From Chloroflexota bacterium (lineage in GTDB: Bacteria; Chloroflexota; JAJPGV01): a stretch of 45,291 nt of DNA. The notes below the pieces were generated by a model. It was not told the DNA's origin. It did no database searches and worked only from the letters and a program-made list of their open reading frames with translations. How positions within the stretch are numbered: position 1 is the stretch's first letter; each line of letters begins with the position of its first letter. Below are positions 1-45,291 of the stretch, piece after piece. Position numbers and translations under genes: made by a program. The DNA is taken from the NCBI GenBank assembly GCA_021325635.1, contig JAJPGV010000042.1:1-45291 (forward strand), read 5' to 3'.

Positions 1-107
1 AGCTCCTGGGCCATGGCGATGGGCATCCAGTAGCGCCGCAGCAACTCGCCCGCCGGCTGGCCCGGTCCTACCCGCGTGAGGAAATCGTTCTCTGCCTGAC
101 TGAGCAT
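1..107 (-). CDS. Rieske-type ring-hydroxylating oxygenase, N-terminal fragment (runs off the left edge)
   Basis: Only the first 35 codons lie in the window. The minus strand reads MLSQAENDFLTRVGPG and continues with GELLRRYWMPIAMAQE, which is the usual N-terminus of phthalate-4,5-dioxygenase-like Rieske oxygenase large subunits, ending in the conserved RRYWxP segment just before the Rieske domain. The start is ATG at 107-105, preceded by a good ribosome binding site (GGGAGG, about 6 nt upstream). The [2Fe-2S] and mononuclear iron sites would lie outside the window, so function cannot be tested here. It is transcribed divergently from the gentisate-dioxygenase-like gene, which supports a shared role in aromatic ring oxidation. 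The family call is fairly safe; the substrate is unknown. Confidence 0.75.
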   Translation of the reverse strand, partial: MLSQAENDFLTRVGPGQPAGELLRRYWMPIAMAQE

Positions 108-135
108 GTATGCCCTCCCTGAGTGGTTCTCGTTT

Positions 136-164
136 ATCCTACGCCTACTGGTCGCGCACGCCAA
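136..164 (-). promoter_or_regulatory. Predicted sigma70-type promoter for the partial Rieske oxygenase gene
   Basis: On the minus strand a TTGGCG (164-159) is separated by exactly 17 nt from TAGGAT (141-136). Transcription would begin near 129, about 20 nt before the ATG at 107. The same -10 hexamer, TAGGAT, with the same 17-nt spacer occurs upstream of the minus-strand operon at 17169. Each hexamer matches consensus at four of six positions. This is a pattern match only. Confidence 0.45.
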
Positions 165-241
165 CACGATATCGCAGCGACCGCCGTCAGCGCGAGCAAT
201 GCGCACCCGCGGCGCGTAGAACGAGGCGTAGGGATGAGCAG

Positions 242-1249
242 ATGATCGACTCGATTGGCAACGTCACCCAACTGAACGAATGGCTGGCCGAGCACAACCT
301 GAGCGGCCACTGGCTGGGGATGCCGCGCCCCGCTGAGATGAAGCCCTGGCTGTGGAAGTGGTCCGAGGTCTATGCCGCCCTCATCAAGGCCACCGAGGTG
401 GTGCCTATGAGCGACACGGCCCGCCGGACCATCCAGCTGCGAAACCCGAGCTTGGGCGACCGCATGAGCAACACCATCCATATGTCTGTGCAGTGCGTCA
501 TGCCGGGTGAGGTGGCAACGGCGCATCGCCACAACGCGGCCGCGGTTCGCTTCGTGGTGAAGGGCAGCAAGGACGCCTTCACGGTGGTCGAAGGCGAGCC
601 CATTCCGATGGAAGAAGGCGACCTGATCACCACGCCCAACTGGACCTGGCACGACCACTACAACGACGGCTCGCAGCCGGTGGTATGGCTCGACGGTCTG
701 GATATCCGGCTGGTGGGCATTGCCAAGCTGTTCCAAGAGCCGTTTCACCACGACCGCCAGCCGATGGACAAGCCGGCGGGATTCGCCGGCAAGACCATGG
801 GCCATGTCAGGCCCGCCTGGATCAAGCCGGAGCACAAGACGCCGCCCTTCCGCTACGCCTGGGCCGATACGCTCTCGACCATCGAGGCGCTGAGGGCAGC
901 CGAGCTGGAGTCCGCCTGCGACGGCATCCATCTCACCTACAGCCATCCCCTGACGGGTGGGCCCACCCTGCCCACCTTCGCGTGCGACCTGCAGCTGCTT
1001 CGTTCGCGCTTCTCGGGCAAGGCCCACCGCCATACCTGCACCACCATCTTCCAGGCTTTTCGAGGCCAAGGCGTGACGATCATCGACGGGCAGCGCTTCG
1101 AATGGACGCAGGGAGACATCTTCGTCGTCCCGCCATGGAGCCTGCACAAGCACGAGAACGCTTCCGGTGAGGATGCCATCCTGTTTTCGATGACCGACCG
1201 ACCCGCTATGGAAGCGCTGGACATCTACCGAGAGGAGCTGGAAGGCTAG
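242..1249 (+). CDS. Gentisate 1,2-dioxygenase-like bicupin
   Basis: A 335-residue two-domain cupin, close to the usual length of gentisate 1,2-dioxygenases (EC 1.13.11.4), which use one Fe(II) to open the ring of gentisate to maleylpyruvate. Cupin 1 carries PGEVATAHRHNAAAVRF (His95, His97) and GDLITTPNWTWHDH (His137), the typical Fe ligands of this family. Cupin 2 keeps GKAHRHTCTTIFQAFRGQG (His262, His264) and PPWSLHKHEN. The open frame extends upstream to 110, but the first 44 codons are Arg-rich and unlike the family; ATG 242, with a purine-rich GGGATGAG just upstream, starts the conserved part. Related families (salicylate 1,2-dioxygenase, 1-hydroxy-2-naphthoate dioxygenase) share these motifs, so the exact substrate is open. 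Two binding lipoproteins follow, suggesting uptake of its substrate or a precursor. Confidence 0.85.
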   Translation: MIDSIGNVTQLNEWLAEHNLSGHWLGMPRPAEMKPWLWKWSEVYAALIKATEVVPMSDTARRTIQLRNPSLGDRMSNTIHMSVQCVMPGEVATAHRHNAAAVRFVVKGSKDAFTVVEGEPIPMEEGDLITTPNWTWHDHYNDGSQPVVWLDGLDIRLVGIAKLFQEPFHHDRQPMDKPAGFAGKTMGHVRPAWIKPEHKTPPFRYAWADTLSTIEALRAAELESACDGIHLTYSHPLTGGPTLPTFACDLQLLRSRFSGKAHRHTCTTIFQAFRGQGVTIIDGQRFEWTQGDIFVVPPWSLHKHENASGEDAILFSMTDRPAMEALDIYREELEG

Positions 1250-1264
1250 CTGCCGGCGCTTTCC

Positions 1265-1293
1265 TTGACGCCCGGTTCTATCGGGCCTATGCT
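1265..1293 (+). promoter_or_regulatory. Predicted sigma70-type promoter for the two lipoprotein genes
   Basis: TTGACG at 1265-1270, a 17-nt spacer and TATGCT at 1288-1293. Transcription would begin near 1300, about 27 nt before the GTG start at 1327. The -35 matches five of six consensus positions and the -10 four of six. It would serve the lipoprotein pair independently of the dioxygenase gene upstream. Confidence 0.5.
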
Positions 1294-1326
1294 CGTCCGC
1301 AACATTCCACGTTGCGGAGGTGGTCC

Positions 1327-2457
1327 GTGAAACCTACGTACGTCGCGCTGCTCTGCCTGGCCTCGCTGGCGCTGGCCGCCTGCGGCAGCGCTGCCCCCGC
1401 CAGCACGCCCGCTCCCTCGGCAAGCGCTGCCAGCGTGCAAGCCGCCGCTCCGGCTTCGGCCGCCGCGAAATCGGCGGGCTCGGCCTCTGCCGCCGCGAAG
1501 CCTGAAGGTGGCGCCTCAGCGTCCGCGGCGAAGCCGGCCGCCTCCGGGCAGCTGACACGCGTCACGATTTCCAACATTGGCGTCAGCGGGGGCATCCAGC
1601 CGTTGTGGATCGCGCTCGACGGCGGGTACTTCCGTAACAACGGGCTGGACGTGACCTCCCTGTCGTCGACGACCAGCAGCTCGGCCACGGTCAGCGCTCT
1701 CATGGCAGGGCAGCTGAACGTCGCCTGGACCGATGGCACCAACGCGGTGAACGCCAACGCCAGCGGCGCCGATCTCGTGGTCCTGGCCACTATTCATCCG
1801 GCCTACAGCTACCTGCTGGAAGTTCCGGCCGACATCAAGACGCCCGATCAGCTCAAGGGCAAGAAGCTGGCCGTCAGCAACCTCACCGGCACTGACTCGA
1901 TAGCTAGCCGGCTGGCGCTGACCAGGCTGGGCGTCGATTGGCAAAAGGACGTCACCTTCGTCGCTACGGGGGATAACGCCTCTCGCACCGCCGCGCTGCT
2001 GAGCGGAGCCGTGCAGGGCACCTTGCAGGAGCCACCCGGCTCGCTCAAGCTGGAGGCGCAGGGCTTTCACGCGCTGGCCGACCTCACGCCCATGAACCTG
2101 CCTTCGGCCAATGCGTCGCTCATCCTCGATCGTGGCTACGTCAACGCCAATCGCGCCACCGTGCAGAAGTTCATGGACTCCCTGGTGCAGGCGATTGCTC
2201 GCAACCGAAACGATAGGGCCTTCTCGCTGTCGATTCTCAAGAAGTACTTCCCCGATGAGACCGACAGTGTGTTGAACACTATCTACGACTACTACCGCCC
2301 GGACACGCCGAGCCTGCCGTTCCCCAAGGTCGAGCTCTTCAAGCCTGGCGTGGATGAGCTTTCCAAGGCGAATCCCAAGGTTGCCGAGGTCGATCTGTCC
2401 AAGATGATCGACACCTCCTTCATCCAGAGCGCCGCCGACCGCAAGCTCGATCAATAA
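1327..2457 (+). CDS. ABC-transporter solute-binding lipoprotein, NMT1/SsuA/ThiY type
   Basis: The protein has a short hydrophobic signal ending in a lipobox (LALAAC), so it should be lipid-anchored outside the membrane. A linker of roughly 60 residues made almost only of Ala, Ser, Pro, Lys and Gly follows. The binding domain begins at TRVTISNIGVSGGIQPLWIA and contains GGYFRNNGLDV, LMAGQLNVAWTDG and LKGKKLAVSNLTGTDS, the usual landmarks of the NMT1/SsuA family that binds sulfonates, thiamine precursors, nitrate or aromatics. The GTG at 1327 is chosen because GGAGG ends 6 nt before it; a TTG at 1312 in the same frame has no such site. The stop lies 18 nt before a second lipoprotein gene. No permease or ATPase is adjacent. 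The ligand cannot be told. Confidence 0.87.
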   Translation: MKPTYVALLCLASLALAACGSAAPASTPAPSASAASVQAAAPASAAAKSAGSASAAAKPEGGASASAAKPAASGQLTRVTISNIGVSGGIQPLWIALDGGYFRNNGLDVTSLSSTTSSSATVSALMAGQLNVAWTDGTNAVNANASGADLVVLATIHPAYSYLLEVPADIKTPDQLKGKKLAVSNLTGTDSIASRLALTRLGVDWQKDVTFVATGDNASRTAALLSGAVQGTLQEPPGSLKLEAQGFHALADLTPMNLPSANASLILDRGYVNANRATVQKFMDSLVQAIARNRNDRAFSLSILKKYFPDETDSVLNTIYDYYRPDTPSLPFPKVELFKPGVDELSKANPKVAEVDLSKMIDTSFIQSAADRKLDQ

Positions 2458-2475
2458 CCAATTTCGGAGATGACC

Positions 2476-3558
2476 ATGCGCCTGAGCAATCGACTGTTCT
2501 TACTCCCAGCCTGCGCAGCTTCAGTGATATTGCTGGCGGCTTGTGGCTCGTCGGCCGCCGCGCCCGCCAGCCCTTCGGCCTCCGCGAGCGCCGTGGCATC
2601 CGCCGCGCCGGCGAAGCCGGCCGCTTCGGCAGAGGCCAAGCCGTCGGGCGCATCCGCGGCTGCCAAGCCCGCGGCTTCAGGCACGACACACGTGGTGGTG
2701 GGGGTGACGAGCAAGAGCACAGGCTCGCTTTACCTCTACGTCGGCAAGGACCTGGGCATCTTCGCCAAGCACGGGCTCGATCCGGAGTTCGTCGTCGGCC
2801 AGTCCGACGCGCTGGTGGCTGGCCTCAGCAAAGGCGACATGGAGTTCATGGGCACCATCCCTTCCGCCATCCAGGGGGCCGAGAAGGGGCTGCCCATGCG
2901 CGTCATTTTCGTGGCCAAGGACCATCCCGAATACCTGCTCGTCGGTGACAAGGGTGTGACCGAGGTCAGTCAGCTGAAAGGTAAGCAGATCGCCGGCAGC
3001 AATCCGGCGCAGCTGCCGACCCTCATGGCCAATGCACTGCTCAGCATCGATGGTTTGCAGCCTTCCGACTACACCATCGTGTCGGTGCAAAACGATCCCG
3101 CTCGGGCTGCGCTCGTGGAGAATCATCGCGTGGCGGCAGGCATCCTCGGCGTGTCCGAAGCCCTGCCCCTCTTGAACGATGGCCATCCGATCATCGACAG
3201 CACCATCAGTAAGGTCTGGACGCCGAGCAGCGGGCTGGCGACGACCGTCGACCTGATGAAGAACCGCAAAGCGCTGGTCCAGAACATGGTGGACGCAGCC
3301 GTAGAGGCGGCCAAAGTCACGGCCACCGACAGGCAGCAGACGGTGGGCGTGTTGGAGCAGGAGTTCGGTCTGAGCGAAGCCGACTCCGGCAAGCTGTTCG
3401 ACCTCCTCAAGCCGTCGTATACCAATGGAGGCCGGCCCGACCCGCGCGCCATCCAGAACCAGATCGAGACCGACGCCAAGGCCATGGAGCTGCCCAAGCC
3501 GGCGACGGAGGATCAGATCTACGACTACTCGTTCCTGGCAGGAGCGGCGCAGAAGTAG
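2476..3558 (+). CDS. ABC-transporter solute-binding lipoprotein, NMT1/SsuA type
   Basis: About 360 residues. A signal peptide ends in the lipobox ILLAAC, followed by an Ala/Ser/Pro/Lys linker with repeated AKPAAS-like units, then a periplasmic-binding fold that starts at THVVVGVTSKSTGSLYLYVG. Family landmarks are KDLGIFAKHGLDPEFV, LVAGLSKGDMEFMGT and QLKGKQIAGSN. Two ATGs are possible, 2470 and 2476; the second lies 6 nt after GGAG and is preferred. The gene follows another lipoprotein by 18 nt with no visible promoter, so the two are probably cotranscribed. The sequences are related but clearly divergent, so they may serve different ligands with one transporter located elsewhere. Confidence 0.85.
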   Translation: MRLSNRLFLLPACAASVILLAACGSSAAAPASPSASASAVASAAPAKPAASAEAKPSGASAAAKPAASGTTHVVVGVTSKSTGSLYLYVGKDLGIFAKHGLDPEFVVGQSDALVAGLSKGDMEFMGTIPSAIQGAEKGLPMRVIFVAKDHPEYLLVGDKGVTEVSQLKGKQIAGSNPAQLPTLMANALLSIDGLQPSDYTIVSVQNDPARAALVENHRVAAGILGVSEALPLLNDGHPIIDSTISKVWTPSSGLATTVDLMKNRKALVQNMVDAAVEAAKVTATDRQQTVGVLEQEFGLSEADSGKLFDLLKPSYTNGGRPDPRAIQNQIETDAKAMELPKPATEDQIYDYSFLAGAAQK

Positions 3559-3582
3559 CCTTTCTGCGGGCTTTGGCGATTG

Positions 3583-3629
3583 CTCCCACTCGCTGATACC
3601 AGCCTGCGCTTGCGTTGTCAGCGTGGGAG
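3583..3629. terminator. Imperfect inverted repeat between convergent genes, possible bidirectional terminator
   Basis: CTCCCAC plus GCTGA (3583-3596, with two unpaired bases) can pair with TCAGC plus GTGGGAG (3618-3629). The structure sits where the plus-strand lipoprotein gene and the minus-strand amidohydrolase gene end, and its right arm covers the amidohydrolase stop. No U tract follows on either strand, so intrinsic termination is uncertain. Confidence 0.3.
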
Positions 3630-4571
3630 GCTTGGCAGCTCTAACCGCTGGCCGAGGAGCCGCACGGCGTTGTCCTCCATGATCGCGTGGACGTGCTCCG
3701 GCGGCAGGTCCGACTGCTCGACGTAATCGGAGCAGACCTTATGGCCCAGGTAGGGAAAGTCCGTGCCAAAGAGCACGTGGTCGATCCCGACGGCCTTGAT
3801 GGTGCATTCCAACGAGGCGGGCGTGTTGTTCACCGTGTCGTAATAGAAACGCCGCAGGATCGACGTGGGCGGCTCGGTGATTGGGCTGGATGTGTCCCCG
3901 CTGGCCCGCTTCCGCCCAAACGAGTCCTCGATGCGCTGCCACAGGAAGGGGATCGTCCCGCCAAGGTGAGGGATGATCAGCCGAAAATTTGGATAGCGGC
4001 TGGCAACTCCCGAGAAGGTGAGCCTCAGCCCGGCGATAGTGTCTTCGAAGCACCCGCCGGCCACGCCTTCGAGCCCGAAGCTGTCCATCATCGGCGCGTC
4101 GCAGTGCATGTTCGGATGCAGGAAAACGATTGCCTGGCGCCGGTCCATCTCAGCCCAGAACGGCTCGAAGGCAGGCGTATCCAGGGGCTGGCCGGCCACC
4201 GAGCAGGCTAGGTTGATGCCGGGGAATCCGAGCTCATCCAGGCAGCGTGCCGCCTCGACGATAGCCTCTTCAACGTGCGGTAAGGGCACGCAGCCAAAGG
4301 CCGCGAACCGGCCCGGGCGGGTGTCGCACAGCTGTCGATAGAAGTCGTTGGCGAACCGTGCCCCAGCGGCGGCCTGGCTGGCCGAGGGAAAGTACGGCTG
4401 CTGGGCCCCTACGCACACGATCTGCAGGTCGATGCCGGCTTCGCCCATGAGATCGAGCCGCTGGTCGATGGAGATCTTGCCGCCCGGGACGTCGCTGCGC
4501 TTGCTCCCCAGCTGAGCCATACGTTCGGCGAATTCGGACGTGTAGTAGTGGGCATGGACGTCGATGCGCAA
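3618..4571 (-). CDS. Amidohydrolase-2 family protein (ACMSD / resorcylate-decarboxylase-like TIM barrel)
   Basis: A 317-residue protein of the amidohydrolase-2 superfamily, whose members decarboxylate or hydrolyse aromatic-ring cleavage products with one divalent metal. The N-terminus MRIDVHAHYY supplies the HxH metal pair (His6, His8). Further landmarks are HPNMHC, PHLGGTIPFLWQRIEDSFGR and GTDFPYLG, the last holding the catalytic Asp of the barrel. The start is TTG at 4571-4569, preceded by AGGAG at 6-7 nt spacing. Of the four such proteins in this window it is the only one with a full HxH; the other three begin DxDxH or SxDSH. It lies divergent from the histidine kinase gene. A decarboxylase acting on an acyclic or aromatic acid is likely; the substrate is unknown. 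Confidence 0.8.
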   Translation of the reverse strand: MRIDVHAHYYTSEFAERMAQLGSKRSDVPGGKISIDQRLDLMGEAGIDLQIVCVGAQQPYFPSASQAAAGARFANDFYRQLCDTRPGRFAAFGCVPLPHVEEAIVEAARCLDELGFPGINLACSVAGQPLDTPAFEPFWAEMDRRQAIVFLHPNMHCDAPMMDSFGLEGVAGGCFEDTIAGLRLTFSGVASRYPNFRLIIPHLGGTIPFLWQRIEDSFGRKRASGDTSSPITEPPTSILRRFYYDTVNNTPASLECTIKAVGIDHVLFGTDFPYLGHKVCSDYVEQSDLPPEHVHAIMEDNAVRLLGQRLELPSLPR

Positions 4572-4650
4572 GGGCTGCTCCTGCTGCTGATGAGCTGGGC
4601 AGGATTATTGCACTGCGCCCGTGCTGGCCCCGAGCAGGCCTATTTGGGTA

Positions 4651-4695
4651 GCAACAGGCCCCTGGCGAATGGAGAGGACGCCAGGGGCCTGTTGC
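4651..4695. repeat. Perfect 17-bp inverted repeat with 11-nt loop in a divergent intergenic region
   Basis: Positions 4651-4667 are the exact reverse complement of 4679-4695, with 4668-4678 as loop. The hairpin lies between the divergent starts of the amidohydrolase (4571) and the histidine kinase (4736), where no gene ends, so it is unlikely to be a terminator. It could be an operator, a structured 5' leader of the kinase mRNA, or an inserted short element. Just downstream are the purine runs GGAGGGTAGGAGG and the 10-bp palindrome GGAGGCCTCC. Confidence 0.7.
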
Positions 4696-4735
4696 GGAAT
4701 GGAGGGTAGGAGGCCTCCACCATCAATAGTACCGA

Positions 4736-6424
4736 ATGACCCCGCCTATTAGGGGGCTTTGCTACGCTGAGCGCAAGTTGGCAGACTTCGCCCGGCGGCG
4801 TTCACTGAGACGTTCGACCGCGTTTTCTCCCGATGAGCCCTACCGCCTCATCGTCGATGCGTCTGCCAGCCCCATGGCTATCCATCGCAACGGCCGGCTC
4901 GTCTACGTCAATGCGAGCGCGCTGGAGCTGGTGGGTGCGCACAACGTTGAGCAGCTGGTGGGCCGTGCCGTGCTGGACTTCGTCCATCCGGAAGATCGCC
5001 CGGACGTCGTCGCTCGCGCACGCCAAGCCCAGGCCCAGGGCGGCCTCCAACCGGTGCGAGAACGAGAGCGCTGCGTCCGTCTCGACGGATCGGTGGTCGA
5101 CATCGAGGTGGTGGCCATTCCGGTGACCTCCGAAGGCCAGCCTGCCACGCTGGTGATGCTGCGCGACGTCACGCCGGAAACGGCGGCGGAACAGGCCGAG
5201 CAGGAGATGAACCGGCGTATGGCCGTGTTGGCCGAGGCCTCTGCCCAGCTGCTTGCCTCGCTGGACAAAAGGCAGCTGCTGAACAGGATCCTGGGGCTGG
5301 CAGCCCGTCTCGTTGCCGCTGATGCCTACGCCGTATGGCGTTACCGGGCAGAGACCGAACAATGGGGCATCGAGGCGGTCTCAGGCTTGTCCGAGGAGTA
5401 TCAACGAGAGACCCTGGGGGTCTTCAGCAGCGCTCCGACAGAAACTGCCTGGATGGTCGTGGCGGGCAACGTCGAATCGGAGCCGGCGCTGAAAGGAAAC
5501 GTGGCTAACTATCGGCGCGAGGGAATCCGGGCGCTGCTGGCTTTGCCGCTCCCTATTCGGGGGCAGAACACGGGCACGATCACGTTCTATTGGAAAGATG
5601 CGCGATCGTTCGAGGAACGGGATCTGACTGCCACCACCGCTCTGGCCAATCTGGCCGGCGCGGCCATCGGCGTGGCCGAGGCCTACGAGGCGGAGCGGCA
5701 GGCGCATCGGGCTGCCCAGGACGCTGTTCGAGCGCGGGATGACTTCCTGGCGGTCATGTCCCACGAGATCAAGAATCCCATCACCGCGATCAAGGGCACG
5801 GTCGAATTGATGCAGCGAGCCCGGCGCCGCGGCGAGGTCGACGCGGATCGACTGTACGAGGCATTCGGATACGTGGATACCTCGGTTCGGCGCCTGGTGA
5901 AGCTGCTGGAGGATGTGTTCGACCTATCGCGAGTGCGAATCGGCCAACTCGACCTCAGCCTGGAATCCGTGAAGATCAACGACCTGGTGTCCCAGGTTGT
6001 CGAGCAGGTTGCGGCGGGAGTGCCGGAGCGGACTCGATTCGTCGTGGACGCGGCCGCACCGCTCGAGGTCAGGTGCGATCGTGCGCGGCTAGGGCAGGTG
6101 CTCGCCAACCTCCTCGAAAACGCCTTGAAATACTCGCCTGACGCATCGCCGGTGCACATTCGGTGCATGCGACAGGATGCCGGCTGCCAGATCTCGATCA
6201 GTGACAGCGGAATCGGTTTCTCCAGCGACCAGGCGAACGTGATCTTCGAGCTGTTCGGCCGGGCGGAGAACGCTCGGTCGCGCCACGTACCCGGAATGGG
6301 GTTGGGGTTGTACGTGAGCCGGCAGATCATTGAGTCGCACGGCGGCCGTCTATGGGCGGAGAGCCCCGGTGAAGACCGCGGCAGCACCTTCCATCTCTGG
6401 CTGCCCGCCGATATCGATGCGTAG
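4736..6424 (+). CDS. Soluble PAS-GAF sensor histidine kinase (orphan)
   Basis: 562 residues without membrane segments. Domains in order: a PAS domain (about 30-150, with AIHRNGRLVYVNASALELVG and the PAC-like REGRD-type tail ending in MLRDVTPE), a GAF domain (about 165-315), a HisKA dimerisation helix with the phospho-acceptor in MSHEIKNPITAIKG (His343), and a HATPase domain with N-box NLLENALKYSP, G1 SDSGIGF and G2 GMGLGLYVSRQIIESHGG. All catalytic motifs are intact, so it should autophosphorylate in the cytoplasm in response to an intracellular signal. No response regulator is nearby. The start is uncertain: ATG 4736 has no close ribosome binding site, the nearest purine runs being about 20 nt away. 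The hairpin at 4651-4695 lies in its leader. Confidence 0.9.
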   Translation: MTPPIRGLCYAERKLADFARRRSLRRSTAFSPDEPYRLIVDASASPMAIHRNGRLVYVNASALELVGAHNVEQLVGRAVLDFVHPEDRPDVVARARQAQAQGGLQPVRERERCVRLDGSVVDIEVVAIPVTSEGQPATLVMLRDVTPETAAEQAEQEMNRRMAVLAEASAQLLASLDKRQLLNRILGLAARLVAADAYAVWRYRAETEQWGIEAVSGLSEEYQRETLGVFSSAPTETAWMVVAGNVESEPALKGNVANYRREGIRALLALPLPIRGQNTGTITFYWKDARSFEERDLTATTALANLAGAAIGVAEAYEAERQAHRAAQDAVRARDDFLAVMSHEIKNPITAIKGTVELMQRARRRGEVDADRLYEAFGYVDTSVRRLVKLLEDVFDLSRVRIGQLDLSLESVKINDLVSQVVEQVAAGVPERTRFVVDAAAPLEVRCDRARLGQVLANLLENALKYSPDASPVHIRCMRQDAGCQISISDSGIGFSSDQANVIFELFGRAENARSRHVPGMGLGLYVSRQIIESHGGRLWAESPGEDRGSTFHLWLPADIDA

Positions 6425-6453
6425 CGAGCGCCTTCGGACGTCGTGCCCGCCGG

Positions 6454-7494
6454 TCACCTCCTGGCGACGCTGAACGAGCCGTCCGGCTTGATTGCCGAAG
6501 GGACGGCGACCGGAGCATTATTCGGATCGACGCGGACGGTGTACATCGGATCCTGCTGAGCCATGGGCACGGCATTCACGCTGCAGGCAGTGAACGGAAC
6601 CGGACTGAAGCGCGGATAGGGCGCGCGCATGGGCGTGTCGACGTAGGCTCCCTTGACCGGCGTTTCCTCGATGCATTCGGCCCGTTTGGGCGCCCCGTCG
6701 AACTGTCTCGTGACCTGGTATACGTCCCCTGTCGTCTGGTTCTGCAGCCTCACCGACCACTGCCCCCCGCCGAGGGCAGTGATTGTCACGGAGAATGCGT
6801 CTCCCTGGTTCGCTCGCAGTGTGGCTTTGGGGATGAAGAGGGCGGGGTCGGGGAACAGCTCGATCCACGCCTGCTGGCGGTTAGAGTCGGTGCCGGCCTG
6901 GAGCAAGGTAGCGTCGTCGTCGAGGCCAACCCACTCACCCTCGCTCTCATTGGACGTGTCGGTCACGCTGGGCACAACCCAGCTCCCGCTTACCATGGTC
7001 ACCTGGCGGAAGGTGACGTAGCCAGCCCAGACGTAGCTGGCGTAGCCGCGTCCGTCCGGCAGCTGGGCCTGCTGGCTCAGCTGCGAAGTCAGCGCCGGAG
7101 CTCCCTCCCATTCGAAGCGCTCGCTGTTCAGCCGCTGCCGCAGGCCGAATTTGCTGTTGATCCAGGTCCGGTAGCCGTTGGTGAAGGCTGTCCAGTTGTC
7201 GGCCTTACGCCAGACCAGCAGCCCGTTGGTGGTGTGCTGAAGCGCGTCCCCATTCGAGGCAAATGCCTGATTGTCGAGGCAGTCGCCAGTATCAGCGGGG
7301 TCGAGATCATGAAGCGTTTGGAAGCCGAGGATGAACTTGCAGGCGGGTGGGGTTTGCGCGTACGACGGCACCGCGACGATGAGCCACATGGCCACAGCCA
7401 GGATCGACCCGGCGATCGCGTTGAAGAGGCGTGGACTGGCATGCGCTGCTGCCGTCCGGTGCATCGCGGCGATTGGCCTACCCCCCAAGACCAT
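6454..7494 (-). CDS. Exported G1 family (eqolisin-type) glutamic peptidase with an N-terminal Chloroflexota-type domain
   Basis: 346 residues. A signal peptide ends near VPSYAQ. Residues 50-130 form a domain containing NGLLVWRKADNWTAFTNGY and INSKFGLRQRLNSERFEWE, which I recognise from Chloroflexota exported proteins but whose role is not known to me. From about 150 the sequence follows peptidase family G1: WAGYVTFRQV, GSWVVPSV, EWVGLDDDATLLQAGTD, QQAWIELFPDPA, QWSVRLQNQTTG. In fungal eqolisins the catalytic pair is a Gln in the LLQxG strand (here Gln199) and a Glu in an AEW segment (here AECIEE, Glu273); both residues can be placed. It would be an acid-type protease acting outside the cell. 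Start is ATG 7494 or ATG 7464; neither has a clear ribosome binding site. Confidence 0.7.
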   Translation of the reverse strand: MVLGGRPIAAMHRTAAAHASPRLFNAIAGSILAVAMWLIVAVPSYAQTPPACKFILGFQTLHDLDPADTGDCLDNQAFASNGDALQHTTNGLLVWRKADNWTAFTNGYRTWINSKFGLRQRLNSERFEWEGAPALTSQLSQQAQLPDGRGYASYVWAGYVTFRQVTMVSGSWVVPSVTDTSNESEGEWVGLDDDATLLQAGTDSNRQQAWIELFPDPALFIPKATLRANQGDAFSVTITALGGGQWSVRLQNQTTGDVYQVTRQFDGAPKRAECIEETPVKGAYVDTPMRAPYPRFSPVPFTACSVNAVPMAQQDPMYTVRVDPNNAPVAVPSAIKPDGSFSVARR

Positions 7495-7590
7495 TTGTCA
7501 GAATGGTGAAGCTGGCTGCCCCATGGATTCGGTCGGAGCGAACCATACCTTACCTGTCGTGCCCTGCGCGTTGGTCGCGTGTTCCGCCAA

Positions 7591-7614
7591 CCCCTGCCTG
7601 ACTAGCAGGCGGGG
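7591..7614 (-). terminator. Stem-loop downstream of the DUF4395 gene
   Basis: CCCC and GCCTG (7591-7600, one unpaired T) pair with CAGGC and GGGG (7606-7614) around a 5-nt loop. It lies in the 246-nt gap between the DUF4395 gene and the peptidase gene, both on the minus strand, and could separate the two transcripts. There is no U tract. Nothing else is recognisable in this gap. Confidence 0.3.
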
Positions 7615-7740
7615 AGCCATGGTGTCAGGCTGGCTCGATCACACCTCAATGGAGGAGCGTAACAGCGGGTAGGAGCTGACGCGTCTTGCGGGCCTGGTCG
7701 GACACATGCCGGCAGGGATATCTGTTGCGCTTCTTGTCGA

Positions 7741-8241
7741 TTATCGAGTCGAGACAGGCTGCCGCCGCATCGAGATGTCCTGGCACTCCAGACAAACTTC
7801 CGCGGGAATCACGTTCAGCCGCATGAGCAGCGCGAAGATCCGGCAGCCCACGCACAAACCGAATACGGATTCCAGCAGCGCGAAGCACACCAGCAGCACG
7901 ATGAGCGCATAGGCCCACGCGCTGAGCCCGAAGGCAAAGTGCAGCACTGAAGCGGAGATGGTTACCGCTGCTCCGATGCCCTGGGCAAAGCGCTTGGGTG
8001 GACCTGGGACCAAGCGTGGGTCAAACGGTAGTCGCGGCGCCAGCACGCGGGTGGCCAGCAGCCCGAGCGGGCTGAGCTTGGGCCCCGTAAGGACGCGGGC
8101 CACAAACCCGTAGGCCAATGCCAGCAGCAGCCATGGCTGCTGCGAAACGATAGTCGCCAGCCCTAAAATGACCACTCCGCCGGCCACGATGCGTGCCGAG
8201 ATCTCGTTGACCGGATTCGGAAAGCTGAACAGATGGGTCAT
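7741..8241 (-). CDS. DUF4395 family integral membrane protein
   Basis: 166 residues with about four hydrophobic segments. The N-terminus FPNPVNEISARIVAGGVVIL matches the DUF4395 opening (NP-N-E-x-x-R), and the C-terminal part has the family's Cys-rich stretch, FGLCVGCRIFALLMRLNVIP followed by CLECQD. DUF4395 proteins often sit beside thioredoxin-like or sulfurtransferase genes and their Cys residues suggest a thiol-related membrane role, but the function is not established. Here the neighbours give no help: the gene is divergent from infC and followed by a peptidase gene. ATG 8241 has GAGGT about 11 nt upstream. Confidence 0.8.
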   Translation of the reverse strand: MTHLFSFPNPVNEISARIVAGGVVILGLATIVSQQPWLLLALAYGFVARVLTGPKLSPLGLLATRVLAPRLPFDPRLVPGPPKRFAQGIGAAVTISASVLHFAFGLSAWAYALIVLLVCFALLESVFGLCVGCRIFALLMRLNVIPAEVCLECQDISMRRQPVSTR

Positions 8242-8325
8242 CTCGTAGGTTTACCTCGAACCAAGCGTAACCCGTCGCTTGTATGAATTGTCAGCCGGTG
8301 GCTTGGAGGCAATGTCCCAAACCTC

Positions 8326-8342
8326 CCACGCCGTGGGCGTGG
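8326..8342 (+). other. Small perfect hairpin in the infC upstream region
   Basis: CCACGCC (8326-8332), loop GTG, GGCGTGG (8336-8342). It lies in the 237-nt divergent region between the DUF4395 gene and infC. There is no T run behind it. It may belong to the infC leader or be an operator; nothing decides this from sequence alone. Confidence 0.35.
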
Positions 8343-8391
8343 ACCTGTTTCGGCATTCGCAGTCAGCCGTCGTGCGAGCTACTATCTCCAG

Positions 8392-8455
8392 ACTGTCTGC
8401 CAAACGGAGGTGTAGATTGATCACGAGCAATCCGGCAGCTACGCTAGCAGACAGT
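8392..8455 (+). promoter_or_regulatory. Candidate infC leader: long-range stem enclosing a Shine-Dalgarno site and a 13-codon upstream ORF
   Basis: ACTGTCTGC (8392-8400) is the exact reverse complement of GCAGACAGT (8447-8455). Inside the loop is a strong GGAGGTG (8406-8412) six nt before TTG 8417, which opens a 13-residue frame (MITSNPAATLADS) ending in TAG at 8456-8458, one base past the stem. The infC Shine-Dalgarno site GAGGAGA (8467-8473) follows at once. Translation of the small frame would open the stem next to the infC start. The arrangement fits a translational leader, but no homologue was checked. Confidence 0.3.
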
Positions 8456-8478
8456 TAGACAACACAGAGGAGAACCAC

Positions 8479-9009
8479 ATAAGCAAAGCCCCCTCAATCA
8501 ACGACAAGATCCGTGCGCATCAAGTGGCAGTTATCGATCAAACCGGCGCCTCCCTTGGCGTCCTGGCCCTTCGTGAGGCCCTCGATCTGGCCTCGTCCCG
8601 ACAGCTAGACCTCGTTGAGGTCAACCCCACTGCTGATCCACCCGTTTGCAAGCTCCTGGACTTTGGCCGTTTTCAGTTCGAGTACACCAAGAAGCAGCGG
8701 GAGGCCAAGAAGAGTCAGAAGAGCTTCACCCTGAAGGAAGTGCGTTTCCGCCCGAGCGTGGGTGGGCACGACATCGAGACCAAGGTCAAGCTCATCAAGC
8801 GATTCCTTGACGAAGGCGACAAGGTGAAGGTGGTGGTGCGTATGCGCGGCCCCGAGCTGGCGCACCCGCAGCGGGCCACCCTCCTCCTCGATGCGCTCGC
8901 CGCGCAGCTGGTTCCACACCCTGTGGAACGGCCTCTCCAAACCGATGCTCGAACCCGGACGATGATCGTTTCCCCGCTCAAGGTGGCTGCTGCCAAGCCC
9001 GTTGGATGA
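8479..9009 (+). CDS. infC: Translation initiation factor IF-3, predicted AUA start
   Basis: IF-3 binds the 30S subunit and rejects wrong start codons and tRNAs. The conserved N-domain opening INDKIRAHQVAVIDQTG lies upstream of the first GTG (8524), so the gene must start earlier. Between the in-frame stop TAG 8413-8415 and 8524 there is no ATG, GTG or TTG. ATA at 8479 sits 5 nt after GAGGAGA and gives a 176-residue protein beginning (M)SKAPSINDKIR. Non-AUG initiation of infC is known from other bacteria (AUU in E. coli) and allows IF-3 to limit its own synthesis. An in-frame ATT at 8416, also behind a good GGAGG, would add 21 residues and is the alternative. The C-domain is divergent (VRMRGPELAHPQRA). 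The usual neighbours rpmI, rplT and thrS are absent. Confidence 0.85.
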   Translation: MSKAPSINDKIRAHQVAVIDQTGASLGVLALREALDLASSRQLDLVEVNPTADPPVCKLLDFGRFQFEYTKKQREAKKSQKSFTLKEVRFRPSVGGHDIETKVKLIKRFLDEGDKVKVVVRMRGPELAHPQRATLLLDALAAQLVPHPVERPLQTDARTRTMIVSPLKVAAAKPVG

Positions 9010-9088
9010 CGGTGGGCGCTAATCGCGGGACACTCGCCGCCGGGCGACAGAGGTCCTGCTTCGCGAATTCCGCTTTGGCCGTCCCTGC

Positions 9089-10300
9089 ATGAGCTCTCCC
9101 ACGGCCTGGAGCCCTGAGTGGAGCAATGCCGTGTTCTCCGTTGAGGAGCGCGACCGGCGCTGGAAACGGGTGCGAGAGCTCATGGCGCGCGACGGCATTG
9201 ACGTCATCGTCTGCCTGCCGTGCACCAACAGCCACGACCGGGGCCAGGCCGACGCGCGCTACCTGTCCCAGCTGGGCGAGAACTCCGACGAGACCACCGT
9301 CGTCTTCCCGCTGGAAGGTGAGGTGACCGCCTGGCATTCCCGAGGCGGCATCTGGCCGTCGTCCAGCTGGCTCAATGGCGTCCGGGCGGCGCGCCGGGGC
9401 ACCGGCGGCCAGACGGTTGCAGCCCGCCTGCGCGAGCTGGGTTTCGAGCGCGGGACCATCGGCGTGGCTGGGCTTACCTCGTCGCTTCTGGGCCACGTGC
9501 GCGAGACCGAGGGGGAGGTCAACTGGCAATCGGTTGAGATCGTCAAAAGCGCCTTTCCCAATGCTCGGGTGGTGACGGCAACCGACGTGCTCGGCGAAGC
9601 CCGCTACCAGAAAAGCGAAGAAGAGATCGACTTCATTCGCAAAGGGGCGGCCGTTGCCGAGCGCACCATCGAGGCCGTGATCCAGCATGCCCGCGCCGGC
9701 GTGCGGGAGCGCCACGTGTTCGCCCAGATGATGTTCGCCAACGCCGACGCGGGTGGCAGCTTCCAGCCGATGTTCGGCTGGATCAGCGGGCCGCTCGGGA
9801 GGACCTACCACCGCGTCGAGCAGCCCACCTTCCGTACGCTGCAAACCGGCGACGTGCTGTCGATGGAAGTGGAGGGCCGCTGGGGAGGGTATATCGCCCA
9901 GCTCGACCAGACGTTCTCGATCGGGCCTGCCCATCAAGACTTGAAGGACGGCCTGCAGCTCACCTGGGAGTCGTTCAATCGCGCGTTCGAGGCGCTGCGC
10001 CCGGGCGTTACCGTGGGCGAAGTGTGGGAGGCGGCGCATCTGACAGGCATCAACGGCCGGGCCGAGACGCGCCTGCTCATGCACGGCCGTGGCCTAGGCG
10101 ACGATGGGCCACTGGTCACCAGCCTGGTCACCCCGGAGATGCGCAGCCTGGAGATCAAGGAAGGCTGCTCCTTCATCCTCAAGCCCAATACCGGCGTGGA
10201 CGGCCGCCCCGACTACGGCAGCTGGGGCGAAAGCGTCGTCGTCCGCAAGCACGGCGCCGAGCGCCTGGGCACCCGCCCGCAGCACCTCTTCGAGCTGTGA
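9089..10300 (+). CDS. M24 (pita-bread fold) creatinase/aminopeptidase-P-like protein
   Basis: 403 residues with the two-domain layout of creatinase and Xaa-Pro aminopeptidase: an N-terminal domain (ERDRRWKRVRELMARDGIDV) and a C-terminal pita-bread domain from about 180. Active M24 peptidases bind two metals through D, D, H, E, E. Here HGRGLGDDGPL keeps the His, but the first Asp positions read EVEGRWGGYIAQLDQT, with Glu and Gln where Asp is expected, and the usual EPG is KPN. Creatinase is a known metal-free member, so a metal-independent C-N hydrolase is possible. ATG 9089 has no visible Shine-Dalgarno site. A paralogue lies at 13552-14784 on the other strand. Function beyond the fold is uncertain. 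Confidence 0.75.
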   Translation: MSSPTAWSPEWSNAVFSVEERDRRWKRVRELMARDGIDVIVCLPCTNSHDRGQADARYLSQLGENSDETTVVFPLEGEVTAWHSRGGIWPSSSWLNGVRAARRGTGGQTVAARLRELGFERGTIGVAGLTSSLLGHVRETEGEVNWQSVEIVKSAFPNARVVTATDVLGEARYQKSEEEIDFIRKGAAVAERTIEAVIQHARAGVRERHVFAQMMFANADAGGSFQPMFGWISGPLGRTYHRVEQPTFRTLQTGDVLSMEVEGRWGGYIAQLDQTFSIGPAHQDLKDGLQLTWESFNRAFEALRPGVTVGEVWEAAHLTGINGRAETRLLMHGRGLGDDGPLVTSLVTPEMRSLEIKEGCSFILKPNTGVDGRPDYGSWGESVVVRKHGAERLGTRPQHLFEL

Positions 10301-10303
10301 TCT

Positions 10304-10320
10304 CGGGGCGCAAGGCCCCG
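10304..10320. terminator. Short GC stem-loop between convergent genes
   Basis: CGGGGC (10304-10309), 5-nt loop, GCCCCG (10315-10320), directly behind the stop of the M24 gene and 60 nt past the end of the minus-strand Rieske gene. There is no T tract on either side, so it is only terminator-like. Confidence 0.35.
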
Positions 10321-10380
10321 CGCTGCGCCCGCTTCGGTTGCTGCACTCGCGCGGTTGCTCCCTGAGAGTGCGAGCCTCGA

Positions 10381-11541
10381 CTACACCCCGGCGGTAACCT
10401 CTACTCGGCCGGAGCGGTGCCAGCGCTTGATGGGCTGGCCGTCGGCGAGCTTTTGGAGCTCGCGCAGCCAGAGCTTGCGCATCAGGATCACGACGGCGTC
10501 GGATCGGCCGAGCCGCTCGTGGGTGCGGTCGGCGATGGCGCCCTGGCCGAGCTGCGCTACGTAGTCCTGCACGTTGACGATGAACGTCCGCTCCTCGATG
10601 TCCTCGATGCGCAGATCGCCGGCCAGCACCTTGGGCCCCAGGTTGGCCGCGCTGGCGTTGGCGTCGACACTTGCCAGGCGCGCCGCCCGCTGCTGCCGAT
10701 AGTCCTCGGCGGCTTGGCCGGTGACGTGGGTCAGGGTCATGGTGTAGCTGGCGCAGGTCTCGTCATCCACCGGCACGCGCCACGACAGATGCTCGACCCA
10801 GCCCGAGCCGTTCTCGTTGGGCGAGCCCTTGATGAAGTTGGTGTTCGGCATGTGGAAGTGCGACACTCGCGCCGGGCTGTTGGGCCGCCGCCCGTGCTTG
10901 GTGAAACCGAACTCGGTTTCCTCCGCCCACACCTCGGGTACGGCAATGAGACCGTTCTCGGAGAAGCCCGAGGACCCGTGGACGAAGGCCACGTGCACCT
11001 CGTCCGCCGAGTTCTCCACCCGGTTGAAGAAGTTGCACGGCCAGACGACGACGTCGGCTACTTCGAGCACGCCCTCATCTTCCATTTCGGGGAAGCGCGG
11101 CAATGGTGGTGGGTCACCCTCACCCAGGTAGGCGAAGATGAGGCCCAGGTACTCCTCGGTCGGATAGCTGCGGATGCGGATCTTAGCCGCAAAGGAGGCG
11201 TCCTCGGCCGGCTGCTCCACGCATTGGCCTGTGTCGTCGTACTTCCAACCGTGATAGAAGCAGCGAATGCAGTCGCCCTCGACCCAGCCTGTCGAGAGCT
11301 GGGTGCCGCGATGCGCGCAGCGGAACGCCAGCAGGTGCGGCTTGCCGCTTTCACCTCGATAGAGCGTGAAGTCCTCGCTCATGACACGGATGGGCAGTGC
11401 CCGGCCCGGCTGCAGCTGGCTGGCCACCAGGATCGGATGCCAGAACATGCGCATGTACCGTCCCCCCAACGTCCCGGGCCCGGTATGAACGATGTCCTCC
11501 AGCGTCACCTGGTATTTGCCGCCGCGCTCGTCGGTCTGCAT
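10381..11541 (-). CDS. Rieske non-haem iron oxygenase, large subunit
   Basis: 386 residues. The Rieske [2Fe-2S] motif is intact: Cys75-x-His77 in FRCAHRGTQ and Cys94-x2-His97 in CIRCFYHGW. The mononuclear iron site is NSADEVHVAFVHG, with His183 and His188 in the Hx4H spacing and Asp180 as the likely bridge between centres. The overall plan resembles phthalate 4,5-dioxygenase and vanillate/dicamba O-demethylase oxygenases, which hydroxylate or demethylate aromatic substrates with electrons from a separate reductase. ATG 11541 is chosen over upstream starts because GGAGGAG stands 6 nt before it. It is the last gene of the minus-strand operon that starts at 17169, 98 nt after the diiron protein. 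No reductase is present in the operon. Confidence 0.92.
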   Translation of the reverse strand: MQTDERGGKYQVTLEDIVHTGPGTLGGRYMRMFWHPILVASQLQPGRALPIRVMSEDFTLYRGESGKPHLLAFRCAHRGTQLSTGWVEGDCIRCFYHGWKYDDTGQCVEQPAEDASFAAKIRIRSYPTEEYLGLIFAYLGEGDPPPLPRFPEMEDEGVLEVADVVVWPCNFFNRVENSADEVHVAFVHGSSGFSENGLIAVPEVWAEETEFGFTKHGRRPNSPARVSHFHMPNTNFIKGSPNENGSGWVEHLSWRVPVDDETCASYTMTLTHVTGQAAEDYRQQRAARLASVDANASAANLGPKVLAGDLRIEDIEERTFIVNVQDYVAQLGQGAIADRTHERLGRSDAVVILMRKLWLRELQKLADGQPIKRWHRSGRVEVTAGV

Positions 11542-11639
11542 CAGCTTCTCCTCCGCTCCTTGCGACGGGCAGACTAGCACGAAACGTCGTAGCAGCTCAA
11601 AGGGTGAATCGACGCCGCGGACGATGGCAGGCCTCGCGG

Positions 11640-12350
11640 CTACCCGCTCTCGACGTTTCGCAGGCCCAGCCCCAGCGCGCCGCGGAAAGCCCGGTCGATG
11701 ATGAGCGAGTCCCTGACGCCGCGCATCACGGCAGCCTCGTCCTCGGGCTCGCGAACGTAGCCTTCGACCACGCGCGAAAGCAGGTCCGCGTGTGACACGT
11801 CGGCCTGGACGTGCGTGGACTGGTTGATGAGCTGCTCGGCTGGCAGTCCGGCCTCTTCGATCAGCTTCTTCCGGATACGCTGGGCGAGCCCTCCGCCGCG
11901 GATGACCGCGCTCGAGTTGCGAATCTCCAGCACGCACGAGGCGGCCACCGCTTCGAGCCAGGGACGGTCCTTGGCCAGCGATCGCCAGCTCCAGAAGGCC
12001 GCCACTGCGCCTGGCAGCAGCTCCCCCCGCTCGATCTCATCCGCCGTCAAGCCCAGCACTCGCGCTTCCCTGGTGGCCAGCGTGAAATGGTCGATGCCCA
12101 CGCGTGGGTCGCACACCAGCTCTTCGGACTCGTGCTCCCAGATCAGGCGCTTCACGCCGAGCGGCGCGCTGCCCTGCACGTAGCCCCAGCAGTCGCGGCG
12201 GTTGCAGACGTAGTGGGCCATCTGGATGGCGAACAGCCGGGCGCGCGGCAGCGTGAAGGGTGTAGACAGCAGCAGCTCGAACTCCGGCGTTTGGAACTGC
12301 TGGTTCGCCAGCTGGTGGATGCCCGCTATCAGGCTGCTGGGGGAAGTCAG
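11640..12350 (-). CDS. Haem-oxygenase-like diiron oxidase / iron-containing redox enzyme (TenA/PqqC fold), probable CTG start
   Basis: The first ATG (12221) would cut off clearly coding sequence: the frame upstream reads SLIAGIHQLANQQFQTPEF and PFTLPRARLFAIQ, typical for the first helices of this fold. No ATG, GTG or TTG occurs in that frame, but a CTG at 12350-12348 overlaps the TGA of the upstream lipoprotein gene (CTGA), with GAGG 9 nt before it; this gives 236 residues, a normal family length. Candidate iron ligands are Glu74/Glu77, His88, Glu142 and the HxxxDxxH of THVQADVSHAD (His180, Asp184, His187). Members of this superfamily carry out oxidative C-C or C-N chemistry. The position between a binding protein and a Rieske oxygenase suggests catabolism. 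TenA or PqqC function is less likely given the HxxxDxxH set. Confidence 0.75.
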   Translation of the reverse strand: MTSPSSLIAGIHQLANQQFQTPEFELLLSTPFTLPRARLFAIQMAHYVCNRRDCWGYVQGSAPLGVKRLIWEHESEELVCDPRVGIDHFTLATREARVLGLTADEIERGELLPGAVAAFWSWRSLAKDRPWLEAVAASCVLEIRNSSAVIRGGGLAQRIRKKLIEEAGLPAEQLINQSTHVQADVSHADLLSRVVEGYVREPEDEAAVMRGVRDSLIIDRAFRGALGLGLRNVESG

Positions 12351-13501
12351 CTCTTGGTGCCTCGCATGATGGCTACGAACATACGCGTCAGCCGATCCAT
12401 CTTGTCCACGCCGTTGCGCTGATTGAAGGCGACTGTCAGGTCATGGAAGGTCACGCCCGGCACCTGCTTGTCGATGAACGGCGCGAACTTCGAGCCGTGC
12501 ACGGACGGATGGTCGGCGTAGGTGTTGGCGAACAGGACGTCCTGCCCCTCCCGGCTCATGACGTGGTCGAGGAACAGCTTGGCCGCGTTGGGATGCGCGG
12601 AGTTCTTGGGGATGCACATGCAACGGAACTCGCGCATGGGCACGTCGGCGGGAATGACGTGTCCCAGGGGCTGGCCCAGCTCCTGGCGGCGGAACACGTC
12701 GGCCCCGGCTCCGTCCACCGAGAAGATGTCGAACTCGCCGGTGAGCACCCGCTCGATCTCTCCCGACCGCAGCAGGCCGGCCACGGAGCTGGCGAACTGG
12801 CGCACGAAGTCGACCGTTCGCTGCTCACCCCAGATCTCATCGCTGGCGATCTCGGCGTAGGTGCTGGCATCGACGTGCCCGGCCATGCGGCCCTTGTACT
12901 TGGGATTGAGCAGATCCTGCAGCGACTTGGGCACGTCAGCGGGCGCGACCTTGTTGCTGTTGTAGCTGATCCCGGGCACGTCAGCGGTGACGGGCACAGT
13001 GAGGTCGGTCGCTTCGAGACTGTCGGGCTTCTGCAGGTGCGTGGCGAAGCTGGGCCAGTCGACGGATTGCACCACCTCCTGGTTGACCATGGTCGTGGTT
13101 GCCCTGGCCGAGCCGAAGTACACGTCGCTCGATGCCGGCCGCCCGGCGGCAACTTCCTGCACGATGCGCGCCGCCATATCGGACATGGATGGCCCCGGCG
13201 TGAACTGCACGTTCAGCTTCAGGCCGTAGTTGCGGTTGATGCTCTCCGCCCAGGACTGCACGCTGCGGCCGCCGCCGCCGGAGGACTCGCCCCAGCTGAG
13301 GTTGAGCTCGCCCTCTTTGCGAGCCCCGTCGATAATCGCGTCGAGGTTCGGGGATCGGGACCCGGCTGGGGCCGAGCTGATCTGCGGTGACGCTTTCCCA
13401 CATCCCGCCAGGCTGCTGGCGACCAATGCGCCGGTCCCGCCGATGGCGGCTAGGCGCAAAAACGAACGGCGGTTCATACCGTCGAACCTGTGAGCGATCA
13501 T
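12347..13501 (-). CDS. Iron(III)-type (family 1) solute-binding lipoprotein with twin-arginine signal
   Basis: 384 residues from ATG 13501, with GGAGG 6-7 nt upstream. The signal is of the Tat type (MNRRSFLRLAAIGGTG) and ends in a lipobox, SLAGC, so a folded, lipid-anchored protein is expected. The mature part (LDAIIDGARKEGELNLSWGE, PADVPKSLQDLLNPKYKGRM, VPMREFRCMCIPKNSAHPNA) follows the AfuA/FbpA-like class that also binds phosphonates, polyamines and organic acids. It sits inside an oxygenase operon without a permease, so its transporter must be encoded elsewhere. Its stop overlaps the putative CTG start of the next gene by 4 nt. Confidence 0.85.
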   Translation of the reverse strand: MIAHRFDGMNRRSFLRLAAIGGTGALVASSLAGCGKASPQISSAPAGSRSPNLDAIIDGARKEGELNLSWGESSGGGGRSVQSWAESINRNYGLKLNVQFTPGPSMSDMAARIVQEVAAGRPASSDVYFGSARATTTMVNQEVVQSVDWPSFATHLQKPDSLEATDLTVPVTADVPGISYNSNKVAPADVPKSLQDLLNPKYKGRMAGHVDASTYAEIASDEIWGEQRTVDFVRQFASSVAGLLRSGEIERVLTGEFDIFSVDGAGADVFRRQELGQPLGHVIPADVPMREFRCMCIPKNSAHPNAAKLFLDHVMSREGQDVLFANTYADHPSVHGSKFAPFIDKQVPGVTFHDLTVAFNQRNGVDKMDRLTRMFVAIMRGTKS

Positions 13502-13551
13502 GACTGCCTCCGACGTCGAAATTCGGCTGCTGGATCCCCCTATCAGCCGCC

Positions 13552-14784
13552 TTAAGCCACAGTGACGAAGCGGTGGGGTCGTTGGAAGAAGCGCTCCACG
13601 CCGCGCTCGGTCAGCGCCACGGTGCCGCCGAACTGGAACTCTCGCTTGGGGCCTTCGGTGGTGTGCACTACCGGCTTCCATACCCAGGCGTTGCCCTGCT
13701 CCATGCGCAGGTTGGCGAGCTTGGCGTTCTCCGACCGGCCGGTGATGAGCGGTCCGTCGTCGCCCATGCCGCGTCCGTGCAGGGTGATCTCGGCTTTGAA
13801 ACCGGGCATCCTGCAGCTGCCGCGAACGAAGTCAACGAGCTCCAGGTACGTCATGCCGGCCTTCATGAAGCTCAAGCCGGCTTCGAACACTTCGCGCTGC
13901 AGATCGACCAGTCGCTGCCACTCGTCCAACGTGGACCCCACCAGGATCGGCTGAACTTCCTGGGCGACCATGCCGCCCCAGATGGCGCTGACCTCGTTGC
14001 TGATCAGTGTGCCCGCCTGCAGCCGCCGGCCGATGGGCGGCCCGGTGAAACGGGTGCCGTGGCCATCTGCAGGTCCTGTCTCCAGCGCCCAGCCGTGAGC
14101 CGTCCAGTCGGTGCGGGCAACGCAATAGTGCTCGCTGCCCAGCTCCGTCATCCGTCCGCTAACCCGTCCGTACAGCACGGCTTCATCGACGCCTGTGCCC
14201 GCCGTCCGAACCATCTCGGCGATGCCCTCCTCGGCGATAGCCACGGCGCGCCGCAGGCAGTCCAGCTCCTCCGGGCTCTTGACGTAACGGGCGAAGCCGA
14301 CGACGTCGGTGCCATCCTCGAAGGAGGCCTTGGGCAGCCGGCTCACGATCTCGGCAAAGGAGTCGTAGTTCAGCACGCCGTCGGCCGCTCTGGCATGCGT
14401 GACCGTTCCCGGCCCCATCCCAACCACGCCGATGCGCGCTCGTTCCATGCCCAGCTCGAGCAGCGCTTCGGCGATCGGCGGACCCCAGCGGGGGCGGTCG
14501 CCGCGGCGCATCGAGCGTACTTCGGCTATCCAGGCGTTGCCTGTGCCCCGGTCGTCCATCACTACCGGTGGGCGGCCATCCGCCGGTAGGATGAAGCAGG
14601 CGTTCTCGATCTGCGTGAGATAGCGGCTGTCGATACGGTTGCCTTTCGGCACCAGGACGCAGTCGAGGCCGGCTCTGGCCGCGTTCTCCCGGACGGCCCG
14701 CCAGCGGCGGTCCCGCTCTTCGAGCGAATAGCCGCGCCAGCCGCTGTCTGCAGGTGTTTCCAATGGTCTCTCCTGAGCGATCAT
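13552..14784 (-). CDS. M24 (pita-bread fold) creatinase/aminopeptidase-P-like protein
   Basis: 410 residues, paralogous to the protein at 9089-10300 (shared LEERDRRWRAVRE and HGRGMGDDGPLITG). The metal-binding positions are even more degraded: NEVSAIWGGMVAQEVQP replaces the DxG...D pair, and the final Glu segment reads FGGTVALTERG. It is therefore probably not a dinuclear-metal peptidase; a creatinase-like metal-free hydrolase or a non-catalytic role are both possible. ATG 14784 has no clear ribosome binding site, whereas an in-frame TTG at 14763 is preceded by AGGAG, so the true start may be 7 codons later. It lies in the middle of the operon from 17169, 25 nt after the tandem VOC gene. Confidence 0.75.
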   Translation of the reverse strand: MIAQERPLETPADSGWRGYSLEERDRRWRAVRENAARAGLDCVLVPKGNRIDSRYLTQIENACFILPADGRPPVVMDDRGTGNAWIAEVRSMRRGDRPRWGPPIAEALLELGMERARIGVVGMGPGTVTHARAADGVLNYDSFAEIVSRLPKASFEDGTDVVGFARYVKSPEELDCLRRAVAIAEEGIAEMVRTAGTGVDEAVLYGRVSGRMTELGSEHYCVARTDWTAHGWALETGPADGHGTRFTGPPIGRRLQAGTLISNEVSAIWGGMVAQEVQPILVGSTLDEWQRLVDLQREVFEAGLSFMKAGMTYLELVDFVRGSCRMPGFKAEITLHGRGMGDDGPLITGRSENAKLANLRMEQGNAWVWKPVVHTTEGPKREFQFGGTVALTERGVERFFQRPHRFVTVA

Positions 14785-14809
14785 CTGGGAGCGCGTGCCA
14801 TGACGGGTG

Positions 14810-15763
14810 TCAGCCCCGCGAGCAGAGCACCTCGGCGAAGTTGCCGTCGGGATCCCGCAGATAGACGCTGTCTCCCTGACGTTCGTGCGCGATGGGGGTG
14901 GCGTCCAGGCCGGCGGCCACGACGTCAGCGGCCTGGCGCGCGGCGAGGATCAAGCGCGGTGTGCCCTGAATCAGCTCCTCGGGCGGCTGCTGCCGCACCT
15001 TCGTGGCGCTGACCAGAACAATCCTGGTCGGCCCGTAGGCGATGAACAGCTGGCCGTTGGGCCTAGGGACCCGGAGTCGCCCTTCGGCGCCACCGGACTG
15101 CACGCTGTGCCTGGACGGCCGCAGCTGACCGGTTGCCGGGTCGGCCACCAGGAAGTCGCGGTAGTGCGGGTTGTCGCGCCGCGTCCACGGGGCGCAGGGA
15201 TCGTCGCCGGCTGCCCAGCGCTTGGCCTCCTGGAGGTCAGCGGAGCGCCAGCCATGATAGTAGTCCACCTGCCCGCCAAGCGCGTTGACGTACACGTACT
15301 CGCAGTAGTCGAAGTGATGGATCTCGATGGCTGCGTGGTCGATGAGCAGGTCCGTGTTCGCCGAGGCAATGAGCTGCACGCGGTTACCGCTGGGGTCGAG
15401 GACGTAAGGTCCTACCGAACGTTCGCTCGGATGGTCCTCCCGCCACCAGTCCACGGCATGGCCCGCGGTCGACAGCTCCTCGACCAGAGGCCCGAGACGG
15501 TCGGGCTCGATGGGGATTGCGCAGTGGTGCCCGCCGTCGCTGAACGTCCGCGGTGAGCCGCGGCGCACGAGATCGAGGTGCTGCGATCCCAGGCGATACG
15601 TGAGCGTGCCGCCCTCGCGCTGCCAGCGACCGCCGCGGCCGGCCAGGATGCGGTCATAGAAGGCGCGAGCGGTGTCGAGATTCGAGACTTCGACGGCCAA
15701 TCCCGCAAGCAGGCCGGCGGCAATGCGGCTTCGGGGGCTGGCCAGCGGCTCGGCAACCGTCAT
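14810..15763 (-). CDS. Tandem VOC-domain protein (glyoxalase/extradiol-dioxygenase superfamily)
   Basis: 317 residues made of two VOC units. The first (about 15-135) runs from AGLAVEVSNLDTARAFYDRIL to VLDPSGNRVQLIAS; the second (about 140-317) from HAAIEIHHFDYCEYVYVNAL to YLRDPDGNFAEVLCSRG. Two-domain VOC proteins include type I extradiol dioxygenases, which use Fe(II) bound by His, His, Glu, usually in the C-terminal unit. In the second unit HH and the closing Glu are present, while the first unit lacks an obvious first His. The central segment, rich in charged residues, is unlike classical catechol 2,3-dioxygenases, so the reaction is uncertain. ATG 15763 has GGAG 8 nt upstream. It is cotranscribed with two other VOC genes. 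Confidence 0.75.
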   Translation of the reverse strand: MTVAEPLASPRSRIAAGLLAGLAVEVSNLDTARAFYDRILAGRGGRWQREGGTLTYRLGSQHLDLVRRGSPRTFSDGGHHCAIPIEPDRLGPLVEELSTAGHAVDWWREDHPSERSVGPYVLDPSGNRVQLIASANTDLLIDHAAIEIHHFDYCEYVYVNALGGQVDYYHGWRSADLQEAKRWAAGDDPCAPWTRRDNPHYRDFLVADPATGQLRPSRHSVQSGGAEGRLRVPRPNGQLFIAYGPTRIVLVSATKVRQQPPEELIQGTPRLILAARQAADVVAAGLDATPIAHERQGDSVYLRDPDGNFAEVLCSRG

Positions 15764-15807
15764 GAGCGGGCTCCGAAAAGGTCAGGAGCGTGCACCATCG
15801 GCCGTCC

Positions 15808-16275
15808 TCAGCCCTGGCTTACCGGCACGGGCGCGTACTGGATGCCGGCATCCCGGCGCCAGCACACCTCGAAGTAGTTGCCTCCGGCGTCTCGGAAATA
15901 GATCGACTCGCCCAACGGGCCGCGCTCGGGATGGACCACCGGGCCCTCGAACGGCACGCCGCGCTCGGTCAGCCGCTGCTGAATCTCGCCGAATCGCTCG
16001 CGCGAGACCGAGAAGGCGTGACGCACGTCGCCGTCGATACCGCCGCGGATTCGCCCGTCGTCGAACTTCGGCTTGCCGCTGCGGTCGGGGAAGATGACGA
16101 ATACGTAGTCGCCAATCACGCCGCACGGATGCGGGTCACCGCCGCGATTGCCCTCGTAGCTGCGCGAGCAGGTCTCCATGCGGGCGCCGCCCAGCACCTC
16201 CTCGTAGAACAGCTCGATGGCGCGCGAGTCTGGCCCCTCGATGCCGCTGTGGCTGATGCTTTCGACTTCTGCCAT
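15808..16275 (-). CDS. Single-domain VOC metalloprotein
   Basis: 155 residues with the babbab repeat of the vicinal oxygen chelate fold. The likely metal triad is complete: His9 (SISHSGIEG), His86 (DVRHAFSV) and Glu136 (GGNYFEVCW). Proteins of this size include glyoxalase I, fosfomycin-resistance thiol transferases and small ring-cleaving dioxygenases; nothing visible selects among them. GAGGAG precedes ATG 16275 at good spacing. The gene is 12 nt downstream of the VOC-Rieske gene and 44 nt upstream of the tandem VOC gene, so an oxygenation or ring-opening step in the same pathway is the natural reading. Confidence 0.78.
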   Translation of the reverse strand: MAEVESISHSGIEGPDSRAIELFYEEVLGGARMETCSRSYEGNRGGDPHPCGVIGDYVFVIFPDRSGKPKFDDGRIRGGIDGDVRHAFSVSRERFGEIQQRLTERGVPFEGPVVHPERGPLGESIYFRDAGGNYFEVCWRRDAGIQYAPVPVSQG

Positions 16276-16287
16276 GCGCTGCTCCTC

Positions 16288-17169
16288 TCAGGCCACGGCC
16301 TGGGCCGGGTCGCCCGAGGGCGGTACGGCGGCCTGGCCTGGCTCATAGGCGCTGCGCTCGATGACTTGGCTGGTGTCCACCAGCACGTGTCCCTCATTCG
16401 AGAACGTCACGGGATGAAGTCGTAATGGCCCGCCGGCGCGGTTGCCGGGGTATGGTGACGGCTCGCCGCGGCGGTCGTAGGTCGCGTAGTGGTAGGGGCA
16501 GTAGAAGTGCCAGTGTGCCTTCTGGTACACGACGATGCCATTCATGTGGGTGCACCAGCGGTTCAGCGCCAGGAATCCTTCCCGCAGCCGGACGAGATAG
16601 AAGTTCCCCTGCTTGAAGGGCTTGACGTCGCCGCTCTTGTAACGCTCAGCGGGACCGCAGTCGACCACCCCGGCATCCGAGGGCTGGTACTCGTGACACT
16701 CGGGCCCGTAGGTCTGGATTTGGAAACGATGGCCGTCAGGGTCCATGAGATCGATGCTGTAGTTGCCCAGCGCGCGATGGCCCTCGTGCGTATCCGAGAT
16801 GATCATGCCCATACCCTGCAGCCGCTCGTAGGCCCTGCGGTAGGCGTTGGGCGTCATCAGAAAGGCCTGGTGCCGGCTGTTGCGTGGCGGACGGTCAAAG
16901 CTCTTGCTCTCGACCAGAATGACCATCTGGCCGGTATTGGTTTGCAGCACGCTGTGGGGGTTGGGCTCGGCGGTCAGGTCGCGTCCCAGCAGGTCGAGGC
17001 CTACTACGTCCCGGTACCAGGCTTCGCTGACGTCCAGCTTGGTAACTCCCACCACCAGGTGGCTGAAGCGCTCCACCACCAGCCCTTTGCCGGTTTCTTC
17101 GGGGCGGCTGCCGTGGCCGCCGTAGCGTGGCAGCTCGTCGGTTTCGCGGGGCAGGATCTGTGTCTCCAT
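16288..17169 (-). CDS. Fusion of a VOC domain and a C-terminal Rieske [2Fe-2S] domain
   Basis: 293 residues from ATG 17169 (AGGGA site 6 nt upstream); an upstream in-frame ATG at 17289 would overlap the promoter. Residues about 30-155 are a VOC unit (VERFSHLVVGVTKLDVSEAW ... DLMDPDGHRFQIQTYG) with His37 and His100, but Gln where the third ligand Glu is normal. Residues about 180-270 are a Rieske domain: Cys206-x-His208 (RWCTHMNG) and Cys224-x2-His227 (FYCPYHYATYD), followed by the usual GGPLRLHPV strand. The fusion brings an electron-transfer cluster next to a possible oxygen-handling site in one chain. I do not know a characterised enzyme of this layout. It is the first gene of a seven-gene operon that ends with a Rieske oxygenase. 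Confidence 0.85.
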   Translation of the reverse strand: METQILPRETDELPRYGGHGSRPEETGKGLVVERFSHLVVGVTKLDVSEAWYRDVVGLDLLGRDLTAEPNPHSVLQTNTGQMVILVESKSFDRPPRNSRHQAFLMTPNAYRRAYERLQGMGMIISDTHEGHRALGNYSIDLMDPDGHRFQIQTYGPECHEYQPSDAGVVDCGPAERYKSGDVKPFKQGNFYLVRLREGFLALNRWCTHMNGIVVYQKAHWHFYCPYHYATYDRRGEPSPYPGNRAGGPLRLHPVTFSNEGHVLVDTSQVIERSAYEPGQAAVPPSGDPAQAVA

Positions 17170-17273
17170 GGCTTCCCTCGTGTCGCGAAGTGCTGGCCGG
17201 CGCGTTCCTCCGGCAAGCCCGCTGGCCTGCCTTCGCGCCGTTGACGAATGCTCGGTATCACGGGCCGGAGCAA

Positions 17274-17302
17274 ATCCTATGACCGGCAAAGTGGGCTGTC
17301 AA
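17274..17302 (-). promoter_or_regulatory. Predicted strong sigma70-type promoter of the seven-gene minus-strand operon
   Basis: On the minus strand TTGACA (17302-17297, perfect consensus) is followed after exactly 17 nt by TAGGAT (17279-17274). Transcription would begin near 17267, giving a leader of about 98 nt before ATG 17169. It is the best promoter match in the window. The rest of the 235-nt divergent gap up to 17405 shows no other clear feature except a -10-like CATAAT for the plus-strand gene. Confidence 0.6.
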
Positions 17303-17391
17303 GCTGGCGTTGGACGGAGATCTGATGGCTGCGTGACGGCTGCGACCGCTGGGTAAGGCGGCCCGCGATGGCGGTGCGACGCTGCCTGGCG

Positions 17392-17397
17392 CATAAT
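17392..17397 (+). promoter_or_regulatory. -10 element placed for a leaderless transcript
   Basis: CATAAT at 17392-17397 lies 7 nt before the ATG at 17405, so transcription would begin at about 17404 and the mRNA would have no leader. Consistent with this, no Shine-Dalgarno sequence precedes the ATG. There is no convincing -35 hexamer. Confidence 0.35.
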
Positions 17398-17404
17398 CTG
17401 CCCC

Positions 17405-18598
17405 ATGAAACCAGAACTTGCGGCAAACGGAGCTCTCTCACGGCGTCACCTTCTCAGCCTCGGCCTGGCTGGCTGCGCGGCCCTGGCACTCGCGGCCTGC
17501 GGCCAGTCAGCCCCGGCCGCGCCCAGCCCGGCGGCGTCGGCTCCCGCCAGTGTGGCAGCCAAGCCGTCGGGCAGCCCATCCACGCAGGCCAGCGCCAAGC
17601 CGGCCGGCAGCCAGGCGGCCCAGCCAGCCAGCGCTCAGGCCAGCTCGTCCGCCAGCCGCTCACTGGACGTTGTGAAGCAGGGCAATCTGCGCGGGCTCAC
17701 GCTGGGTGCGGCCATCGCCCGCGAGCGCGGCTACTTTGCGGAGCAGGGCGTGCAGTCGGACGAGACCATGTTCGACAGCGGCTCGCAGCAGACCCCGTTG
17801 ATCGCTACCGGGCAGCTCGACATCGGCACTTCCAGCCCCACGTCGGCGCATTTCAATGCCCTGTCGCGCGGGGTCAAGCAGAAGTTCGCCGTCGACAACG
17901 CCCACCTCGAGAAGGGCGTCGTGTCGGAGGCGATCATCTTGCGGCCCGACCTGGTGGGCAAGGACATCAAGACCATCGCTGACCTGAAGGGCCGCACCCT
18001 GCTGGCGCAGACGGACAACAAGCAGGGCGGCCTGGGCTTTGCCGTCTCCAAGGTGCTGGCCAGCGCCGGACTCAAGATCGAGGACGTGGATTGGAAAATC
18101 GTGCCCTTCCCCGATATGACCAACGCCCTGGCCAACAAGCAGGCCGACGGCGCCGCCCAGCTCGAGCCGTTCATCACCGCGGCGGTTTCCCGGGGCATCG
18201 CGCAGGCCTGGCAGAACCTGGCCGACTTCTATCCCGGCGAGCAGGCTGGTGCGCTGGTTTTCTCCGAGGGCTTCATTCGTGACCGCCGGGACGTCGCCCG
18301 CCGCTGGATGGTGGCGCATCTGCGCGGTGTGCGCGACATGAACGATTTCCTCAAGAGCGGCAAGGACGCCCAGGTTGTGGGGCCGATCCTGACCAAGGCA
18401 ACCGGCTCCTCGGCCGACCTCGTGACGAAGATCCAATGGCTGCCGATCGACGGCAATGGGTCGCTGAACAGCGCCAGCATCGAGGCCGATCAGAAGCAGC
18501 TGGCGGACTGGGGCTCGATAAAGGAGACCTTCCCGATCGACCAGCTCGTCGATACGCAGTTCGTCGACTACGCCGTCCAGCAGCTGGGGAAGGTCTAG
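17405..18598 (+). CDS. ABC-transporter solute-binding lipoprotein, NMT1/SsuA type, with Tat-like signal
   Basis: 397 residues. The signal begins with SRRHLLSLGLAG, which fits a twin-arginine signal, and ends in the lipobox ALAAC. A linker of about 60 Ala/Ser/Pro/Gln/Lys residues follows. The binding domain shows RGLTLGAAIARERGYFAEQG, IATGQLDIGTSSPTSAHF and DLKGRTLLAQTDNKQGG, standard for the NMT1/SsuA/TauA class. Start ATG 17405 seems to be leaderless. The queC gene begins 44 nt after the stop, so the three genes may be one transcript, although a transport role in queuosine synthesis cannot be inferred from this alone. No permease or ATPase is adjacent. Confidence 0.85.
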   Translation: MKPELAANGALSRRHLLSLGLAGCAALALAACGQSAPAAPSPAASAPASVAAKPSGSPSTQASAKPAGSQAAQPASAQASSSASRSLDVVKQGNLRGLTLGAAIARERGYFAEQGVQSDETMFDSGSQQTPLIATGQLDIGTSSPTSAHFNALSRGVKQKFAVDNAHLEKGVVSEAIILRPDLVGKDIKTIADLKGRTLLAQTDNKQGGLGFAVSKVLASAGLKIEDVDWKIVPFPDMTNALANKQADGAAQLEPFITAAVSRGIAQAWQNLADFYPGEQAGALVFSEGFIRDRRDVARRWMVAHLRGVRDMNDFLKSGKDAQVVGPILTKATGSSADLVTKIQWLPIDGNGSLNSASIEADQKQLADWGSIKETFPIDQLVDTQFVDYAVQQLGKV

Positions 18599-18642
18599 AT
18601 TCCGGTTCGCTTTCCGCCAGCTGCCGAGGGGATGCCGCGCCC

Positions 18643-19377
18643 ATGAGGAGCCTGGGCGCCATCCTTCTATCCGGAGGACTCGATTCGACCACGGTCGCGG
18701 CGGCCGCCGTTGGCGAAGGCTATGAGCTCTCGGCGATCACTGTGCACTACGGACAGAAGCACGATCGCGAGATCGAGGCCGCGCGCCGCGTCGCCGAAGC
18801 GCTTGGCCTGCGCCAGCAGATCGTGGACGTGAGCTTCTTTCGGGAGCTGGCCTGGTACTCGGCGCTCACCAATCCGGAACGTTTCGGGCTGCCGCGGGAT
18901 CGCCCGCCGGAGGCCATGTCACACGACGTGCCGATTACCTACGTCCCGCTGCGCAACACCTTCTTCGTCACCATGGCGGCCGCCTTCTTGGAGAGCGCCT
19001 GCCTGTCGGCGATCGAGCTGGACGGCTGCGCGCCAGGCGATCTGCGGGCCAGCATCTTCGTCGCCGCCAACGCCGTCGACTACAGCGGCTACCCCGACTG
19101 CCGTCCGGAGTTCTACCAGGCCGTCGCCGAAGCGCTGCGCCTGGGGAGCAAGCTGGGCACGCAGTACGGCGTGGCCTTCGAGGTGCGGACGCCGCTGATC
19201 GAGCTGAGTAAGGCCGACATCGTGCGCTTGGCGATCGAGGTGAACGCGCCGCTGCGGCACACCTGGAGCTGCTACCAGGGTGGCGACGCTCCATGCGGCC
19301 GCTGTGACAGCTGTCTGCTGCGGGCCAAGGGCTTTGCCGAGGCTGGTCTGCCGGACCCCGCGCTCGCGGTTTCGTGA
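18643..19377 (+). CDS. queC: 7-cyano-7-deazaguanine synthase QueC
   Basis: 244 residues. QueC converts 7-carboxy-7-deazaguanine to preQ0 using ATP and ammonia (EC 6.3.4.20), a step in queuosine synthesis. The N-terminal PP-loop LLSGGLDSTT and the C-terminal zinc site CYQGGDAPCGRCDSC (four Cys) are both intact; VHYGQKHDREIEAA and PLRNTFF are further family blocks. ATG 18643 gives a normal N-terminus directly at the PP-loop strand; GAGGGG is about 11 nt upstream. The stop overlaps the queE start by 4 nt (GTGA), so the two are translationally coupled. queD, queF and tgt are not in the window. Confidence 0.95.
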   Translation: MRSLGAILLSGGLDSTTVAAAAVGEGYELSAITVHYGQKHDREIEAARRVAEALGLRQQIVDVSFFRELAWYSALTNPERFGLPRDRPPEAMSHDVPITYVPLRNTFFVTMAAAFLESACLSAIELDGCAPGDLRASIFVAANAVDYSGYPDCRPEFYQAVAEALRLGSKLGTQYGVAFEVRTPLIELSKADIVRLAIEVNAPLRHTWSCYQGGDAPCGRCDSCLLRAKGFAEAGLPDPALAVS

Positions 19378-20087
19378 CGCTGCTGCACCTGAGCCGGCTG
19401 CCATCGGGCGAGCCGGAGATCTTCGCGTCGGTGCAGGGCGAGGGCATCACCGTTGGCCTCCCCAGCGCATTCGTGCGGCTGGCTCACTGCAACCTGCGCT
19501 GCTCCTGGTGCGACACCAAGTACACCTGGGAGTGGTCCAGCTACGACCCGCGCCAGGAGATCGTCAAGCTCTCGCCGGCGGCCGCCGCGGACCTCGCGCT
19601 GGCGCTCGATGTCGTGAACGTCGTCGTCAGCGGCGGCGAGCCGCTGTTGCAGCAGCGGCCGCTGGCCGACCTGCTGGTGCGCCTCAAGGCCGCGGAGCGT
19701 CGCATCGAGATCGAGACCAATGGCACCATCGCGCCCGATCCGTCGCTGGCTTCGCTGGTCGATCAGTGGAACGTGTCCCCCAAGCTCGCATCGTCGGGTA
19801 ACGCGGCCCATCGTCGCGAGCGCATGGGCCCGCTGGCCTGGTTCTCGGCCGCTTCCAACGCCCAGTTCAAGTTCGTCGCTGGGTCGGCAGACGATCTGCC
19901 CGAGGTCGGCCTCCTCGCCGCTCGCTACGGCGTAGACCCCTCGCGTATTGTCATCACTCCTGAAGCCACGGATCCCGAGACGCTGCGGCAGCGCTCGCTC
20001 GACCTGGCGCCGGCCTGCATTGCGAAGGGTTATCGACTCGGGACGCGCCTCCACGTCGTGCTCTGGGGCTCAGCCCGCGGCCGGTAG
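19374..20087 (+). CDS. queE: 7-carboxy-7-deazaguanine synthase QueE (radical SAM)
   Basis: 237 residues. QueE rearranges 6-carboxytetrahydropterin to 7-carboxy-7-deazaguanine (EC 4.3.99.3), the step before QueC. The radical-SAM cluster motif CNLRCSWCDTKY (Cys39, Cys43, Cys46) is complete, preceded by IFASVQGEGITVGLPSAFVR as is standard in the family; VVSGGEPLLQ is the SAM-binding GGEP motif. It starts with GTG 19374 inside the queC stop. The product order (QueE then QueC) is reversed on the DNA, as is common. Nothing unusual is seen in the sequence. Confidence 0.95.
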   Translation: MTLLHLSRLPSGEPEIFASVQGEGITVGLPSAFVRLAHCNLRCSWCDTKYTWEWSSYDPRQEIVKLSPAAAADLALALDVVNVVVSGGEPLLQQRPLADLLVRLKAAERRIEIETNGTIAPDPSLASLVDQWNVSPKLASSGNAAHRRERMGPLAWFSAASNAQFKFVAGSADDLPEVGLLAARYGVDPSRIVITPEATDPETLRQRSLDLAPACIAKGYRLGTRLHVVLWGSARGR

Positions 20088-20160
20088 CAGCTCGTTGCTT
20101 TCTGCTTCCGGTGGATGACGTATCCTGGCTCAAGACAAATAGAAAGCAGGAGTTGCGCGG

Positions 20161-21135
20161 ATGGCCGAGTACGAGCCGATCGAGGTGCGTGGGATCTACC
20201 GATCTTCGTCACACATGCCTGTTTGGGCGGTGATGCAGGAAGCTGGTTTGTGGGACCGGGTGGGCATCAAGCTGACCAGCTTTGTATACATCGACGGCTC
20301 TGCTGAGGCCGAGCGCCTGCTGCTCAGCGGCGAGATCGACTTCATCTCCGGCAACCACATCTCCACCTACACCGATTTCACCAAGGGCCGCCCGATCGTG
20401 CACCTCACTTCGCCCAGCAACGCCGTACGCGACAAGCTCATCTCGCGCGAGCCGATGTCGCACGTGAGCGACCTGCGCGGGAAGCGGCTGGGTGAGACCT
20501 CGCAGATCGGCGCCGACGGCGGCTACTCGCATACGCGTGGCAACCACATGCTGTACGTCCTCAAGTCTGGCCTGCAGTTGAGCGACGTGGTGTGGGTGGA
20601 CCTGGCGGAGAAGCTGTCGGACGAGGCGTTGGAGAGCCGCATCGTTTCAGCGCTGCAGGATGGGACGATCGACGCGGCCATGGTGACGGGCGGCACCACT
20701 GCCTACGAGCAGGCCGGTTTCCACGTGCTGCCCATGGGCGAGCTGCCGATGATCAACGGCCCCACGCTCACCAGCACCACGCCCCTGCTCCAGCGCAAGG
20801 ATCGGCTGGCCGAGCGGCTGGTGAAAGCGCAGCTGATGGGCCTGCAGTATGCCCACATCCGGCCGGCCGAGTGCGAGCGCATCTTGAAGCGCCTGTCCGA
20901 AGGATCGAGCCGCACCTACCGCATGGATTCGCTCACCAAGCTGGCTCGCAAGCCGTATCCGGCCATCGAGGCGGTGGCCAACGCCTGGGAGTTGGCGTGC
21001 ATGACTACGCCCTCGACGCGAGACACCACCCCGCTCACGCTGTGGGACCTGCACTACCTCCGCACGCTGGACGACGCGGGTTTCGTGGAAGAGTTCTGCA
21101 AGTCGGCAGCCGAGCCGCAGGCGGTCGGCGCCTGA
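20161..21135 (+). CDS. Signal-less periplasmic-binding-fold protein (NMT1-like)
   Basis: 324 residues related to NMT1/SsuA solute-binding proteins (AERLLLSGEIDFISGNHI, VSDLRGKRLGETSQ, QDGTIDAAMVTGG) but with no signal peptide or lipobox: it opens MAEYEPIEVRGIYRSSSHMP. It should therefore stay in the cytoplasm. Proteins of this fold can be enzymes, for example 4,5-dihydroxyphthalate decarboxylase and thiamine-pyrimidine synthase THI5, so an enzymatic role is at least as likely as binding. AGGAG lies 9 nt before ATG 20161. A bicupin gene follows after 46 nt and is probably cotranscribed, which suggests consecutive steps. A distant relative lies at 41191-42132. Confidence 0.75.
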   Translation: MAEYEPIEVRGIYRSSSHMPVWAVMQEAGLWDRVGIKLTSFVYIDGSAEAERLLLSGEIDFISGNHISTYTDFTKGRPIVHLTSPSNAVRDKLISREPMSHVSDLRGKRLGETSQIGADGGYSHTRGNHMLYVLKSGLQLSDVVWVDLAEKLSDEALESRIVSALQDGTIDAAMVTGGTTAYEQAGFHVLPMGELPMINGPTLTSTTPLLQRKDRLAERLVKAQLMGLQYAHIRPAECERILKRLSEGSSRTYRMDSLTKLARKPYPAIEAVANAWELACMTTPSTRDTTPLTLWDLHYLRTLDDAGFVEEFCKSAAEPQAVGA

Positions 21136-21181
21136 TCGCGCCGCAGCGCACCAATCCCATCAGAGCGAGAGGGACGAAGAC

Positions 21182-22336
21182 ATGGCACTAGACCTGGTGC
21201 AGCAGGCGACCTCCAAGAATCTAGAGAACCTGACCAGCATCGACGCGTACGAAGATTGGCAGCGCAGCGAGGGTGTTCCCTCGGTCACCGGCTTCTACAT
21301 CGAAGACCTGAAGACGATTGAGGTTCACCCCTGGCCGCGGAAGGGTGGCAAAGGCGTGTTCGTGAACCTGGAGGGAACCGGTGGGGTCAACGATGCGCAC
21401 GTGGTCGAAATCGCTCCAGGGAAGGAGTCGGAGCCCGAGCGGCATCTCTACGAGGAGATGGTCTACGTCCTCAGCGGGCGCGGATCGACCAGCGTGTGGT
21501 ACGAGCCCAACAACAAGCAGACCTTCGAGTGGGCCGCGGGCAGCCTGTTCGCCATCCCGCTCAACGCCTGGTACCAGCACTTCAACGGCAGTGGCTTGGA
21601 GGCGGCCCGATACGTTTCGGTGACCAACGCCCCGACCATCATCCGGCTGTTCCACAGCCACGAGTTCGTCTTCGAGAATCCCTTCACCTTCAAGGATCGC
21701 TTCGCCGGCAAGGAGGGCTACTTCAGCGGGGAAGGCCAGCTTTTCCGCCGCCACGAGCGCCACGTGTGGCAGGCCAACTTCGTGTCCAACGTGCACACCA
21801 TGTACCTGCCCGAGCGCCCCGACCGGGGAGGTGGCGGCAGCAACATCCACATCTCGCTGGCCGAGAACAGCATGGGCGCTCACATCTCGCAGTTCCAGCC
21901 CGGCATGTACAAGAAGGGCCATCGCCATGGGCCTGGCGCCCACGTGATCATCCTTGATGGGGTGGGCTATTCCATGCTGTGGCGCGAGGAGGACGAGGAC
22001 AAGAAGAAGTGCGACTGGCAGCCAGGCAGCGTGGTCGTGCCACCGGATAACTGGTTTCACCAGCACTTCAACACCGGTCCCGATCCGGCGCGCTACCTGG
22101 CGCTGCGGATGGGCGGCTCGCGCTTCCGGCAGCCCAACTCCGTCGTGCGTGGCGAGGGCTCCGGTGTGAGCTTGAAGCTCGGCGGCTGGCAAATCGAGTA
22201 CGAGGACGAGGATCCGATGGTCCATCAGCTGTACGAATCGGAAGTGCGGCGGCACGGCGCCAAGTGCCTGATGAAGGGCCTGGTGGCTGGCTGCACCGGC
22301 GAGGCCGGGGTCATGCAAGCCGGTGGAGACGACTAG
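21182..22336 (+). CDS. Bicupin, probable metal-dependent oxygenase or related enzyme
   Basis: 384 residues with two cupin barrels. Cupin 1: EPERHLYEEMVYVLSGRGSTSV and SLFAIPLNAWYQHFNGSG. Cupin 2: MYKKGHRHGPGAHVIILDG and SVVVPPDNWFHQHFNTG, with the HxH and late His typical of a metal centre. It is paralogous to the bicupin at 44082-45176, including the NAWxQxFNGSG and xHQHFN segments, and more distantly related to gentisate-type dioxygenases. ATG 21182 has AGAGGGA 7 nt upstream. The sequence does not allow a substrate call; ring-cleavage or a related oxidation is an inference from the neighbourhood. Confidence 0.8.
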   Translation: MALDLVQQATSKNLENLTSIDAYEDWQRSEGVPSVTGFYIEDLKTIEVHPWPRKGGKGVFVNLEGTGGVNDAHVVEIAPGKESEPERHLYEEMVYVLSGRGSTSVWYEPNNKQTFEWAAGSLFAIPLNAWYQHFNGSGLEAARYVSVTNAPTIIRLFHSHEFVFENPFTFKDRFAGKEGYFSGEGQLFRRHERHVWQANFVSNVHTMYLPERPDRGGGGSNIHISLAENSMGAHISQFQPGMYKKGHRHGPGAHVIILDGVGYSMLWREEDEDKKKCDWQPGSVVVPPDNWFHQHFNTGPDPARYLALRMGGSRFRQPNSVVRGEGSGVSLKLGGWQIEYEDEDPMVHQLYESEVRRHGAKCLMKGLVAGCTGEAGVMQAGGDD

Positions 22337-22419
22337 CCCGCAGCATGCCCTCGGCCGCGTGCCCCGGCCTTGCTTCAGCACGTCCTCTTTTGTAGGGAAC
22401 CAAACGCGTTTCCGGTGCG

Positions 22420-22480
22420 TGGACGCCTGTCTGGCGTCCAGCCTGTCGTTCACCTGCGGGGCGGGCCTTTGCGCCCGCCT
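22420..22480 (+). terminator. Two adjacent stem-loops downstream of the bicupin gene
   Basis: Stem 1: 8 bp, 22420-22427 with 22433-22440, 5-nt loop. Stem 2: 7 bp, GGCGGGC (22460-22466) with GCCCGCC (22473-22479), 6-nt loop, followed by a short TTACCT. They stand 84 and 124 nt behind the bicupin stop. Together they are a reasonable factor-assisted or weak intrinsic terminator. Confidence 0.4.
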
Positions 22481-22503
22481 TACCTCCGTTACGAATGTCC
22501 GCC

Positions 22504-22550
22504 ATTATATTGCTTATAATTGATGCATATTGCTATTAGTTGATAGCAAT
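22504..22550. promoter_or_regulatory. AT-rich island with 20-bp tandem repeat and inverted repeat, probable promoter/operator
   Basis: In a GC-rich window this stretch is strikingly AT-rich. Two imperfect copies of a 20-bp unit stand directly in tandem (22507-22526 and 22527-22546; both begin ATATTGCT, 15 of 20 identical). The second copy contains ATTGCTA (22529-22535) facing TAGCAAT (22544-22550) across 8 nt. A perfect TATAAT lies at 22515-22520, without a clear -35. It sits in the 457-nt gap between the bicupin and the LysR-type gene. From 22551 to 22770 I see nothing recognisable. Confidence 0.45.
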
Positions 22551-22772
22551 CGAACTGAGTGACTTCATTCGTGATGCAGACTGGCGGGGTGCGGACGGGG
22601 CGCAAGGTGTGCCCTGCACGGTAGCGACAGATGGGTCTAGGTGCCGCCGGAACGAGATCGGTTTCTTGTAACCAATTGCGAGGCTCGGCGCCCCGTGAGA
22701 GCCTAGCGGCTGCTTGTCTATTCACATAAACAGGCGAGCGCTGCCCAGCCGACGAAACTTCCCTCAGTCTGG

Positions 22773-22778
22773 CATAAT
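22773..22778 (+). promoter_or_regulatory. -10-like element upstream of the LysR-type gene
   Basis: CATAAT at 22773-22778 would place the transcript start near 22785, only about 5 nt before the ATG at 22790. That ATG is not in the regulator's frame (see the gene). No -35 hexamer is evident. The same CATAAT element stands in a leaderless position at 17392. Confidence 0.25.
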
Positions 22779-22793
22779 ACTTAACATTGATGA

Positions 22794-23747
22794 ATCAATC
22801 TATTCGGGCTGCCGCCGACGTTCTCGCTGTCTGAGCTCCAGGTCCTCGTCCAGTTAGCGGCGGGCAAGACCCTACGCCAGACGGCGCGTGAGCTGCACGT
22901 GCAGGAGCCGGCCATCAGCCGTTCATTGAGATCGGCCGAGCAGCGCGCCGGCTTCGCCTTGGTGGAGCGCCGGGGCCGCCGTTTGTACCTCACCGCCTCG
23001 GGGCTCGAGCTGGCGAACAAAGCCCGCGACGTTACCGAGCATCTGCAGGAGATCGATCTGCTGCTGCGCGACATGCGCAGCAGCCTGCGCGGACCGTTAC
23101 GGGTGCTCGTGACCCCTGGGCCGGGCAACTACGTGCTGCCCGGCATCCTGGCTGCGTTTCTGAGGACCTACCCGAAGGTCGACATCGATCTGGAGATCGT
23201 TTCACATACGCACATCTGGCGGGCGCTGGTCGACGAGGCCTATGATGTTGGGATCGGGCCCGAGCCTGGTATCCCCACGGGCCTGAGCGGCGAGCATCTC
23301 TATCTCGACCGCCTAGTGGTCTTCGCTGCCAGCGGCTTCAGCCTGGACGGGCGTAAGCGCTGGCAGTGGGACGATCTGCGGGATCGCACGCTGCTCGTCG
23401 GGCCGTTCGACGAAGTGCGCTGGCAGCAGGCGTTGGAGGATATTGGCGGGCGTGGGTTCAAACCACCCAAGGAGATGCGCGTCCACGCGATCGAGGCCGT
23501 TAAGCAGATGGCCGAGGCCGGCGCCGGCCTCGGCGTGCTGTTCGAAAGCGGCCTATGGCGCGAGCTGGCCGAGGGCCGCTTCGTGGAGGTGCCCATCTCT
23601 GATCTGGACGTGGCGGTGCCGTACGGGATGGTACGGAGGCCGACACGCCGGCCCCCGCCCATCATCGAGACCTTCTGTTCCTTCGTGTCACGGGAGGTGA
23701 CACCGCTGCGCGAGGCCATGGCGGAGTCCAAAGCCCGGCTGCGCTAG
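22794..23747 (+). CDS. LysR-type transcriptional regulator, start unresolved
   Basis: The frame is open from 22794, just behind TGA 22791. It reads NLFGLPPTFSLSELQVLVQL, then the helix-turn-helix TLRQTARELHVQEPAISRSL and LVERRGRRLYLTASG, then a type-2 periplasmic-binding effector domain (RVLVTPGPGNYVLPGILAAF ... VKQMAEAGAGLGVLFESGL). Starting at GTG 22899 would cut the HTH in half, so it is wrong. Upstream in frame there is no ATG, GTG or TTG; CTG 22809, CTG 22827 and ATC 22794 remain. The nearby ATG 22790 is one base out of frame and meets TGA at 22832. Either a rare start or a one-base error or frameshift must be assumed. The coordinate given is the limit of the open frame. The AT-rich repeats upstream may be its operator. 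Confidence 0.8.
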   Translation: MNLFGLPPTFSLSELQVLVQLAAGKTLRQTARELHVQEPAISRSLRSAEQRAGFALVERRGRRLYLTASGLELANKARDVTEHLQEIDLLLRDMRSSLRGPLRVLVTPGPGNYVLPGILAAFLRTYPKVDIDLEIVSHTHIWRALVDEAYDVGIGPEPGIPTGLSGEHLYLDRLVVFAASGFSLDGRKRWQWDDLRDRTLLVGPFDEVRWQQALEDIGGRGFKPPKEMRVHAIEAVKQMAEAGAGLGVLFESGLWRELAEGRFVEVPISDLDVAVPYGMVRRPTRRPPPIIETFCSFVSREVTPLREAMAESKARLR

Positions 23748-23759
23748 AGACGGGAGCCG

Positions 23760-24143
23760 CTACTTGCTGGCGATCACGTCCATCTGGATCCAGGTGGTGC
23801 CCTGCAGGTCGGCCTTCATCACGTGGCGGGCAGGGCGGTTGCCCTCGTCGGGAAACATGGCCAGCCACTGCTCGTTCACGAACTGGCGGTGGCTGAAGTC
23901 CTTGAGGTAGACCACGACCTTCCCGATGCCGTCCAGCGTGCCGCCCGCCGATTCAATGATGTGCTTCATATTGACGAAGGCCTGCTGGATCTGGCGGGCA
24001 GGGTCAGTGATGGGATCGGTGCCGCTCGGATCGTGCCCGGAGATGACGGACGGAAGAATCAGATCTCCCAACGTCACGCAGGTGGGAATGGGATTGCGGT
24101 GCCCGGCCATCCCCGGCACCTTGACGACGCTGCGCTTGGCCAT
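23760..24143 (-). CDS. RidA/YjgF family protein (reactive enamine/imine deaminase)
   Basis: 127 residues from ATG 24143, with GAGGAG 6 nt upstream; the open frame further upstream is antisense noise. RidA proteins hydrolyse reactive 2-aminoacrylate-type enamines and imines. Landmarks are ILPSVISGHDP, QIQQAFVNMKHIIESAGG and the substrate-binding Arg in NRPARHVMKADL (Arg106). It lies 19 nt behind the double permease gene as last gene of the operon that starts with another RidA at 30554. Two different RidA proteins at both ends of one operon suggest that the pathway makes an unstable nitrogenous intermediate. Some family members lack deaminase activity, so the role is not certain. Confidence 0.85.
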   Translation of the reverse strand: MAKRSVVKVPGMAGHRNPIPTCVTLGDLILPSVISGHDPSGTDPITDPARQIQQAFVNMKHIIESAGGTLDGIGKVVVYLKDFSHRQFVNEQWLAMFPDEGNRPARHVMKADLQGTTWIQMDVIASK

Positions 24144-24162
24144 GTGAATCTCCTCGATGTCC

Positions 24163-25974
24163 TTAATTTGCGCCCAGCTGCCGCTCGGCCGCCGTTGGGC
24201 GACCGCCCGACACGCCGGTACGTGCGAGCAAGAAGGTGAGAAGCGTCGATCCCAGCACCAGGGGCACAGCCAGAGCCGTGGCCATGCCAATGTCGGCATA
24301 CTGCGTCCAGATCAGCCACAGCAGCGCGCCCAGCGTGCCGTTCGAAGTGACGAACAGCATGATCGAGATGGTCGTATCCCGCATGGCGTGCAAGCCGGCC
24401 CACAGCCAGGCGCGGGTGAAGGAGGGCCAGATCAGCGGGACCACGACGCGGGACAGCAGCTGCCCGAAGCCGGCGCCCGAGAGCTGCGCCGCCTCCTCCA
24501 GCTCGCGGTGGAGCTGCAGCAGCGCTGCATCCATCACCCGCGTGGCGAACGGCAGATAGCGCGTCACCAGGGCGATGGCGATGATCAGGCTGGTGCCGTA
24601 AATCGGCAGCGGCAGCGACACGTACAGGAAGGTCAGCGCCAGGCCGACCACGATCGAGGGGATGGCGGCTATGACGAAGGTCAGCCTGTCGGGCAGCTTG
24701 CTGCCGCGATAGGTGGAGCGCACCGAGTTCCAGGCAACCAGGGCCGCGAGGCCGGCCGTCAGACAGGCGGTGAGCACCATGACCAGGGCGCTGTTCCGCA
24801 GGGTGTCACCTAGACTGGGCAGCCGCAGCAGATGGGCATAGTTGGTGAGGGACACCCGCTTCACCGCCTCCAGCGAGGGTACCGCGTAGAACGGCAGCAG
24901 GCTGGTCCAAACGAGGATGAGGAACGGCAGCAGGAAGGTCAGCGCGAAGTAGGCCGCCAGCGCTGCCGCGGCCACATTCCGCCAGCGGCCCAGGCGCAGG
25001 GGCTGCGGACGGTAGCCCTTCCCCGTGACCACCGCGAATTGCTGCGCTCCGCTCACGGATCGGCTGTAGAGGGTGATGAAGGCCACGGCCATCCCTATCG
25101 ACACCATCGCGTATCCGCTGGCCAGGCCATAGTCGGGAATTCCCCCGGTGGCAGGATGGGCGGCCAGGTAGATCGTGGTGCTGAACATGAAGATGCCGTG
25201 GCCCATGCCCAGCAGAGCCGGCACGTCGAACATCTCGCTCACCACCATGAAGTAGTAGATGGCTGCCGCCAGCAAGCCCGGTCGCAGCAGCGGCACGGTG
25301 ATGCGCTTGAACGTCACCAGCCAGCTTGCGCCGGATAATCGCCCGGCTTCCTCGAGCGACGGGTCCATGCGGTTGAACGTGCCCGAGATCATCATGTACA
25401 GCGGCGCCACGATGCTCGTGCCGGTGACCAGGATCATCCCTGGGATGGAATAGATGTCGAACGGGCCGGGATCGGAGAAGCCGAAGAGCTGTCTCGCCGC
25501 GATGTTCAGCAGGCCGTTGTTGGCGTTGGCCAGCATCACCCAGGCCATGCCCTGCACCAGCCCCGGCACCGCCAGCGAGCTGATCATGAACACCGTCATC
25601 AGGCGCCGTCCCGGCATGTCGCTGCGCTCGAGCAGCCAGCCGAAGATGGTGGCCAGGGTCATGCCGATCAGCAGCGAGCCAACGGCGTACCACAGCGTGT
25701 TCAGCAGCAGGCGGTAGGTCAGACCGGAGGAGAACACGGTCACGTAGTTGGCCAGGGTGAAGCCGGTGGCTTCGAACGGCAGCTTGCTGCCGGTGGCCCT
25801 GAAGCTGCTGAACACCAGCATGGCCAGCGGCACCAGAACCAGGTACACCACGGCCAGCCCGGAGCCCAGTCCGAGCGCCTTCTGGACGCCCGTAGCGGGG
25901 TCCAGAAGCTCGGGCCAGATGCGGCGCTGAATCCCGCCCAGGCCGAAGACGGCCGGGCGGGCAACGACTTTCAT
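24163..25974 (-). CDS. Double-length ABC transporter permease (iron(III)/thiamine type, two fused halves)
   Basis: 603 residues with about twelve membrane segments in two halves. Each half has the cytoplasmic EAA loop that docks the ATPase: EEAGRLSGASWLVTFKRITV in the first and EEAAQLSGAGFGQLLSRVVV in the second. This is the plan of FbpB/ThiP-like permeases, in which one chain replaces a permease dimer. ATG 25974 overlaps the TGA of the ETF gene by 4 nt (ATGA), so translation is coupled. The binding lipoprotein is two genes upstream; no ATPase gene is present in the operon or window. The cargo is unknown. Confidence 0.92.
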   Translation of the reverse strand: MKVVARPAVFGLGGIQRRIWPELLDPATGVQKALGLGSGLAVVYLVLVPLAMLVFSSFRATGSKLPFEATGFTLANYVTVFSSGLTYRLLLNTLWYAVGSLLIGMTLATIFGWLLERSDMPGRRLMTVFMISSLAVPGLVQGMAWVMLANANNGLLNIAARQLFGFSDPGPFDIYSIPGMILVTGTSIVAPLYMMISGTFNRMDPSLEEAGRLSGASWLVTFKRITVPLLRPGLLAAAIYYFMVVSEMFDVPALLGMGHGIFMFSTTIYLAAHPATGGIPDYGLASGYAMVSIGMAVAFITLYSRSVSGAQQFAVVTGKGYRPQPLRLGRWRNVAAAALAAYFALTFLLPFLILVWTSLLPFYAVPSLEAVKRVSLTNYAHLLRLPSLGDTLRNSALVMVLTACLTAGLAALVAWNSVRSTYRGSKLPDRLTFVIAAIPSIVVGLALTFLYVSLPLPIYGTSLIIAIALVTRYLPFATRVMDAALLQLHRELEEAAQLSGAGFGQLLSRVVVPLIWPSFTRAWLWAGLHAMRDTTISIMLFVTSNGTLGALLWLIWTQYADIGMATALAVPLVLGSTLLTFLLARTGVSGGRPTAAERQLGAN

Positions 25975-27836
25975 GCCGCGATGGTACGGCTTGCCGGAAC
26001 GAGCGCAGAGGTGACTCCGGCTCGTTTCAGAGTATCGACCAGCGCTGGGACGAGGGCACGATAGTCGCCTACCAGCCCGTAATCGGCGTGCTGAAAGATT
26101 GGGGCAGTGGGGTCGTTGTTCATGGCGACGACGGTGCCGGCCCGGGTGATCCCAACCGTGTGATAGATGGCGCCGTGGACCGCTACGGCCACGTACAGGG
26201 CGGGTGACACCGGCTTGCCGGTGAGGCCTATCTGCAGCTGCCGCGGCAGCCAGCCGGCGTCGGTCACGCGTCTGGTGCCGCCGACTTTGGCGCCCAGCGC
26301 CTCCGCTAGCTGCTTGACCAGCAACAGCTCCTCGGGCCGCTGCAGGCCGAACCCGGCGCAGACGATACGGTCGGCGCTGTCCAGGTCGCCCTGGTCGTCC
26401 ATGATGTGCTGGCTGTCGACCAGCCGGGTCCTGCTTTGCGGCAGACCGTTGAGGCTCATGCGCACGATCTCAGCCCGGCGCGTGTGGTCGGACTCGAAGG
26501 GCGCCAGCATGCCTGGCCGCACAGTAGCTACGTGCGGCACCGTGCGGGACAGGATCGAGGCCACGATCAACCCGCCGAAGGCCGGCTTCAGCGGCGCCAT
26601 CTGGCCGTCCGCGTCGATCTCGATGGCCACCGCGTCGGCGGTGACGCCCAGGCCCAGCTGGGCCGCTGCTCGCGGCGTGAAATCGCGGCCGAACGAAGTC
26701 GCGGGGGCCAGTACCGCCCATGGCTGGTAGCTCTCGATGGCCTGCCGCAGCGCCCAGGCGTACCGTTCGCCGCTGTAGTCGCCGAGCTCGGGGCTGTCAG
26801 CCAGGTAGACCGTCTCGGCGCCGTCGGCGGCGAGGGCGGCGGCTTGCGGCTCCACGCCCGATCCGATAGCCAGCGCCGAGACGGTGCCGCGTACCTGTCC
26901 CGCTAGGCGCACAGCTTCGGCCAGCAGCTCGCGCGTCACCAGCCGCGGGTGGCCGCCGGCAAACTCCGCTACGACCATGATCTGCCGGTCAGTGCGAGGG
27001 GAGGTGACGGCCGGCGGTAGGGCTTCGAGCCTGGTTTGCTCACGTGGGGCAAAAGCACCGGCTCGGTTCAGCTCGGCGACCAGCCAGTCACATGCTGCCG
27101 CCGGATCCGAAGCGTCCCGGATGACCGGCTGCCGCTCGATCCGGAAGGGGCGTACGCCGGCCACGACCGTTGGCGATCCAGCCAAGCCGACGGCGCCGGC
27201 GGCCAGCCCAAGGTCCTGTAGCGAAACGCGCTCTACGGGGAGGTGGCTGACTTGGGCGAGCATGTCGTCTCGCGGATGCGGAGCCGGTTTGATGACACGC
27301 TCGGCCACGGTGATGACGGCCGGCAGCTCGAGCTCAAAGGTATCCGAGCCCGCGTCGGTCTCTCTCGTGACCATGAGACAGCCGTCCTTCATTTCCAGCG
27401 CAGTCACGGCAGTCACGTGCGGCAGGTCCAGCAGCGCTGCCACCTCGGCCCCCACCTGGCCGGTCTCGGCATCGATGCTGTACTGGCCGCAGAGGACCAG
27501 GTCGAACCCTCGGGGGGCGATGAAGGCAGCCAAAGCTCGGGCCGTGGCCAGGGTGTCCGCGCCGGCCAGCACGGCGTCACACAGGTGCACGGCCCTGTCG
27601 GCGCCCACGGACAGGGCTCCTCGCAGCGCCTCCTCGGCTTGCGGCGGCCCCATGGTGATAGCCACCGCTTGGCCGCCGCCGTCCTGGTCGCGCAGCGTAG
27701 TCGCCAGGGCCAGCGTGCGCCGATCGAAGGGATTGAGGAAGCTGGACACGCCATCGCGGATGAGGGTCATTCGCTCGTGGTCGAAACGCAAATCCTCGAC
27801 GTGAGGAACCTGCTTGATGCAGGCGGCGATCTTCAA
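25971..27836 (-). CDS. Single-chain electron transfer flavoprotein: EtfB fused to EtfA
   Basis: 621 residues. Residues 1-265 are the beta subunit: MKIAACIKQVP, VGADRAVHLCD and the AMP-binding segment GQYSIDAETGQVGAEVAALL. After a linker of about 20 residues, 285-615 are the alpha subunit: QIMVVAEFAGG, and the FAD site TRRVTDAGWLP, QIGLTGKPVSPALYVA, HGAIYH, NNDPTAPIFQHADYGLVGD. ETFs normally are heterodimers that pass electrons from flavin dehydrogenases or ferredoxin to a quinone or dehydrogenase partner. Both cofactor sites look complete, although the canonical GISGA is AVHGA. The TTG start overlaps the lipoprotein stop (TTGA) and the stop overlaps the permease start (ATGA), so the gene is embedded between two transporter genes. 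Fusion and location are both unusual. Confidence 0.93.
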   Translation of the reverse strand: MKIAACIKQVPHVEDLRFDHERMTLIRDGVSSFLNPFDRRTLALATTLRDQDGGGQAVAITMGPPQAEEALRGALSVGADRAVHLCDAVLAGADTLATARALAAFIAPRGFDLVLCGQYSIDAETGQVGAEVAALLDLPHVTAVTALEMKDGCLMVTRETDAGSDTFELELPAVITVAERVIKPAPHPRDDMLAQVSHLPVERVSLQDLGLAAGAVGLAGSPTVVAGVRPFRIERQPVIRDASDPAAACDWLVAELNRAGAFAPREQTRLEALPPAVTSPRTDRQIMVVAEFAGGHPRLVTRELLAEAVRLAGQVRGTVSALAIGSGVEPQAAALAADGAETVYLADSPELGDYSGERYAWALRQAIESYQPWAVLAPATSFGRDFTPRAAAQLGLGVTADAVAIEIDADGQMAPLKPAFGGLIVASILSRTVPHVATVRPGMLAPFESDHTRRAEIVRMSLNGLPQSRTRLVDSQHIMDDQGDLDSADRIVCAGFGLQRPEELLLVKQLAEALGAKVGGTRRVTDAGWLPRQLQIGLTGKPVSPALYVAVAVHGAIYHTVGITRAGTVVAMNNDPTAPIFQHADYGLVGDYRALVPALVDTLKRAGVTSALVPASRTIAA

Positions 27837-28984
27837 CTTGGTGTGATGCCCAGGGTCTTCTGGGCCTTTACCTGGAAGTCGTTCTCACGCTTGACCTTCT
27901 CCAAGGTATCGAGCGCGATCAGCTTGACCTGTCCATCGCAGATGGCCTGTGCCGACGGGCCTGCGTTGCATGGCTGCATCAGGTCCCTGGCCGTGCGGCT
28001 CAGGATCTGATGCGCTTTCGCCGTGGTGGTCCAGGCCATGAACAGCACGGCCGCGTTGGGATGCGGCGCGCCCTTCACGCTGTACACGTTGAGATGGCGG
28101 ACCGTGAAGGGGCCCACGCTGGACATCGCTACCGGCGCGCTCTTGCTCTTGAGGTCCATGAATTGGGCTATCGGCATGGTGGCGATACTCAGCTGCCCTG
28201 CCGCCAGCTTTTGGGCTGCCTCGGCGCCTTTCGAGGTGTAGACCGGCTTCTGCAGCTTGAGCTTGTCGAGGAACGCCAGTGTCTCGTTCTCGCCGCGGTC
28301 GAGGAAAGCGCCGCCGAACACGGCACCGGCCTCCGAAGTGAAGCCCATCTTGCCGTTGGCAAAGCGTGGATTCAACAGGTCGTCCCAGGTCTTGGGTACG
28401 GCGTCGCCCTTCAGCACGTCCGTGTTGTAACCCAGGACGGACACCGTGTCGTACATGTGGAGCAGCTTGTTGTCGAATTCGGCCTGGCCGTTGGGATCGA
28501 CCAGCTTGCCCCAGTCGTACTGCAGCAGGATGCCTCGCTCGTCGAGCGGGATGACGTCCGTCACGTTGCCGAAGCCCACGTCGGTGCTGATCTTGTTGGC
28601 CGTGGCCTCGGTGATGATCTGTGGCGGCACCTGCGGGTTCGGCACCACGGCGTGGGTCACCTTGATGCACGGATAATCCTGGGCAAAGGCGGTGGCCAGA
28701 TCGCTCTTGACGTAATCTTCGAGTCCGCCCTTGAAGACCACTTCGCCCTCCGCTTTGGCCTTGTCGTAGAGCGCCTTGAGGTTGGCCTGGCGGTCGCTGG
28801 AATCGAACTGGAGCAGGCCGGTCGAAGCCGAAGGTGATGCCGCCCTGGATGCGGCGGCGGAGCCTGCCGCGGCGGGCGGGCTGCCGGAAGACGGGGCAGA
28901 GGCAGCGCCGCAGGCGGCCGTCAGCATTGCGCAGGCGAGGCCGGCCAGCAGGGGCTGGATCGCTCGGGTTGGAAACGACTTCAC
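27833..28984 (-). CDS. Iron(III)-type (family 1) solute-binding lipoprotein
   Basis: 383 residues. A signal peptide ends in the lipobox MLTAAC and a short Ala/Ser/Pro linker follows. The domain NLKALYDKAKAEGEVVFKGG, VPKTWDDLLNPRFANGKMGF and KGAPHPNAAVLFMAWTTT are typical for the AfuA/FbpA-like family, which covers iron, phosphonate, polyamine and aromatic-acid binding proteins. The start is GTG 28984, with AAGGAG 6 nt upstream. It is the third gene of the operon RidA-LigB-SBP-ETF-permease-RidA and the natural partner of the permease at 24163. Confidence 0.88.
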   Translation of the reverse strand: MKSFPTRAIQPLLAGLACAMLTAACGAASAPSSGSPPAAAGSAAASRAASPSASTGLLQFDSSDRQANLKALYDKAKAEGEVVFKGGLEDYVKSDLATAFAQDYPCIKVTHAVVPNPQVPPQIITEATANKISTDVGFGNVTDVIPLDERGILLQYDWGKLVDPNGQAEFDNKLLHMYDTVSVLGYNTDVLKGDAVPKTWDDLLNPRFANGKMGFTSEAGAVFGGAFLDRGENETLAFLDKLKLQKPVYTSKGAEAAQKLAAGQLSIATMPIAQFMDLKSKSAPVAMSSVGPFTVRHLNVYSVKGAPHPNAAVLFMAWTTTAKAHQILSRTARDLMQPCNAGPSAQAICDGQVKLIALDTLEKVKRENDFQVKAQKTLGITPS

Positions 28985-29049
28985 GACGAACTCCTTGTTC
29001 GGTATTCGGCAGCGGAGGTGGTTCGGCCGGATGTGCCGGGGTGAGTTGG

Positions 29050-30105
29050 TCAGGCTGCTTTGGGGAACAGCACCAGCGCTTTGTCGGAGTTGAACAGGTA
29101 GGTTTCGGAGTAGGCGAGCACCTGAGGCGTCCGGCCCTCCATGGCGCCTGCCAGGCAGATCCAGTTCAGCATCTCGTGCTGTCCCGCGTCCTGCAACTCC
29201 TCGGGCGTGAGCTCGCGCCAGCTCCTCAACCGGCCCCCTTGCAGATCGGCCAGTCGCCGCCGGTCCGTTTCCACGTCCGGGTAAATGAAGCCGTGCTTCT
29301 CGGTAAGCGAGCCGTGCGACCAGATCGATGAGCCGATGATCGCCACCCGCCAGGGGCTTTCGGCGAAGATCTGTTCGACGCGCCGGCCGAGGTCATAACA
29401 GCGCCAGGGCAGGGGCGAAGGAATGGGGCGAATGGGCTGGCCGCCGGCCTTGGGCTGTTCGGGCCGCGGAATGCGCAGGTGGCTGCCGTAGCAGTTCACG
29501 TGGAAGGGCACAATTGGATAGTCGAAGCCCCGGCGGTCGTAGTCGAGATACAGGACCGTGCGCGTGAAGGCATGGCTGAGCGTGTCGGCATGGCTCATCT
29601 CGTACGAGCAAGCCACGTCGAACCCGCTGCGAATGAGCTCGTGCGCCAGGTGGTTGGCGGCCTCGCGATGCCCAGGCAGCGTCACGATCGTGTCCTGCGG
29701 CGCGTTCCACACGTTTTCGCTCGCCCCCAGTCCGGCGCTGGCCTTGAACGGGGCCAGCTTGGCCTCGTCCAGGGCGAAGACGCAGAACGGCGCCAGCAGG
29801 TCGACCTTGAAGTTCTCGTACTGGTCGTCGCCCCAGATGAGCAGGAGGTCGGGCTTGAAGGCGTCCAGGGCGGCTCTGGCCTCGCGGAAGGCCTGGACCT
29901 GCTTGGCGCGATGGGCGGCGGCCGCCTTCGCGCCGTCGTCGTCGCCCCACTCCGCGCGCATGCCTTCGGGCCAGTTGCCCGGATCCCGAAAGCGCTCCGG
30001 CGTGCGCTCGCTCTTCAGCGTGCGTCGCAGCAGGTTGGCCATGTCCGCGTCGGTGAACTGAAGATGCGGAGCATGTGTGCAGCCGATGCCTAGTGTGTCC
30101 GCCAT
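29050..30105 (-). CDS. LigB-superfamily (class III extradiol dioxygenase-like) protein
   Basis: 351 residues. The family cleaves catechol-type rings with Fe(II) held by two His and one Glu. The first His is in IGCTHAPHL (His11). The strand that usually ends in NDH reads LLLIWGDDQYENF (92-99), placing Gln95 where the second His is expected. Later blocks are DYPIVPFHVNCYG and IIGSSIWSHGSLTEKH. The paralogue at 37435-38505 shares all of this, including the GDDQ, so the substitution is inherited rather than an error. Either another residue completes the metal site or the reaction differs. ATG 30105 has GGAG 8 nt upstream. It follows RidA by 41 nt. Confidence 0.82.
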   Translation of the reverse strand: MADTLGIGCTHAPHLQFTDADMANLLRRTLKSERTPERFRDPGNWPEGMRAEWGDDDGAKAAAAHRAKQVQAFREARAALDAFKPDLLLIWGDDQYENFKVDLLAPFCVFALDEAKLAPFKASAGLGASENVWNAPQDTIVTLPGHREAANHLAHELIRSGFDVACSYEMSHADTLSHAFTRTVLYLDYDRRGFDYPIVPFHVNCYGSHLRIPRPEQPKAGGQPIRPIPSPLPWRCYDLGRRVEQIFAESPWRVAIIGSSIWSHGSLTEKHGFIYPDVETDRRRLADLQGGRLRSWRELTPEELQDAGQHEMLNWICLAGAMEGRTPQVLAYSETYLFNSDKALVLFPKAA

Positions 30106-30146
30106 TCGTCTCTCCCCAAGGTGTTGCTGGATGCCGCCATCAAGCG

Positions 30147-30554
30147 CTACGGCGCGACGGCGACGACGTCCGCCAGGAACTTGCTGCCGTCCCCGGGGTT
30201 GCCCAGATCGCTCACCTGGACGGCAAAGCGCGCCGGCGGCTCGTCCCCGAAATACTCCTGCCAGACCTTGTTGAACACCGGCCGGTCATGCTGCAGGTCG
30301 ATCATGTAGACGGCCACCTTGACCACGTCCTGCATGCCCGCTCCTGCCCAGCTCAGCGTCTCCTTGATGTTTTCGAACAGCTGACGGGCCTGCGCTTCGG
30401 TTTCCTGGGGCAGGGTCCGCCCGCCGGGCGATTGCCCGCGAATGGCCGACAGGAAGATCAAGCCACCAGCCTTGACGCCATGGCAGTTCCCGCCGCGCAG
30501 CGTCTTGCCCTCGTTGTCCGGAATCAGCGTTTTCTTAGCCGTAGCGGATGCCAC
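30147..30554 (-). CDS. RidA/YjgF family protein
   Basis: 135 residues starting at GTG 30554, with GAGGAG 8 nt upstream. Landmarks are KAGGLIFLSAIRGQ, ARQLFENIKETLSWAGAG and the binding Arg in EPPARFAVQVSDL (Arg109). It is the first gene of the minus-strand operon. Compared with the RidA at 23760 it is clearly a different paralogue. A -10-like TAGGAT (30602-30597) stands 36 nt upstream of the GTG if transcription begins near 30590, but there is no matching -35. Deamination or detoxification of an imine from the pathway is the likely role. Confidence 0.85.
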   Translation of the reverse strand: MASATAKKTLIPDNEGKTLRGGNCHGVKAGGLIFLSAIRGQSPGGRTLPQETEAQARQLFENIKETLSWAGAGMQDVVKVAVYMIDLQHDRPVFNKVWQEYFGDEPPARFAVQVSDLGNPGDGSKFLADVVAVAP

Positions 30555-30687
30555 CTGGTTTCTCCTCAGCCGGTGTTCGGGTGCTCGCGACCCCCAATCC
30601 TACCCCACGCCGTGGCGTTGCCGGCGCGATCGCGGATAAGATCTGACTCGCCCACGGCGCCATCACAACACGGCAGGAAATTGAGTC

Positions 30688-31851
30688 ATGCGGAACGGCT
30701 TCAAAGTCTGGGATACCGACACCCACCTGCGCCCCACGTTGGAGGTGCTGGAACCCTACTACGACGCTCGCCTTCGCAGCCGGCTGCCTGAGCTGGAGCA
30801 GTACCGGCGCGTTATCAAGCCGGAAGGTGACGAGCGCTCCACGCGCACGCCCGGGAACCACGACTACAACTTCCCCGGCTACGTCACCTATCTGCGCCGT
30901 CTCGGGCAGGCTGGCCCGTCCGACGGACCCAAAGACCGGACCGTCAAGAAGTTCATGGGCAGCCGGCAGCCCAGCGTTGGAACCGAAGACGCCGACGTGG
31001 AGGCCCGGATTCGGGACATGGACGAGGAGGGCGTCGACGTCCAGCTGCTGGTGCCGGGCGCGCCGAAGCCCACGCTGCTGCACGATGCAGAGCTGGAGAT
31101 TGGCTTCGTGCAGGCCTACAACCGCTTTGCCAAGGACTTCTGCTGCCACTATCCGCACCGGCTCAAGGCGCTGCTGCCAGTGCTGCCGGCCGCTATCGGC
31201 GACTGCGTGGCCGAGATCAAGAAGTACGCCGGCGAGCCCTGGCTGGTGGGGGTATGGCCCATGGTCGGCAACGACCATCCACTCGACCATCCGGACCTCG
31301 AGCCGGTATGGGCGGCAGCCAATGAAGCGGGACTCGCGGTCGTGCATCACAGCGTGGCCAACACGCCCCCGTACTACCCCGGTTACCTCGATCTGTGGGA
31401 CAACGCCCTGCTCGGCCGGGCGGCGGCGCATCCGTGGGGTGCGATGCGCGCCATCGGGGCTTTCGTCGGCGCCGGCATCCTCGAGCGCTACAAGGCGCTG
31501 CGTTTCGGCGTGCTCGAATGCGGCTGTGGCTGGCTGCCGTTCTGGTCGCGCCGGCTCGACGACCAGGCGGCCTACCTGGGCGGCACGGCCGAGCTGAGAC
31601 AGACGTTTGGCGAGCAGCTCAGCGGCGGCCGCTTCTTCGCCAGCATCGAGGTGGCCGAAGGCGAGGACATGATCAAGATGGTGGCCGACTTCATGGGCCC
31701 GGACGTGCTGATGTATGCCTCGGACTATCCCCATCCCGAATGCCACTTCCCCGAGTCGGTCGCCCATTTCCTCGAGTGGCAGACGTTGGGCGACGACCTG
31801 CGGCGCAAGGTGCTGTGGGACAATCCAGTCAAGTTCTACGGCCAGCCCTGA
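30688..31851 (+). CDS. Amidohydrolase-2 family protein
   Basis: 387 residues of the metal-dependent TIM-barrel family. The N-terminus FKVWDTDTHLRP has Asp in place of the first His of HxH, a common variant. Further landmarks are VVHHSVANTPP (metal His), RFGVLECGCGWLPFWSRRLD and LMYASDYPHPECHFPES with the catalytic Asp. The last part DLRRKVLWDNPVKFYG is the standard C-terminus. ATG 30688 is weakly supported by GGAAATTGAG upstream. The gene is divergent from the RidA-LigB operon and 74 nt ahead of a second amidohydrolase. Decarboxylase or hydrolase activity on a ring-cleavage product is likely. Confidence 0.83.
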   Translation: MRNGFKVWDTDTHLRPTLEVLEPYYDARLRSRLPELEQYRRVIKPEGDERSTRTPGNHDYNFPGYVTYLRRLGQAGPSDGPKDRTVKKFMGSRQPSVGTEDADVEARIRDMDEEGVDVQLLVPGAPKPTLLHDAELEIGFVQAYNRFAKDFCCHYPHRLKALLPVLPAAIGDCVAEIKKYAGEPWLVGVWPMVGNDHPLDHPDLEPVWAAANEAGLAVVHHSVANTPPYYPGYLDLWDNALLGRAAAHPWGAMRAIGAFVGAGILERYKALRFGVLECGCGWLPFWSRRLDDQAAYLGGTAELRQTFGEQLSGGRFFASIEVAEGEDMIKMVADFMGPDVLMYASDYPHPECHFPESVAHFLEWQTLGDDLRRKVLWDNPVKFYGQP

Positions 31852-31925
31852 GCAATACGCCCGACGCGGGCAAGTAGAATGATCCCGTTCGCGGCCAGGC
31901 GGCCAGACTAGTCGAGGTGGAATCC

Positions 31926-33149
31926 ATGCCGACCCCATACAAGCTCATCTCTAGCGACTCACACCTGGAGGTGCCACCCGAGCTCTGGGTGCATCGTGTA
32001 CCGGAGAAGTACCGCGATCGGGCTCCGCGGCGAGTGCGGCTGGACAGCGGCAGCGACGCCCTGGTGGTGGACGGCTCGGCGCCCATCCAGAACTCGAGCG
32101 ACATGTATGCCAGCCGCCGCCCGCGCCCGTACGACCCGAACGTGATCAGCTATGACGACACCGCCGGCACCGGCTCGGCACAGCAGCGCCTGGAGGAGCA
32201 GGACGTCGAGAACATCGAGACCGAAATCCTCTTCCCGGCCCAGGTGGCGGGTCCCATGTCGTGGCGGCGCATCAAGGACGACGACGCCTACCTGGCGGTG
32301 GTGCGCGCCTACAACGACTGGCTGATCGAGGAGTACTGCGCCGTTGCGCCGGACCGGCTGGTTGGCCTTGGGATTCTCCCCTGGACCACCTGCGACGACA
32401 TGATCGCGGAGATGCGACGCTGCGCCGACAAAGGCTTCAAGGGTGTGGCGCTGGGCGTCTTCCCCGGCGGGCAGGGCTATCCCACCCCCGAAGACGACCG
32501 CTTCTGGGAGGCTGCCCTCGACCTGCAGATTCCCGTGGCTATCCACGTGCAGCTGTTGCGCATCGGCCATAGGGCCTCACAGCCGACGTTCCGCTATCCC
32601 CAGGAGCCGGAGCGCCTGAAGGCCGCGCTGGAGGGTGGCAAGCGGACGGTGGTCGACCGGATGGCGCGCTTCGGACTGGACAGCGCCCTGACGGTATCGC
32701 AGCTGGTCATGTCCGGCGTGTTCGATCGCTTCCCGACGCTGCGGCTGTTCGTCGCCGAATCTCGCGTCGGCTGGCTGCCCTTCTGGTTCGAGAACGCAGA
32801 CCTGCAGTACGAGCGCAATATCTTCTGGTGCTCGCGCGACCTCGGGATTCAGCCGCTCAAAGAGCCGCCCAGCGAATACGTCAAGCGGCACATCTACTGG
32901 AGCATCCAGTGTGAGCGCATGGGCGTCGAGGTACGCCGCCACGTGGGCGTCGATCACATCATGTTCGCCACCGACTTCCCGCACCTGGAAAGCGAGTTCC
33001 CTCGCACGCCGCAGCTGGTGGAGGAGATCTACGCCGACGTTTCCGAAGACGAGCGCTATCGCATTCTGCGCGGCAACGCCATCAACTTCTTCAACCTGGA
33101 GCATCAGCGCCAGGAAGATCGCGAACTAGCTCGCCAAGCTGCCGCCTGA
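31926..33149 (+). CDS. Amidohydrolase-2 family protein
   Basis: 407 residues. ISSDSHLEVPPELWVHRVP is the opening of the DxSH-type subgroup; FPAQVAGPMSW, IPVAIHVQLLRIG, LRLFVAESRVGWLPFWFENAD and MFATDFPHLESEFP follow, the last with the catalytic Asp. ATG 31926 is preferred over GTG 31917 because GAGGTGG stands 5 nt before it. It is more similar to the amidohydrolase at 36307 (shared RDRAP and AYNDWLIEEY/AYNDWIAEY) than to its neighbour at 30688. It converges with the permease gene, 18 nt away. The substrate is unknown. Confidence 0.83.
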   Translation: MPTPYKLISSDSHLEVPPELWVHRVPEKYRDRAPRRVRLDSGSDALVVDGSAPIQNSSDMYASRRPRPYDPNVISYDDTAGTGSAQQRLEEQDVENIETEILFPAQVAGPMSWRRIKDDDAYLAVVRAYNDWLIEEYCAVAPDRLVGLGILPWTTCDDMIAEMRRCADKGFKGVALGVFPGGQGYPTPEDDRFWEAALDLQIPVAIHVQLLRIGHRASQPTFRYPQEPERLKAALEGGKRTVVDRMARFGLDSALTVSQLVMSGVFDRFPTLRLFVAESRVGWLPFWFENADLQYERNIFWCSRDLGIQPLKEPPSEYVKRHIYWSIQCERMGVEVRRHVGVDHIMFATDFPHLESEFPRTPQLVEEIYADVSEDERYRILRGNAINFFNLEHQRQEDRELARQAAA

Positions 33150-33167
33150 GGAGCTATCTCGGGAGCC

Positions 33168-34919
33168 TTATCGCCGGGGAGAAAGAAGCGCTCGGGCGAT
33201 GCCCGCGACGAGTCCCAGGCTTGCGGCCAGGAGGATCGACAGCGCCGCGGCCGCGGGCAGGTTGGGTGTGGTCCAGAAGTTCCAGATCAGCGCCGCAACG
33301 ACCAGGTTGCCGGTCGTGCCCAGCATCAGCGGGAAGGTGAAGTCGCGCATGCTGTGCGTGGCGACCCACACCCAACCGTTAGCCATGGCCGGCTTGAGCA
33401 GCGGCAGCACGATGGCCCGGATGGTTTGCCAGCCGCCCGCGCCGTGCACCGCGGCCGACTCCTCCAGCTCGCGCTTGACCTGCATCAGCGAAGCGATGAG
33501 CGTTCGGTTGCCGTAAGCCAGGTAGGCCGTGACCTGGCCCAGCATGATGATGGCCACCGTGCCATAAATCGGCGTTCGGGCGTACAGCAGCAGCACGCCC
33601 AGGGCCATCAGGACGTGTGGGATGGCGAGCGGGGTGAAGGCCATGCCTTCGAGCAGGCGGACCGATCGCAGGCGGATGCGCACGCAGGCCCAGGCAATCA
33701 GCAGTGACAGCCCCATGACGAGCGTCGCGGTGCCGGCGAGCAGGACGACGGTATTGATAGCCGCCGTGACGACGCGCTGGTTATGCAGGACGCTGCCGTA
33801 GGCGGCCAGCGACAGCGACTGCAGCGCCTGGCCCGATGGCGCCTGGTAAAAAGGCAGCAGACTGGCCCACAGCAGCAGGCCCAGCGGCGCGAGGACTGCC
33901 ACCAGCAGGTACCCCAGCACGAAGGCCGTGGCCGGGACCGTCCAGACGCCGAGCTGAGCTCGCTTGGGCCGGTAGCCCTTGCCGGTTACCACCTGAAAGC
34001 GCTCGGAATGGCGTGACGTTCGGATGAACACCGTCATCAGCAACAGGCCCAGCGCGAGCGTGATCAAGGCATAGGCCGAGGCCAGGCCATAGTCGGGTGG
34101 CCCGCCGCCTGGTTGAGTGAGCAGGAACACGCGTGTGCTGAGCACGAGTGTCTGGCTTGGCAGGCCGAGGGCCAGCGGCACTTCGAACGTCTGGCTCACC
34201 GCCACGGCGTAGTACATCAGCACCGACAGCAGCCCCGGCAGCATCAGCGGCAGCAGGATGCGCCGCCAGATGGTGGGCGTCCTCGCACCCGCGGTCTGGG
34301 CCGCTTCCTCGAGGCTGGCGTCGATGCGCCCGACGAGCGGCGAGAGCATGTAGAACATGCTGGGACAGATACCCAGGCCGGTCACGAACACCATGCCCCA
34401 CAAGCTGTAGCCGTTCAGTGGTCCTTCGCTCGCATCGGAGCCGCTGATCGCGCGCAGCAGGGTGTTCGCAAGTCCGATGCGGGGCGACAGCCACAGCGTC
34501 CAGCCGAGGGCGGTGATCATCGGTGGGAGCCCCAGCGTCACCGCCTGCCCCACGTAGACCAGGCGCCGCAGAGGCAGGTCCGTGCGCTCTATCAGCCAGC
34601 TCAGCGCCAGGGCCAGCACGCCACCGAAACAGATGCTGCCCGCGCTGTACGTCGCGGTGTTGATCAGCAGCCGCAGCGTCGCCGGGCTGCTGAACACGGC
34701 CACGAAGTTCCGGATGGTGAGCGCTGCCGGATCCCACGGCATGGTACCAGCCGGCTTGAGGCTCGCGAGCAGCAGCAGCGCCAGCGGACCGGCGATCAGC
34801 AGCCCCGTCAGGACGAGTAGTCCGGCAACGAGGCTTCCCGACGGGCCCAGCCGGAACGCCTTCATCTTTTCCGGCCAACCTACCTTCGGGGCCGGCGAGA
34901 CCCCTACCACGCTGCTCAT
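33168..34919 (-). CDS. Double-length ABC transporter permease (two fused halves)
   Basis: About 583 residues with two six-helix halves and two EAA loops (EEAAQTAGARTPTIWRRILL and EESAAVHGAGGWQTIRAIVL). It is paralogous to the permeases at 24163 and 42284, all sharing VVTGKGYRP-like or SGRYRP-like linkers between the halves. The frame is open to 35090, but that would overlap the divergent lipoprotein gene; ATG 34919 (MSSVVGVSPAP) or ATG 34865 (MKAFRLGPSG, just before the first membrane helix) are better, neither with a clear ribosome binding site. The divergent lipoprotein at 35061 is the likely partner. No ATPase is nearby. Confidence 0.88.
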   Translation of the reverse strand: MSSVVGVSPAPKVGWPEKMKAFRLGPSGSLVAGLLVLTGLLIAGPLALLLLASLKPAGTMPWDPAALTIRNFVAVFSSPATLRLLINTATYSAGSICFGGVLALALSWLIERTDLPLRRLVYVGQAVTLGLPPMITALGWTLWLSPRIGLANTLLRAISGSDASEGPLNGYSLWGMVFVTGLGICPSMFYMLSPLVGRIDASLEEAAQTAGARTPTIWRRILLPLMLPGLLSVLMYYAVAVSQTFEVPLALGLPSQTLVLSTRVFLLTQPGGGPPDYGLASAYALITLALGLLLMTVFIRTSRHSERFQVVTGKGYRPKRAQLGVWTVPATAFVLGYLLVAVLAPLGLLLWASLLPFYQAPSGQALQSLSLAAYGSVLHNQRVVTAAINTVVLLAGTATLVMGLSLLIAWACVRIRLRSVRLLEGMAFTPLAIPHVLMALGVLLLYARTPIYGTVAIIMLGQVTAYLAYGNRTLIASLMQVKRELEESAAVHGAGGWQTIRAIVLPLLKPAMANGWVWVATHSMRDFTFPLMLGTTGNLVVAALIWNFWTTPNLPAAAALSILLAASLGLVAGIARALLSPRR

Positions 34920-35023
34920 GGCTGCTGGCGAAAGCCGGCGCGAGATACGAATGGCTGCCGGGGGCTGAAGCTTGTCTCGTCTGTCATCGTCTGAGGGACT
35001 TCGTGGGCCTGTCCCTGCGGCAG

Positions 35024-35029
35024 TATAAT
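35024..35029 (+). promoter_or_regulatory. Perfect -10 hexamer upstream of the lipoprotein-led catabolic operon
   Basis: TATAAT at 35024-35029 would start transcription near 35036, 25 nt before ATG 35061. The expected -35 region (around 35001) has no similarity to TTGACA, so an activator may be needed. The 141-nt gap also has to hold the promoter of the divergent permease. Confidence 0.4.
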
Positions 35030-35060
35030 CGCGCCCATCACCTCGCCTTGGAGGCCCGCT

Positions 35061-36221
35061 ATGCCGCGCAGGCACCGGGGACTCGTCCACGTCCCTACTT
35101 TCCTCGTACTGTTGGGCCTAACCGGTTGCGGGGCAGCGGCCACGGCCCCATCCGCGCCGCCCGCTTCCACGGCAGGCTCGGCTAAGCCGGCGGGCTCGAG
35201 CGCCGCCGCCGGCGCTTCCGCCGCCGGTGCCTCCTTCGCCGCCGTGTTGGAGGGCGCCAAGAAGGAAGGCAAGGTGGTGAGCTGGGGGCTGTTCCCGATT
35301 GAGGCCGACGGTCCCAAGGTGCAGCAGGCATTCAATCAGCGCTTCGGCACGAACATCCAGCTCGAGATCAACCCTGTTGCCGCCACTGAAGTGAACGGTC
35401 GGGTTACCGCCGAAGCGCAGGCCGGGCGCTACAACGTGGACGTCATCCCCACGGCCGAGAGCGGACGGGAGGCCGACCTCGTGCAGCGCGGCTTGGTCGC
35501 CAAGACCGATTGGGTGGGGTTGTTCGGCAAAGAGCTGCCCGACATCCAGGAAGCCGCCGCCGAGACGCTGCCAACCCTGCAGGGCTACGGGCCCAAGTTC
35601 TACGACGCCGGGTATGCGCTGGTCTATAACACTAAGCAGGTCAAGCCGGCCGACCTGCCGTCGCGCTTCGCCGATCTGACCGATGCCAAGTACAGGGGCA
35701 AGCTGGCGCTGATCGCGGATGGTAGTCCCTTCCAGCTGCTGGCCGTCGATCCTGGCCTTGAGCCGGCAGGGGCGGAGCAGCTGCTCACGTCCCTGGCAGC
35801 CAACAAGCCGCTGCTGCAGTCCAGCGCGCCCACCGTCGTCGACGTCGTGTCGCGTGGGGAGGTGCCGTTCGGCATTGCCGACTACCTGACGATCCTCACC
35901 GGCAAGGCTAACGGTCAGCCGGTGGACATCCGCATCCTGGACTACATTCCTTCTGACTCGCGCTACATGGTGCCGATGGCCAGGGCGCCACATCCCAACG
36001 CCGCGCTCCTGTACGGCGCATGGGTGGTCACCGAGGGCATGCCGCTGTTTGGAGAGCTGAAGCACACCTTTCGCCTGACGCAGCCCAACAACCCCCTCAG
36101 TCAGGTCATTCAGGAGCAGAACCCCAGCGCCAAGCGGGTCCTGCCCAAGGACGAGGCTGACGTGGCCAAGGTCAACGACTTTCGCGCCAAGGCGAGCGCG
36201 ATTCTGACTGGCGCGAAGTGA
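35061..36221 (+). CDS. Iron(III)-type (family 1) solute-binding lipoprotein
   Basis: 386 residues. The signal ends in a lipobox (LLGLTGC) and an Ala/Ser/Gly-rich linker follows. The mature domain (FAAVLEGAKKEGKVVSWGLF, DAGYALVYNTKQVKPADLPS, MARAPHPNAALLYGAWVVTE) is of the AfuA/FbpA-like class that also includes binding proteins for aromatic acids. GGAGG stands 6 nt before ATG 35061. It is the first gene of a long plus-strand operon of ring-oxidation genes and divergent from a double permease, so a role in uptake of that pathway's aromatic substrate is a good guess. Confidence 0.87.
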   Translation: MPRRHRGLVHVPTFLVLLGLTGCGAAATAPSAPPASTAGSAKPAGSSAAAGASAAGASFAAVLEGAKKEGKVVSWGLFPIEADGPKVQQAFNQRFGTNIQLEINPVAATEVNGRVTAEAQAGRYNVDVIPTAESGREADLVQRGLVAKTDWVGLFGKELPDIQEAAAETLPTLQGYGPKFYDAGYALVYNTKQVKPADLPSRFADLTDAKYRGKLALIADGSPFQLLAVDPGLEPAGAEQLLTSLAANKPLLQSSAPTVVDVVSRGEVPFGIADYLTILTGKANGQPVDIRILDYIPSDSRYMVPMARAPHPNAALLYGAWVVTEGMPLFGELKHTFRLTQPNNPLSQVIQEQNPSAKRVLPKDEADVAKVNDFRAKASAILTGAK

Positions 36222-36306
36222 GGGCGGGCTCGGGACGAAGCCGCGCTATCGTGCGCCGCGCCCCTGATACCGCCGTTGGTGACCAGATTTCAGCGAGGTG
36301 ATCCTT

Positions 36307-37434
36307 ATGGCTAACGACAAGCTCTTTTCGGCCGACTCTCACGTCAGCGAGCCGCTGGACCTGTGGGTCGAACGGCTCGATCAACGCTTCCGAGATCGGG
36401 CGCCGCACATGGAAGAGCTCCAGGAGGACGGCCAGAAGAAGGAGTTCTGGGTATTCGAGGGCTTTCCGCCGCATCGCCTGGGCGTTGGCATCGCCGCCGC
36501 CTCGTTGACGGGCGACCGAAATGAGTTCGAGAACCGCCGCGGCAGCTACGCCAACGCCCGCCCGGGAGGTTGGGATCCCGCTGAGCGGCTTAAGGACCAG
36601 GACGTCGACGGACTGGATGGCGAGGTGCTCTACACCACCTTAGGCTTCCGCCTGTTCTGGCTGGCCGACGCCGATCTGCAGCGCGCCTGCTTCCGCGCGT
36701 ACAACGACTGGATCGCCGAGTATTCGAGCCACGACCCGCGGCGCCTGGTCGGTCTGGCGCTGATCTCGCTGACCGACGTTGGCCTGGCGGTGGAGGAGAT
36801 GACCCGCTGCGCCAAGCTGGGCCTCAAGGGCGCGGTGATCTGGAACTCAGCCCCGGACGAGCGGCCATACACCTCGCCGGAGTACGACCCCTTCTGGGCC
36901 GCGGCGCAGGAGCTCAACGCGCCCGTCAGCCTGCACTCGCTCACCGGCCATCACGAAAGCCGCTCGCCGATGAACTGGTACCTGCACAACGTGGTCATGC
37001 ACCACGAGATCGAGCGCACGCTGTCGGACTTCATCCTGTCCGGCGTGCTGGAGCGCTTTCCCCGGCTGAAGATCGTCTCAGTGGAGAACCAGGGCGGCTG
37101 GATACCCTACTTCCTGCTGCGGCTGGACCGCGCGGCCACAACCGGGCGCTGGAGCTTTCCGACGCGGCTCACCATGACGCCCACCGAGTACTTCCGCCGC
37201 CAGATCTTCGCCACGTACATCGACGATCCCATCTCGATCCATGACCTGGACCTCATCGGCGCCGACAACCTCATGTGGTCATCCGACTATCCGCACCACC
37301 AGTCCACCTGGCCGCGCTCTCAGGAGATCGTCCGCCGTGACTTCGACGGCTGCGCCCCGGAGCTCAGGCGCAAGGTCGTGCGCGACAACGTGCTGAAGCT
37401 GTACGACCTTGCCGGCGTGCTCGAGGCCGTTTGA
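36307..37434 (+). CDS. Amidohydrolase-2 family protein in the ring-cleavage operon
   Basis: 375 residues beginning FSADSHVSEPLDLWVERLD. Landmarks are VSLHSLTGHHE, LKIVSVENQGGWIPYFLLRL, NLMWSSDYPHHQSTWPRSQE with the catalytic Asp, and LRRKVVRDNVLKLYDL. ATG 36307 is chosen over GTG 36298 since GAGGTG lies 6 nt before it. The stop codon directly abuts the ATG of the LigB-type gene (TGA-ATG), so both are translated together. In protocatechuate 4,5-cleavage pathways amidohydrolases act after the LigB-type dioxygenase (LigI lactonase, LigJ hydratase), so this protein could act on its ring-opened product. That assignment is inference. Confidence 0.84.
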   Translation: MANDKLFSADSHVSEPLDLWVERLDQRFRDRAPHMEELQEDGQKKEFWVFEGFPPHRLGVGIAAASLTGDRNEFENRRGSYANARPGGWDPAERLKDQDVDGLDGEVLYTTLGFRLFWLADADLQRACFRAYNDWIAEYSSHDPRRLVGLALISLTDVGLAVEEMTRCAKLGLKGAVIWNSAPDERPYTSPEYDPFWAAAQELNAPVSLHSLTGHHESRSPMNWYLHNVVMHHEIERTLSDFILSGVLERFPRLKIVSVENQGGWIPYFLLRLDRAATTGRWSFPTRLTMTPTEYFRRQIFATYIDDPISIHDLDLIGADNLMWSSDYPHHQSTWPRSQEIVRRDFDGCAPELRRKVVRDNVLKLYDLAGVLEAV

Positions 37435-38505
37435 ATGGGCGACGTCCTGGGCCTCGGGCTGAGCCACTTTCCGGGCTTCGTGTACGACGACAGCGACATG
37501 GTCATGCGGGTCAAGCACACGCTGCGCAGCAGCCGCATCCCCGAGGAGCTGAAAGATCCCGGCAGCTGGCCGGCGCAGATGCAGGAGGAGTGGGGCACCG
37601 ACGAGGGCACGGCCTTCGCCGGCCGCCACCGGCAGCAGTTCGTGGCCGGTGTTCGCCGCTTGCGGGCGGCGCTCGACGAATTCAAGCCCGACTGCCTGGT
37701 GATCTTCGGCGACGACCAGTATGAGAACTTTCACGAGGACATCGTGCCGCCCTTCTGTGTCTACGCCTCGGAGCTGTTCGAGACGCGGCCCTTCCTCAAG
37801 GGACGCGGCCGAGCGGAGCAGCCGCCCAACGTCTGGGGCGAGCCCAACGACAAGCTGTTCGCTGTCAAGGGACACAGCCGGGCGGCGCGGCAGCTGACCC
37901 GATCGCTGCTCAACCAGGGCTTCGACATGCCCTACGCTTACAAGACCCTGCACTACGAAGGGCTGGGCCACGCCTTCATCCGCGCGGTTCTGTACCTAGA
38001 CTACGACCGCACCGGGTGGGACTATCCGATCATTCCCTTCCACGTCAATGCCTATGGCTCGGGTCTGGTGCGGAATCGGGGCGGCTCTCAACACCTGTTC
38101 TCGGAAGGGGACGAGGCAGAGGATCCGCCGGCGCCCTCGCCCCGCCGCTGCTTCGAGCTTGGCCAGGCGATTGCGCGAACCTTCAAGGACAGCCCCTGGC
38201 GGGTAGCCCTGGTCGGCTCTTCCAGCTGGTCCCACGCCTTCCTGACCGAGAAGAACCACTGGCTGTATCCCGACGTACCGTCAGATCGTCAGCGCTTCGA
38301 GGAGCTGCGCTCCGGCAACCTGCTGGCCTGGCGGGACCGTTCGTTGGAGGACGTGGAGCAGACGGGCCAGCACGAGTGGCTTAACTGGGTGCCGATGGTC
38401 GGCGCCATGTTCGAGCTGGGCCAGCGCGCCTCCTGGTGCGACCTGGCCGAGAGTTATCTTATGAATTCGAGCAAGTGCGCGGCGATTTTCCCGCCCGCTG
38501 GCTGA
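37435..38505 (+). CDS. LigB-superfamily (class III extradiol dioxygenase-like) protein
   Basis: 356 residues, paralogous along its whole length to the protein at 29050-30105. His11 (LGLSHFPGF) matches the first metal His; LVIFGDDQYENF (Gln95) again has Gln in place of the second His. DYPIIPFHVNAYGSG and LVGSSSWSHAFLTEKNHWLY are the later conserved blocks. ATG 37435 follows the amidohydrolase stop without gap, so it depends on translational coupling and has no own ribosome binding site. The next gene is a Rieske oxygenase, 22 nt on. Ring cleavage of a dihydroxylated product is the expected step if the metal site is functional. Confidence 0.83.
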   Translation: MGDVLGLGLSHFPGFVYDDSDMVMRVKHTLRSSRIPEELKDPGSWPAQMQEEWGTDEGTAFAGRHRQQFVAGVRRLRAALDEFKPDCLVIFGDDQYENFHEDIVPPFCVYASELFETRPFLKGRGRAEQPPNVWGEPNDKLFAVKGHSRAARQLTRSLLNQGFDMPYAYKTLHYEGLGHAFIRAVLYLDYDRTGWDYPIIPFHVNAYGSGLVRNRGGSQHLFSEGDEAEDPPAPSPRRCFELGQAIARTFKDSPWRVALVGSSSWSHAFLTEKNHWLYPDVPSDRQRFEELRSGNLLAWRDRSLEDVEQTGQHEWLNWVPMVGAMFELGQRASWCDLAESYLMNSSKCAAIFPPAG

Positions 38506-38527
38506 CTGTCTGAGGAGACTGATACAC

Positions 38528-39877
38528 ATGGGCCTGCGTCGAACGCTGACTAAGGTGCTGGGTGGCTATCCCGGCGGCTGGCGCAAGTATGCGCGCGGCA
38601 GCCAGGGCAGTGAGACTCCGCCCTTCGTGCAGCCCAATAACCGGGACGATCGCCGCAGCGCCATCCCCGCGCTGGGCCTTCGCCAGTACTGGTATCCGGC
38701 CCTTCCGGCCAGGGACGTCGGCTGGCGCAAGCCTGTGGGCCTCAGGCTGCTGGGCACCGACCTGGTGCTGTTTCGGGGCAAGGACGGCGAGATCAAGGCG
38801 TTGTGGGACTACTGTCCCCATCGCGGCGCCTATCTGTCCTGGGGAGACTGCTTCTGGAAGGGCTACGTCAGCTGCCCCTACCACGGCGCGACGTTCGACG
38901 GCACGGGGGAGTGCGTCGAGTTCATCACTGAAGGGCCGGACTCCAAGATGGTGGGCCGGATGAAGGCTCGCGTCCATCCGACGCGAACCCTCAAGGGCAT
39001 CGTGTTCGTTTGGATGGGCGAGGGCGAGCCGGTGCCGATCGAAGATGACGTGCCGCCGGAGTTCTTTCAGAAGAAGGCGTTGGTCCAGTCCGCCTTCCGT
39101 TACTGGAAGTGCAACTGGATGATCGCCCTGGAGAACACGGGCGATGCCCACAACATGTTCTACGTGCACCGCGACTCTTTCCGCCAGCTTCGTACGCGCA
39201 CCGGCGGCCGGCCGCGAACGCCGGTGGGTTACCGGGTGAAGATCGTCGACAACGTGGCGGTGCAGCGGCTGAACAAAGGCGACCTCAAGGGCACTGAAGG
39301 CCACTACGAGGTGAACGGCAAGCTGCCGCAGCAGCTCTACCATCCACGAGTCGGAGCCTACTGGCCCAAGCATCGATGGCGGCTGCTGTGGAGCTGGATC
39401 TTCGAGCCCTTCGAGCGGCGGCGGCTGCGCAAGCCCCGGATTCAAAACCCCGAGCGCTGGGAGGGGCAGCGTCTGCCTGGGATGGTGCGCAACAATCACC
39501 ATACCCACATGTACACGCGCTGGGGCGTCCCGGTGGAATCCAACCTGACGCGCGCCGTGTACTTCTACACCACCTGGCCCAGGACCTGGTGGGGCCAGAT
39601 CTACGACCGGCTGGCCTTTGCCCTGGTGCTGAAGTGGATGTACTTCTTCAACTTCTCGGATCAGGACTACGACGCGATGCGCTCGGTGCGCTACCAGTAC
39701 CCGGAATTCCTGTCCTCCACGGATAACCCGGTGGTGGCGCTGCGCAAGCTCGTGACCGAGCACGCGCGCGGGATCAAGCGCGAAGCGGAGATCGCCGAGG
39801 AGACGACCGCTGAGCAGATGGTCCGCGAAGCCGATCGCCTGCTGGGCGTGAGTGGCGAGGTGGGAACGCAGCGATGA
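38528..39877 (+). CDS. Rieske non-haem iron oxygenase, large subunit
   Basis: 449 residues. Rieske motif: Cys96-x-His98 (DYCPHRGAYLSW) and Cys116-x2-His119 (VSCPYHGATFDG). Mononuclear iron site: ENTGDAHNMFYVHRD with His208 and His214. The protein is longer than phthalate-dioxygenase-type enzymes because of a hydrophobic/aromatic C-terminal part (TTWPRTWWGQIYDRLAFAL, WMYFFNFSDQDY), in which it recalls membrane-associated Rieske enzymes of the PaO/Tic55 and ketosteroid hydroxylase groups. GAGGAG is about 10 nt before ATG 38528. A Rieske ferredoxin gene follows directly in the same frame, and a cis-diol-dehydrogenase-like SDR after it, supporting a ring dihydroxylation. A reductase is missing from the operon. 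Confidence 0.92.
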   Translation: MGLRRTLTKVLGGYPGGWRKYARGSQGSETPPFVQPNNRDDRRSAIPALGLRQYWYPALPARDVGWRKPVGLRLLGTDLVLFRGKDGEIKALWDYCPHRGAYLSWGDCFWKGYVSCPYHGATFDGTGECVEFITEGPDSKMVGRMKARVHPTRTLKGIVFVWMGEGEPVPIEDDVPPEFFQKKALVQSAFRYWKCNWMIALENTGDAHNMFYVHRDSFRQLRTRTGGRPRTPVGYRVKIVDNVAVQRLNKGDLKGTEGHYEVNGKLPQQLYHPRVGAYWPKHRWRLLWSWIFEPFERRRLRKPRIQNPERWEGQRLPGMVRNNHHTHMYTRWGVPVESNLTRAVYFYTTWPRTWWGQIYDRLAFALVLKWMYFFNFSDQDYDAMRSVRYQYPEFLSSTDNPVVALRKLVTEHARGIKREAEIAEETTAEQMVREADRLLGVSGEVGTQR

Positions 39878-39892
39878 GGCGGTTCGTCCCTG

Positions 39893-40210
39893 CTGTCTGA
39901 ATTCGTTCACGTAGCTCGAACGTACGAGCTGTCTGACGGGGAGATGACGCTGGTCAGCGCACATGGCGAGGAGCTGCTGCTGGCCCGCCGCGGCGATGAG
40001 TTCTTCGTCCTGGACAGCGTCTGCAGCCATGCCCTGGGGTACCTGGACCAGGGGACGCTGGTCGGCTGTGAGATCGAGTGTCCGCTTCACGATGGTCGCT
40101 TCGATCTCCGGACCGGTCGAGCCACCCGCGATCCGGCTGTGGACCCCATCCGCGCCTACCAGGTCCGCGTCGAAGGCACCGCCATCCTCGTCGGCCCAGC
40201 CAAATCCTAG
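39893..40210 (+). CDS. Rieske-type [2Fe-2S] ferredoxin, probable CTG start
   Basis: The first ATG (39944) would remove the conserved opening strand. The frame upstream reads SEFVHVARTYELSDGE, exactly like the N-terminus of bacterial Rieske ferredoxins, and is open back to the stop of the oxygenase gene (TGA 39875-39877) with no ATG, GTG or TTG. CTG 39893, or CTG 39890 seven nt behind AGGCGG, are the likely starts; from 39893 the protein has 105 residues, a standard length. Cluster ligands are Cys44-x-His46 (SVCSHALG) and Cys63-x2-His66 (ECPLHDGRFD). It would pass electrons to the oxygenase. It is in the same frame as the oxygenase, only the TGA and five codons away, so UGA readthrough to a fusion cannot be excluded. 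Confidence 0.88.
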   Translation: MSEFVHVARTYELSDGEMTLVSAHGEELLLARRGDEFFVLDSVCSHALGYLDQGTLVGCEIECPLHDGRFDLRTGRATRDPAVDPIRAYQVRVEGTAILVGPAKS

Positions 40211-40286
40211 GGCTCGGGACGCGAAGAAGGTTTATGCTGTCCGAGCCTGAGTTGGGCGAATGACACCTACGCAAGGAGAAGGATCG

Positions 40287-41120
40287 TTGTCGGACGGAGT
40301 GGCGCTGGACCCGCGGGCATGCGGCGCCAAGAGATTCGCGGACAAGGTGGCCATCGTGGCCGGTGCGGGACAGGGCATTGGACGGGCGACCGCCCGGCGC
40401 TTGGCCCAGGAAGGCGCGATCGTCGTCGTCGCGGACGTGGTGGCATCCAGCGCCGAGCGCGTCCGGCGTGAGATCCAGGAATTCGGCGGGTACAGCAGCA
40501 TGTTCGTCGGCGATCTGTCCAAGCGCGACGTTGCCGTGGACCTCATGCGCCATGCTAAGGAGCAGCATGGCCGCATCGACGTGCTCGTGAACATTGTCGG
40601 TGGGACCATCTGGGCGCAGCCGTTCACCAGCTACACCCCCGAGCAGATCGAGGCCGAGGTGAACAAGTCCTTCTGGCCGCCGATCTGGTGCACCTGGGCC
40701 GCGCTGCCGTACATGGTGGAGCAGCGATCGGGCGCCATCGTCAGCATGGGATCGCACTCGGTGGTCAGCGTGGATCGGGTGCCCTACGCTGCGTCGAAGG
40801 GCGGTGTGATTGCCATGACCACCTCGCTGGCTAAAGAGGTGGCCAAGTACGGCATCCGTGTGAACTGCGTGGCGCCCCACGCCACGGTGGCGGCCGATCG
40901 AGTGACGCCTCGCAATCCCGAGGACAAGCTGCGCACTGCCGAGGAGCAGGCGGCGCATGATGCGGTGCTGAACGAGCGACGTATGCGCGAGATCCCCATG
41001 GGCCGCACCGGCGTGCCCGAGGAGCAGGCCTCGGCGATCGCCTTCCTCGCGTCCGACGACGCGTCGTTTATCACCGGCCAGGTGCTGCCCGTTGGCGGTG
41101 GGGCCACCTTCCCGTTCTGA
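40287..41120 (+). CDS. Short-chain dehydrogenase/reductase, cis-dihydrodiol-dehydrogenase-like
   Basis: 277 residues. The nucleotide site is VAIVAGAGQGIGRATARRLA; the acidic residue after the second strand (VVADVV) suggests NAD preference. The catalytic set is Ser in VSMGSHS, Tyr-x3-Lys in YAASKGG, with a normal C-terminal GQVLPVGGGATF. TTG 40287 is taken as start because AAGGAGAAGG stands 8 nt before it; ATG 40260 in the same frame has no site. Family members such as BenD re-aromatise cis-diols made by Rieske dioxygenases, which suits the position behind the oxygenase and ferredoxin. Other SDR activities are possible. Confidence 0.87.
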   Translation: MSDGVALDPRACGAKRFADKVAIVAGAGQGIGRATARRLAQEGAIVVVADVVASSAERVRREIQEFGGYSSMFVGDLSKRDVAVDLMRHAKEQHGRIDVLVNIVGGTIWAQPFTSYTPEQIEAEVNKSFWPPIWCTWAALPYMVEQRSGAIVSMGSHSVVSVDRVPYAASKGGVIAMTTSLAKEVAKYGIRVNCVAPHATVAADRVTPRNPEDKLRTAEEQAAHDAVLNERRMREIPMGRTGVPEEQASAIAFLASDDASFITGQVLPVGGGATFPF

Positions 41121-41190
41121 TGGTCTTGTTGTTGTTGCGTTTCATCGCCCCACGGTTGGATCCCGTGAACTCTGATATCCAGGGAGAACA

Positions 41191-42132
41191 ATGCCTCTAA
41201 CCATGTCGCTGGTCGCCAGCGGGTTGACCCAGCCACTCCTCGACGGGACCGTGCGGGTGTCCGGCGCCGAATTCGACGTCTCGCCCGGAAAGTCCGTCGA
41301 CGACAACTCTCGGCAGATGCTCAAGGGCGTGTTCGACGTCGCCGAGATGTCGATTGCGACCTTTCTCAAGGCCTGGGAGCGCGGCGGCGATCTCCTCGGC
41401 CTGCCCATTTTCACCGGCCGCCGGTTCCTGCATCCCGCGGTGCTGTGCAATGTGGCCTCGGGCATAGATCGGCCGGAGGATTTCCGAGGCAAGCGCGTTG
41501 GCCTGCCGCAGTTCTGGATGACCTCGTCCATCTGGCATCGAGGCATTCTGCAGCAGCAGCATGGCGTCAGCCAGGACGCGGTTCGGTGGTACACCGCGGT
41601 TCAGGAGCGCTTCGAAGATCTGCGTACGCCGCCCGGGGTAAGCATTAACGCCCTGCCCGAGGGTCGCAGCCTCAACGACGCCCTGCTGTCGGGGGAGATC
41701 GACGCGGTGATGACGCCCGGTCGTGGCGGTCCGGGTGTGCAAGGAGATCGAATCAAGAACCCGTATGGCGACCTCGTCCAGGCTCAGCGGTCGTTCTTCA
41801 CCTCGACTGGCGTGTTCCCCATCATGCACTTCGTCGTCATGCGGCGAACGCTGGCCGAGCAGCAGCCTGGGCTGGCCGGGTCCCTGTTCTCGGCCTTCGT
41901 GGAGGCCAAGCGCCGTGCGCTGTCCAATGGCACGGCCGGCGTGCCCATCGACGAGCTTTCCACGGACGAGCTGACCCGCCTGTTCGGCGCCGATCCCTAT
42001 CAATACGGCCTGGCGCCCAACCGGCGGCCGCTGGGAACGTTCCTCGACTTTGCCCGCGGGCAGGGTTGGTCGGAGGGTGAGATCCGCCAGGAGGACCTGT
42101 TCGTGCCGTCGACGCTCGATCAGCAGGGCTAG
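41191..42132 (+). CDS. 4,5-dihydroxyphthalate decarboxylase-like protein (PBP fold, no signal)
   Basis: 313 residues starting MPLTMSLVASGLTQPLLDGT. It has the substrate-binding-protein fold of 4,5-dihydroxyphthalate decarboxylases: FDVAEMSIATFLKAWERGGD, LGLPIFTGRRFLHPAVLCN, RPEDFRGKRVGLPQFWMTSS, VQERFEDLRTPPGVSI. There is no signal peptide, so it should be a cytoplasmic enzyme. The known enzyme (Pht5) turns 4,5-dihydroxyphthalate into protocatechuate. Behind a Rieske oxygenase, ferredoxin and SDR, and with a LigB-type dioxygenase upstream, this is the expected missing step. GGGAG stands about 4 nt before ATG 41191. The stop codon lies within the inverted repeat at 42129-42256. Confidence 0.82.
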   Translation: MPLTMSLVASGLTQPLLDGTVRVSGAEFDVSPGKSVDDNSRQMLKGVFDVAEMSIATFLKAWERGGDLLGLPIFTGRRFLHPAVLCNVASGIDRPEDFRGKRVGLPQFWMTSSIWHRGILQQQHGVSQDAVRWYTAVQERFEDLRTPPGVSINALPEGRSLNDALLSGEIDAVMTPGRGGPGVQGDRIKNPYGDLVQAQRSFFTSTGVFPIMHFVVMRRTLAEQQPGLAGSLFSAFVEAKRRALSNGTAGVPIDELSTDELTRLFGADPYQYGLAPNRRPLGTFLDFARGQGWSEGEIRQEDLFVPSTLDQQG

Positions 42133-42256
42133 GAGTGCAGCCGGAAAGCGGCCTGCGCTCGCCCGGAGCGGCCCGGTGGGGCAGTTCGCCCGGCTACGGC
42201 GCGGCCGATTTGGGGTGGTCAGTGGGCCGCAACGGGCTTTCCGGCTGCACTCCTAG
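42129..42256. repeat. 128-bp element with perfect 21-bp terminal inverted repeats (MITE-like or long hairpin)
   Basis: Positions 42129-42149 are the exact reverse complement of 42236-42256; 86 bp lie between. Both ends carry CTAG (42129-42132 and 42253-42256), which fits the YTAR target duplication made by IS5-group elements, leaving 17-bp inverted repeats inside. The element lies between two convergent genes and provides the TAG of the upstream gene. It could equally act as a bidirectional terminator. No open frame inside. Confidence 0.6.
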
Positions 42257-42283
42257 GCTGGCACGCTCGGCGCCTGCCCGCGG

Positions 42284-44062
42284 CTAGGGCCGCTGCCCTT
42301 GGCCGGCTCCGAGCGAAAGCCCGAGGCGCCGGGCAATCAGCGCGATGGCGACCGTGATCAGCACGACCACCATGCCTGCCACGCCGCCGGCCTCGTACTG
42401 TCCCTGCGTCATATAGTCGAGCTGCAGCAGTGACAAGGGCCGAGTGGTGCTGGTGGCCAGCAGCACCAGCGAGCTGATGTTGCGCGAGGTCTGCACGAAG
42501 CTGAGGATGGCGACGGTGAGCAGGACGGGTGCCATCAGCGGCGCAACCACCCGCCGAAAAGTGGTGAGCCACGAGCCGCCGGACATACGCGAGGCTTCCT
42601 CCAGCTCTGCGCCGAGCTGAACCAGGGTGGCTTTGGAAAGCTGAACGCCCAGCGTCATGCCGCTCAAGCTGAGGGCCAGGATCAGCACCGCGTGGCTGCC
42701 GTACAGCGGCCGGAACAGCGGCACTCCCAGGAACATCCAGAGGTAGCCCAGAGACAGCAGGATGCCGGGCAGTGTGAAGGGCAGCCAGCTCAGGAAGTCC
42801 AACGCGGCCACGCCGAAGAAGCGGACCCTGACGATCACGTAGGCCGTCGTCGAGAACAGCGCCACCGACAACGCCGCCGTTCCCAGGCCGATGAGCAGCG
42901 TGTTCCGGAGCGAATCGACGAACAGCGGGTCGCTCAGCACGGCGGTCCAATGCTTGAGCGTCCATGGATTGTCGAGCGTGAAGAAGCCGAAGAGGCGCAT
43001 GAAGGTGCCCATCAGCAGGAAGACCATCGGCACGACCGTCATGAGCGTCAGCAGGCCCGCGATGCCGGCGAAGGCGGGCCAGCGCCATGCTCCCAGCCTC
43101 ACGATGCCGGGCCGGTAACGCCCGCTCACGGTGGCGAAGCCCCGGCGCTTGGTCGCCCAGCGCTGCGCGACGACGAAGGGCAGCATAATCGCCAGGATCA
43201 TCACCCCCATGGCCGTGGCGGATCCGTACTGCGCCGGGTTCTGATGCACCAGGCGGAAGATCTGCGTGCTGTAGACGTCGATGTGCGCCGGCAGGCCCAG
43301 GATCAGCTCGATTTCGAACGCCTCGAAACCGCGAATGACCGACATCAGCAGCACGATCAGCACGACGGGGGTCATCAGCGGCAGCAGGATGCGCAGGCTC
43401 GTGGTGAACCGGCCGGCGCCCGCCATGGCTGCAGCCTCCTCGAGCGAGCCGTCCATGTTGCGGAACACCGGCACCAGCAGCATGACCTTGACCGCGATGG
43501 AGTACGTCATCAGGTGGGCCCACACGATGCCCCACCACGAGTAGATGTTGAAGGGACCTTCGGGGCGGTGCAGCAGCGCCACCAGCCCGCTGTTGATCAG
43601 GCCGAATTGCGGGTCCAGCAGCAGGATCCAGGCGAGCACCACGGGCAGCACGGGCAGGAAGTAGGCCAGCCAGAAGCCGAACTCCAGCCATCTGCGCATG
43701 AACACGTCGGTCCTGGCGATGATCCAGGCTGCGCCAACGGCCAGGACGCTCGAAATGGCCACCTGCAGCGCCGTAAGGCCGAGCGTGTTGCCGATGGCCA
43801 CTCGTATGCTCGTCTGAGTGAAGGCCTGCCGCCAGGCCTGCAGACCGTAGACCGCAGCGCCGTTGGGGTCGTCGAGCCGGAAGCTGTTGACGATCAGCAG
43901 CGCCAGCGGGTACAGGACCACGAAGCCCACGGCCAGCAGCAGGCCGCCGCAGGCCAGCGTCCGAAGCTCCGGCCGCCAGGCGAGCGGCCAGGTGAGGAGA
44001 GTCTTGGCCCTCGGCAGCGCTGGATCGTAGGCCGATCCGGCGCTCGTCGCCGGCCGGTTCAT
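42284..44062 (-). CDS. Double-length ABC transporter permease (two fused halves)
   Basis: 592 residues, about twelve membrane helices, EAA loops EEAAAMAGAGRFTTSLRILL and EEASRMSGGSWLTTFRRVVA. It is the third such fused permease in the window and the most divergent of the three. AAGGAG stands 7 nt before ATG 44062. It follows a bicupin gene by 19 nt on the same strand. No solute-binding protein or ATPase is adjacent; the nearest PBP-fold gene (41191) is convergent and lacks a signal peptide, so the binding partner may lie beyond the right edge or elsewhere. Confidence 0.92.
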   Translation of the reverse strand: MNRPATSAGSAYDPALPRAKTLLTWPLAWRPELRTLACGGLLLAVGFVVLYPLALLIVNSFRLDDPNGAAVYGLQAWRQAFTQTSIRVAIGNTLGLTALQVAISSVLAVGAAWIIARTDVFMRRWLEFGFWLAYFLPVLPVVLAWILLLDPQFGLINSGLVALLHRPEGPFNIYSWWGIVWAHLMTYSIAVKVMLLVPVFRNMDGSLEEAAAMAGAGRFTTSLRILLPLMTPVVLIVLLMSVIRGFEAFEIELILGLPAHIDVYSTQIFRLVHQNPAQYGSATAMGVMILAIMLPFVVAQRWATKRRGFATVSGRYRPGIVRLGAWRWPAFAGIAGLLTLMTVVPMVFLLMGTFMRLFGFFTLDNPWTLKHWTAVLSDPLFVDSLRNTLLIGLGTAALSVALFSTTAYVIVRVRFFGVAALDFLSWLPFTLPGILLSLGYLWMFLGVPLFRPLYGSHAVLILALSLSGMTLGVQLSKATLVQLGAELEEASRMSGGSWLTTFRRVVAPLMAPVLLTVAILSFVQTSRNISSLVLLATSTTRPLSLLQLDYMTQGQYEAGGVAGMVVVLITVAIALIARRLGLSLGAGQGQRP

Positions 44063-44081
44063 GAATCCGCTCCTTCAGGAA

Positions 44082-45176
44082 TCAGCTGCGGCCCTGGTCC
44101 AGAGGTTCGAGCCGCAGGCCAATGCCCTTCTTCTCCAGCTCGCGGTAGTAATCTTCACGGATCTGCGGATCTTCGCGCTCGTACGGGATCTTGTACGACT
44201 CGGCGTTCGGGTCCGTGCTCTGTGCCGTGCGGGCGATTTCGAACGTTCGTCCCCAGCCGTAGCGAATGCCCACTCCGCGGAAGGCCAGCATGCGGTACTC
44301 GCCGTGGCCGCTGTTGAAGTGCTGATGGTACTCGTTGTGCTTCGGGGCAACCACCGCGTAGGGGCTGGCGTTCACCTTGCGCGGCGCCGGTTCGCCTTCC
44401 ATGAACAGCAGCTCGTAGCCTTCGCCGGCAACCACGATCACGTGCGCGCCGGCGCCGTGCCGGTGAGCGGTAACGTAGGTGCCCTCGGAAGCGCTCATGA
44501 CGTGCATGCCGATCGACGTGCTGGACATCGACAGGCGCATGATGGCCGTGCGGTTGCCGCGCTCGGGATACGGATCCAGCTCCATGGTGCGGATGTCGCT
44601 GATGAAGTTGGTCTCCCTGGTGCGCTGCTTCCAGTGCTTGTCAGTCTCCAGGTAACGCTCCATCTCGTATGAGTAGCGCTCTTTGAACTGGTAGGGGCAG
44701 TTGAAGACGAAGTCGCTGTTGTTGTACAGGTTCAGCGCGTGGGGCATGCTCGTTCCGAACAGCAGCCGGCAGGGCTCGCTGCCCGACCCGTTGAATTCCT
44801 GGTGCCAGGCGTTGAGCGGGATGGCCATGAGCGATCCCTCCGACCACTCGATCGTTCGTCGCTGCTCGCCTTCCTGCCATATGGTCGTCGCTCCCCGTCC
44901 TCGCATCACGTACATGACCGCGTCGTACAGATGCTTCTCAGGCTTCAGCGTCCCGCCCGGAGGGATCTCCACAACCTGCAGGTTGCGCTCCTCCTGATCG
45001 CCCAGGCGCGTGTAGGCCACCCGGCCGCCGCGGCGCTCCCATTCCGCCAGCTCGATGCTGGCCAGGTCCTCGATGGCGCTGCCTTCGTACAGCGGGGCGC
45101 CCTCCTGCCGCACGAAGCGCTGGTACGCGCTGAGCACGAACCAGTCGTCGAACCCCCGTGGATCGCTGCCTGCCAT
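44082..45176 (-). CDS. Bicupin, paralogue of the one at 21182
   Basis: 364 residues from ATG 45176, which has AGGTG 6-7 nt upstream; the open frame to 45260 would run into the preceding gene. Cupin 1: KPEKHLYDAVMYVMRGRGAT and SLMAIPLNAWHQEFNGSG. Cupin 2: TYVTAHRHGAGAHVIVVAG and YAVVAPKHNEYHQHFNSG, with the HxH and late His of a metal centre. The two bicupins share order and motifs but differ widely elsewhere. One is paired with a signal-less PBP-fold protein, this one with a permease. The reaction is not known; an oxygenase or isomerase acting on an imported aromatic or sugar-acid-like compound are both possible. Confidence 0.8.
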   Translation of the reverse strand: MAGSDPRGFDDWFVLSAYQRFVRQEGAPLYEGSAIEDLASIELAEWERRGGRVAYTRLGDQEERNLQVVEIPPGGTLKPEKHLYDAVMYVMRGRGATTIWQEGEQRRTIEWSEGSLMAIPLNAWHQEFNGSGSEPCRLLFGTSMPHALNLYNNSDFVFNCPYQFKERYSYEMERYLETDKHWKQRTRETNFISDIRTMELDPYPERGNRTAIMRLSMSSTSIGMHVMSASEGTYVTAHRHGAGAHVIVVAGEGYELLFMEGEPAPRKVNASPYAVVAPKHNEYHQHFNSGHGEYRMLAFRGVGIRYGWGRTFEIARTAQSTDPNAESYKIPYEREDPQIREDYYRELEKKGIGLRLEPLDQGRS

Positions 45177-45213
45177 CGTCTGCACCTGCCATGAAAATCG
45201 TTGAATGAGGATG

Positions 45214-45291
45214 TCAGGCGGCTTTCGGGGTGAGAGCAACGTCGTAACCCAGCTTCTCAAGGCGCGTCACGAGGTGCCGCTGGAGCATCTC
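45214..45291 (-). CDS. C-terminal 25 codons of an unidentified gene (possibly a transposase), cut by the right edge
   Basis: The minus strand reads from the edge EMLQRHLVTRLEKLGYDV and ALTPKAA to a TGA at 45216-45214. The helix LVTRLEKLGYDVxLTP resembles the end of many insertion-sequence transposases, but with 25 residues this is only an impression. It ends 37 nt before the bicupin start. If it is a transposase, the bicupin-permease pair may have been moved or separated from its binding-protein gene. Confidence 0.45.
   Translation of the reverse strand, partial: EMLQRHLVTRLEKLGYDVALTPKAA

Follow-up and report, generated by a model that had tools for sequence, protein, structure and literature searches.

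The stretch of DNA analyzed in this study (the window) is 45,291 nucleotides long and comes from a Chloroflexota bacterium. A gene for a protein of 293 amino acids, here called VR, lies on the minus strand at 16288–17169. Its ATG start at 17169 was backed by aligned homologues, and the plus strand over the same positions was a non-coding reading. The N-terminal half of VR matched the glyoxalase family PF00903 at residues 34–151 (36.5 bits, cut-off 20.6), and the C-terminal half matched the Rieske family PF00355 at residues 189–243 (27.2 bits, cut-off 20.3). The vicinal oxygen chelate (VOC) domain therefore occupies 16717–17070 of the minus strand, as also indicated by conservation and fold. 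The Rieske [2Fe-2S] domain, delimited by Pfam, fold, and conservation, covers residues 172–268 (16366–16656, minus strand). A sequence-only reading of this DNA had described a VOC and a Rieske domain in one 293-residue chain; this description held, both Pfam domains scoring above their cut-offs and all the named residues being in place.

Putative metal ligands of the VOC domain were assigned by conservation as His37 (17061–17059), His100 (16872–16870), and Gln150 (16722–16720), all on the minus strand. VR itself thus lacks a His-His-Glu (HHE) triad. The Rieske ligands, assigned in the same way, were Cys206 (16554–16552), His208 (16548–16546), Cys224 (16500–16498), and His227 (16491–16489), also on the minus strand. 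The Rieske domain of the window VR is without extra disulphide cysteines, and the chain terminates shortly past the Rieske fold. VR has no strong hydrophobic stretch and looks soluble from its sequence. The three-dimensional structure of VR was predicted with AlphaFold2 (pLDDT 60.5, pTM 0.42); both folds were recognizable, and the mutual orientation of the two domains in this model was unreliable. The VOC half resembled Fos and glyoxalase folds, with 3ghj as the best VOC match (Z 11.3, 115 aligned residues, 3.5 Å), and together with the PF00903 score these matches indicated the paired beta-alpha-beta-beta-beta fold of the glyoxalase type. The Rieske half of the model matched the solved Rieske protein 9rk4 (Z 12.9, 106 aligned residues, 2.4 Å), and its CxH-(n)-CxxH ligands lay within this fold.

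VR is the first of three genes in a row. It is followed by a single-module VOC protein of 155 amino acids, SV (15808–16275, minus strand), which starts 12 bases past the VR stop codon, and then by a tandem VOC protein of 317 amino acids, TV (14810–15763, minus strand). SV was recognized by Pfam, by its solved relatives in profile comparison, which include ChaP and 3ey7, and by linkage; it carries the HHE triad that VR lacks (His9, His86, and Glu136). TV was recognized by its model, fold, and co-occurrence with VR; its conserved residues are His80, Gln130, and His143. The fusion chain of the sequence-only reading thus stands, and its treatment of VR as a single-chain unit does not, since VR belongs to a three-gene operon with SV and TV.

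The next gene of the putative operon encodes a hydrolase of the M24 metallopeptidase fold (13552–14784, minus strand, Pfam). An M24 gene whose product is 53% identical was also found beside the L068 cassette, the closest relative of the window VR. Further along the minus strand, Pfam identified an extracellular solute-binding protein of the SBP_bac_6 family (12347–13501), a haem-oxygenase-like iron-containing redox enzyme, PF14518 (11640–12221), and a Rieske oxygenase alpha subunit (10381–11580). Of 19 loci, the window alone had the PF14518 gene, whose product may be a separate oxidase. Relatives of the Rieske oxygenase were present in 4 of the 18 other loci, and solute-binding proteins of the SBP_bac_5 family in 15 of the 19.

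The setting of the window is catabolic, with Rieske oxygenases, two LigB-type dioxygenases, cupins, amidohydrolases, and transporters. The relatives of LigB-type ring-opening dioxygenases lie at 29050–30105 (minus strand) and 37435–38505 (plus strand), the latter with genes for a Rieske oxygenase and a small Rieske ferredoxin after it (38528–40210). Three proteins of the Cupin_2 family are encoded at 242–1249 and 21182–22336 (plus strand) and at 44082–45185 (minus strand), with two cupin stretches in each of the first two; relatives of the one at 21182–22336 occur near three other VR cassettes (L061, L062, and L070). Housekeeping-type genes are found amid this region, namely that for translation factor IF-3 (in 8524–9009) and those for QueC and an adjoining radical SAM protein (18643–20087, plus strand). 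A fused electron-transfer flavoprotein of 621 amino acids, beta plus alpha (25971–27836, minus strand; PF01012 twice and PF00766), lies near the catabolic genes and may be an electron source of an unconventional kind. Searches for reductase domains of the BphA4 type (PF14759) and the FNR type (PF00970) gave nothing in six genomes (G000, G055, G184, G037, G006, and G046), where G000 is the genome of the window; in 14 control genomes the same searches found PF14759 in 3 and PF00970 in 8. The window alone encodes two Rieske oxygenases, yet the six genomes gave no match to either reductase family.

Occurrence and conservation of the VOC-Rieske family

The domain-architecture search proposed in the sequence-only reading was carried out across genomes, and the fusion recurred: 29 places were found in four Chloroflexota genomes, the halves of one broken copy being counted once. 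There were 3 places in G000 (the window, C47, and C49), 7 in G055, 15 in G184, and 4 in G037. The family was searched for in two ways. A collection of 84,980 species was scanned with six exact short peptide patterns, which yielded one locus, a Chloroflexi metagenome-assembled contig (L001) with three copies; L001 and G055 are very probably one assembly, as the positions are the same. A VR profile built from six sequences was compared with 400 genomes from the phylum. Matches at E ≤ 0.001 occurred in 298 of them, and full-length fusions were present in four, the own genome and G055, G184, and G037; among the matches listed outside these four, only one half of the protein was covered. G055, G184, and G037 are three of the five sampled genomes of one other family, and VR was found in 3 of the 29 genomes of their class. 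Outside the phylum, which was covered by the peptide patterns alone, VR may occur as well.

Other origins and identities of the gene were considered. An assembly artefact was ruled out by the 29 places in four genomes. A mobile or viral gene was rejected, as there was no relative in viral contigs, no phage match, no PHROG, and a single match among 72,556 plasmids, to the Rieske domain only. VR is not a Rieske non-haem iron oxygenase alpha subunit, since no C-terminal catalytic Pfam domain was found at E ≤ 0.01. The FosA/FosB metallothiol transferases are the nearest sequence family of the VOC half, and a Fos-type resistance protein was rejected because the best NCBIfam match scored 26.2 bits against a curated cut-off of 250. 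Fos proteins have an HHE triad, in contrast to the His-His-Gln (HHQ) set and the fused Rieske domain of VR. The sequence-only reading had allowed that VR might belong to a known, characterized family; no description of such a VOC-Rieske fusion turned up in the open-access literature searched.

Residue conservation was counted in 28 VRs, the copy at L073:3897–5408 being left out because of its broken frame. In that copy the Rieske half is out of frame with the VOC half, through sequencing error or decay. His100 and all four Rieske ligands were kept in 28 of 28 copies, in agreement with the complete Rieske motif noted earlier, and His37 was kept in 26. Position 150 was Gln in 23, Glu in 4, and Arg in 1, so Gln, which had been remarked on as standing where Glu is usual, is the norm of the family, with Glu as an occasional variant.

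The VR tree separated subfamily 1 (19 rows, including the window) from subfamily 2 (9 rows), both supported at 100/100. Several clades mixed copies from two or three genomes, which indicates that many paralogues predate the divergence of those genomes. The subfamily-1 VRs have the simple CxH/CxxH motif: none of the 19 carries the additional cysteine pair seen in bc1-type proteins (CxHxxC, CxCH), which 7 of the 9 subfamily-2 VRs have. The Ser of bc1-type proteins was replaced by Ala in 18 of the 19 subfamily-1 VRs. Subfamily-2 VRs were located in L063 (9045–13304), where three are clustered, and in L045, L054, L056–L058, L060, L074, L075, and L078, usually with a diverged small VOC partner of their own.

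Linkage of the three genes was examined in the subfamily-1 cassettes. SV was directly downstream of VR in 19 of 20 cassettes, the sole exception being L062 in the own genome, and TV was downstream in all 20, with some TVs truncated where the contig stops. In L077, L048, and L053, SV and TV shared one reading frame. In the relatives' class (29 genomes), SV occurred at 17 places, all in the three VR genomes and each adjoining one of the 17 subfamily-1 VRs there. TV matches at E ≤ 1e-15 were confined to the four VR genomes among 301 searched. The linkage, the SV-TV fusions, and the conserved ligands suggest that VR, SV, and TV act together and that the cluster and the metal sites both matter.

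Metal sites of SV and TV and origin of the Rieske half

In subfamily-1 cassettes, His9 of SV was kept in 19 of 19, His86 in 14 of 19, and Glu136 in 18 of 18. The HHE triad was kept in 14 of 19, counting one in which Glu136 lies beyond the cut end. A link between Glu150 in VR and loss of His86 in SV (3/5 against 1/13, Fisher p = 0.044) was considered and rejected, because the tree showed one independent pair and one VR change. A Gln/Glu link between VR and TV was likewise rejected, being seen in one cassette only.

The TVs of L067, L048, and L053 were too short and were left out of the TV counts. His80 and His143 were each kept in 17 of 17 and Gln130 in 16 of 17, with one Glu. Position 21 was not kept (Gly in 14, otherwise His, Gln, or Ser), position 311 was Glu in 9 and Gln in 6 of 15, and no His occurred at 268–272 in any of 15. 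The C-terminal module of TV therefore has His143 and Glu or Gln at 311 and lacks the further His of a catechol-type HHE site. Neither site of TV is complete inside one module, and His143, His80, and Gln130 make a complete set across modules, which points to one inter-module site. Tandem enzymes such as maize glyoxalase I have their sites between modules.

The TV model (pLDDT 70.3, pTM 0.70) fitted maize glyoxalase I along the whole chain (Z 20.4–20.7, 234–238 aligned residues, 3.1–3.4 Å). Again over the whole chain, it also matched the putative dioxygenase 3oaj of B. subtilis (Z 19.6) and the 2,6-dichloro-p-hydroquinone 1,2-dioxygenase 4huz (Z 19.3). The whole-chain fits to maize glyoxalase I, 4huz, and GLOD4 ranged from Z 18.8 to 20.7. 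TV differs from these tandem enzymes in its H/H/Q set across modules and its degenerate second site, and identity is 12–16%; 4huz uses the opposite pair of positions. Foldseek comparison with catechol-type dioxygenases, in which TV was represented by one predicted model only, gave a TM of about 0.3 and an rmsd of 18–20 Å. The model implies that TV would hold one inter-module HHQ site, with the second site incomplete.

The best sequence matches of the VR Rieske half were bc-type proteins; its closest kin were respiratory Rieske proteins of Chloroflexota and the anammox protein 9rk4. The nearest relatives in the phylum had a hydrophobic Tat-like leader and the motifs CTHLGC and CPCH. From sequence, we read this leader as probably Tat. 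These proteins have disulphide cysteines as well as the leader, in contrast to VR, which looks soluble and lacks such cysteines in subfamily 1. VR also shared the Rieske fold with ferredoxins and oxygenases of the carbazole, biphenyl, and toluene dioxygenase systems (Z 10–11), whose oxygenase site is of another fold. In a tree of 55 Rieske domains, ring-hydroxylase domains of the window type were set apart (100/100) and VR was left with the respiratory-type ones, although the 19 Rieske-only rows had been picked by similarity to VR, which favours grouping with VR. Of the 26 Rieske-only loci (L011–L036), 7 did not fit the domain-cutting motif and were left out, and the single window ferredoxin formed a long branch whose placement is unsure. 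In our reading, a respiratory-type domain may have lost its anchor and become fused to a VOC domain, the disulphide being lost as well in subfamily 1.

Possible roles of the three-gene system

The sequence-only reading had offered two roles for VR, a reductively driven VOC oxygenase or an electron donor whose VOC part binds a substrate or partner. Both survive, qualified by the operon: with a tightly linked HHE protein, SV, and with TV, it may be a partner of VR that holds the oxygenase site. Its premise that VOC dioxygenases need no external electrons was too strong. ChaP, a VOC oxidase of chartreusin biosynthesis, is described as working with flavin-activated oxygen (PMC12281474), and plant-type ferredoxins, encoded within the pathway operon, are described as rescuing extradiol enzymes by re-reducing the iron of catechol 2,3-dioxygenase (PMC2590616). 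ChaP is a single-module VOC protein related to SV by profile and to the VR VOC domain by fold (Z 9.9), and it differs in receiving electrons via flavin, whereas VR has a fused Rieske domain. ChaP is not known to have a tandem VOC partner.

The explanation we prefer, tentatively and as a leading candidate rather than an expected outcome, is that VR, SV, and TV are the three components of one VOC enzyme in which the fused Rieske domain feeds electrons to a VOC metal centre. The VOC half of VR would pair with another VOC module, either its own copy or SV. The Rieske half would deliver electrons one at a time to a mononuclear iron, or another metal, at a VOC site, for which the HHE triad of SV is the likeliest candidate. 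Oxygen would thereby be activated on a substrate taken up from outside, probably an aromatic or quinonoid compound. The part of TV, with its single H/H/Q site between modules, would be to bind the substrate or product or to process it, and the paralogous cassettes may be tuned to different substrates. Several observations count against this explanation. In 23 of 28 copies, the third residue of the VR triad is Gln in place of a carboxylate; the second His of SV is missing in 5 of 19, and the L062 cassette is without SV altogether. The PF14759 and PF00970 searches of six genomes were negative, the domain orientation in the VR model is unreliable, and in the tree the Rieske half falls among respiratory-type proteins, whose usual electron donor is a quinol.

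The next best explanation, which we regard as rather unlikely, is that SV or TV cleaves rings as a conventional VOC dioxygenase, which takes up no electrons in each turnover, and that VR re-reduces its iron once this has become ferric and inactive. Ferredoxins are established reactivators of extradiol dioxygenases, and in XylT-type systems a [2Fe-2S] protein is encoded alongside a VOC dioxygenase (PMC2590616), as VR would be at this locus. The HHE triad in 14 of 19 SVs and the hydroquinone dioxygenase among the fold neighbours of TV agree with such a role. The known reactivators, however, are small, stand-alone, plant-type ferredoxins; VR has the Rieske motif and domain instead, is fused to a VOC domain, and occurs at about 1:1 with SV. 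Reactivation also leaves the VOC half of VR without a clear job except docking. Electrons might instead flow in reverse, with a VOC site oxidizing the substrate and the Rieske cluster accepting electrons, or the cluster might act as a redox switch. This is quite unlikely. It would suit the grouping of the Rieske half with Tat-anchored respiratory-type proteins, apart from ring-hydroxylase domains (100/100), the cysteine pair kept in 7 of 9 subfamily-2 VRs, and the negative search for conventional ferredoxin reductases in six genomes. The cysteine pair and the Ser/Ala exchange are known to affect the potential of Rieske clusters, and subfamily 1, to which the window VR belongs, is without the pair in 19 of 19 and has Ala for the bc1-type Ser in 18 of 19. 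These features point to a lower potential and speak against reverse flow.

It is improbable that VR serves as the ferredoxin of the neighbouring Rieske oxygenase, its VOC half binding the substrate or channelling the product to SV and TV for the later steps. The oxygenase gene at 10381–11580 is in the same minus-strand gene run, and Rieske ferredoxins bound to carbazole dioxygenase were among the best fold matches of VR (Z up to 11.0). A VOC protein, DnrV, helps a P450 by product binding and is a precedent for a binding role (PMC12979805). Relatives of the Rieske oxygenase, however, were found in at least 5 of 19 loci, which differ in length, whereas SV and TV were near-universal; a separate small Rieske ferredoxin (39944–40210) adjoins the other Rieske oxygenase. 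A non-redox binding or sequestering protein with a mainly structural Rieske domain is very improbable: several drug-binding proteins (TioX, TnmS3, and a bleomycin binder) are among the VOC fold matches, but all 28 copies, divergent as they are, keep the four cluster ligands and His100.

Significance of the VOC-Rieske cassettes

Electron donation to a VOC centre, the preferred reading, leads to a wider proposal that is more tentative still. VR, SV, and TV might represent a multicomponent oxygenase of a new class: a Rieske cluster of respiratory-type origin, fused to a VOC domain, would drive oxygen activation at a metal centre of the VOC fold, with amplification to at least ten paralogous, substrate-specific cassettes in one genome. 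Rieske clusters drive oxygenases of a fold other than VOC. If the proposal is true, joining such a cluster to metal sites of the VOC fold would mean that the problem of electron-driven oxygen chemistry has been solved a second time, independently. As VR, SV, and TV are small and VR looks soluble, the cluster potential, metal content, and reductant dependence are directly testable.

Paralogue expansions in SAR202 Chloroflexi have been linked to the use of recalcitrant organic matter (PMC6946804), and the amplification of VR cassettes in one bacterial group resembles these expansions. Judged by its sequences, the VR-SV-TV set of this rare group of Chloroflexota resembles an electron-driven system for the degradation of organic compounds, one that appears not to have been described.

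Follow-up and report, generated by a model that had tools for sequence, protein, structure and literature searches.

A 621-aa protein encoded in a 45,291-nucleotide contig of a Chloroflexota bacterium (the whole stretch analysed, hereafter the window) is, judging by its sequence, a genuine single-chain electron transfer flavoprotein (ETF). It is a member of a distinct clade of EtfBA fusions that has received little description. Its gene lies within an importer operon, a link that is peculiar to one genome. In the cytosol, the fused ETF probably carries electrons for oxidoreductases that act in the catabolism of the imported organic compound; ETF and uptake would be co-expressed. The operon and the convergent regulator gene beside it comprise the following features:

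30147..30554, minus strand: RidA-family protein 2, 135 aa, GTG start (PF01042, 4e-18)
29050..30105, minus strand: LigB-superfamily protein, GDDQYENF versus PDHYNGF in the aligned MhpB-type enzyme (PF02900, 8.8e-10; alignment to 8k04)
27833..28984, minus strand: solute-binding lipoprotein (SBP) of the SBP_bac_8 / PhnS2-AfuA type, 383 aa (PF13416, 1.2e-16; TIGR03261, 4e-7, below cut-off; distant iron-binding SBPs in the PDB)
25971..27836, minus strand: EtfB-EtfA single-chain ETF, 621 aa, TTG start (PF01012 twice and PF00766; PDB matches CarDE, EtfABCX, and Bcd-Etf for both halves; fused clade with support 100/100)
24163..25974, minus strand: double (fused) ABC permease, PhnU2/FbpB-like, 603 aa (PF00528 twice; TIGR03262, 2e-30, below cut-off)
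23760..24143, minus strand: RidA-family protein 1, 127 aa, Shine-Dalgarno GAGGAG (PF01042; start corrected from the sequence)
22899..23747, plus strand: LysR-family regulator, convergent with the operon (PF03466, 1e-41; HTH match from profile position 26, the true start probably lying farther upstream)

The six minus-strand genes follow the order RidA, LigB-type protein, SBP, EtfB-EtfA, double permease, RidA, exactly as an earlier sequence-only reading of this DNA had listed them. Base composition is coding-like in the five operon genes scored (GC3 0.82–0.89 vs. GC2 0.43–0.50). The ETF gene shares exactly 4 bp with each of its neighbours: its start with the stop of the SBP gene (TTGA), and its stop with the start of the permease gene (ATGA). 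A Shine-Dalgarno sequence was found for RidA2, LigB, SBP, and RidA1, and none was recognisable at the ETF TTG or the permease ATG. The overlaps and the missing Shine-Dalgarno sequences fit translational coupling of SBP, ETF, and permease; a fixed ratio of the three products, as claimed in the sequence-only reading, is more than they show. As the remaining intergenic gaps are only 41, 65, and 19 bp, it is plausible that the six genes form one operon. The start of the downstream RidA gene was placed at ATG 24143 and not at 24299, since the longer ORF extends into the permease gene. A scan for promoters and terminators gave nothing exceeding chance level. Of an ABC importer set of the PhnS2/PhnU2 or AfuA type, SBP and permease are present and the ATPase is missing from the operon, with no ABC_tran match anywhere on the window contig (C42).

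The ETF reading frame initiates at TTG and runs through both halves without a stop. Pfam assigned two ETF domains and ETF_alpha to the chain, all above cut-off. Alignments to PDB entries place EtfB at residues 1–~225 and EtfA at ~284–607, joined by a linker of ~58 residues (~226–283), and both halves align over their full length to solved ETFs, which places them in the EtfAB superfamily. A frameshift or an artefactual fusion is ruled out by the absence of an internal stop and by 19 relatives that are equally unbroken; the fusion described from the sequence is thus genuine. An AlphaFold model, built on a two-sequence alignment only, reached a pLDDT of 33.

Nineteen single-chain ETFs from the phylum of the window (Chloroflexota) and from Rhodococcus RHA1 form a clade with a support of 100/100. 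The window protein is a member, with EtfB followed by EtfA in one ORF and two characteristic EtfA glutamines lost. Its closest relative found is that of genome G168 (56%). The end branch of the window ETF is long (0.8 vs. 0.25 for G168), and this copy could be relaxed or repurposed. A deeper mixed alignment (A1) was left out because EtfB rows had slid onto EtfA. In plasmid searches, the protein of RHA1 pRHL1 was the only ETF of this clade among the best matches listed. Fused EtfBA proteins whose genes overlap ETF-QO (G057 and G378, with the fused protein of G030 in the same clade) are also single-chain, but stem from a separate fusion event elsewhere in the tree and keep the canonical GQTG and QH motifs. 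In the papers searched, we found no account of fused ETFs, though they may have been described earlier.

Bifurcating-type EtfAB proteins (CarDE 6fah, A. fermentans 4kpu, C. difficile Bcd-Etf 5ol2, and T. maritima EtfABCX 7koe) were the top-scoring solved relatives of both halves. The window ETF shares with them the ADTxAT stretch of EtfB (within AGADTLATA) and, in the FAD-domain motifs of EtfA, the Arg (TRR), Thr (GLTG), and His (YHT). The stretch is common to 4kpu, 6fah, 7koe, 5ol2, and 7qh2 (ADVVAT), absent from the canonical 1efp, 1efv, and 1o94, and kept in all 19 clade members. Unlike the two-chain bifurcating proteins, the window ETF is one chain, lacks a linked acyl-CoA dehydrogenase or FixCX, and has Leu and Tyr at two FAD-domain positions where its closest solved relatives have Gln. 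These glutamines, of GQTG and of QH, are lost throughout the clade (19/19) and kept in most split ETFs of the compared set. With canonical EtfAB (human 1efv, Paracoccus 1efp; ETF-QO route) the window ETF has the fold family and probably the carrier role in common, but canonical EtfBs are devoid of ADTxAT. The window genome encodes an EtfD-like CCG protein adjoining an acyl-CoA dehydrogenase; ETF-QO was not detected in it and was dropped as an electron acceptor of the fused ETF. The kinship of the EtfB half with bifurcating EtfBs and the shared ADTLAT stretch would suit a bifurcating single-chain ETF, in which NADH reduces the EtfB-half flavin to yield one low- and one high-potential electron. 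Set against this, the two substituted glutamines, an O2-using neighbourhood, and the absence of a linked ferredoxin-acceptor partner gene, as well as of the bifurcation partners FixCX, Bcd, Ldh, and CarC from the operon and the window ORFs scanned, make such a function quite improbable.

The sequence-only reading had gone further and proposed an importer with an ETF as obligate partner, its substrate being oxidised or reduced by an enzyme that uses the ETF, RidA removing imines, and the LigB-type protein opening a ring. None of ~20 fused ETF loci outside the window genome (among them G168, G292/G351/G219 with three loci, G044, G230, and G055) has an SBP or a double permease as neighbour, and the order SBP-ETF-permease did not recur in the other genomes examined. 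The only transporter neighbour elsewhere, in the Chloroflexi MAG L001, is of the MFS and not the ABC type. On these neighbourhoods, an obligate partnership was rejected. An SBP beside a fused ETF recurs only within the window genome, where a second fused ETF, on contig C50, lies between an NMT1-type SBP and RidA. This run has no permease, and its SBP belongs to a family unrelated to that of the window SBP; the two clusters are therefore not one block duplication. Moreover, with 63 NMT1-type proteins encoded in the 4.6 Mb of this genome, little can be concluded from an SBP neighbour by itself. A further own copy, C50:20266, stands alone, with neither SBP nor permease.

The LigB-type protein was likewise at odds with the proposal. 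The His of the LigB D-H motif is an Fe ligand in class III extradiol dioxygenases; the window protein has Gln at the position where the aligned MhpB-type enzyme has His, as does a paralogue at 37435-38505, so that ring opening is doubtful. The Gln variant is conserved in relatives from Rhodococcus, Mycobacterium, and Sphingobium. In relatives the gene stands alongside genes for amidohydrolases and ring-hydroxylating dioxygenases, and the stretches inspected there carry no annotated ETF. The window SBP and double permease are distant family members of the PhnS2-PhnU2 (2-aminoethylphosphonate) and AfuA-FbpB (iron-type) importers, but score far below the curated cut-offs, and their operon differs in having no ATPase and an ETF between SBP and permease. 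Iron transport was considered because the distant PDB matches of the SBP are iron-binding proteins, and was set aside: these matches are weak and no FbpA-like YY pair was evident by eye. Taken as a whole, the proposed system draws on the gene order, the overlaps, and the second SBP-EtfBA-RidA cluster; in view of its conservation in no other genome examined, the missing permease of the second cluster, the lack of an ABC ATPase in either operon, and the features of the LigB-type gene, we regard it as very unlikely.

Alternatively, a duplicated stand-alone, housekeeping-type fused ETF may have landed in the importer operon by chance and be expressed with no pathway-specific role. The orthologues free of SBP or permease neighbours, the abundance of NMT1-type proteins, the long branch of the window copy, and the lone copy C50:20266 all favor such hitchhiking. 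It is nevertheless unlikely, given that exact overlaps are maintained at both ETF ends, that the SBPs of the two clusters differ in family, and that two of the genome's three fused ETF genes are followed on their own strand by RidA, for which the rough post hoc chance is ~1e-5 (with about nine RidA genes among ~4,400 genes, a number estimated from genome size).

Where clade members elsewhere have informative neighbours, these are redox enzymes. On pRHL1 of Rhodococcus RHA1, genes with overlapping ends encode a diiron-like (ferritin-like) protein, a Rieske ferredoxin, EtfBA, and an ABM protein. The orders are Rieske ferredoxin, Amidohydro_2, EtfBA in G044; EtfBA, ABM, FAD-linked oxidase in G055; and EtfBA, DAO-type flavoprotein in G230. 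No more than two or three clade members have a Rieske or diiron neighbour; G168 and several other fused ETFs stand alone, so these loci indicate no partner. The window itself holds further candidate redox genes:

30688..31851, plus strand: Amidohydro_2 protein AH1, divergent, PtmU3-like, candidate dinuclear oxygenase (best PDB matches PtmU3 and 8sm8/8sm9; motifs D.H, E...GW.P, SDYPH)
31917..33149, plus strand: Amidohydro_2 protein AH2, PtmU3/DitZ/AibH2-like (PtmU3 7e-39, DitZ 2e-27, AibH2 2.5e-14)
36298..37434, plus strand: Amidohydro_2 protein AH3, PtmU3/DitZ-like (PtmU3 5e-53, DitZ 3e-45)
38528..39877, plus strand: Rieske oxygenase-like protein, possible electron acceptor (PF00355, 4e-20; PF11723, 1e-12)

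By similarity and motifs, with the PtmU3-AibH2 family closest and the ligand motifs D.H / E / D[YF]PH present, AH1-AH3 are candidate amidohydrolase-related dinuclear oxygenases. The most similar enzymes of this kind are AibH1H2-AibG-AibF, PtmU3, DitZ, and SfbO. Few have been described so far (PMC10811679); they pair with Rieske ferredoxins, and the Aib system employs a Rieske ferredoxin and a flavin reductase (PMC7782822, PMC10811679). The reductase AibF, however, is an FMN ferredoxin:NAD+ oxidoreductase and not an ETF, and no small Rieske ferredoxin adjoins AH1/AH2. No member of a flavin reductase family was found among the window ORFs scanned.

The redox neighbours of the clade make electron carriage in a catabolic pathway the likeliest role of the fused ETF, and the lack of a translationally linked partner enzyme at the window copy counts against it. 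Placed between SBP and permease, the ETF would be induced together with uptake; it would take no part in transport and would serve the redox enzymes of the cluster. As the preferred route, we tentatively suggest that it gives electrons, directly or via a Rieske ferredoxin, to O2-dependent enzymes, which may be the Rieske proteins and PtmU3/AibH-like dinuclear oxygenases of the same 45 kb. Somewhat doubtfully, it may instead be reduced by a flavin dehydrogenase whose gene lies elsewhere and pass the electrons to the EtfD-like membrane protein. The RidA proteins might clear imine or enamine by-products.

In the usual view, ETFs are heterodimers that connect flavin dehydrogenases with the quinone pool or, in anaerobes, bifurcating modules. 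These roles would be extended by a single-chain, monophyletic ETF that combines a bifurcation-like EtfB motif and a changed FAD-domain motif in EtfA with oxygenase neighbours. The importer link, for want of conservation, is of little consequence. It is a bolder and rather doubtful idea that the clade supplies multicomponent oxygenases with their flavin reductase, be they of the Rieske, diiron, or amidohydrolase-related dinuclear type. If true, an ETF and not a ferredoxin reductase would feed C-H or ring hydroxylation, and two copies in the window genome would additionally be tied to SBPs and RidA. For amidohydrolase-related dinuclear oxygenases, we suggest the fused ETFs as candidates for the electron donor.

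The minus-strand gene order described in the sequence-only reading is present in the sequence, and its observation of the gene run is confirmed (Pfam families in brackets):

30554-30147, minus strand: RidA2 (Ribonuc_L-PSP)
30105-29050, minus strand: LigB-type protein (LigB)
28984-27833, minus strand: substrate-binding (SBP) lipoprotein (SBP_bac_8)
27836-25971, minus strand: EtfB-EtfA fusion (ETF twice, ETF_alpha)
25974-24163, minus strand: double permease (BPD_transp_1 twice)
Start 24143, minus strand: RidA1 (Ribonuc_L-PSP), GAGGAG upstream

This RidA1 start replaced a candidate at 24299. The TTGA (SBP/ETF) and ATGA (ETF/permease) overlaps are both exact, and coding-like base composition was found in those operon genes that were scored. 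Good Shine-Dalgarno sequences precede the RidA2, LigB, SBP, and RidA1 starts and are absent before the TTG of the ETF and the ATG of the permease, which matches the prediction of translational coupling; a fixed product ratio, also claimed, is not shown by this pattern.

EtfB of solved ETFs aligned to residues 1-225 of the fusion and EtfA to residues 284-607, with a linker of ~58 residues between the halves; the closest solved ETFs in the alignment were CarDE, Bcd-Etf, EtfABCX, and A. fermentans Etf. The EtfB half contains AGADTLATA, corresponding to the GADTxAT stretch found in bifurcating EtfBs (4kpu, 6fah, 7koe, and 5ol2; GADVVAT in 7qh2), whereas the canonical 1efp, 1efv, and 1o94 lack it.

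Single-frame EtfB-EtfA fusions occurred in a minority of the 400 phylum genomes searched. A pattern scan of named genomes gave 80 ETF loci, one of them fused (L001, a Chloroflexi MAG) and nearly all others with separate etfB and etfA. In a tree of 35 proteins, 19 fused ETFs formed one group (support 100/100), comprising the window protein, two more copies from its own genome, its closest relative found (G168), L001, Rhodococcus jostii RHA1 pRHL1, and members of several other families. The group is a distinct clade of single-chain ETFs, to which the window protein belongs. Two other fused lineages lie outside it and represent fusions of their own: the G057/G378/G030 type and G128. In G057 and G378 (L138, L139), the fused gene shares a 4-bp overlap with an ETF-QO-like gene and the FAD-domain motifs are canonical. 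Within the 19, the EtfA Gln of GQTG is replaced by L, I, or V and the residue before the conserved QH-motif His is never Gln; the motif Arg, Thr/Ser, and His are retained. Most split ETFs of the set retain both Gln residues (exceptions L003, L041, and L144). No earlier description of fused ETFs was found in the literature searched, a search that did not include the main ETF survey.

The proposal that the ETF is an importer partner was not upheld, as at none of the loci examined outside the own genome does an SBP or double permease gene directly adjoin a fused ETF. Within that genome, a second fused ETF (contig C50; L088:8215-10128) follows an NMT1-type SBP lipoprotein gene ending 25 bp before it and precedes a RidA gene 31 bp after it, with a convergent Rieske oxygenase gene at the cluster. 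Because their SBPs belong to different families, the two clusters are not copies of a single block. With 63 NMT1/THI5-type domains in 4.64 Mb, SBP neighbours come cheaply in this genome; RidA neighbours do not, as only about nine RidA genes are present. By this post hoc test, the two SBP-ETF-RidA clusters provide modest evidence of a shared function in this lineage.

Four NMT1/THI5-type proteins are encoded in the window (1312-2457, 2470-3558, 17405-18598, and 20161-21135, the last with no obvious signal peptide), none beside a permease or ATPase. Two further double permeases lie at 33168-35090 and 42284-44062, three in all, and no ABC ATPase was found on the contig, so the ATPases must be encoded elsewhere.

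Clade members elsewhere have other neighbours. On RHA1 pRHL1 (L145:8734-12168), the gene order is diiron-like protein, Rieske ferredoxin, EtfBA, ABM-like protein, and gene ends overlap starting with the diiron-like gene. The diiron-like protein (296 aa) has ferritin-like ExxH motifs and weak DUF455/MiaE similarity, with no Pfam match over the cut-off and no PDB match; the operon resembles one for a so far uncharacterised multicomponent monooxygenase that includes an ETF. G044 carries a Rieske ferredoxin, Amidohydro_2, and EtfBA with a 4-bp overlap, G055 a run of EtfBA, ABM, and FAD-linked oxidase, G230 a DAO-type flavoprotein gene with EtfBA, and L001 two MFS transporters. A gene read from sequence as a VIT1/CCC1-like membrane protein lies beside the fused ETF in G353b, G238, G426, and G425 (L136, L137, L146, and L147). 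No evident partner was seen beside it in G168, the own copy C50:20266, or G292/G351/G219.

Ring opening by the LigB-type protein through the usual iron chemistry is doubtful: both window paralogues (29050-30105 and 37435-38505) have GDDQYENF versus PDHYNGF in the aligned dioxygenase. The variant marks a subgroup of the LigB superfamily, being conserved in the plasmid relatives from Rhodococcus, Mycobacterium, and Sphingobium (L155-L158). Most such relatives adjoin amidohydrolase or ring-hydroxylating dioxygenase genes, which places the LigB-type gene in aromatic-type catabolic clusters. The catabolic region also contains 7-deazaguanine genes (QueC and a QueE-like radical SAM protein, 18436-20087). 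Candidate oxygenase components in the window are:

10381-11937: Rieske protein
16288-17289: Rieske domain fused to a glyoxalase-type domain in one protein
38528-39877: Rieske protein
30688-33149 (two) and 36298-37434: Amidohydro_2 proteins, three in total, encoded among or beside LigB and Rieske genes

The best solved relatives of the Amidohydro_2 proteins are PtmU3, DitZ, the 8sm6-8sm9 set, and AibH2. They carry D.H, E...GW.P, and D[YF]PH motifs, the latter two lacking in actinobacterial relatives (DVHTH type). PtmU3/AibH-like dinuclear oxygenases work with a reductase and a Rieske ferredoxin (PMC7782822, PMC10811679).

An ETF-QO iron-sulphur domain was not found in the own genome; an EtfD-like membrane CCG protein, whose gene neighbours that of an acyl-CoA dehydrogenase, could connect the ETF to the quinone pool. 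Flavin reductase families were absent among the window ORFs scanned, leaving the ETF as the only candidate flavoprotein found there. On this basis, we prefer, as an inference, a route in which the ETF would pass its electrons to the Rieske proteins and the candidate dinuclear oxygenases.
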